In this document: positions 1-64,000 of the stretch, piece by piece | Numbering within the stretch: position 1 is the first letter of the stretch | Layout of the letters: each line of letters begins with the position of its first letter | DNA from: Pempheris klunzingeri | Taxonomy: Eukaryota; Chordata; Actinopteri; Acropomatiformes; Pempheridae | Length of the DNA stretch: 64,000 bases | NCBI RefSeq assembly: GCF_042242105.1 | Contig: NC_092017.1 | Location: 20,935,432 to 20,999,431, forward strand | Reading direction: 5' to 3' | Made by a program: the position numbers and the translations under genes | The notes under the pieces: model-generated | What the model saw: the letters and a program-made list of their open reading frames with translations, nothing else | What the model was told of the DNA's origin: nothing | The model's database searches: none

Positions 1-2405
1 GAAAACTAGTCACAATGACATCAGTGAACACTTGTGGTTGATGTTTTAAATGTATTGTTTGTTGTAATGCAATGTATCGCTGTTAAAGCAGGAAAATCAT
101 ACATCTGTAGGCGGCACTAACACATGACAACTATTACTTTAATCATTGATAATGTATTTTTCCATTTAATGAGTACAGTACATTAATGAGATAAAGAGGC
201 TAAAATAAACTATTTGTGCCTATTTTGTAAATGTCAGAGCTACGCACCATATCCTCTCATAAACATAACTGGAGCAATAATTCTCTGGTGAATGACATTA
301 ATGCTGCACTTCGCCACCATATCCTAACATCATTAATATTGAAAAACCTGCAAAGCTCAGATTTTAACGCTGTAACGTTTAATCAGTTAAGAGAGGCAGG
401 GCACAGAAAGGTAACTTTATGCAGTTCATAAAAATGAATGAAAAAATAAATAAATATATATTTCTGACCCATTTTAAAGATTGATATCTTCAGCAGGAAC
501 CAAATGGCTTCAAGCTAAGAGCTACAAACAGTGTAGGAAGGTCTGAAAGTATTGAGAGAAGAACTGATGCTCCGCTATGTTTGGCCTTTTCGATGGATTT
601 GTTGTTAATAAGAAAAATATACAATAAAACCAGATTTAGCCTTCAACCCTGTATGATACATCTGCTGTAATTCAGCCCAGAGAGAATAAAAACAAGCGAC
701 GAAGATGACAGAAACATTTATAACAGACTGAGCTTTGCTGCTTTTGGTTTCTTGGGTTGGATACTTGCCACTTCGTGTTTGATGGTGGTTAAAATTAGAA
801 ATACAACTACACTGAATGACACCACGTATCACACGTATGAAAGACTAAATTGAAGCGTCAGTACCTGCTGTGTCTATTATTGAAATATTAACATGTTTAT
901 TCTATTTTGTTCTCATTCCCCTGAAGACATAATTGGTATTTTGGAAACTTTGGGATCTCCACTAGAATTTAAAATGAAGCTCCACATTTGGCTGCACAAC
1001 ACACGTCTTTACTCACACATCCAGCAGAATTTAGGATTTTCTTTCTCCTTTTTTGTTTGTTTCCAGAAAAAAAGTGATTTTATAGCAAGATGAGTGATGT
1101 CATATAAGTGTTACTGAGTAGTGTTAATTAGGCTTGGTGCAGACTAGAATAGATGAATTATAAGAGGAGGAAAAAGAAGTTAAAGGAAACCTGTAAAGCT
1201 GGAAGTGACATTTCTGATACCAATGATTGCTGTTGTTGGATGTCCACCATGCTGACTACACCTGTACTAAAATGAAAGAAATGCTCAAATGTTAGTTATG
1301 ATCTGCAGCTCTGTCCTTTCTAATGTCATGGTGATTTTCTTTGTTCTGCTGACTGTCGATCAGGGATGCAGCGTAAGAACCGTACCTGTAAGCTCTCCCT
1401 TGTGAAGCAGTAAATGTAGGCTGAAGCCCCAGACCACAGCCCAACCACCATGCCAGTGACAAAATCTGCTCGGCTTCACACATCAAACAGACCAGCGTCT
1501 TTTATGGAAAACCAAGAAGCAGGAGAAGAATTCACCTCAGAGCTCTGTAACCAGGTGTCGGCGGGAACTCGAACTTGGAAAACTTTGGTCTGTCTGTAAT
1601 TACAGAAACACAGACATAGTTTCACAACGCAGCAGTCATTAAGTTCAAGCTGTCGTTTCATCACCGTGTGATGATCAGGGACTGTTTCTGATAAGACACA
1701 TAGCGATATTTGATTGTGCTTCTCTAAAACGTCCAAGTTAGAAAATGAGCTCACCTCGCCTGTGACCTGTTGCCTGGCAACCAGCCCCAGCTTCCTGTAA
1801 TGGCAACCACAATGGGTTACGTTCTTAATACCCATCAATACAGATGCCAAACTTGTCTCTTTTCTCTTATAGACACTTCCAGGTACCGAACAGTCTTCAG
1901 TGCTCTCCATTCCTTGTTTGTTTTTGTAAATTTATCTTCTTTTTCTCTTTAGTTTTTGTTTGTTTGCATGACACAGTTGTTAGTTCCTATTATTGGCTTG
2001 TTTCTAGTTTGTTTGTTACTTCCTTCTTTTGTGTGTTTCTTTCTGTCTTTCTTTTCTGTTCCATCAATTTTAGCAGAATTTTCTTCCTTTCTGTGTACTT
2101 GAACTTAAGGGCACAACAATTCCCTGAAGTTGGGGGACTTTAAAACAAAGATTAAAGAAAAATTAATCAAAATCTAACCAGCAGATCTGAAGACATAATA
2201 ACTTTTAGTCTCAAGTACCTTGTAAACTCATGCCTCAAGTTTGTAACACAGGTTTTCTGTAAAAAGGAGCTACAGAAGATAGTGTTTTTACAGGCTGAAT
2301 AGTTCTTCTCGTGACGTGTAAACTGAACTTCATCAACTTATCAAGGGTTGAACAGGAACCACATATGTGGTGTGACTCTTTCTCCCTCTCTGGTATGTGA
2401 TTCAG
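1..2405. other. 5' flank or intron 1 of myo1f, no gene seen
   Basis: No exon could be supported here on either strand. The myo1f reading frame enters through a splice acceptor at 2404-2405, so this stretch is most likely intron 1. The family's first coding exon is very short (about 4-6 codons beginning Met-Gly-Ser-Lys). I searched for an ATG followed closely by a GT donor in the right phase and found no convincing one. The interval is AT-rich with T-rich runs around 1920-2060. Confidence 0.5.
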
Positions 2406-17044
<14,639 letters not shown>

Positions 17045-17940
17045 TTCATCCTGGTGGATTTGTCTGTGTCTATAAATATGTGTAATCTGCAGCACACACT
17101 GTTCGCTAAAGAAACTGCCTGTGAATTGGTTGCATGGAAGATCTTCATCCATAATGGAAAGAGGGCTCGTTAGGGGTGGACCTCGCTGACATTTGATCCA
17201 CAGATAACTTGTTTGGGATGGTGTTGTGCGAGCAGAGCACAGGACACCGTTATGGTCATGATGTTCAAACACAGGTCGACTGCAAAGAGCCGCTTAGGTT
17301 TCACATCAGTCGTTGCCCCAGTCCGTCCTGTTCCGATTGACCAACGAGATCTCTGACTTCACCCTCCCTCCCACGACATCTTTCTTTGATTCGTCACTGA
17401 ACATGACTCATAGTTAAAGTTACTGCCTTAACACAGTTAAGGCAGTAACAGTGACCTAAAAATACTGCATTGCTTTGTGGTGTCTACAGCGTTTATATTT
17501 GCCTGAAACTTTTCTCCAGAGCAATTTTCAATCCTGCTCAGTTTTGCTGATTGAGACAACAGCATAGAATCAAGTAATAATAGAAATGTTGACTGTACAA
17601 CAAATGAACTTGACTGTTACATTTGCACCATAACAAACCTGCTTCAGGTGAATCAAAAAAAACAATTTATTCATTGTATTTTATCACCTCAATAAAAAAC
17701 AGAAATATATTTTTGTATTTTTACCTCAAGGACTTTTGCACTGGTTTAGGTTGTGTCATCAATAAGTTATAGACGAACAAAACAGCAGGTGACTTACTAA
17801 TTTCACGGTTAATGTGAGTTTTTATTTCTGCAAATGTTGCATTTTTTTGTGATTGATTTTGTAAAATAATGTAATTCCCTCATAGTAAATCAATATCTGT
17901 TTTTATATATGAATAAGAGAAAAATAAAGAGTTTTAACAC
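17045..17940 (+). other. myo1f 3' untranslated region with two AATAAA signals
   Basis: Follows the TGA at 17042-17044. Candidate polyadenylation signals are AATAAA at 17691-17696 and 17923-17928; the second is followed by a T-rich tract at 17950-17960 and is the likelier end. A perfect 14-bp hairpin lies at 17419-17449. Transcript ends are inferred. Confidence 0.6.
17419..17449. repeat. Perfect 14-bp inverted repeat (hairpin) in the myo1f 3' UTR
   Basis: Left arm GTTACTGCCTTAAC (17419-17432), loop ACA, right arm 17436-17449 exactly complementary. The stem does not extend further because A faces A outside it. It is too short for a canonical microRNA precursor. It could be a structured 3' UTR element or chance. 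Confidence 0.75.
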
Positions 17941-18087
17941 TCTGAATGGATTTTTTTTTTCTTTTGCTTTACATACTTACTTTGATACAAGAATCAGAGT
18001 AAAGATAAAGATATGAAAACTTCCACCACTTCATGTCACACATGTATGCAGCTTTAAATGAAAGCTTTTAATAAAACTAACACACTT

Positions 18088-18749
18088 AGAGAGAGAGAGA
18101 GAGAGACAGACACTTCCGCCCACTCAGAGCGTTCGTGCTTTTATTTTGAAATTTGCATGGCCGGTGCAGCGGAGGCAGATGGACCGACTGATCCTCCTGT
18201 TAACATCTGAAGCTGCGATCACAGACAGTCCAGCAGCCTCCTGTGGCAGCTGATGTTGATGTTAGGCTGTCATATATGCGTTTTGTTTGTTTATATTATT
18301 TAAATAATAATTCTCACATGTAAATGATCTATGGAATGCAGTAATGGTGCTAAAACATTGTGCTGCACCGAGTTTACACACATACCATAAATGCCTTTTA
18401 TATAATTTATGAGTTTAAAGTGCCCTTATTGGATTTTAAAGTACTTTTTACCTCGCTGCATAGTTTTTATCCACAATTTTTGTCTCGTATTTCTTATGAA
18501 GTCAAATGAAGTGTTTTCCCCAATAAAGCCAAAAACATTTCATGGGGAAAAAAAAAATGGGTCCACTGCAGACATGTTGCAGTGGTTACATGTTTGGCCC
18601 AGAGACGAAAACCCGTTCAGTGTGATTATTAGTGACGTGTCGTGCGACAGGCTCGGGAGGATTTCAGTGCTCCGCCCCAACAGATCCACCTGTTGAACCA
18701 CCTGGAGCTGAAACATCTCTGACTGAGCGCAGCCTGGGACCACAGCAGC
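18088..18749 (+). promoter_or_regulatory. Probable acer1 promoter and 5' UTR region
   Basis: Sequence between the myo1f polyadenylation signal and the acer1 start. It begins with a (GA)n tract (18088-18106) and contains an ATTTGCAT octamer at 18151-18158. A GC-richer patch just ahead of the ATG probably includes the 5' UTR. No clear TATA box or start site was recognised; the role is inferred from position. Confidence 0.35.
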
Positions 18750-21700
18750 ATGGGAGGTAAGATACCTACTATATATGATACTCAGGATACTCAGGTTAAC
18801 ACCTCTTATTGGTTATTACTAGTTAATTAGTCTAACAGGTTACTCTTTTTGAGACTAGAAACAGGTGTGAAACTGTCTCACCTTTAACAAGAAATCACTA
18901 GAATATTCCTGTTGTTATTCCTACAGTGGCTGGGAGTGCATGTGTGGCCATGAGTGGTGACTTTTTTCCCTCAAGTGTCATTTATCAACATAATAATCCT
19001 ATAATAATGGATTTATTACACACAATCCCAATCCGATTATATTCAATCAAGCCGCATCTGTTGTGTTTATGCTCTATTTTATCTGCTGTTTACACTCAGT
19101 AGACACTTTATTGGCCACACCTGTACAATCTACTGTAACTCAACACAACTGCCATAACATCCACCTGTATAATGGTCATAATAATCAGTTTTCGTATGAA
19201 ATATGTAAATTCACCTATTTGTTTATCATTGAGGTCATAGTTAAAGGTGGTGTTGGACTGGATGTATGTAGTGTAATTCTTCATGTGCCATGGTGTTATA
19301 TTTGAATCTTAATCAACCACAGTATTTTTTTTTTTCATCACATTACATCACATCATGTCCTCATAACCCACTTAATTTAATATGTGTCAGTATGTGCTGT
19401 ATTTTCTGACTGGTGATTGGTGCTCGGGTTAGATTCACACAAGATACTGAGCATAAAAAAACCTCACTAATGCAGATAGATCACTCACCTGTAAACTGGA
19501 AATCTCAAATTAACTTAGAGTTGATGTCACCTACCTCCCAGTCAGTGATGTCCCCTTATAGAGGCTACTGCTGGCACAAATGAGGGTTCGGTCAGGAATA
19601 GCCAAGGTCCAGAAGAGAAAAGCCAACTTTTTGGAAGATGAGATCATGGCGACTCACTAAGCCGTGGATCTTTCTTGTCTCTGAAAACTCTCTGATTTTC
19701 AGTGTTTTCCAACAACACAAGAACTGTCACATCTTTCTAATTTGACACACTATTTATGGAACATCACATCCTGTATTTAATTAAAAACACCACGCATTTG
19801 CCAATGAATTCCTCACACATCTAATTGATATTTCCTCTCGTAAAGTCCATAAAGCTAATGCAAAGTTCATCACAGGCGTCTCAAACTGCAATAGGTTACC
19901 CCTCCGTAACTATCAGGAAAATCACTTAAGCCAAGTCCAGACTTAATAAGATCATTTCAAGGTCAAAATAAAGTTCATAAATAACTTCTTATATGTGGGT
20001 TTTCTGTTTAAGTCATATCTAAGATCGAAATTGATCCTAAGACTGTTTTATAAATGAGGCCCCCCTGGCAGAAAGGGGTTATTAATCACTTCTCATGGCA
20101 CATTTGAACAGATAATAAACGGCTACCTTGAAGATCCTGAAAAGGGCGTGAAGCTACATCTGAATGCAGGTATAAATGCAACTCAGGGGAGGGTGGAAAC
20201 TGATTTCCATAAACCACCTACATGCAAATCCTCTGCCAGGATACACACCCATTTTATCTGCAGGGGGACACATGACACAAAAGTCTGTAAAACTGCGGGT
20301 GCGCTCCCGCTATTAGAAGCCAGTGGGTAACGTTTCCCCTCTCTCCGTCTGACAGGTGTCTACTCCAGTGAAAGGATGGCAGGAGTTTTCTCTTATGAGA
20401 GTTCAGAGGTCGACTGGTGTGAAGACAACTACAAACACTCTGAGCATGTTGTGGAGTACTTCAACACTGTAAGTTCCTCTCTGTACTGCAACATTTACTG
20501 CATGTCAATACTCACTTCAGGAAACATTTATGTTGGCAGAATAATATCTATAATCAAGCTGGTTCTGGTGATATTTCATTTATTGAATTGGAAATAAATG
20601 CCTCATCTCACAGAAAACAGGGGCATTGGTTGGTTGTGGTTGTTTTGTTGATTAATTGATGTTTTCCCTGCAGATGAGCAGCTTTGTTTTCTTCATTATA
20701 TCTCCCATCATGCTCTACCTTCTGCACCCTTACGCCAAAGAGAGGAACCTGGCGATTCACATAGTCTGGATCATGATGATATTTGTAGGTCAGTCACTCT
20801 GCCATTTTCTTTATTCCTAACGTCCGTGTTTGCCTCTTCCTGTCCCATCATTTTAGGTACAGGATTAGTACCTTAATGACTGTTCTTGTTTGAATCTGAC
20901 ATGTGAACATGAGCCATTAAGCCATTAATCGTGAATCACTGTGTGTGTGATTTGACTGAACACACAGACTGATGAGCTCGTCACGTGGGACGTTGTGTTC
21001 ATAGTGGTGGTTCCCTACGTTTTTGGCCTGTGATCCGTTCAAACAAAGCAAAGGCTGCAATCCACTGAAGCTGCAATGATTTGTATCTTAACTGTAAATT
21101 AACCCACAACAGTTTTGATTATTCATTACTCATTTAAGTAGTTCTTCAGTGGTTCTAGTCTCTGAAATGTGAATATGTTCTTACTTATCTTTGAAAGTAA
21201 AGCAAATTTGTTTTGGACTGTTGGTTGGACAAAACAAGACATTTTAAGACCTCACCTTGGGATCCTGTGAGGGGGATTTTCATATTTTTATAGACCAAAT
21301 AATTGTTAGTTGCAGCCCTACATGCAACCATTTGCATTTAAAGAGGAATTATTCTCGCTTTATGTGAATAAAGGAGAAGTAAAATTATCCAGTAATTCAC
21401 AATTTTCTTTGGTCCCCAGGTGCTATTTTCTTCTATAATAGTGAAAACATCATTATTTTACATTATAAAGACAGTTCTCTTGTTTTTCAGGGCTCTTCTC
21501 TGCGTATTTCCACATGACCCTTAGTTTCATGGGCCAGATGTTGGACGAGCTGTCCATCCTGTGGGTGCTGGCGGTGGGATACGCTGTGTGGTTCCCTCGC
21601 AGGCTGTTCCCTTCTTTTATCAAAGACAGGTAAAGCAACCTCTCAGCAACCAACCCAGCAACAAATGACTTCGTCTGAGGTCTTTGTTTGTGTCTTTATT

Positions 21701-23414
21701 CAGTGGTGTGTGTGTGTGTGTGTGTGTGTGTGTCACCAAGGACTCCAAAACACAGCTCAATAATTGTTTAACAAGAAAAAAACAATGACAGCATTTCCAA
21801 GGCACGCCACCCTGAAACCAAACCTGTGCTGGCTGAGGAGCCTGTCTGACAGCCCTGACCGGAGTCATTTTCACAAAGAAACAATATGGTGCTGCTGGCC
21901 TCACCTTAATGCGACAGAAAAAGGGCTCTCACTATTGTGAGAAGATTGGACCTCCATCCAACCTGTCTAAATATTTAACCACGGGGAAAAGGTTAATTAA
22001 AATTTGATGAGCACCTGAAAGGAAACCCACAGCCCTTATTCAATAACCTCACATTGATTTTCCAGTTTTTCAAAGTAATGGGTTGATCCTCCTGTAGATG
22101 ATTGATTACTAAATACCAGGCACAGGCGAGGCAGGTCAGGGGGCCTGACTGTGACTGTGAACACTTCTTGTTGGAAAGTCACGGAGATCAGTTAACAATA
22201 AAGATATATTTCTGATACTGATTCAAGTGGCTATAATCATAATTTTTATGATAAGAACGTATGAGATGTGTGACAGGACCTCATGGTAATGCTTCTGAAC
22301 CTTTGCCTCACACCTTTCTTTCTCTTTTCTCTTTCTTTTTGTCCACAGGTCCACGTTTTCAAGCCTCGTCCTCGTGGTTACTGTCATCAGCACCGTGTCA
22401 TCATTTATCAAACCTACAGCCAATGCCTACGCTTTAAACTGCTTCGGCCTCCACCTGCTTTACACTCTGGCTGTCGAGATGAGATGGTATGAAGTCTTTC
22501 GTGTTTCCAGGAATGCGTAACAGGTTTCGGTGCAGTTTTGACCCGTTATAATAAGCACTTTTCTCTGTTTCTCAGCTGCACTGACCAGAAGGTTCTGCGA
22601 CTGGCCAAGCTGTCGGTGGCTCTGTGGGTGCTCGCCATCTCCTGCTGGATTAGTGATCGCTTTGGCTGCAGCTTCTGGCAGAGGCTAAACTTCTGCTACC
22701 TGCACGGTATCTGGTAAGTCCTGGTTTCCTTTCCTTTCCTTTCCAAACCTTTATATGTGTATTCTCCTAATCTGCACCATCAATTAAGGAAGAAACATAA
22801 TTCCCACCCATATTATGATTTTGACAAGCGTTAACAAGGAAACATTTTCAATGAACGTATCTGCAAAAGGTTTACTGACAACATATTTCATTGTTTACTC
22901 TACAATATCCATCCTTGTAAATCAATATCCACTCATAGAAAACATTTTTATGGTTATGTGACACTCACAGCACTTAGTTACAGTTAGGATATGATCATGG
23001 TTGAGGTTTAATATGGAAGAAATCAAAGACAAAGTGCTTTTGTCGACTGAACCCAACCACACATGGCACTCGGGATGTGAACCCCCATGACACTTCCCTG
23101 CATCCTCTGTGCTGACCAATAAGTTAACTTCAAGCACAATAAACCAGCAGTATATACACGCCATTTTTAGGAGACAGGGTGGTTTCTTTCAAGGACGTGC
23201 TTGCATGTATTGATCTCCATTATCTGTATCCTCCAGGCACATTCTGATTGTGATAGCTGTGGCCTATGGCAGCACCCTGATAGCTTACCTGGATGCCAAC
23301 TATGAGATACCGTACTCGCTGCCTGGACTGCAGTATTGGCCGTGTGATAAATGGGCTGTTGGTCTACCTCACATTGTCCTGAAGGGCACCACCAAAACAC
23401 AGAAACGGTGCTAA
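18750..23414 (+). CDS. acer1: Alkaline ceramidase 1
   Basis: Multi-pass ER membrane hydrolase splitting ceramide into sphingosine and fatty acid; in mammals ACER1 acts chiefly in epidermis. Exons: 18750-18756, 20356-20468, 20674-20788, 21491-21629, 22349-22486, 22576-22713, 23237-23414, phases consistent, TAA at 23412-23414. From the ATG at 20376 the protein is 266 aa (human 264). The upstream ATG at 18750 is in frame across the first splice and adds nine residues (MGGVYSSER). The mammalian start aligns with the inner ATG, so either may be used. Ca ligands of the family: D13, W14, E16, N18, E27 in the [10 protein letters not shown] region. Zn ligands: H77 (YFHMTLSF), D88 (MLDEL), H205 and H209 (LHGIWH). 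[13 protein letters not shown] and DANYEIP favour ACER1 over ACER2. Hydrophobic segments are spread along the whole protein. Confidence 0.92.
18757..20355. other. acer1 intron 1, nothing recognised
   Basis: A 1.6-kb intron separating the 7-nt coding end of exon 1 from exon 2. No coding exon or clear repeat is seen. Small open frames inside it show no family resemblance. Confidence 0.5.
21055..21325 (-). repeat. Interspersed repeat family R3 copy in acer1 intron 3
   Basis: Contains 'tttggactgttggttgg', 'acaaaacaagacatttta' and 'tagttgcagccctac', blocks shared with copies near 34770-35085 and, in the opposite orientation, 36265-36640 and 44440-44790. The strand label is relative to those latter copies. 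Confidence 0.65.
21706..21733. repeat. (TG)n microsatellite in acer1 intron 4
   Basis: About 14 perfect TG units. The rest of intron 4 (21630-22348) and of intron 6 (22714-23236) contains no recognised feature. Confidence 0.95.
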
Positions 23415-25531
23415 AGAAGTTAAAGTCATTTTTAACTTTGGAAGACCCACAGAGCTCAGTACAGTGAAATTCATCTACCAGCTCACTTTAAAAAAACTTT
23501 AAGAAATGAAAACATACAATACAACCTAGGAATAAATAAAAAAGGATTTAATTTAGTGTCATTTCTGTTATGTTTTTGATTTGTGGCCTCGCCTAGTGGC
23601 CCATTGTCTGTGAATCCATCCATCATCCATATATCACCCATTGAATATTTAAATATGCTCTATATTTATACGGTAGCACTGATGACTGAATTTTTATCCT
23701 GCAGTTTCATATTTCTAAAACAGTAACGAATTCAGAGCATTAGGTAATATTTTAATTGAGATATTTGTTTATTTTCATGATGTGATTGTATTTTTAATGG
23801 GAGAACTTATATGAACATTTTAAAAAATAAGAGTAAACACAACTGCAGGGCAGCTTGTGTTTAAAGTCGACTGATGTTGAACCTGAGGTTGTGCATATTA
23901 TATTTACCTACATATAGGCACGCTGAATGACTGCAAAAATACGCAACATTGTGTGTTTGTCTTTGACAGTGTTTTTGTATTCATGAATCAATTGCCGTGA
24001 TTTATTTTGAAGACATGAATGCACATTTGACTCTGTGCGTGGTGGAGCATATTGATGTGAAGAATGTTTTCTCATGATTAAACTGTTTTTTACCAAACAA
24101 TAACTACTGTAATTCTTCATCGCAACAGTTTCCTGTTTGTGTTTATATGGAGTTTTAAAACACCTCAGCATATGGCCGTTTCACAGTCATTCGCCATGTC
24201 CTCTGAGCTAGTTTGAGCTTTGTTCATATTGATTGCATTTATAGCATTTGAGTAACACATATCTGTCAGTATTACATCTTTTCTGGTCTGTTTCTCAGGA
24301 AAACCTGTTTCATTCACGACCTCTGCAATGCGGCGAAGGTTAATTTGTATGTCTGACCACAACAGTCACATGCAAATCTATTTCCTTTGTACGACTAATT
24401 CATCGTTGAACTTTCAAAAGCCCTTCTGTTGTAAAAGCTCTTGGTGGATTTTGGTGATGTTTTGAGAATATTCAGGCACATTGTGCCTCCATTCACATGA
24501 GCTTTCCTGAAAGATACAATGGTTACAACAATAGATCTTTGACAAAAAGAAATGCACGCAGGCATTCTCAGCATTTCAGTGTTCAACAGTGACCTCCTGT
24601 GGGTGATGAGACATTCAAAAGTGCTTTTAGAGATGTAATCTTTGATTATCAGCTGGTGATAGGTGGTGTGAGGATGAGAGAAAGGTAGCAAATAAATCAG
24701 AATGTGTGTGGCATTAATTCAGATGGCATGATGACTGTCTTCAATCAGTTATCATTAACCTGGGGGTCGGGACCCCCAAGGGAAAGAGTTAAAAGATCAT
24801 CTTTAGCCATGCTAGCAGCGTGGCTCCAGGCACGCCAATGTCAGGCGCCGTCCACCACTTTGGCCCAGACTGAAGTGTCTCAACAGCTCAACAACATCAG
24901 ATGAACTGCCATCAGATTTTGTGCAGATATTCATGGTGCACAGAGGATGAATCCTACTGACTTTTCCTCTTCCTCTTTTCCATAACTAAATCGCCTAATG
25001 CTTGTCTCACGCTTTTGTTTATGACTAAAAACCTGAAAAACTGATGACATTCTTGTCAGCCTACAATGATGCTAATTAGTGACTAGATGGTAAAAAAGAG
25101 TAAACATTACACTATGTGATGATCTGTCATTGTGAGCATCTTCACACAGCTGCTAGAACGGCTGTAGACTAACCTTTCTTTGAGTTCTGTTTTTTGCGTG
25201 TGATATACCAGACTCTTCCTGGTCAGGTCTCTAACAATCCTTCAAATTAAACATTCAGAGAAGAAAAAGTCAAAACTCGTGTCCATACTAATCTGCGATG
25301 AGTTGTTCATAAGGCGACATTGTTTTTTTATTTATTCATTCCTAGATAAATACATGTTTTTTTGCATATCATTTATCAAAATGCTTGTTCTGGTTTTGTT
25401 GAAAGCCTTGTAAGTTAGGACACAACTGTATTTTTGGTTATAATGGAAGAATTGTGATGTACATTCTTTTTTTTTTCATGTTGGACAAGTTTTGAAAAAC
25501 ATTTGCTATTAATAACAATAAAGTTCTGTTT
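23415..25531. other. acer1 3' UTR and intergenic DNA
   Basis: After the acer1 stop, an AATAAA-rich stretch near 23531-23540 is a plausible polyadenylation region. About 24748-24800 ('acctgggggtcgggaccccc') resembles the end of a common fish hAT-type MITE, and it is followed by an R1 repeat. Another AATAAA lies at about 25517-25522, just before duplicate block A. No coding gene is recognised. Confidence 0.5.
24862..25175 (+). repeat. Interspersed repeat family R1, copy 2
   Basis: Carries 'tgtctcaacagctcaacaac', 'gaggatgaatcctactgac' and 'ctgatgacattcttgtcagc', in the order seen in the other R1 copies. The middle part is shortened. Confidence 0.7.
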
Positions 25532-25877
25532 TGTGTGTCAAACCTGTGCAACATGGTTTGCTTTTGTATGTCTGCCTCTCCCCACAGATTGAAAAGGAGG
25601 ATTTAGAGGTTGACGTCTCAATACAAGTGGGACACCCTCCTGTCGGACAGCCAGGTGGGACTTCTTTGACTCGGATTTGACTGAGGGGCAGGCTGGATCA
25701 GTTTGAGCGGCAGGGGAAGAAGAGGAGGCGCCGCTGAGCCAGTGAGAGAGTGGTGACCTTCTGTCACATAGCTGAGGCCCAATAATCTCACATCAAAGTC
25801 CGAACACCACAGAGACCTGACTGCAGCGGGCCCTCACTCCCTGACTCTGTGGAAAAGAGACGTACTTAATCAGATGA
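25532..25877 (+). repeat. 346-bp near-identical duplicate block, copy A
   Basis: Matches 30690-31035 with only about three mismatches that I could find (near 25607, 25625 and 25735), at a constant offset of 5158 bp. Homology starts at 'tgtgtgtcaaacc' and ends at 'gtacttaatcag'. Beyond that, copy A lacks a 22-nt segment present after copy B, then similarity fades within about 50 bp. Inside is a good splice-acceptor-like tract (tctgcctctccccacag) followed by a 30-codon open frame ending in TGA (25588-25680). I do not recognise the encoded peptide. Confidence 0.9.
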
Positions 25878-26259
25878 GACATTTAAAGTACACTTTGTAG
25901 ACAGAGGCGGAGTAAGAGTAAGATGAATGTGATCACCTGTGGAGTTACAGGTACATTATATATATATATTATATTTGGATCTTTGTTCTTCTTTAAATGG
26001 CATTGTAAAATAAAAGTAAATAAATAACTAACGTTTTTTATGAAGGCGAAGGTTGTTTCTTTATGTGAGATGTGGCTGAGAGAGCTCCATGTGGGGAAGC
26101 TTAGATTCAAGATTACATAAAATAAGTACAAAAATAAAAATACAGGAAAGAGGGCTGTGTTTGGTGAGGTGTGGGGATCATTGCTGAGACATTTAAGGGG
26201 TCTGAGGGAGGATCAGCTGTGGGATCAACAACATTAATTTTTGTATTAGAGTCACGGAT

Positions 26260-26345
26260 GACTGTCCCGCCTACCGAGCGCTCCGATTGGCTCCTTTCTA
26301 GACCGCTTAAATTTCCTGCTCCCTGATTGGCTGAGAGGCGGAGTG
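26260..26345 (+). promoter_or_regulatory. Retained mllt1-type promoter module ahead of the pseudogene
   Basis: Contains a GC box-like CCCGCC, then GATTGGCTCCTTTC (26285) and GATTGGCTGAGAG (26325). These are two inverted CCAAT boxes, the NF-Y type, 40 bp apart. The functional mllt1 promoter has the same pair with the same 40-bp spacing (32136 and 32176). Confidence 0.65.
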
Positions 26346-26668
26346 CGCTAACTCGGATGTAGAAACCCTGTGATGGGAACTGACAGTGTGGACAACTTCA
26401 GGCTGTAAATCATGACTTTGACTCCGTTTAAGGACAGAAACTGTTTAGAGAGCTGTTGGGGAACTAACTTTAAGCTGTCAGCTGTCACGGCCAGGATGAC
26501 AAGGGTATGACAAAGACACTTCCTGGATGGTAACTAGCTAACTAGCTGCACTAACATCCGTCTAAACTGATGATGGCGGCGTTTCTGTGCCTGGTCTGTC
26601 AGATTAAAAAGAAATGATGGAGAAATCGCTCTGTTTTTTGCTTGACTTCTTGAAGAGGCCAGACTAAC

Positions 26669-29585
26669 ATGGACCACCAGGTACAGCAGCTTTGTGTCTC
26701 CTCATTTAATCTTTTCGTGGCTGATAGTAGTTTCATTCTGAAGCTATGCTAGCAGGACAAATGCTGATGTATTTGCTACTTTCTAAGGAAACTGTAGTTA
26801 GGAGTGACAGGATGAATAGTCTGGCTGCATCTCATAATCCCTGCACACACCTTTTCCCCCAAGTTTTGGACTACACTTCCGGTCAGGCACTTCCGGTCAT
26901 TGCCTGCTATGGTCAGATTTTGCGGATGTGTCTTGTAACACAACTCGCTGCTATAATTTGAATTAAAAATGCCTTTTGTGGGCTTTAAACTTCTGGAGTT
27001 TGCTCAGCTGCAATCACAGCACTTAAATATAATTATGGTCATGTGATGGCAATCAAGATCAATACTCCTGTCTCTAATCAAAACCTATAACAGTGTTTTA
27101 CTGTCTTGTTTCTATACATTTCAGTGTAATCTTCTGGTGAATCTGGACTGGAGCTGGGCCACAGCGCCTCGCTAAGGGAGAAAGAAACATCAGAGGATTT
27201 CACCCACGCCTGGACTGTTTTTGTCTGAGGACCACAGACCGATGACATCCAGCACTTGGTAGAGAAAGATTTCTTCACTTTGCACGAGAGCTAACCCAAG
27301 AGAGGTATGATTTTGAGTTTTTTAAAAATGCACACCACTGCACGTTCTTTCGTTTTATGTTTATGGAAGGCAAAATTATTCTTGTGGCTCAATTCATACA
27401 CAACCACAGTTGACATTGTTTAAAGTGCAGCATTAAAGACATGACGAAATGCAGCATAACACATTTAAAACTCAAAAGGACTGTGCACTGTTTCCCCCTG
27501 GAAATGGGTCAAGGGAGGTTGTTAGTTCTGCAGGGAAAGAAAAATTGATTGGCTTTAGTCTCTAGTTCTTTCCTGCACACACCAGCACAAATGTCAGCGT
27601 ATTGTCACTGTGACATCTACCAGTATTTCATCAAGACATCTGTGCGTCTGCAGTGTGCAAAGAGCCTCCGTACAAAGGAGGAGGAGGAGTCTGGCTCTGA
27701 GTATCAAGGTTTACTTCAAGAACAAGATAAAAATATAAGATAAAGAACACAAGAGACAAACAAACAAGACATCTTTGTTTATGAAATTTCAAGAGTGTCT
27801 TCATGACTTTTCTCAGCTTTAATCATCCTGCTCTCTACCACTGAACTCATCTCAGGAATGTTAGCTGGAGCGAGAACACAGAGATGAAACAACTGCGTCT
27901 GTTTTATTGAGGGTGATGGTTCATTCATTCAGCTTTCATCTTTTGTTGTAAAATATGGAGGCATTGAGAGCTGACTGTGTGTAGGGGAGGGATGCAGAAG
28001 TCACCCAAGAAGGTCAGAAATCTGTTGTTTTTTCCAGGGGCAGCCGATAAAGGTGTGTTTCAACTATGACCTATTCCTAAACCCAGAGGATGAACCTCCT
28101 GCTGGAGCTGTGAGAAGCTCACCTTCAAAACCCCACCAACAAATTCAGGAGAAAGCTGAAAGCCAGAGGCTGCGACGAGGTCCAGTCCGGACTCCACGAT
28201 GTCCCTAACAAGGAAACTAAAGACCTCTTCAAGTCTCGCAGGTTGGTCAGCATACCCTGTTATGATCCCTGCATGCAGAAAATCTGATGCAATGACCCAA
28301 AATCAACTCTGTAGCACTTTCAGCCCGCTCAGCTTTTTTAATTAGTTTGCTTGAAACATTCTACCAACTTTATTGGTCATTCCAATCAATGCCGTTGATG
28401 AATTTTGAAAAGGGTATTGCATATTTGACAATGTGTTTGTTCAAATCAATCAGTCTTCAGAGCTTATTGTCACAGATGTCTAAAATATCTAACGTAAAGC
28501 TTCAGTGTGTATGATTTAGAGTGACCCATTAGCAAAAATGGAATATCGTATTCTTAACTATGGTTTCAGTTGAGTATTTATCTCCTGAAATTAAGAGTCG
28601 TTGTGTTTCTTTTGCCTTAGAATGAGCCCTTTATATCTACATAAGTAGAGTGCTGGTCCTCTTTCACAGAGTCCACCATGTTGCATCGCTGTATTCCTAC
28701 AGTAGCCCGGAATGAACAAACACGGGCCTTTACTGTTTTTATGTTGCAGCTTAACAGCTTGAATTTGATGGTGCAAAATGCTTCAGTTGGAAGAAGAAGA
28801 AGAAGAAGAGAGAACGGTAAAACCATTTTATGGTGTGACAAATGATTATTTAGCACAAGAAAAAGCTAGGGAGCGTGAATCTGAGTCGGCCACTGTAGCT
28901 TTTCTACCTGTGTGGACTGGGAGGGCTGAGGAAAGGGGTATACAGTTGGTTGCAGTCTACATTGTCACCACTAGGTGCCACTAAATCCAACACACTGGCC
29001 CTTGAACTCAACTTGAGCAATACAAGGCAAGCAGTGCACAGCCTATTTTATCTGCCTCTTTATTTATATATTTCCCCGGCTTGTCAGTCCAGATTGGCGG
29101 CTGATAGCAGGAGCAGTGTGTAAATATTGTAGGCCATTGGAGTGTAGTATCTCTGTTAAAATTGTGAAGTGTTATTGGTTAGACTGGCTTGTCCTTTGTG
29201 TACACTAGTCTCCTTTTTCTATTACACAGATAAACATTTAGTGGGCTGTTTTTCTTTTTTATTATTTTTTGTTTGTGGTAAATAATTAGTTTCACACTCA
29301 CAAAGTAGTCTCTTGTTTATTTTGGGTTTAGTTCACCCTGAGGAAAGCAGTGAATAATTTAATTACAGCACGCACTAAAATGGAGAAGCCAGATTTAGGA
29401 TCTGGGGAGGACATGATAGATGATGACAGAGCTCGTGTACATTATCAAATGTTTTCTGTCTTCAGGAATCCAGCAAAGAGGGAAGCAGCAGTAGCAGCCA
29501 AGAAGCGCCGTGATCAGCCTTGACAGGACTCTGAGACTGAAGCCACCTCGAAGGGGGACGACTGTGGAAGTGGCAAGAGTTGCTG
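26669..29585 (+). pseudogene. Degenerate tandem copy of the 5' half of mllt1 (exons 1-6)
   Basis: Remnant exons align to the functional gene downstream: exon 1 ATG-GAC-CAC-CAG 26669-26680; exon 2 27125-27304; exon 3 27654-27726; fused exons 4/5 28038-28241; exon 6 29466 to about 29585. Lesions: a ~5-nt insertion in exon 2 shifts the frame; an Arg codon becomes TGA and another TAA arises near the exon 2 end; exon 3 has a deletion and a lost donor (AAG|ATAAAA); an internal deletion joins exons 4 and 5; exon 6 contains TGA codons. Introns 1, 3 and 5 still resemble those of mllt1 (e.g. 27853-27985 vs 40155-40310), so this arose by DNA duplication, not retroposition. The YEATS reader domain cannot be made. 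The 3' half (exons 7-12) is absent. Transcription is possible because the promoter module remains. Confidence 0.88.
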
Positions 29586-30689
29586 TTTTGACAGAAAGTG
29601 CACGTGCAGGCCGAGCCACAACATGACGATCAATGATCATATGCAAAAAGAAGGCATTGAGTAGATGTCAGCGTTCAACTGTCTGCTGAGGAGATTATTT
29701 GACCACAAATTATAACCAGTGATACCCAGATGATGGACTGAAATCCAGATACCAAGCATAAGTGGAAGAGCCGAAATTTCTGAAGAAAATGTTTGTGTGC
29801 CCGCAGGCTGCCGCCCACTGCTCACCATGTGCCCAAAGAAAGCTGTCTCTTGTTTTCAGCTGCGATCCATTACGCGGTCAAGATCCATGATCCGTTGCAA
29901 ATATCAAACATGCTTGACTCACTTCAGACGCAGATTTGTAGTACAGTGGGGACGCAGTGCTGCCAGATGTGTATTCATTGACTGCAGCCTGTCCCGGACT
30001 GACATAAACCAGTCATGTCTGCAGATGTGCACCGTAAAGCTGCAATATTTCCAAATTATATTTAAAGGATGTTTTATACCAGAGAAGTTCAAAGTCTTGA
30101 GTCTCATTTGAATTTTTGAATGATGTGTTTAGGTGAAATTATAGCAGAGTAATGGGGCTTCAAAGAGGCGTATAATTTAGAACATTTCTCACCTCTAGTT
30201 TCCAATATATGCTGGGAAACCATATGTCAGAGTGCTACCAAAAGCCAAAGCTCCTCTTCTAATTCATGTTAGAAGTTGTATGCATGTTTTGCGCAAATGG
30301 CACCAAAAGGGGAAAAGTAGCAAAGTAAAGTACGCGAGTCTGGCTAGAAGACCATTGTCATTCATTTTCTCATTTTCATGCTTTTAAACAGACAGCATAT
30401 GTATTTGTACGACTATATTTTCACACTTGATGTTTATTTTTATTGCAAAATTGGCCTTAAATTTATTTAAACTGGATTAAAAAGTCTTAAATTCACTTTG
30501 CTGATAAAGGCAAAGACAAGGCTTCACCCATCACACTTTTATTCAGATATGTTTTAACCATATTGTTATCATGTAAAAAGCATGAGAATTATTCTGTATT
30601 GTAATATTTATTCTTGTTTTTATTGGTAATAAACTCCACTTGTTAAGTTTGAAGCCACATTTGCTTTTAATTTTACTAAAACAATGTAA
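29586..30689. other. Spacer between the mllt1 pseudogene and duplicate block B
   Basis: I found no sequence matching later mllt1 exons. There is an AATAAA near 30628-30634 and AT-rich DNA. A 104-codon open frame at 29797-30111 shows no recognisable domain and overlaps another frame, so I do not call it a gene. Confidence 0.5.
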
Positions 30690-31035
30690 TGTGTGTCAAA
30701 CCTGTGCAACATGGTTTGCTTTTGTATGTCTGCCTCTCCCCACAGATTGAAAAGGAGGATTTAAAGGTTGACGTCTCAATAGAAGTGGGACACCCTCCTG
30801 TCGGACAGCCAGGTGGGACTTCTTTGACTCGGATTTGACTGAGGGGCAGGCTGGATCAGTTTGAGCGGCAGGGGAAGAAGAGGAGGCGCCGCCGAGCCAG
30901 TGAGAGAGTGGTGACCTTCTGTCACATAGCTGAGGCCCAATAATCTCACATCAAAGTCCGAACACCACAGAGACCTGACTGCAGCGGGCCCTCACTCCCT
31001 GACTCTGTGGAAAAGAGACGTACTTAATCAGAGGG
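30690..31035 (+). repeat. 346-bp near-identical duplicate block, copy B
   Basis: Partner of 25532-25877. The internal acceptor-like site is at 30744-30745 and the 30-codon frame runs 30746-30838 to TGA. Two of the three differences fall in this frame and both change an amino acid (Glu to Lys, Gln to Glu relative to copy A). Just after the block, copy B has an extra 22 nt ending in TTTTCAG, bounded by TCAG direct repeats. Confidence 0.9.
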
Positions 31036-32100
31036 TTGCTGCTTTCTTTTCAGATGAAACATTTGAATTGGACATTTGAGACAGAGGCTGAGTAAGATCA
31101 GTGCAACGATCCCTGGTGTCAAAGGTTATGAAATTCAGATATACACAAGTTTAGTTTCCTTTTATTTTCATGATGCAGAAAATGCTTCTTTGAATCAGGT
31201 ATGATTCCTTTTCAATTGATGTGTTTCAAAATTAACGCCAGGAGACAAAGGCTCTTGTGCAGGCTACCATGTGTTACTGCTAAAGAGAGGGAAAACAGCT
31301 TTTTACATGCTAATTATACAGGAAACCAAATGTTTGCCGTGATAAGTACTCAGATCATTTACTTAAGTATTATCTGTATAAACAAAAATGCACTTATTGT
31401 TGTACTCATTACTCAAGTACTCATTATGCATACATAAATGTTCCCTGGCAGTGTAGTATTACAATAACAGATAATTTTTTAGGCATAAACATGGAAGCAG
31501 TATGCTAATTTAATACTGTGACTTGTCCGGGTGGAGCTCACTATTTATTATAATGTTAGGTTAGTTAATTTGTCATAATTAATAAACTAATATGTTTTGT
31601 GTATTAAAATCTAAATCTGCAAAGTAGTAATAGCTATTATATATATGAGGCTGTAGTTTGTAGTGTAAAAAGCCCTATATCTCCTTGGAAATGTAGTTGA
31701 GAGGGAAAAAATTGAACTCTGGTTAGTTACTTTCTTTTCATTAAGTTTATTATGGTTTTATAAGAGTGGCTTCTAAGTTTGGTTCTAAGTTTGTTCATGA
31801 AAAGTAGGAGATTGTGTTCTCAGAAAATTTTAATAAAAAAAAAAAAAATCCTTTTCATTAAATATAAGAAGGTTGTGAGACATTTTGAGTTGCATGAATG
31901 AGATATAAGCCACATTGTTAATGTTATTGATATTCAATTTATCAGACTAATAGCAATAGTATGAACGTGAAATCCATACAATCGAACCCCGATTAATCAA
32001 TTAGCATCATGTGCATTTTACAATTGAAACAGAGCTGTAGCCATTGGGACAGGCTGGCTGTCACTCGAGAAAACCACCAGAAAATGCTTTAATTGTATTT
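31036..32100. other. Region upstream of mllt1
   Basis: AT-rich, with a short R2-like fragment at about 31335-31430 ('acttaagtattatc', 'actcaagtactc') and an A run near 31835-31850. No gene is seen. It makes the block-to-promoter distance about 1.1 kb here, compared with about 0.4 kb in the upstream duplicate. Confidence 0.5.
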
Positions 32101-32107
32101 GCAGCTC

Positions 32108-32352
32108 GGTGGTAGCCCCGCCTCCCGGGCGTTTTGATTGGCTCCTTTCAAGAGTGCTTAAAAATCCGGCTCTCCGATTGGCTGAGAGAGCTTTCTGTTT
32201 TGGTCGCCTGCCAGCAGCCGTCTGGAAGGGGAGGGGAGCCGTCTGCCTTCCGCTTCTGGGCTGGATTGACACACAATGAGGAGCAGAGGCTGGGGAGACG
32301 CTCCGCAAACGCCGCTGTAAATAAATACAACAATCACTGAGGCCAGAGAAAC
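32108..32352 (+). promoter_or_regulatory. mllt1 promoter and 5' UTR
   Basis: GC-rich segment with CCCCGCCTCC (GC box type) and two inverted CCAAT boxes, GATTGGCT at 32136 and 32176, exactly 40 bp apart; this pair is typical of NF-Y-driven, TATA-less promoters. The 5' UTR leads to GAAACATGG, a good start context, at 32353. The transcription start is not determined. Confidence 0.6.
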
Positions 32353-35300
32353 ATGGAGAACCAGGTAACAGTGGCTTTTGTGTCTCCTTGCGGAATCTGA
32401 ACTTTTCACGGAGAAAATGCCAGCAGGCTGCGCGCCGGCAGGGCAGGAATGAATCCTCTGTTCTGCTAGCCAGAAGAAAAAAAAATGCTCCTGCTGCTAA
32501 TGAACTCGTAGTTGTTTGGCTCTGGAGCTATGCTAGCTGGGCACTCATACATCGGTATTTACCGCTAGCTAGCTTCAGTCTACCACACCGTTCAGCACCG
32601 CTGCATAGCTGTAGCCACAACCAGGCACACAAAGAGACTCTCACCTGGTGTTTATTCCGCTGTGGCGTGTTTAAAGCGCACATGCACGCTGTTGGACACC
32701 ATTAAGACCCATTTGAGTCGAGGTTTTGTGCTGCTAAGCTAAGCTAGTCTACCTATGAGGAGAGTGTCGGCCGCTGGCTAAAGGCTAAGGAGCCGCTACA
32801 AGGCGCCGGGGAAAAGATTTGTCCTCTCCAGGTTGGGCTGGAGAGGCGGGGTGGTGTCTCCACTGCCAGCGGCCTGAAACCTCACATGCAGGGCTAATAA
32901 ACGACCGTGCAACTTCTGCTAATATCTTTGCATTATTTGCCAAGAGTTGGTTAATGTTTAATGCCTGCCTCATTCATGAATGTGGGGTAAAAATGCATGT
33001 AGCTTGGTGGAAAAGCTCTGTGGCAAACGTTGAACTTGAATCCAGTAATGACGACCACCCATGCATTGGCTGGTCATTACAAAGCAAAAAGCCCTGAATG
33101 TAAAACATGATTTTAATGACTGGTGTGCGCTCCTGCAAGATCATATCTTCACGTTTAATTGTATTGCATGCCTACATTTGCACTGTTCAGATTTATCTTG
33201 TCTTCTTAAAAAGCTACATCAATTATTCTGCAGAAAACAGAAAAGCGGGTAAAGCAAATTACATATCTGCTAAGTGTGAGGGAGATATTGCTCCAAAGTA
33301 GGTTGCTCTGTGAGTGCCTGAGGCTATTCAGGACTATATTTCAGATGGTTAGGCCACACACACACACACACCCATGGAAAGTGGCTCAGCCACTTTCTTG
33401 GAACTAGTCCTCATTCAGCGTTGGACCCTTTGAAGTTTTAACTAGATCTGTGAGTGTTCATCCAGAGGAAGTCTTCTGCTACAGCTTAAAAGAATAGCGG
33501 AGCTGCACTTTTGTGATGAATGTCTGCCATGTTACATGTGAAAGACTTGGCTTTTCATTCATACTGCTCAGGTATATGTACAGTTGCTAGTTCATTGTTG
33601 CATATAGTTGAAAACAGTGCAGTCTAACACAGCAGCTTTTGTATGAAACATCCTTTCATGAAAGTTATAATGTTCATCTCTGGTTAAAACTGTTTTAGAG
33701 AGCAGTTGATTCAACTTTATGGTCATACAGGCTGATCAGTACTCAAAGGGTTTTCCTAATATTTGGTCAACCCTTACTGATATAAATGAACATTATAAAT
33801 TCCATGAACTTAAGATACAGGGCATGGCCGTTGTCTTATACTGTGTTCGTTTTAGATAGCTGGTCCTTACAAACCCACAGTTGGTCTGTCAGATCCAGAA
33901 GAGAGCCGAGATCAGTCTGCAAATGTTGTATTTGAATTTATTTGTTGCAATTACAGCGTCATGACACAGCTGGGTGGCAGCTTGATTAGCCAAACTGCTT
34001 TGTGCGTCCTCGTGAAGTAGCATCGTGACTTAGTGCGCTCGTACTGAGATCTTTGTTATTTTCGGAGTTCTGAGATCTCCATGTATGAACACTGCAGTCG
34101 GGATGTCATGATGCAGCTTTTCATAATCCCCATCACACTCATTCACACACCCTATTTCCAATACTCGGTTGTTTTCCATGGGTGCTGCAGATAGGCTATT
34201 TGTGGCTCCCCTGTGGCTCTCCAGGGCTGACCATTTTCCAATACAAGTAAGCGTTTCATCTCTTTCTGTGTCATCTTTTAGTGTGATGAAGGATTTAGCT
34301 GGAACATGCAGCTTCATCAAAACACAGCTGCTGTCACGATTGTTTGTGTGTGTGTGTCCCCTTCTAGGGAAACCGTCTGACTTTTTATTTTAATCGTTTA
34401 TTAGCTGGATGAGATTACCATGGTCATGAGGGGTGTTATTTACATGTCAGCTGGGAGTTCATTGTTTTCGTGGGAGCCGGCGTGTCTGCCAAAATTTGTA
34501 TTTCCTCTCAATTGGAGCACTGTGATTTAGAGAGAGAGAGAGAGAGAGAGAGAGCGTGCATGCACCATCTCAGTGTTGGTGGCTTTGTCGCCTTCAATAG
34601 AGCATAACTAAATAAATGTGTTCCCACAAGTCATTTGCTCCATCTGATACTAGTAGAACTGAGTCATTGAGAAGCGTATTCATTGTTTTTTAGGTGTTTG
34701 TTTGCAGGGTTTCATATTTTGAGGTAGTCTGATGCACTTCAGTTCATGTCCATGTCTGTAGTTTATAGAGCTTAAACAAGTAGTTGAACAGTACAAATTG
34801 TATTGTTAAATTAATCGTTTGAGTCATTTTGCTTGTGAAACACAAACATTTGCTTTCACCGACTTCTGAAATTTTGGGTTTTGCTGCTTTTATCTGTTTA
34901 ATATCAGTTAACATTTAATATATTTGGGTTTTGGACTGTTGGTCAAACAAAGCAAACAATTTAAAGACACCGCCTTGGGCTCTGGTTAATAGTTTTTTGC
35001 AATTTTATAGCTAAATCGATTTATAGAGAAAATAATCATTAGCTTAATCAACGGAAACTATCTTTAGTTGTAGCCCTTGTATTTTTTACACAGTTTTAGC
35101 TCTAACTATTATTTTAATTATTCATTAATCTGACAATTATTTTCTTGGTTAATTGATAGAAAAAAAAACAATCTTAAAAAAACAAGTCAGTAATGAAAAT
35201 AGTCGCAGAATAATTATCCATCTCTCAGCGAATCAATTAATCAACTAATTGTTCCATCTCTAATTTTCTCCGCCTCACACTGCTTCTGATTCTGATTATT

Positions 35301-38300
35301 GGGAGAAATTCTATGTTTTGTTTTTTCCATGATTCGAGTTGATTATTCCCTTTGGTTTCTTATGTGGAGTCGCCGTCTTCCTCTTTGGCTCGTTACCATC
35401 CTGATTTTTATGTTGTCCTTATCACATTCCTGATTTCTGCGGAGTCGTCGGAGGGAGGGCGTCGTTGATTATTGAAGGGACTTCACGGCTGCTCGCTGTG
35501 GGTGTGGTGAAGTCTGGAGTTTAAGGGCATTACTGCCACAGAATGGCCGGGCAGAGTGCCAGGCAGGGGAGGTGTGTGTGTGTGTGTGTGTGTGTGGGTG
35601 TGTGTGTGTGTAAGAGTGAGACGGAGAGTGCCAGACCATCTCATCTCAATCCTGCCCCCCTCCTAATCCCCCCACTCAGTCCCAGCTCACGAGCTGCTCT
35701 CCGCCTGGGCCAAATCCCCACATTCTTCAGTCCCCCCCCCAACCCCCCCCGGACATAAAGTGCCTTTCTGTCCCCTCACCCACCCCCTCACCCCCCACCC
35801 CTCGATCCCTTCTGCACTCCATCTCCGTAGCCTCTTCACTTGCTATGCCAGTCACCACCAGCACAGTGTCATTTGCTTGTCCCGTCGCTGTTATTGTTCT
35901 TGGCAGAGAGAGGTAGCCCAACAATGTGCCCCTCTTCTGGACAAACCTTTTGAGATCTGCCGGCTCGGTCAGCTAATCACTCCCCTTGCACAGGGAGCGT
36001 CCCGACACCAGCCCAGCTTTGTGTTTGTCCAGGCGAAGTGTTCAGCCTCTACTCTTGAGTAGAAAGTCCACACACTCAAAATAGAGATTTAGAGGCTTTG
36101 TTCAAGGTGGAATCAGAAACCAATGAATAATGACCACTTGGTTTGGTTTAATCTCACCACTAGCTTTGCTCATATTCATTTCTTGAGCAGCTTCAGTTTT
36201 CAAGGTGTCTCAGCCACTATAATCTAGAGTGGCGGGGAAAAGGTTTGAAAGGTTTGAGGCATGAAACAAATTATTTTCATGATCAATTAATCTGTAGATT
36301 ATTTTCTTATAGATGAAATGTAAGAAAACAGTGAAAATGTCCATCACAGCTTCCTGGAGGCCGAAGTGATGTCTTGTCTTGTCGACCAACAGTCCAAACC
36401 TAAAGATTTAGATTTTAGATGAGAGATTTAGTTTATTGTTATTATCAACACTAGTTTCAGCTTCTAAATTGTAAGGATATGCTGCTTTTATTCTGTGATT
36501 GTGAACTTTGGACTAATGATTGTACCAAATAAGTGATCTGAAGATGTCATCTGTGATTTTCTCAGTTTTTTTCATACATTTTATAGACGAAACAATTAAT
36601 CAATTTCTCAAGAAGATAATTAACGAGTTATTACAAATTAGGTTAAATTAGGTTTTTTGGGGGGAGGGTTTTTTCCAAATTGAAGATTTAAGGATAGAAG
36701 CGTCAGTCGTCATTTTATAAATAAAACTCAATCAATCAATTCAAAATGTAGGATTCAAGAATTCCCACATGAGCAAGCATCAGGCTAAACTCCCCTTTTA
36801 ACGAGAAGAAACCTCGGACAGAAGCCGGTTCAGAGGTGAGCGGCTTTCTGCCGGGATCTGTGTCGGGTGAGGGTTGGACAGAGATAATAGTTACTTCATC
36901 ACTGATAATAGGAATATGACTAATAATGAGCAACATGACAACTGTGAATGAGAAATTGACCTGATATGCATGTCAGTTAAACCTGCTTAAATTCAGTTCT
37001 GACACATTCAGTTTCAAATAATATGTGATGTCTTATGTTGGTTACACGAGCATAAACTTAAGAGAAGAAAAGCAATTCAGTGATGAGAAAACAAGGAATT
37101 CATTCATTCAAAGACTCAACAGAAGAAGAAGAAACATCTCATTGCATTTATTTGACCTTCATCTGCTCACCACAATATGCAGAAAGCGCAGATAAACGGC
37201 AGACAAATGTTTCCATTTTAAATCTTTATCACTGTATTCATCTGAATAAATCTGTTGCTTCTCATCCTGCCCTTGTAGTTAACGTATGACCTTTTCCCGC
37301 GTGTGTCTTCTCTCGTGTCTACTGGCCGAGTGTAGAGAAATACAGTATCTGACTGTTTTGTTTCTATGTGTTCCCTCTCAGTGCACGGTGCAGGTGAAGC
37401 TGGAGTTGGGCCACAGAGCCCAGCTAAGGAAGAAAGTGACATCAGAAGGTTTCACCCACGACTGGATGGTGTTTGTCCGAGGGCCAGAGACCGGCGACAT
37501 CCAGCACTTTGTAGAGAAGGTCGTCTTCCGCCTGCACGAGAGCTTCCCCAAACCCAAGAGAGGTGAGATCACAATATTTTAACAAAAAACACACACTCTC
37601 ACTCTCTGCAACACAAGGCTTAGCCATGCGTAGGCATCACAGACCCTTCCCTCGTGAACAGTGCACTAGTGGATGTCACGGTGCAGTGAAATAATCCACA
37701 TGTAATATCTTCTATTAGATTTCTGGCTCTTTTATAATTTGGTGCACTTGGTACCTGTTTTGTAAATGACTAAACATGTCGGTCAGGTCAGATCTCAGGT
37801 GATTTATTAGAGCTGTTCCTGTTTTGTGTTCAAGTGTCACGATCATCTTGATATCAATTTTGTCACCCAGTTTTAGATCATTTTAAGGGCTGATTTAGTC
37901 ATAATTTGTTTAGTATATGGACGTTTGCTGGTTAAGTCATTGATTTTGGTAGTGTTTAGTTTAAGACTATTCTGTTCTTAGATAATCTAATATAATGTCT
38001 TTTTGATATAATTTTGTTAGACTTTAAGGACTATTTCCTTCTTGGAATTAATTTAGTTAATAGATTTGTCTACCCCATCAACTCAGTCATTGTATCAGTA
38101 TTCAGTCATTCTATTGATAAGAGTAACACCGTGTCCTAACAGCAAGCGAGCATCAGACTATCACGTTGTATCATGTAACATTAGACGCTCTCTGTCCACA
38201 CTGCATCTGTTTGATATGCACTTCTGTCAGTCATGTAGACAAACCATGTACCAATCAGCTGTGCACAAGAGATCAGACTGGAGATTTAACCACTCAAGTA

Positions 38301-41300
38301 AAAGATGGGTGACTACTTTGTTCACATGTTTTGTATTGTGCTATATAGACGTTTCTTTATTAGAAACGACATACAGTGTATGCCAACTACAATCAGAAAC
38401 GTTCAGCTCACTGGCGATCTCTCTCTTCAGCCAGCTGCCGCCCTATTAGGGTTTTAGTAGTTAGGTGAGAAGGTGTCATAGATAACTCTTCACTCCAACT
38501 TCACGAATCAATTGTACCTCGTCTGTGTTGAAGCACACTCACTTGCAACAAGAATAAATAGAAACAGGGTATCCGACAAAGTATCAGCTCAAAGCGCGTC
38601 CAATAGAAAACAATGTGATCACACTGTCTTGTTGTTCTCAGTTAGGACACACTTTAATATCTCTGTGGTAATTGTGCTTCTGTCTGTCTGCAGTATGCAA
38701 GGAGCCTCCGTACAAAGTGGAGGAGTCCGGCTACGCAGGCTTCCTCATGCCAATTGAGGTTTACTTCAAGAACAAGGTGAGATTGTGTGGACATGGTTGG
38801 TAAACTGCTGGCTGTAGACAGGCCTCTTTGTGTAGATGTTGTATTTATAGAAAAGAGACTTATAAGCTGTGGAAAAGAAATGAGAAATTGTAGAGTAGAA
38901 ATTAGAAAGAATAGATTTTAGGAAATTACGGATAGCAATGTGACAGTAAATGTAATTGTTCAGGCTTCAATATGGTTGATTTTTGCATGTTGTTATTAAT
39001 CTATTCAGGGTTCGTACAAAGCCTTGGAAGTTTGGAAAATGTTTGATTTTAACCATCAGGTTTTCAAGGTTCGAAAAAGGCTTTCAAATATACATCTTGA
39101 AAAGTTCTTGATTTTGAACATAATCTTGTGTTTCAACTAAACATTAAATAAGCAAGCATTACATGATCCTAATCAAAGTTAATATGAACATCTGGTAAAA
39201 TTGACAAATACACTGACTGCTGTGGGTATAAAGTACTTATGGACTTTTTCATAATTGCAGTTTTAGTATAACTATAGCTTGAAGAGTGCTTGAACTTTAC
39301 TCTTAAAAATCTGTATGATGCCTGCATATTATGAAATATTAACTGAGTACAGTTAATGTGGATATAGTCCTTGTGAACTGCACGGAGACTGACAGAGACC
39401 AAGTACAAGTGCTTTACATACACACAAAAATCTGGATTACTGAGAGGAAATCAGATTTTTCCTGTAGGAACCAACCCATGTTTTGGCGTCTTTCCTTTAC
39501 AAGATGTTTCAGGAAACAGGTTATTGCCCAAAGCCAAGAATAATCAGATTAATTAAGTGCATGTAGATTTATTAAGTGCAGTGCAGTGATGGTTTGAAAT
39601 TTGAGAGTGGCTTCACTTTGGCCTGCCTTACTAACACACTCTCCAATAGGTCAGACAGGAGTGATTATGTCTCCATTTACCCAATCAGAGTGCACGATTG
39701 TGTTAGAGAAACATTACGTTTTTAAGGGGGCATTTCTCTCTTTAAGTGATAGAAATAAAACAAGCACACACTATTGCACTGGTACCTCCATCGGCCATTT
39801 AAATGAATGATGAAAGAAAGAAAGAACCACTTTACTCTCATTACAAGATAAGGATGATGCTTAAGAGGTATGTGCACATTAGTGTACCGTCGGCTCCTGC
39901 AGTCTTTATAATATTAAACCTCTGGGCTGCACCCACACATGTTACATCCTCTTTATTGTAATTAACTTATACACAACGGACAAATCTATCAAGAAGATGA
40001 AGAAAACACTTAGAGGCAAGCGAGAGAAGTGTGAATATTAGCAAACATTAATCCGTCTGTGTTTGTAAGAAGACGTTTTTGTTTATAAAAACCCTCAGGA
40101 GCATCGTAAGGCCTTTTCCTCGGCTCTAATTGTCCACTTCTCTGCAGCTTCGCCCAGGAATGTTAGTGGTTTCTTATCAGTGTGCCGGCTCCGGCCACGT
40201 CTGTCTGTTTTATTGATTTCCCGGGTGATAGTTCATTCCTTCAGCTTTTATCTTTTGTTGTGAAATATGTAGGTATTGAGAGGTGACTGGATGTAAGGGA
40301 AGAATGCAGGAAGGATTAAGAGGTTTTAAACTGTCTTCATCCTGTCATCTTCCTTCAGGAGGAGCCAAAGAAGGTGTTTTTCAACTACGACCTGTTCCTT
40401 AATTTGGAGGGCAACCCACCAGTGAACCACCTGCGCTGTGAGAAGCTCACCTTCAACAACCCCACCAAAGAATTCAGGAGAAAGCTGATCAAAGCTGGAG
40501 GGGTGAGGCACGCTGGCTGCTTGCCAGGTTCAGATGAGTGACTACAGTCAGTAGCAGATACTAAAGTCAACAATAGCACTACAATAGCAACTACCACGGA
40601 AAAATAATATGTATTTTACTTCAAATAGAGTTGCAAAGTTCAAATTTGTTTTCCTGTCTTTCTTCAAACACTATCCTCAAGGTATAAAGGGCAAAAGGCA
40701 TTCAGTTCATAGACAGCAATTTTATTTATAAAATGCTTTTGTTTCTGGGCTGTTGGTAGATGTTTTACACCTTTAACCAGGGTTTGTCTTGAAAGTTTGA
40801 AAACTGCTTGGAGGATCAGAGGATCAGATAAATGTGAAAGTAAAAAAAAAAAAAAAGAGTTCTAATGTAAATAAGTAGATACCCTGTAATGCAAATATGG
40901 AGATATTTTCTAATCTAGTCATTTTGCTTACTTACTAAACATTTAATGATAGAAAGCTATCACTAAATCACTAAAAGTGGGATTGCAGCAACACCAAATG
41001 TAGAAGGCTGTTTCAGTCAGAAACCATCTGACCTGCAGCTCACTACGTCTAGCTACAGTAATTTGAAATGGGTTAATCCATCTGTCCATTTTATTACAAG
41101 TGCAGTTGCAAATTAAACAGATAATAAATTATATTCTACTGTATAAGGTATTAAAAAGATCCTAAAACGTCTTGAACTTAACGGAGAACCTTTGTCAGTG
41201 TCACTGCACAAAGAAACACATGATTTTGCACAATGTAGTTATCACATAGGTTTATGTTATGGCCACCAGTTTTAATTATTTCACCTTTGTGTGAGAGATG

Positions 41301-42496
41301 AAGCGAATTCAAAACTCTTTGTAGTTGAATTTGTGAATGAAACATGTTGCCATGGTTGGTGAATTAAGCCAGAACTGAAATTGAGCCTAAAGGGGAGTTG
41401 ATCAAAGCTTTACGCTGGGATGTCAGTTTTCTCAACACCAGGTTGCTCATGGAGGTTTCTTACTAAAATGCATAGCATAGCATAGTTGTCATCTCCCTCA
41501 AGATTTTTACCCACATAAACCTTTGACCTTTTTCAAAGAAACAAGTATTTTCCCAGTTGTTCTTTTGTACTGATGATTCAGAGTCGCTGATGAGTTTAAT
41601 GACCACTTGAGCCGTGGAAGCGCTCCAACTGTGAGTCATGTAACATCGCATCACATGAGTGGGACGTCAGGACACCGGGGTGTCCAAAATAGCATTTAGC
41701 TCTTTGAAACTATATATGTCGTCAGTCTCAGTAAAAAAAAAAAAAAAAAGCCCTCTACATTAACACTTTACTGTGTATCTATAAAGGTCACCAAAAAACT
41801 CTGTAACCTCTTTAATTTCAGGTATTGGTGGTTCCAGAGGGGGCTGAAGCTGTGTCGAGGCCCAGTCCAGACTACCCGATGCTCCCCACCATCCCCCTCT
41901 CTGCCTTCTCAGACCCCAAGAAGACCAAGACCTCTCATGTGTCAAAGGTTGGTTACATTTCCAACAAAAAAATACCATCTTAGTTATCTCATTAGCTCTG
42001 TCAGCTTTTCTCCTTTGTTTGGAGTATTTAACCAGAAAATGTCACAACTTTATTGATCATTTCAGTCGATTTTTATTGATATTTTTTGAAGAGTATTGGG
42101 GTAAATGTCTAAATGAACATCGAATGCCCTTAAGAAAATTATTAAATCTGTCTTGAGTGCAAGCTGACTCAGGCATCTAATCATTTCCAGCTGTTTTTGA
42201 GCACATGTATGCAGAATTACTCAGCCGTCTTATCTGCCAGCAGAGGCGACATATCGGGAGAAAACAGGAAGCTGATCCCCCCTTACATTTTCCACTGTTG
42301 CCACTGTTTTAGTATCAACCTTTCACAGATTAGTACCGTGGTATGGCCCTCATGTGTGAGTGAAATGAAATGGAGCTGGTTCTTCAGTCCACATTATTGT
42401 TGTGGTATGAGTTGGTGTGCGTTGAGCAGATAGAGGACTTGGTTTCATCCAGCTGTGTCCATCAGCTGACAGAAAAAGTCAGTAAGAGCCACCCCA

Positions 42497-42531
<35 letters not shown>

Positions 42532-45500
42532 TCCAATCTTCAAGTCTGTATTGAGTCCTTTTTTTTTTTTTTTTTTTACAGTAAATTACTATAACAAAGC
42601 CTGTTATGTACACATCAGGTTTGATAGTGTCTGTTTGAAAACCTGTTTAACTGTTTCCTGATAAGTGGATGAGCAGTGCTGAAATAATCTTCTACCTGTA
42701 TCACTGTGCCAGGGAGCTCTCTTAAAAGCCACTCCAGTGGATGTTTTTACTGCAAATTTAAATGGTAATAATCTCACCTAATGTTACCCCAGCAATACAA
42801 CCAATGTAGTCCATGGCCTATCAGCCCGTGTTTGTCCGTCCTGACAACAGGAGTCGTGTGTAAATACTGTCTCTACTGTAGTGTCTCTCTCTTGTTAAAC
42901 TATGAGGTATATGGTGAGCTAATTGTATATGTGTATATTTGTCGTTGTTTGTTTGGCCTGGATGGGATCAGGGAAAGGCAAATCTCGGTTGTTCGACCAC
43001 TTTCGTTCAGACTTAAATATCTCAACAACTTTTTGAGGGATTTCCATAAATTTTCGGACAGACATTGATGGTCTCCAGAGGAAGAATCACTCTGGCTTCG
43101 TTGATTGTCTGACTTTTCCTCAAGCGGCACCATGAGTTTCATATTTATGGTTGTGAGTGAAATATCTCAACAACTCTTTGATTGGCAAGGATTATTTTTG
43201 CGCCCACCAGTGTTCCTCAGGATGAATTATAATAGCATTGTTTCTTAACGTTTCACATAATGCTATTACAATTTCAGTTTGTCCAGTAATTGAGTTTATG
43301 GTGAAATACCTGAAAAACGAATGACTTTCCTATTGGGTCAACTGTGATTTTTGTTTAGTGCCAGTTAGCAAATACTAGCATGTTAACACACCAAATTAAG
43401 ATGATGAATAAGATAATCATTAGTATGTCAGCATGGTTGTTATGAACATGTTGGCTTGCTGACGTAAGCCTCACAGAGCCATTAGCATGGCTGTATATTC
43501 TTAGTGCTTAGTGTCATTGGTTTAGTTTGCTATTTCTCTGTTTATATTTATATAGTTCATATCACGACTTAGAAAATTGTTATGTAGGCCGAAGTTCACA
43601 CCAACCACAGCTCTGACAGTCTGACATCTGGTTCACTGTAAATGTGACAGTACAGACTAGACACACAAAACATTGATGAAGTCTTTGTGTTGCTGAGCCT
43701 GTAACTTTTTATGGGGCCGTATGGGTGCTTTCACAGTAGATTGTCAATCACAGCACTGTTGTTTTCTCTCCCCAGGAACCCAGCAAAGAAGGAAGTGGAG
43801 GCAGCAGTAAAGGACCCAAACCGCACAAGCTGACCAAGGAGCACCGTGAACGTCCCCGAAAAGACTCTGAGAGCAAAGCCACATCGAAAGGAGACAACGA
43901 CAGAGACGGAAGCAGCAAGAGTGGCCGCGATCCTTCCTCTTCCTCATCCTCATCTTCAAAAAAGCCGTCAGAGATCAAAGTGAAAGATGAAGTTAAGGTC
44001 CTGCCCAAGGCTGCCTTCAAGGAGCCTAAACTCACCCTGAAGGAGTCCAAGATGGAGGGCATGTCCCCTAAAGGAGGGGGGGCTGGGAGCGGAGGGGGTG
44101 GTGGGGGAGGAGGTGGGGGAGGACCTGCAGAGTCCAAAGCCCCTGGGAAACGACCCTCCACCGTCGAGTCTCCCAAACCCACCAAGAAGCAGAAGAAGGT
44201 CAGCTCAGAAGGGCCAAAGGGGCCGACCGGCGGGGCCTTCACTGGGACTTCTCCTCGTGTCTCCTCCTCGTCTGCAGCCAACCAGCCCTACGCAGAGAAG
44301 AAGCCTCCCAAGGAAAAGGGTCGCTGGCCCAAAGGCAAAAATGACACACAGGAGCCGAAGGAGCCCAAGAAACTTCCAGAGTCAGAAGAGTCGAATTCAG
44401 AGGACGAAGCATCTTCAAAGTCTGAGGTTTGTCGGCTTTACAGGAGCTTTAATGATTGGTTTAAATATCAGTTATTTTCATTATTGCTTAATTTGCAGAT
44501 TATTCTCTCGATTAATTGTTTGGTCTAATAAATGTCAGAAAATAGTGAAAATACCCGCTAGTCAGTTTAATGTAACATCTTCAAATTTCTTGTTTTGTTC
44601 GACCATCAGTAAATGTGATGATAACTTGAATATCTTTCTTTTGTCTTAGATATAAGAAAGAAAAGCATTAAACCTTCACAAAAGAGAAACTTAAATTGGG
44701 CAATGTTTGTGTGAAAAATTACTTGGTTATTAGATTAACAAAATATTTGCAGTCAAAGTGGTTGGTTTTGTCCAGTAATTACACGGTTACATTTATGGAG
44801 AGATATGAAAGGTTTTCCCGACTGGACCTAATTTAATTCCAGATCTTGAATGTCTGTTTCCCAAAATACGAACCAGGAAACAGGCGGCACCCTGGAAGTT
44901 AAAACCGGCACAATAATCACAAATGTGTTGATCCTGAACTCAGGACTAATTAGCTCATTTCTTTTTTTCTTCTCTTTTTTTCAACTACAGCAGTCGGCGC
45001 CTTCAAGTCCTTCTAACTCCAGTTCTAGCTCGGACTCCAGTTCAGATTCAGACTTTGAGCCGGGACAGAAACAGGGGCAAGGTAGAGAGTCCACTCCTCT
45101 TGTTTCATCACAGGGACGATCCTCTGGACAATTTTTTTGCAGCGTGTTCAAGTTTAGTCAATATTACAGTGTCTGTGACTCCGTTCTCTGCTCTCAGGCC
45201 CCCTTCGATCCATGGTGGAGGAGATCCAGTCAGAGGAGTCGGACGATGACGACAGCAGCTCTGAGGAGGAGACACCCATCAAGACCAACCCCCCCAACCG
45301 CGACTCTCGGTCAGTGTCCCTAAAAGGGCCCGTTACGTCTCTAGTAGTCAGTCAAAAACAGTGATCTTAAATCTTAGTTCTGTTGAGATGCGCTCATTGA
45401 TGGAATACGCTGGCGTAACGCTACTGCTTGAACATGTATTTACCTCAAACTCACTTTGCATCACCTCAAACCCCCTCTTCTCCCTGTCTGCGACAGCATT

Positions 45501-48146
45501 ATGGTGAAAACTTTGCATTTCCAAAACACCACAGTGGGTGATGTTTGCCAAGCTTCCACATAAAAGAAGCTCAAATTTGAAACAAATTTCCAGAGAATCT
45601 GCAAAAGAAAATGTAAATTAGTGAACTTTTCCGTTCCATCCACTGTTACGGAAATATTAGTTAAATACATAAAGATTGACAGCTGTCTGTGTTATTTCTC
45701 TTGTCAAATTAAAAGAGCGGCAGTCAAACCATAGCAAAAATTAAAATAATGGGGAAAAATGTGATGACAACATGGTTTTTATGTTTCTTTCATCATGATT
45801 TATTCACTTGGTCTGTTTCCACTGCACTCTCTTCCATTTGCGTTTGTCGATGCATCAGCTTTTCCACCTCGGCCAAGCATTTTTCTTTTTTTTGTAGAAA
45901 TTGAAATGGCACATAAATACAGGTGGATGAAACTTTTTGCTTACACACTAGACAATCAGATTATGTATGAAAATTGATATTGTACGACTGATTCTGTTTG
46001 ATCATCTTGCACAGCGTGACATGGAGTGAACATGAGCGAAGATCAGGCACTTTCACTGATTGATTACCACCTCAACAGTTTTTGTCTCTTCTCAGTATCA
46101 TGTACTCTTATTGGTTTTTGAATTTTACTCTTTTGCTCCTTCACAAAATGATTTGTGTTGACTTCACTACCAACTCTACATATTCATTGTTATTTGAGAT
46201 GCACACATCTGAGTAAAGGAGTATGTCAGTATGGTCTGTCTGTCTGTCTGTCTGTCTGTGTGTGATTCACCTCTGACCTAGCCGTGTCCCTCTGTCAGAC
46301 TCAGCCTGGACAGCGAGAGCGACAGCAGTGACGGCTCGCACAGCCCCAGTCGAGACCCCGCCCCGCCCCCCCAGAAACACAACTCCTCCAATAACAAAGT
46401 GAGTCACACAGACTTCATTTTATTTCCTGCTTTCATTGACAGGGATTGAAATAAATACTCAAATCAAACAGTCTGTCAGAGGGGGACCTACTGTTTACTG
46501 ATTCTGGTTTTACTTATTCTCAACAGTAAGACTGTTTTTAATCATCCAGTATGTGCTCAGCTGTCAACATGATCTTTGGTCAACATGAAGAGGAATTTCT
46601 TAAAGTTTAATATTGTGTATCTTAGTGGTTTTGTGAGTAAAATTAACTAAAGAAAGTTTTTTAGAAAGCTGTGTACAAGCAAAACAACCCAAAAACAATG
46701 TTAAATACAAAATGAGCTGTCTCTGCTTAAACTAGCATCTTAGACTGTTTGAGTACATGCTGTGCATGCTGACATTTTAATGTCTTGGTTCCCATCAACA
46801 TGAAATAACAAAGACATTCAGCAAACAGACATGGAAAGTTTAGGGACTGGACCAGGCTTCCACTTACGTGTCCGCTGTATTAACTGTCATGAGTGTCCCA
46901 GATAGTTTCTTGGTCTCACATGACTACCTCTGTCTCTCGTCTTTGTGTCCGCTCTCTCCATAATTTCTCTCCTCCCTTCCCTCTTTCTCTGCTCTCTTTT
47001 CTGCAGGTTTCAGGCAGAAAGAGTCCAGATTCCTCGTTTCGCTCAGAGAAGGTGTTGAAGAAGGGATACGACAAGGTAGGAAGGGTAAATCAAACTTTTT
47101 ATGCTTTATCACACACACTTGCATGCAGTGTTTTGCTCACATTTAATGAGTGTATTAATGAATTCAAGATGGAGTGATGGCCAGTAAATTGATCCAGATG
47201 TGCAGACAGACTCTGCCCTATGAACCCTTGAAAAGAAATCTTTCTTCTTTGTAACAAGATCATTTACAAGATTAAACTCTGCTTCACTGACTCAATATCT
47301 CCCCCTCACATTAAAACATATGGCCCGGTTATCCGTTTTCTTTTTTTTTTTGTGACATAAGGTATAAAGGTTGACTGCCACGCTGATTAAATTCAAAGGG
47401 TGACTTCAGGATGTAGTTTTTAACTAGCACAATGCAGCAGAAACATGCTCAGCTCTTGGTGGGCATTTGCCGCCTCGCTTGAGTGACAAATGCGTTTTAC
47501 ACAGTCAGTAAACATCACTTCACCCTCATCCCTGATTCTTCCATCTATGGCCTCAAATCCGCTGCTAATTGTTAATGACAGATATTTCATTTTTTCCAGA
47601 AAACAGCCCCATGACAAATTGCTTTTCTTGAGTTTTATTTTAAAACACTACACTGACCATGTTCTCTCCTCTCTGTAACCTCCTATGAAAACGCTGCAGG
47701 CCTACACAGAAGAATTAGTGGACCTCCATCGCAGACTGATGGCTTTAAGGGAGCGTAACGTCCTACAGCAGGTGTGTGTTCACGCCTCCAGTTTTGCTTG
47801 ATACTGTTGATCATTTTGATAAACATGCATTGGCACCATTTCATCTGTGTAATATGAACATAAAACAGTGAGTTGTATTTTTAAAAAGTGGTGAGCCATG
47901 TAAAGTAACTCCTTTTTATAAATTGTTGAGTTTTTTTCAAAGAATGATCTAATCTGAAGTGACAACACGGTTGCTGTAAATGATGATAATTGATCGATCC
48001 TCTCTCTCTTCGGTCAGATTGTCAACCTGATCGAGGAGACAGGCCACTTTAACGTGACCAACACCACCTTTGACTTTGACCTCTTTTCACTGGACGAGTC
48101 CACCGTCCGCAAACTACAGAGCTACCTGGAGGCGACGGCCACGTGA
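32353..48146 (+). CDS. mllt1: ENL (MLLT1), YEATS-domain reader of the super elongation complex
   Basis: Nuclear acyl-lysine reader that recruits the super elongation complex (with AFF proteins and P-TEFb) and DOT1L to active genes. Exons: 32353-32364, 37382-37562, 38694-38776, 40359-40502, 41822-41947, 43776-44426, 44991-45081, 45198-45309, 46299-46398, 47007-47075, 47700-47771, 48018-48146; phases join to 589 aa (human 559). YEATS domain is about 1-138; the acyl-lysine pocket residues known for ENL are all present (F28, H56, S58, F59, Y78). Then a long basic, Ser-rich linker with a Gly-rich tract (about 282-298) and NLS-like KPTKKQKK, and an acidic Ser/Asp segment ([14 protein letters not shown]). 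The C-terminal AHD, about 520-589 ([12 protein letters not shown], then [10 protein letters not shown]), is the AF4/DOT1L/CBX8 docking domain. It resembles AF9 (MLLT3) too, but linker and synteny favour MLLT1. Confidence 0.95.
34770..35260. repeat. Two adjoining R3-family repeat segments
   Basis: The first (to about 35085) has 'ttttggactgttggtcaaac', 'ccgccttgggctctgg' and 'tagttgtagccct'. The second is rich in 'aattaatc' and 'attattttc' blocks. The family is characterised by paired AT-rich 'aattaatcgatta'-type ends. Confidence 0.6.
35572..35612. repeat. (GT)n microsatellite
   Basis: About 20 GT units with one GGG interruption in mllt1 intron 1, followed by a strongly C-rich tract (35655-35815). 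Confidence 0.95.
36265..36640 (+). repeat. Interspersed repeat family R3 copy
   Basis: Shows 'tcaattaatctgtagatt', 'aagaaaacagtgaaaatgtc', 'ccaacagtccaaacctaaag' and, at the far end, 'tagacgaaacaattaatca'. This is the fullest R3 copy in the window. Confidence 0.7.
37563..38693. other. mllt1 intron 2, nothing recognised
   Basis: A 1.1-kb intron. A 127-codon open frame at 38066-38449 has no recognisable domain and is flanked by no convincing splice sites, so it is taken as chance. Confidence 0.5.
38777..40358. other. mllt1 intron 3, with a segment shared with the pseudogene
   Basis: About 39010-39125 resembles a fish repeat built on 'cttggaagtttggaaaat' phrases. About 40155-40310 is clearly similar to pseudogene intron 3 (27853-27985), sharing 'caggaatgttag', 'gtctgttttattga' and 'atcttttgttgt'. 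No exon is seen. Confidence 0.6.
40503..41821. other. mllt1 intron 4, nothing recognised
   Basis: A 1.3-kb intron with A-runs at about 40842-40856 and 41731-41749. The matching intron is deleted from the upstream pseudogene. Confidence 0.5.
42501..42577. repeat. (CA)n microsatellite and T19 run in mllt1 intron 5
   Basis: CA repeat at 42501-42528 and a 19-nt T homopolymer at 42559-42577. Confidence 0.95.
42990..43510 (+). repeat. Interspersed repeat family R1, copy 3
   Basis: The longest R1 copy, in mllt1 intron 5. It shows 'aaatatctcaacaac' twice in succession, 'attgatggtctccagagga', 'agcggcaccatgag', 'gtgccagttagcaaatac' and 'taacacaccaaattaagatg'. Confidence 0.8.
44440..44790 (+). repeat. 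Interspersed repeat family R3 copy in mllt1 intron 6
   Basis: Begins 14 nt after the exon 6 end and contains 'ctcgattaattgtttggtct' and 'atgtcagaaaatagtgaaaa'. The rest of intron 6 (to 44990) is unremarkable. Confidence 0.7.
45310..46298. other. mllt1 intron 8, with a (TCTG)n repeat
   Basis: A tetranucleotide (TCTG)n run lies at 46235-46259, close to the acceptor. Nothing else is recognised. The later introns at 46399-47006 and 47076-47699 also contain no recognised feature. Confidence 0.6.
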
Positions 48147-48742
48147 CAGGAAGTGGAAACCGGCGTAGGGAGACCGGCGTGTGGATGGCGGTGGAGGAGG
48201 TAGACTCGCCACCACGTCTCCTCTTCCAGGAGGGGACGAGCAGCCACATCTGTCGCAGCTGTCTCACAGGCCTGACTGAACCATTGAACAACTACCACAC
48301 AAACAGAAACACGCGAACAAACACAAGCACACATGAAGACACACCACCTTCACGTGACGCTGAGGAGGACACTGAAGGAGGAAGAGGAGGAGGTGTGGGA
48401 AAGGAGCGGAGGAGTGGAGTAGCTGAACTCCATCTACAGTCAGGATTTTCACTACACATCTCTTTTTTTTTGAGTCTGTGCAGAGCTGTGGAATGCACCC
48501 CACACCTCCTTCTTCACCCTCTTGCACTCATATTGCTCCCGCCTTTGCAAAGCCAATACTTCCCCTCCTCTTCCTCCTCCTCCCCCTCCTCCTCCTCCTC
48601 CTCCCCCCCCCTTCACACGCACACTCCTTACTCGGCAGAACACTCCAGTTCCCTTCCCCCTGCTGTCAGCTGGAGCTCATTTCTCTCCCGACATACTCTT
48701 GAGTTTTGTGTGTGTGTGTTTTGACTGTGTATGTGTGTTTTG

Positions 48743-48780
<38 letters not shown>

Positions 48781-49484
48781 CATGCGAGCGCTGCTGAGGT
48801 TTAAGAGGAGATGTTGTCTTTGTGGTTACTGACTTGTCTTTGTTCTTGAAGCTAGAGCACAAACAACAGCCGTTTCCCTCCTTTCACACACACACACACA
48901 CACACATACGACAAACAAATACAAATTCAGGTAATACTTAATTTCACCCCTTCTTTATCATTGTTAAGCAGTATGTAAACATTAACTTAATGACTTATAA
49001 CACTCTGTAATGTAGTTGTAAGCAGATGTATGCTGTATTTTTAGTGTATTTGTCAACTATAATCCCTCCTGTGGGCAAACATAAATGAAAGCTGGTGTAT
49101 AAACAGATGATGAATGATAACATTTAACAATTACAGTTGTAATAATGTAAAATCCATATTTATAGGAGTGGGTGCACTGAAAACTGTGTGTACATGTACT
49201 TAGAACTACATTATAGAGCGTTATAAACATTTATTAAACGTCAATAGTGCTTAGAAATGCTAAACAGGGGGTTTGAGTAAGGTGATTCCCAGATTCATGC
49301 ACATGTCTCCCAGGTCCTTATATTTAACACTGTACATGACGACACTGAGACGTGTGTGTCCGTGTTTTGGATGAGGTTTCTCTGTTGTCTGAACATTTGA
49401 AAACACATGTTCTGTTCTCTTGAGTTTCCCCTCTACTTCCTGGCACTGAAAGCTGAGCCTTGACTTCCTACCAACAGCTCGCTC

Positions 49485-49485
<1 letters not shown>

Positions 49486-49515
<30 letters not shown>
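49486..49515. repeat. C30 homopolymer
   Basis: Thirty consecutive C residues within a pyrimidine-rich stretch. Length may be inaccurate because such runs are error-prone in sequencing. Confidence 0.9.
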
Positions 49516-50520
49516 TTCACCCCCATCCTCTTCCCAATGAAGCCCCCTCACTCCATCCCTCCCCTCCACCCTCATACTCCTCCCTTATTCCCATATTGGT
49601 GTGCATGAAAGGGCTCGACTGCTCGCGGCCAGAGCAGTGGAGAATCACTCCTGAATTGCCTTCTAAGTGGTGGGCTAGGGTAGGATAGGGTGGGGGGTTT
49701 AAAAAAAGCCGTGAAAAAGTAGCCATACTTGTCTCCCAGAATCCAAAAATAAGGAAAAAAAAAAAATAGGGGCCACGCTTTTTTACATTTTATTTTTCTA
49801 CAAGTGCATTTTGTGTATTTATTCCCAGATTGCGGTTAAAATAACCTGTGAGCTATGAATGTATATCGCTTTTACTTTTCTACGGCTAGCAACAGCCCCA
49901 CTCTAGTGCCTTTTTCTGCGACTTGCAGTGTGAGGGGGGGTGTGCGCTCTGTTAGCCATGGTCACACAGATTGAAACCCCCCCGCCTCCCCACCCCCCAT
50001 TCCCCACCGCCCAAATACCCTCTTCGGGGAAACAAGTGTTAATAATAGGGATACCTGAATATTCAGTATTGTCTTAATGGCTTCCATCCCTGCTACTCCT
50101 CTACCAGTGTCTTTGTTGGCTGTTGTCATTTTATCAGCGATGTTTCTGTTAATGAACCCTCTAGAAGTTTTAAGACCACTAATTTCCTCTCTCTCGGTGG
50201 TCCTGTCGTTATGTTCCTGCGATCTGACATTAGGTTCAGTGTTTTAAAGAGGAAGCGTCAGGTGGCTGTGTGGTAGTCAATCACATTAATTAGCTCTAGT
50301 AACAGTTGCCTCAGCTGTGTTTCGTGAGACGGTTGTCGTCGAGTAGGGTCGGGGTTCCCTCTTCAAACGGTGTGAAGTATGTGAGTAACGGTGGAGCATT
50401 TGATACCAAGTTACGAGGCACTTGAAGAGCATCAACAAAGGGCATGTGGGCAGGAAACATAAGCTAAACAAAACACTCCTTGTGTTTTCCCTCCCTGAAT
50501 ATTTGACATGTATTTCTCAG

Positions 50521-50764
50521 AGGCCTGCATCATGAAGCAAGATTAGCTGGTTAGACCGATAACTTTGAGCTAAGCTGACCAGTCTCGCGAAGCTGGCTCA
50601 CTTTAACCGATGTCGATCTCTAAACCTTTGCTGCTTGTTTAAACCTGTGAACAATTAGAAATAATGAGCACAAAGCAACATCGGTAGATTCTCTAGGCTT
50701 TACGTTTTAACTGTGCCAAACCACATCTCATTTAAGAGATTTTTGTAGTACGACCAGATACCAA

Positions 50765-50800
<36 letters not shown>

Positions 50801-51967
50801 AAGTATATTTATGCCTTGACAGTAGATGAGGTGACAGGAAACGAGGGGAGAGAAGAGGGGTAATGGCGTGCAGAAAAGTCTGATGACTCAAAATAACTTT
50901 GCACTTCAGCGTCTTCACACTGAAGCCACACGGGTGTTCTGCAGTTTCGTACTCCTCAACAGTGCTTCTTGCTAGAAGCACAAAGCAAATCGGCCATAGT
51001 TCTCAATACTGAGTGATTTTTACAGTTGTATTTGATTGCACATTAATGTAATTGTCATAGCGTGGTCCTTTAATGATCCATTACTGCAGCTCAGGAGAAG
51101 ATGTAGCCTCAAAGTGACTATCATTACAAATAAGAAATACGCACTAGCTTAACTTCACACTGGCTTTAAATCAGGTTAAGTATTGTCCCTGTGGTTACAT
51201 GCAGTTTAATATACCTTGTGCACTGATTTAGACCAATTAAACTGTTGACCTGAACCATGTTTCAGGAGTCCAGACACATAATCTTGTTCAGACGGACACC
51301 TGCGAGCCAGTCGGAGGTTTCCTCTCTGTGGCCATTGAAACATTAGCAGTAATTATGATTTCCTCTCCTCAAACCTCTTACACTCACATTTCCTCTTAAT
51401 GCTACTTTGAACTGTCAGGTTCTTTATTGCTTATAATTACTCATTTTAATTGTTTATCAAGAAACATGGACGCAAAATGTCAATGATAATGTTTTGTCTC
51501 ATTTTAGCTCCTGTCAGTAACGGAGTCTCCGTTTATTGACGCCCATAAGGACGCCCTCTTTTAGCAACAGCCTTTTACTTTTAGCATTTGTTTTTTGCAT
51601 TATTTGACTGTTATTGTCTACTTTTTATGTTATCTATATAAACTTTGTCACATTTACTGTGTATTTCCTACTTATCCTGATCTTTTTTTTAACTTGTTGA
51701 ATATGACCTCTTGCTGCTGCACTGACAAAATTTCCCCAGAAAGAGATCTTATAATAATTACGCTACTCGTGATGTGGCATGTAATTGGCTTCTTGTTGCA
51801 TCTCTTTAACGTAAACGAACTCATACCCGCTTTGGTTAATCGGGGGTTAATGGAGCCAGTAGCCAGCCTTGTGAGACCGGTTTTAAGGACCACCAGTGTT
51901 AGGTTTTGTGAAGCCAGAAACTCCAAAGAAAGCCGGACTGAGGTGAACTTGCTTCCTGATTCAGGCC
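50521..51967. mobile_element. Possible non-autonomous DNA transposon with degenerate terminal inverted repeats
   Basis: The left end reads AGGCCTGCATCATGAAGCAA. The reverse complement of the right end (about 51946-51967) reads GGCCTGAATCAGGAAGCAAG, a good imperfect inverted match of roughly 20 nt. I recall similar 'ggcctg..tcatgaagca' ends in fish non-autonomous DNA repeats. No target duplication is clear and no transposase frame is present. The T29 run lies inside it. Confidence 0.5.
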
Positions 51968-54450
51968 CCTGGTGTGTTAGTTCCTGTGGCCCCTCTAGGC
52001 TTTACACACACACACACACACACATATATACACACACACATACACACACACACACACAGCCCACTGTGGTGCAAACCTTCAATGAGCAATTTCCTCCCTG
52101 CCTCCCTCCCCTCCTCTTCTGTTTTCTTCCTGCCGACAGTGTTTTTATATTCTGACGCTTCAATAGCTTTAATACTTCGCTCTGTCTCTCTTTCTGTTGC
52201 CTGCCTGGCTCAGCGACGTGTACACACTCCCTCTGCCCTTACTGTAAACGCTGTCTAAGCATGGAAAACTTGTCTTAAAAAAAAAAGAAGAAAAAAAAAA
52301 GACAGAAAAACCAGGATCCTTGCCGCCTTATGTGCCCTGCAGTAAACCCCACCCCACCCCACTTTCGTCCTCACTTCTACCCCCGTCCCACCCTCATTTT
52401 CTCTAGGTGTGCCTCTGTCAACAGAACTTCAGGCCGTGATTACTGAGAATGAACTTTGAAACTGTGTGAGTGACGTTTGTGCATCTGCGAGTGTGTTTGT
52501 CAGCGATAGGAGAGATTCAGAAAAGAAAAAAAAACAACCTTCCTGTCCTCTTCTCTGCGCATCGATGTGGGAACTTTTAAGTCCTAGTTCATGAACTCTG
52601 ACCTTTGACCAGGCACTCATTCAGTCCCTTGTTGTGGTGGTTGAGAGGGAGGTTACGTGGGGACTGGAGAAGCCCCACTGTCTACCCACAGTCAATGTTT
52701 TATTTATGGACCTCTGCACTTTTGGCTGTGATGACTTCAGTACTTAAGTAGTTACCTAAACTGTATTTTTAAGGATTTTATACAATATTTACATGCAATA
52801 CAATATGAATTGATTTTTTTTTTTTCCTTTGCCAACCATTTTTTTTGTTTGTTTCTTATTTAGTTGTGTTTATTTTGGCATGATTTGTCTCTATTATTCA
52901 CAAACAAACATGCCCCTTGGATCTATTTTAGGAGTCAAATGTTACGGGGCCTGTTCCCTGTATGTTTTTGTGTGTCATGATTCTGATGACAGCTGAACAC
53001 CGACAAGCAGGTGTCGGAAAATATTTGCTGGACGAGCTAAACCTAGTTATCACCCTCTGCTTCCAGTATGAATAACTGGACCAGAACGACAGCGAGAGGA
53101 GTCCACACTTTGGTTCAGGGAACTGGACTGTTGAGCTAAAATGTTTTTACTTTTTGTGTCATGTCCAGTTATGATTTGAGTGTTTCTCTTCTACTCATTC
53201 ATAGATCCGTACCTACACACCCGAAATGATTGTGTTATGATAACTTGAGCCGGAGGAAACACATCATAGAAAACAATAGAGTTGGAAAGTGGGATCGAGC
53301 TGTTCTGGATGCCCCCGGTACTTAAAGTGAAAGTGCCATTCATTTTTTCCCACAGTCAGCGTTATGTGACTCACAGCTGGAGCTCCTGTAATGCTTGAAT
53401 CAGCATAAAACTCTCCAGATGCAATACTCAGTTCAAACGATTCACAGCTGCATTAGAAAATGTGTTTATTTCACTACAACTCCCAGGGAACATTGCAGCA
53501 GGGAACATCCAATCACTGAGTTTCAAATTCTGTAACCTAGAAAAGAAAAGACTGCTGCTTTTTTTTTTTTTTTTATCATCTGCAGCTTAAATCAGTTCAT
53601 GTTTTTAATTTTTGAGTCACTTTTAGAGCGTTTTTGCCACTATGGCGCCATGTTTTGTTTACAACTGCAACCACGAATCATTTTAATTTCTCACTGTAAT
53701 TTGTGCCTCTGAGTGGCTCCTTCTCTATGGCAGCAGCTGAGGCTGATGGGTATTGCAGTTTTTAGATCCTTGCGCCATGCCAAACTGACAAATAAAACAC
53801 GATATCTCTGAAACGATTAATTTACTGGGAGAATCCTGTGTTTCTATGTTACGGAACATTAAAGATATTAATGAAAAGGGGGGGGAAAAATGGAAATGGG
53901 ACTACAGAATGGCCTTCCCACTTCACAACTCTGAGGAAGTCTGTGGGGGTGGAGCGTTTCAGCTGAGACTATTATATATAATAAGTGTATAATACAGCAA
54001 AGGTAGAATATCTACTGTGTGGATCTTTAGTCGATGAGGAAAAAGCAAAAATATAGAGCAAATAGTTCCTTGCAACTATGTGGAGGGGGGTGGGAGGGGG
54101 CATGTGTCAGTGGTCGTCATAATGTGTCTGTGACAAGGGGACAGGGTTGCCTGTATTTATAAAGGTTTGATTTTTTTTTTTTTAACTGGGGGTAAAGGGG
54201 GGAGGCTGGAGTCAGAAATGTGTCCCATATATGTGGTCCAAGCTACAAACGGCGGACAGAACAAATGAACTGGATGGCAGAACAATTTGGTATTTTTGAA
54301 AATTAAAAAAAAGCAAAAAAACTTGGCATTACAATGCCACCATGTGGCCATATGATGCAAGTTGTTAACGAGGACAAAACATGTTATTTTAATGTTATTT
54401 TTTATTTTGAAATCATATTATTAATAAAGTCATTAAGTACTGTTGTCCCT

Positions 54451-57400
54451 GTGTGTCCGATCATTGACCGCTGTGTGACCCGGTCATGGCTGCGAGTGGA
54501 GGGTTCATGTAAGGTTCATGTGACGGTCAGTGCAGTCTGCGGGGTTAAAAGGACAAGCAGCGGGCAGGGCAATAATGCTCATGATGCATTGACCATCTAT
54601 CGAGGAAATGTCACTATTAGGAGAGGCATTTATTGGCAAAGGTTAATCAATAAATTGTACTCTGTGACGCGGCTCTGCACTGAGAAAGCCTAGTGTGAAA
54701 GTCGTGAGGCCTCTGCTGCAGTTTGACCTCCATTATTGTTCAGATTATACAGTAAATTAGACATTACAAGTGTCACTAGTGCCACAAGGACAATATATAC
54801 TGTGACACAATAGAAGCGGATCAGTTTTTGCTCTACCCTTTTCATTATATTTCTTGGTGTGACAGATGATGGTAGGCAATATTACACGAGAACAATCAAG
54901 ACTGCTACACGAGAATATTGGATATTTATATAATTTGTGTGATGGAGTATATTCAAGTATTTAAATTGCAGGATAAGCCATAAACACGTTCCTGCTCGGG
55001 TCACAATTTTGATGATTAATTTAAAGGGAAAAAACGTCAGATATTCATTGGCTCCGGCCTCTCAAATGTGAAGAATTTTTCTCAGTCCTCTGTGAAATTG
55101 AGCCTTATTTAAGATAAGATAAGATATTCCTTTAATTCATAGGATTTTATCGATAAAACCCACTACTAGTGTGATGGTAGCACATCCCCGCATTTCTGAA
55201 TACACTTTGTATTTTGTAGCATTTTGATGAAATCTGGACCACTGGTGATACCCTGATATTGCAACAAATGAGTACAAGTTAACTGAGAGATGTTTCTGAA
55301 CTGTCACTTAATTGGAAATGACTTCAGTCCCTAATGGGTCATCTGCGGCAGACAATATGTTTTCTTCTGTTACTGTGTAGGCTCGACTGGGTGAACACAC
55401 CTGCCTGTACTGAAGCACTAAATAAGAGTCCTTCCTTATACCGCAGACACTCTGACCTGCAGGAGAGGAGCAGGTGTTACTAATAACATCAATCATGACT
55501 CTGTTCCATCAAGTCCAAATCCCCAAATGTTTACTGTGAAAAACTGGAGGATCCTCAGCCGGTCAGTGTCCTGACAGGAAACTATTATTACTCAGAAAAG
55601 TAGAAAAAAGTCAGACTGCATTTCTTGACAGGTGTCACTTTACATTGTGCAGATGCAATGGTGATAGCAGCTAAGGGAACTTATTCGTATAGCCTACTGC
55701 GCTTGATTTGAGCAATCTTCATCCATTTCTTAGCCATTTTTGTATTTCTACCCTGTTAAATTTAAGATAAATATTGTTCTTTTTTACTCCACTACATTTC
55801 ATTGACAAGCAGCTACAGTTAATATCTAATTAGCTGATTAGAATTGTACCTAAAAACCCATTACAGTCAAATTATTAAAAAATAAGCTGCATTTTTATAG
55901 ATGAAACTCCAACATTATGGACATCAGAAGATGAGGAGTGGTCTACAGAGCAGAGGTAAGTTCACTTCTTTTTAACTCCACATGCAATATAGACTTGACG
56001 CAGCTCTGAGAGAACTTTTCAGAGAAGCAGGAGTTCTCCCCAACACCGGGAAACAATCCGATGTGTAAAATGCACAACAGTGCGATTTTTAAATGCAGAG
56101 CTTCACTGTTAATGGAGTATTTTCACTCTGCAGTATTACTTTGACTTTGTCAGTACTTCCACCGATGTGCAGGTGTCTCATTTTTCTGGCACACGTTAAC
56201 AGCGGCTGGGATCTTGTTTGTTACACTGTTTTAGTTTTTTATTCTAGATATTGGCAACTTGTACTTGAGTACAATTTTGCGGTACTTGAGTATTTTCATT
56301 TTTATGCCACTATATACGTCACTCCACTCCTCTTTATATGGAAATATTGTAGTTTTGTTTACTCCATTACTCAGATTGATGGTAGAAAATCCAATCAAAA
56401 AATCAATTTATAACATGTTGAGACTTATTGATCAATGGGGAGAAGCTCACAGTATATATATAAAGTAATTAAAATGAGCTCAACCCTTACTAGCTGCAAC
56501 ATTAACATGATTCACTTGGTATCAATAATTACAATCAATAAACAGGATCCTGAAAAAAACTTATTTAGCAATAATGAATGTGTTGATGCTGAAACTTAAG
56601 TACAATTTTCTCAAGTAAAATTGTAAATGTAGGACCAAACGAGTATTTCCTCGCTGTGGTATTGATGGATTTACACAAGCAAAAGGTCAGAGCACTTGAT
56701 CCCGAACACTTCACACTAAATAGACCGCATGCACACCAAAGAGGGACAGACGAACAGCACATCAGCTTAATCAATTTATTCCATAACTGATCAAACACAC
56801 ACATTCACAGGCCTGCTTCGCTCCTCTCCTGCAGCGTCGTGCATATTTTCATCTTTCATCCCGGATATTGTTAACGACAGCACCAGCTCTCTAAGGTCAG
56901 GTGGGCCTGCTGTCTGGGGGTCTTGTGAGTTCTCGCTCGCTCTGAACCGTCTGTTTGAGGCTTTTGCAGAACATTTTTAATACAATAGTTCTTGATAATA
57001 AAAAAGTGCCACCATTAAAACCATCAAATAACATTAATATCTCATATGTATTGGATGGACATCACTGACTTCATGCAGCTGTAAGAATCCAAGACGTCAA
57101 GCAACTCACTCGCCCCGACGCGCAGACTCACCATCATTTCCTTATTTCACTTTATATATACGCTCATGGAAACTGCTCTGATTTGTTTACCCTGAACTTG
57201 CGGCACTTTCAGCAAACTACAACCGAACCGAACCTTCACCCTGAACTATCAGAGTGCTTCAGTTACCTATGATATGCTTATATACAATTATTTCATATAC
57301 AAGATCAGCTCTTTGGAGTGCAACGACCTCTTTTACTTCAAAATGTTTTCTTCGCGGATATGTGAGGAGGCTAAAGTCATGAAAAACTCGAGCTTTTGGA

Positions 57401-58461
57401 CATTTATATGTGATGCATAAAAGATGGCTACAGATCAATAAGGACAACTCTGATGCGGTTGATATATTTGCCATAAACCTACGTATAATCTAACTTATGT
57501 ACATGTCCCATTCCTGTTTTTTCCCCACGTTTGAGTGCAAAAAATTATGTTCACCATTCCCTAGGCTGCTAAATAAAGGAGAAAAAAAATCAACTGGAAA
57601 AATAGAAAATAAATAAAAACAAGCGAAAGATGATTAACTAAGCAAAACATATTTACAATATTCCACAAAATCACAGCAGGTCTACACACAGGACTGTTGG
57701 AAAACACTTCAACAGGACCAGGCAGGTGTGTAGGCTGCATGGAGTCAACATACAGAGCAAGTCTGACTTTACAATTACAAAAGGCAATAGATATGGCTTC
57801 AATGACGTGTTTTCACAGCACGGAAAACATAAATTTGGATGTTTAGTCATGAGAGAAATTTCCAAACGTCTGTTTTTCTGTTTACAGAAAACATTTTTGA
57901 CTTTAAACACATGTACAAAATAAATGCTTATTTTCTATTAAACCAGGCTGGCAGACGAGAGAAAACCACCAAATACACGTAAAAGACCAGTAAACATGTG
58001 ATAGCTGAATAACATATGAAGCCATTTCTAGAAATGTTTCTTCATCTGAAGCTCATTTGGCCCACATAAACTTTGGCAAACTGAAAATAAATAAAATAAA
58101 ACATGTTCAAAAATACAAATTCCTACTTAAGACATTTTTTCTTTTTGGATTCTGTCAATGCAGTGCAATTAAAAACGTTTCTGTCAGCTGCTACTTCATC
58201 AATCCACTATAATGCTCATCCAAATAAATAATTGACTTCAGCTTATTGAGGACGTCCTCAAAATCATAACGCAGTTTTACAATGGCTTCTTATCTTTTGT
58301 ACAACACCCATAAATGTAAACCGAGACTAAACGACCAGAACTTAAGGCAATCGAAACATTTTTTTTACGAGAGGAGAAATGGCGGCAGGGAGTGGTTGGA
58401 TGAATGAGGTGGAGTGTGTCTGCATGTTGAGTCAGATCTCCCTGCAGGTGGAGGAGCGGCT
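54451..58461. other. Convergent intergenic region and acsbg2 3' UTR
   Basis: Includes R2 repeat copies and, nearest acsbg2, its 3' UTR on the - strand. A possible - strand AATAAA is at about 56774-56779 (TTTATT on +), which would give a UTR of about 1.7 kb; this is uncertain. No protein or RNA gene is recognised. Confidence 0.45.
55735..56660 (+). repeat. Interspersed repeat family R2, two adjoining copies
   Basis: The part at 55735-55910 has 'tttttactccactacatttc' and 'gctacagttaatatct'. The part at 56225-56660 has 'cttgagtattttcatttt', 'atgccactatata', 'gctgcaacattaac' and 'actcattac'-type ends. They resemble the intronic copies at 12515, 14066 and 15335. Confidence 0.7.
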
Positions 58462-61400
58462 CTATTTGGGAGGCAGTGGGTTGTCGGGGGTCGTGGGTGT
58501 TGCCAACTCTTTATAAAAGTTCTCGATCTGCTCCTTGTACATCTTCCCCACCACTGGCCGCTTCAGCTTCATGGTCGGGCCTGTGGAGCAAGTAAAGAAT
58601 TCATATTGTTTAACACGTTTTTAAACAAACTCAGCTGCGCAGCGTGTTTGTGCTGCTGCTGTAGCGTGAGCTCAGTTGCATTTTAAGGTTTTAGACCTGT
58701 GCTGTGTGGAACTTTATTATCAAAAATCACATTGCCTCTTAAATCGTACTGCTTTGACCTCAGAGGCTGCACCTTAAAGTACAAGGTTCAGTCTGTACTC
58801 AGCGGCTTTGTCCTGAGGAGGTCACCTAAACTCCACTAGAGGTCATTATGTCTGAGGTTTAACTTAAACACGGTGAAGAGTTGGAAAACAGGAACATGGA
58901 AAGATACAGCTAAACAAAATGTGCTTCAGTTACAGATTTTGAATGTATTTCTGACTGTTTTGGTAATGAAGTATAGCCTTACTTTTGTTATTGTAAGTGA
59001 AACAGACAATTATCTGGTGATTTGAATTATATAATGTCATTTCCCAGATACTTGGATGATCTATTCAAATCGCTCGGTTTTGCTCCGACAGTCAAAAGAT
59101 ACTAAGATCATACAATGTTAAGAAAAGCAACAAGTCACATTTGAGAGGCAGGAATTAGTAAAAGTTTCACTTGAAAAAGTACTGAAACAATTAATAACAT
59201 ATCAGATGTTTGACCATTAATGTTCTTTCCGTCAGCAATTCATTCTGCTGTAAGACTTTTGTCTCTCCAGGCCTCTATAAATGATTCAAATGAAAACTAC
59301 TCTATTATTATTACTCTTACTGTTTACCTGCTTACTACCCTCACACATGACACTTTGTATTAAGCTACAAAGAGGCTGGGAACCTCTTCCATCATCTAAG
59401 TGGCCCAGAAAAGGCATTTCAAGCATTGGCCTCTCCATTCCACACACACATCACAGGCTTAAGTTATACGAAATGATAAAGATCGTATCATCAGTAACCC
59501 CTCGCGTTCCCGTCCCACTCACCCAGCTCTCCTCCACCAAGGGAGAAATCCCGATCCAGGACGATCCACTTTTGAATGCGCTGAGCGTTGGAGGTTGCCT
59601 TCTCGTTGACTCGGTTGATTCCCTCCTGAATGGCAGCGTGGATCGCCCGATCTCGGCCGCCTGCGATCTCAGAGACCCGGGTGGCGTTGCTGCCCAGCTT
59701 CCGGCAGAACTCAACAGCTTCTGGTGTCAGCTCATCCTCTGGATCGCCTGACTCTGCGTTTACCTGACACTGGATGGGGGGGGAATTGAAATGTTTATCT
59801 CTATTCCCAAACACTTCAATCAAAAGTTTCTTGTCCTTGCAGCTTAAAACATTAATACACTTAAAATTTGGAATTAGGGTCCGTCTTCATCATCATGCAG
59901 TTTTCTTTGAAGGCCACTAGGTGGCAGCATATGAGCAGAAATATCAGAGAAGCTTCATCTCTCCCAGCTGCTTCTCTTTGCTCAGTGACACACGTCTATT
60001 GACTCTTTCTGAGATCAGATAAAAAGGTATAAAGATAAGATGTTTACGAGGGTCAGAGTCACCCTTGTTTTGAAATGCACATCTTAGTTGTAAATGCACA
60101 TAATGTTGTGTTACATCATCAGCCTCCATCTGATAGCCTCCACTCTGCTCGACACTCTGCCTTTTTACATCCTGTGTTATCTACAGGAGCTCCCTGACGA
60201 CTGAGATATCACCCGTCGATTGTTTACAGGTACGTGCGAGAGGTACGGCTGCTATAAACAGTCACACGGTCGCCTCTAGAAGAGAACCTCATCAATGCAG
60301 CACAGTCTGTGACAAATGCACCTCGTCTTTGCCCTCCCTCTCTCCGGCCACGACTGCATGGGCAATATTTCTTCAGTCCGATTGAAATCGTTCTGCTTAG
60401 AGATTCCAGTTTAACTGTTTACATGGACGTTAAATAAAGTGATCCGCCACATGTGTGTTTACATGCCCCAAGGCATTTAATTGGAATCCAACTCTTGATA
60501 TGTGCAAAGCGTTTCCTGGGAACTGATCAAGGCGTCACCCCCACGAGGGACAAACATGCCCACAAAGAATAAACGTGTTTACATGGTTAAAGGTTTACTC
60601 CACCCCCCTAAACCTGGCTGAAAATTACTGCTGATCAGACCAGTGACTGTGTAAATGCAGCTACTGGTGGGTCTCATGAGTAGACGCAAGTATCGCTGCG
60701 TAAACAGATGATGAAAAGGCGTTCGTGGGAGTGGAAGTCAGGCATGTCCACACGCATCCAGCTCCACAATGACTCATTTTTTAATGAACAGTTTTAATGC
60801 ATCTGGGTCCTGGTCTCTGGTTTCTAGGACTTACCTTAATGGTGAGCAGCATAGACAGAAACTTCTTCTTGTCTCCGATCAGCATGGCGTTACTAATCAG
60901 CGGCACAGCCTCCTTCACGGCATCCTCGGTTGGGACAGGAGGGATGTTCTCTCCTCCTGCGGTGATGATCAGCTCTAAAATCAAACCCAAAGACACACAG
61001 GTTAAGTAACAGATACGTTTAATTGATCACAGATACAACAAAATGCTCCTAAAGCTTACGGAGACTGAATCCATAGAACAGGACACTGAATTGGTAAAAG
61101 AGAATCAGTCTCTCTCCTTGATCCAGAACAGTCCGGTACCTTTAATTCTTCCGGTGATGAAGAGGAATCCATTCTGGTCGTGTTTGCCCAGGTCACCTGA
61201 GTGCAGCCACCCCTCTGCATCCAGAGCCTCCTCCGTCTTGTCGGGCATGTTGAGGTAACCCATGAAGACGTGACGGCCCCAGAAGCAGATCTCACCGTTT
61301 CCCTCCTCGTCCGGGTTGTGCAGCTTCGTCTTGCATCCTGGGATCTCTTTACCACAACTGCAGGACCAGAGAACAGTTCTCTAATTCGCCACCAAGCGCG

Positions 61401-63833
61401 CATATTGAATTGTCGCTGATTTGTCAGTGCAAGGAAATTCTGTGTCTTTACACTGAAGTAAAGAGAGAACAAAGTACCTGGTGAGCTTGAAGGCGTCAGG
61501 GAGGGAGATGGTGTGAGGTCCAGTGCTCTCACTCATGCCGTACAGCTCGTACAGAGGAATATCCAGGCTGAGGAAGAACTCCAGGGTGTCTTTGGTGATG
61601 GGGGCGGCGCCTGTGTAGCACTTGTTGCAGCGGTCCAGGCCCAGGGCCTTGCGCACTTTTTTGAACACAAGCTTTTTGGCTAAGTGATAGCTGAACGGCG
61701 GGCGGCCAACTGCTGCACTTCTGAGGAGAGACAAAAAAAGAGCAAATGTGAGTGTTTTGAGCTACACAGGCAGCAGAAACACTAGTATATCCTTCAGCTC
61801 CTGTGCCCTCGCACCTCTCTCTCTCTCTCTCTCGTCCTCCCTGGGAGGAGCTACGATGCGAGGAAAGGACGCCAGTGAAGGAAGTGAGGAGAAACCTCTG
61901 GGAGAAATGGTGGCATAATGACAAGCACCCATGATTCCCAGGGGATGAATCCTGCTGACTTTGGTGATCCTGACTTTTAAACTACTTACATTCACATCAG
62001 CCTCAGCTGTACTTTGTGTTCAGTGCTGATTAAGAAATGCTATCACACAAAACTAAGATAGTGGTCGCGGTAAAGATCACAACTACCCACTAAGATCACT
62101 AACTATAGCTACTTGGCATTAGCATGTTAGCGTGGCTGCATCGGCATCAGTCCTGATGTGTAAAAACTAAAACAAGCTCATAAAAAACCAGCATCCAACA
62201 GATGATAAATAAGACACACGTTGCTATGAACTAATCATAAATCTATCTAGATTCCACTGGGTTTTTTGAGTCACTGGGTTTTTTGAGTCACTGGGTTTTT
62301 TTGAGTTTTTCCTTCCCGAAGAAGGAGGGTCATAAAGGGCAGGTGATGCCTCGGACTGATCCACCGGACTGATCCATTGGCCTCATCGACTGCTGGACTT
62401 TTTATTAGATTGTTTGTTCGCTTACACTTGTTTATTTCAGTGAACTTTGTAAAGCACTATGAGACAACTCTGTTGTGATATTGGGCTATACAAATAAATT
62501 GAATTGAATTGAATTGAATTCCCGAAAATGACACTGGTTTCACGAAGAGGGAAGTACTAAAAGGGGAAAGAAAAATTTCAATAAAAAGCCAGAAGTAAAG
62601 CATGAAATCAGGAAGGAGGAATGATGAAACCATGTCAAAATTAAACTGTAATTTCATAACATGCACATACTGATTCATCTTGGCCAAGTTAGTCTGCAGA
62701 CCGACATCTTTGGCCCAGGCAGCCACCTTCCTGCGCACAGTTGAAGACTTGGATCCGATAGACTTCATCTTCTCCTGCATCTTCTCCCACACGCGTGGGA
62801 CACCCATGAAGGCTGTGGGACGCACCTCCTTCAAGGTGTTTACCAGAGAGCCCTGATAAGAGAAGGCAGAATTTTAAAACCCAAATGTCACATGAAGTTT
62901 ACAGCTCACATGGAGAGAAGATCTGCTACCACAACGTGAGGCCAAGATCTTGGAAAGCTATTGCATGAAAAAGCTTCTTTTTCATGGCAGTTTAACACAG
63001 TCATATGTCCACCCTCAGGATATCCTTAAGCTTTCACTGTAACTCTTGGTAATCTGCATCTCCTGACTACTTTACACACTTAAGTTGCGTTAATGAACGT
63101 GCAGGGGTGATGCTGATGATCAAAAAGTGAAAAGGCGGCGGCAGCTCAGCACACCACAAACATTTTCACACCGCAGAAAAAATCTTGCAATTCGCATGAA
63201 AGGTCATGTTACAGAGAACTGAAAGAATTGAAGATTCATCTCTTTATTTATTATCATTAATTATAAGGGATAACCATAATTTCTCAGAACTGCGTTTTTA
63301 TGATTTGTATTGACTGACTACAGACATTAAAAAAGGAATAAACCCTTTTGCTTTAGTTGTAGGGTTTGTGTTCTGTTTTTGTAAATGTTTTTCATTGTTA
63401 GTTTTGCTATAGTTCTCTACCTTAACATAGTTTTCCTGTCTTTGTGAAGGAATTTGGGCTTTGCCTCCACAAAAAAGGTATCAAACAAATAATTTATTGT
63501 CATCATAATCATCTAAATATATAACTATATCGTCACTCCCGTGAAAACAGTGTTCAATTTTTTAAATATTTATCTTCAGCCCCTGCAGTAAATAATGGTC
63601 CATGTATTTGGGCGTTAAACTATTTGCATACTTTTCACCAAACTGATGTATCCCACCTTCAGTGCATCAGGCTGAGCGAAGTGCGTCGCCCCTCCGACCT
63701 TCATAGTGACCCAGATATCGACCATCTGAGCCGCGATGTGGCTGAGCGGCAGGTAGCTGACCACCGTCTCCTGAGTCTGAGTGGCGTCTGTGAGTCGCAC
63801 GTGGCGGCTGGTGGAGAGCGCGGTCCACGTCAG
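58462..63833 (-). CDS. acsbg2: Long-chain fatty-acid-CoA ligase, bubblegum family (ACSBG2), 3' part
   Basis: Activates long-chain fatty acids to acyl-CoA using ATP. Exons in transcript order: 63833-63657, 62852-62671, 61720-61478, 61357-61140, 60974-60835, 59763-59523, 58580-58462; stop TAG at 58464-58462. They join in phase to 439 aa, roughly the C-terminal two-thirds of a protein of about 670 aa in human. Family blocks seen in order: VVSYLPLSHIAAQMVDIW, RPTAFMGVPRVWEKM, LGLDRCNKCYTGAAPITKD, YGMSESTGPHT (AMP-binding motif), GWLHSGDLG, then GRIKELIITAGGENIPPVP (linker motif), and the C-terminal KWIVLDRDFSLGGGELGP with downstream basic residues. The N-terminal half, including the P-loop of the AMP-binding fold, is beyond base 64000. 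ACSBG1 is the alternative; synteny with mllt1 favours ACSBG2. The convergent arrangement with mllt1 is as I recall in human. Confidence 0.9.
58581..60834. other. Last two acsbg2 introns, nothing recognised
   Basis: Introns 58581-59522 and 59764-60834. Apart from a region around 60420-60600 with 'tgtttacatg' phrases, common in fish repeats, no feature is recognised. Confidence 0.5.
61929..62175 (+). repeat. Interspersed repeat family R1, copy 4
   Basis: In the acsbg2 intron at 61721-62670. It carries 'ggatgaatcctgctgacttt', 'catcagcctcagctgtac', 'aaaactaagatag' and 'ttggcattagcatgttagc'. Only the second half of the family is well kept. Confidence 0.75.
62255..62520 (+). repeat. SINE-like fish repeat with 17-bp tandem head and (TTGAA)n tail
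   Basis: Three tandem copies of a 17-bp unit (CACTGGGTTTTTTGAGT, 62255-62305) lead into a body with 'gagtttttccttcccgaaga', 'tttgtaaagcactatgagac' and 'ggctatacaaataaattg'. It ends in a (TTGAA)n tail at 62498-62520. The body and tail match a repeat I know as very common in teleosts; its database name is not certain to me. Confidence 0.7.
62853..63656. other. acsbg2 intron, nothing recognised
   Basis: An 804-bp AT-rich intron without coding or clear repeat signal. The final 167 bases of the window (63834-64000) are also intronic on the - strand, preceded by an acceptor at 63834-63836. Confidence 0.5.
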
Positions 63834-64000
63834 CTGAGGGGAAGGAGAGTGTGATACAGTTAACATGACCCATCTTAGCTGTTTTAATTGTTTCAGTCAG
63901 ATAGCCGGGAGCCAGGTTAACGAGTCTCTGGTTTAAGAGGAATGCAGACGTCATTTGTGCAGCAGGATTGTCTTGAACACAAAGTGCTACAGGTGAAGTT

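Follow-up and report, generated by a model that had tools for sequence, protein, structure and literature searches.

A decayed copy of the 5′ half of mllt1, very probably an unprocessed tandem pseudogene, upstream of the working gene in Pempheris klunzingeri

The interval between a ceramidase gene and mllt1 in Pempheris klunzingeri contains segments that resemble the promoter and first exons of mllt1, which raises the question of how this copy arose and whether it still serves any purpose. A sequence-only reading had taken it for an unprocessed pseudogene that represents the 5′ half of mllt1 and lies in tandem with it. We analysed the 64,000-nucleotide window around the locus (C6:20935432-20999431) and searched the whole 645.9 Mb assembly of 439 contigs. 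Co-linear promoter, exon and intron pieces, a broken frame and a near-neutral copy branch support this assignment, and from this we conclude that the copy is very probably a head-to-tail duplicate of the mllt1 5′ half, which decayed near-neutrally and of which one tract may later have been converted.

Co-linear homology of the copy to mllt1

The upstream neighbour belongs to the ceramidase family and is presumably acer1; one of its three exons lies above the Pfam cut-off (E 6e-8), and for the remaining two the family gave weak matches (E 0.043 and 0.034). The gene on the minus strand at the far end of the window we take to be acsbg2. In the Protein Data Bank, the joined YEATS exons of the parent gene matched human ENL best (E ~1e-82) and AF-9 almost as well (E 7e-81). 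Six stop-to-stop frames, five of them around mllt1 exons 2, 4, 5, 6 and 7 and one beside exon 4, were scanned with Pfam, which returned no YEATS domain and a single family at chance level. The coordinates of all features are given in Table 1.

When positions 26000-30000 were compared with the window by blastn (E up to 0.01), all eight non-self matches were co-linear and on the plus strand, linking 26266-29562 to 32117-43898 of mllt1. The best match reached 170 bits, compared with a maximum of 31.9 bits in 100 dinucleotide shuffles (26240-29590 against 32100-44430). With a looser cutoff (E up to 1) the copy interval gave 14 matches, 12 of which were co-linear with mllt1, and the remaining two, located elsewhere, scored 31.9 and 31.0 bits, which is the level of the shuffles. 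Six of seven other intervals of the window, used as controls, stayed at or below 32.8 bits against mllt1; the seventh, 20000-23350, reached 46.4 bits via a short repeat that it has in common with mllt1 intron 1. Aligning the copy to mllt1 had been proposed as a check on the sequence-only reading, with segments out of order counting against it; they are co-linear, and the blastn matches and a base-by-base alignment agree that remnants of the promoter, exon 1 and exons 2-6 occur in the order and orientation of mllt1, as had been claimed. The copy adjoins the gene in the same orientation, retains the parental exon-intron order and keeps most splice sites. Its promoter also keeps motifs that we take to be a GC box (26267, equivalent to 32118) and two ATTGG (CCAAT) boxes (26286 and 26326, equivalent to 32137 and 32177), which are 40 bases apart in copy and parent alike.

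The introns had been described as still partly alignable, and indeed pieces of introns 1, 3 and 5 align between copy and gene above 200 of 200 shuffles, and intron 2 shows no detectable homology between the two (its score is equalled by 199 of 200 shuffles). Exons 1-6 span 2.9 kb in the copy versus 12.1 kb in mllt1 (11.6 kb if mllt1 is counted only to 43922, where the alignment ends), close to the 2.9 and 12 kb estimated before. As to the accompanying suggestion that introns either shrank in one copy or grew in the other, there is evidence both ways, since intron 4 is missing from the copy and introns 1 and 3 of mllt1 carry dispersed repeats.

Homology ends at about 29582 within exon 6, which corresponds to 43922 in mllt1. 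A continuation of the pseudogene beyond exon 6 was rejected, because 29577-30530 matches neither the remainder of mllt1 (43930-59400; 33 of 60 shuffles equally good) nor the 3′ region of the ceramidase gene (23420-25400; 55 of 100 shuffles equally good). We infer that the truncation arose with the duplication and not afterwards. A search for the AHD matched two places, neither of them within the pseudogene region, and the AHD half of the protein cannot be made from a copy that lacks everything past the first part of exon 6.

Table 1 Features of the mllt1 locus (positions in the window).
Feature	Position	Strand	Remarks
Ceramidase gene	~20-23.4 kb	+	Upstream neighbour; stop codon 23412-23414
Upstream tract copy	25532-25869	+	338 bases; upstream part of the duplicated unit
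Old diverged block right of tract	25875-25917	+	Matches 31055-31097; 0/200 shuffles as good, z 10.9
Promoter remnant	26266-26337	+	59/72 identical to 32117-32188
Pseudogene exon 1, coding part	26669-26680	+	Start codon and three codons; GT donor kept
Pseudogene exon 2	27125-27304	+	Both splice sites kept; 5-base insertion and 6-base deletion; stop codons
Pseudogene exon 3	27654-27726	+	4-base insertion and 14-base deletion; AT in place of the donor GT
Intron 3 remnant	27763-28010	+	Matches ~40067-40312 of mllt1
Pseudogene exon 4	28038-28163	+	Acceptor kept, end deleted
Pseudogene exon 5	~28164-28241	+	Fused directly to exon 4 through deletion; GT donor kept
Intron 5 remnant	29073-29160	+	Matches 42810-42899; 0/200 shuffles as good
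Pseudogene exon 6	29466-29582	+	First part only
Dispersed repeat between pseudogene and mllt1	30353-30512	+	At least 39 other places in the genome (40 scored of 125 candidates)
Downstream tract copy	30690-31027	+	Upstream of the functional mllt1 promoter
Parent mllt1	32117-44426	+	399-codon open frame; includes promoter 32117-32188 and coding exons 1-6
mllt1 coding exons 1-3	32353-32364, 37382-37562, 38694-38776	+	
Dispersed repeat in mllt1 intron 1	~36726-36951		
Dispersed repeat in mllt1 intron 3	~38997-39329		
mllt1 coding exons 4-6	40359-40502, 41822-41947, 43776-44426	+	
mllt1 C-terminal AHD stretch	48015-48131	+	Gene at 32-48 kb
Minus-strand gene	61-63 kb	-	Weak AMP-binding matches below Pfam cut-off (E 1.2e-5; E 0.032)

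The near-identical tract on both sides of the copy

The duplicated unit extends farther upstream than the interval delimited by the sequence-only reading, which had missed a tract at its left end. The two copies of this tract differ at 3 of 338 positions (99% identity), flank the pseudogene in direct orientation with a spacing of 5,158 bases, and each lie upstream of one promoter. A word search of the 646 Mb genome, which skips very common words, yielded two candidates for the tract; both were scored and both are at the mllt1 locus, so that a dispersed element is unlikely and an identification of the tract as a transposable element was rejected.

Beyond its right edge, a gap of 22 bases is followed by an abrupt drop to a block with 81% identity. 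To the left, 22 of 32 bases are identical without gaps (P 6e-5, for a stretch picked post hoc), and a local alignment extended over more of the left flank did not reach significance, 12 of 200 shuffles doing equally well. The stretch between tract and promoter shows no detectable homology between the two sides (179 of 200 shuffles equally good). As a separate observation, 26144-26228 has a 77% match over about 86 bases at a single other place in the genome, C17:2279537-2279622.

Since the adjoining homology is old and diverged, we read the tract as the product of a later gene conversion; a recent conversion tract inside an old duplicated unit would be the simplest reading of the sequences. A head-to-tail duplication would then have covered exons 1-6 of mllt1 together with the promoter and the flank upstream of it, giving the upstream copy at 25.5-29.6 kb, and after the decay of this copy there would have been an exchange between the tract at its left end and the corresponding tract in front of the working promoter. 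Such an exchange could have left the tract 99% alike in flanks that had already drifted to about 69-81%. The base composition was considered as a sign of conversion and set aside as weak, because a GC content of at least 51.5% is reached in 78 of 1274 tract-sized windows of the 64 kb.

The main rival to conversion holds that the two tract copies have stayed alike through constraint on both, as an enhancer or a non-coding exon. The sharp edges of the tract, a GC content that is 52.7% inside it and 27-37% in its flanks, the presence close to its start of a sequence resembling a splice acceptor, and its detection at the mllt1 locus only would all fit such an element, which we nevertheless regard as rather unlikely, if worth keeping in view. 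Rfam detected no known RNA in the window at gathering scores, nor in 25400-26000 with the threshold relaxed to E 5, and Pfam found no domain in three tract peptides from two of the six frames. Furthermore, two of the three tract differences alter an amino acid in the frame following the acceptor-like site, and 99% likeness is rare in paralogous elements whose neighbours are at 69-81%. Conversion is the reading that we prefer. Whichever process kept them alike, direct repeats 5,158 bases apart are predicted to allow unequal crossing-over, by which the entire pseudogene would now and then be deleted or duplicated.

Loss of the frame and rate of decay

The alignment agrees with the earlier description of a frame broken by an insertion, stop codons, a lost donor and an exon 4/5 fusion. 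In exon 2 a 5-base insertion ends at 27142 and the match contains one TGA and one TAA, and the donor of exon 3 reads AT instead of GT. Frameshifting indels are also present in exons 3, 4, 5 and 6, with indels of 11, 4 and 1 bases in exon 4, a 1-base insertion and two deletions (1 and 26 bases) in exon 5, and deletions of 6, 13, 7, 3 and 3 bases in exon 6. All of these sizes are aligner-dependent, and for exons 5 and 6 they do not count gaps at the ends of the aligned pieces. The deletion that fused exons 4 and 5 begins within the one exon and ends within the other, and intron 4 is gone. Given this broken frame, an open, spliced YEATS transcript from the locus would be very unlikely, and the copy presumably makes nothing functional now.

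The differences between copy and gene were polarised with a related YEATS gene that the assembly contains on contig C23, using the 362 aligned sites of exons 2-4 common to all three sequences. This outgroup is assigned to mllt3, since its exon 2 is closer to AF-9 than to ENL (AF-9 chains at E ~1e-35 ahead of ENL at E ~1e-30 in the Protein Data Bank). Non-silent differences fell on the copy in 32 cases and on the gene in one (4 unresolved), and silent differences were distributed 11 to 12 (4 unresolved), an asymmetry with a Fisher P of 2.4e-5. The even silent counts are as expected from a clock; the non-silent ones are uneven. The corresponding dN/dS is 0.71 on the copy branch (bootstrap 0.43-1.40) and 0.02 on the gene branch, with unresolved sites shared out and without correction for multiple hits. 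From these branch counts and ratios we conclude that the copy evolved near-neutrally during most of its existence, while mllt1 stayed under strong constraint. The differences between the two by codon position (31/192, 27/190 and 50/188) follow the pattern expected if one of two copies is constrained. Decay would accordingly have proceeded almost neutrally, through substitutions, frameshifts, loss of a donor and the deletion that took intron 4 together with both exon edges. At fourfold sites 24 of 75 positions differ, which, together with general fish substitution rates, suggests an uncalibrated age of the copy of tens of millions of years.

Several observations count against the explanation as a whole: intron 2 and the stretch between tract and promoter lack detectable homology, the left flank of the tract is weak, the interval of 0.43-1.40 on the copy branch allows a functional period, and the promoter boxes are kept. 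The interval bears on the idea that the duplicate served temporarily as a truncated YEATS protein before it decayed. An overall pN/pS of 0.137/0.391 between copy and mllt1 and a point estimate below 1 on the copy branch would be compatible with such a phase, which we consider unlikely, as the interval includes 1 and the protein would have been without its AHD half.

The kept boxes bear on the possibility that the copy is alive and that its promoter drives a non-coding transcript regulating mllt1. This seems highly improbable to us: the GC box and both CCAAT boxes have persisted at exact spacing, as have the donor of exon 1 and several further splice sites, but the promoter as a whole, with 59 of 72 identical bases (81.9%), is about as well preserved as the rest of the alignable non-coding sequence (219 of 270 columns, 81.1%), and the exons change at a near-neutral rate. 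Little probability likewise attaches to a wider version, by which the tract would be a duplicated functional element common to the dead and the living promoter, and the pseudogene would persist because it serves mllt1 as a regulatory decoy or as a unit of non-coding transcription, with the tract homogenised or constrained accordingly. A processed, retrotransposed pseudogene, to which the joining of exons 4 and 5 without an intron might point, can practically be dismissed, as the copy has a promoter, an upstream flank and pieces of introns 1, 3 and 5, and as a junction inside exon sequence is that of a deletion and not a splice junction.

Comparison with known pseudogenes and YEATS genes

Like other unprocessed, that is duplicated, tandem pseudogenes, the copy keeps introns, promoter and flank, lies beside its parent on the same strand and has a broken, near-neutral frame; unlike typical members of this kind, it comprises the 5′ half only and is flanked by a near-identical tract found at two places. 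This conversion-like 338-base tract is the sole unusual feature of the locus. The kind of pseudogene is already known and the copy is an ordinary gene fossil of it. The earlier reading knew of no description of an mllt1 pseudogene at this site, and our literature search of limited scope likewise found none in fish, so that the copy adds one that is apparently undescribed. Tandem duplications in teleosts are the subject of PMC3464592. The locus offers a clean example of branch-specific decay next to a strongly constrained chromatin-reader gene.

With its parent mllt1 (ENL) the copy has the YEATS exons, their order and the promoter boxes in common, whereas the parent differs in its intact frame across exons 1-6, its AHD stretch and its longer introns. 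The mllt3 (AF9) gene on contig C23 is related and more distant from both mllt1 and the copy. Apart from these genes, a weak YEATS-like match was observed at C15:7394801-7394926 (E 0.007, 51% identity), which perhaps represents a further YEATS gene.
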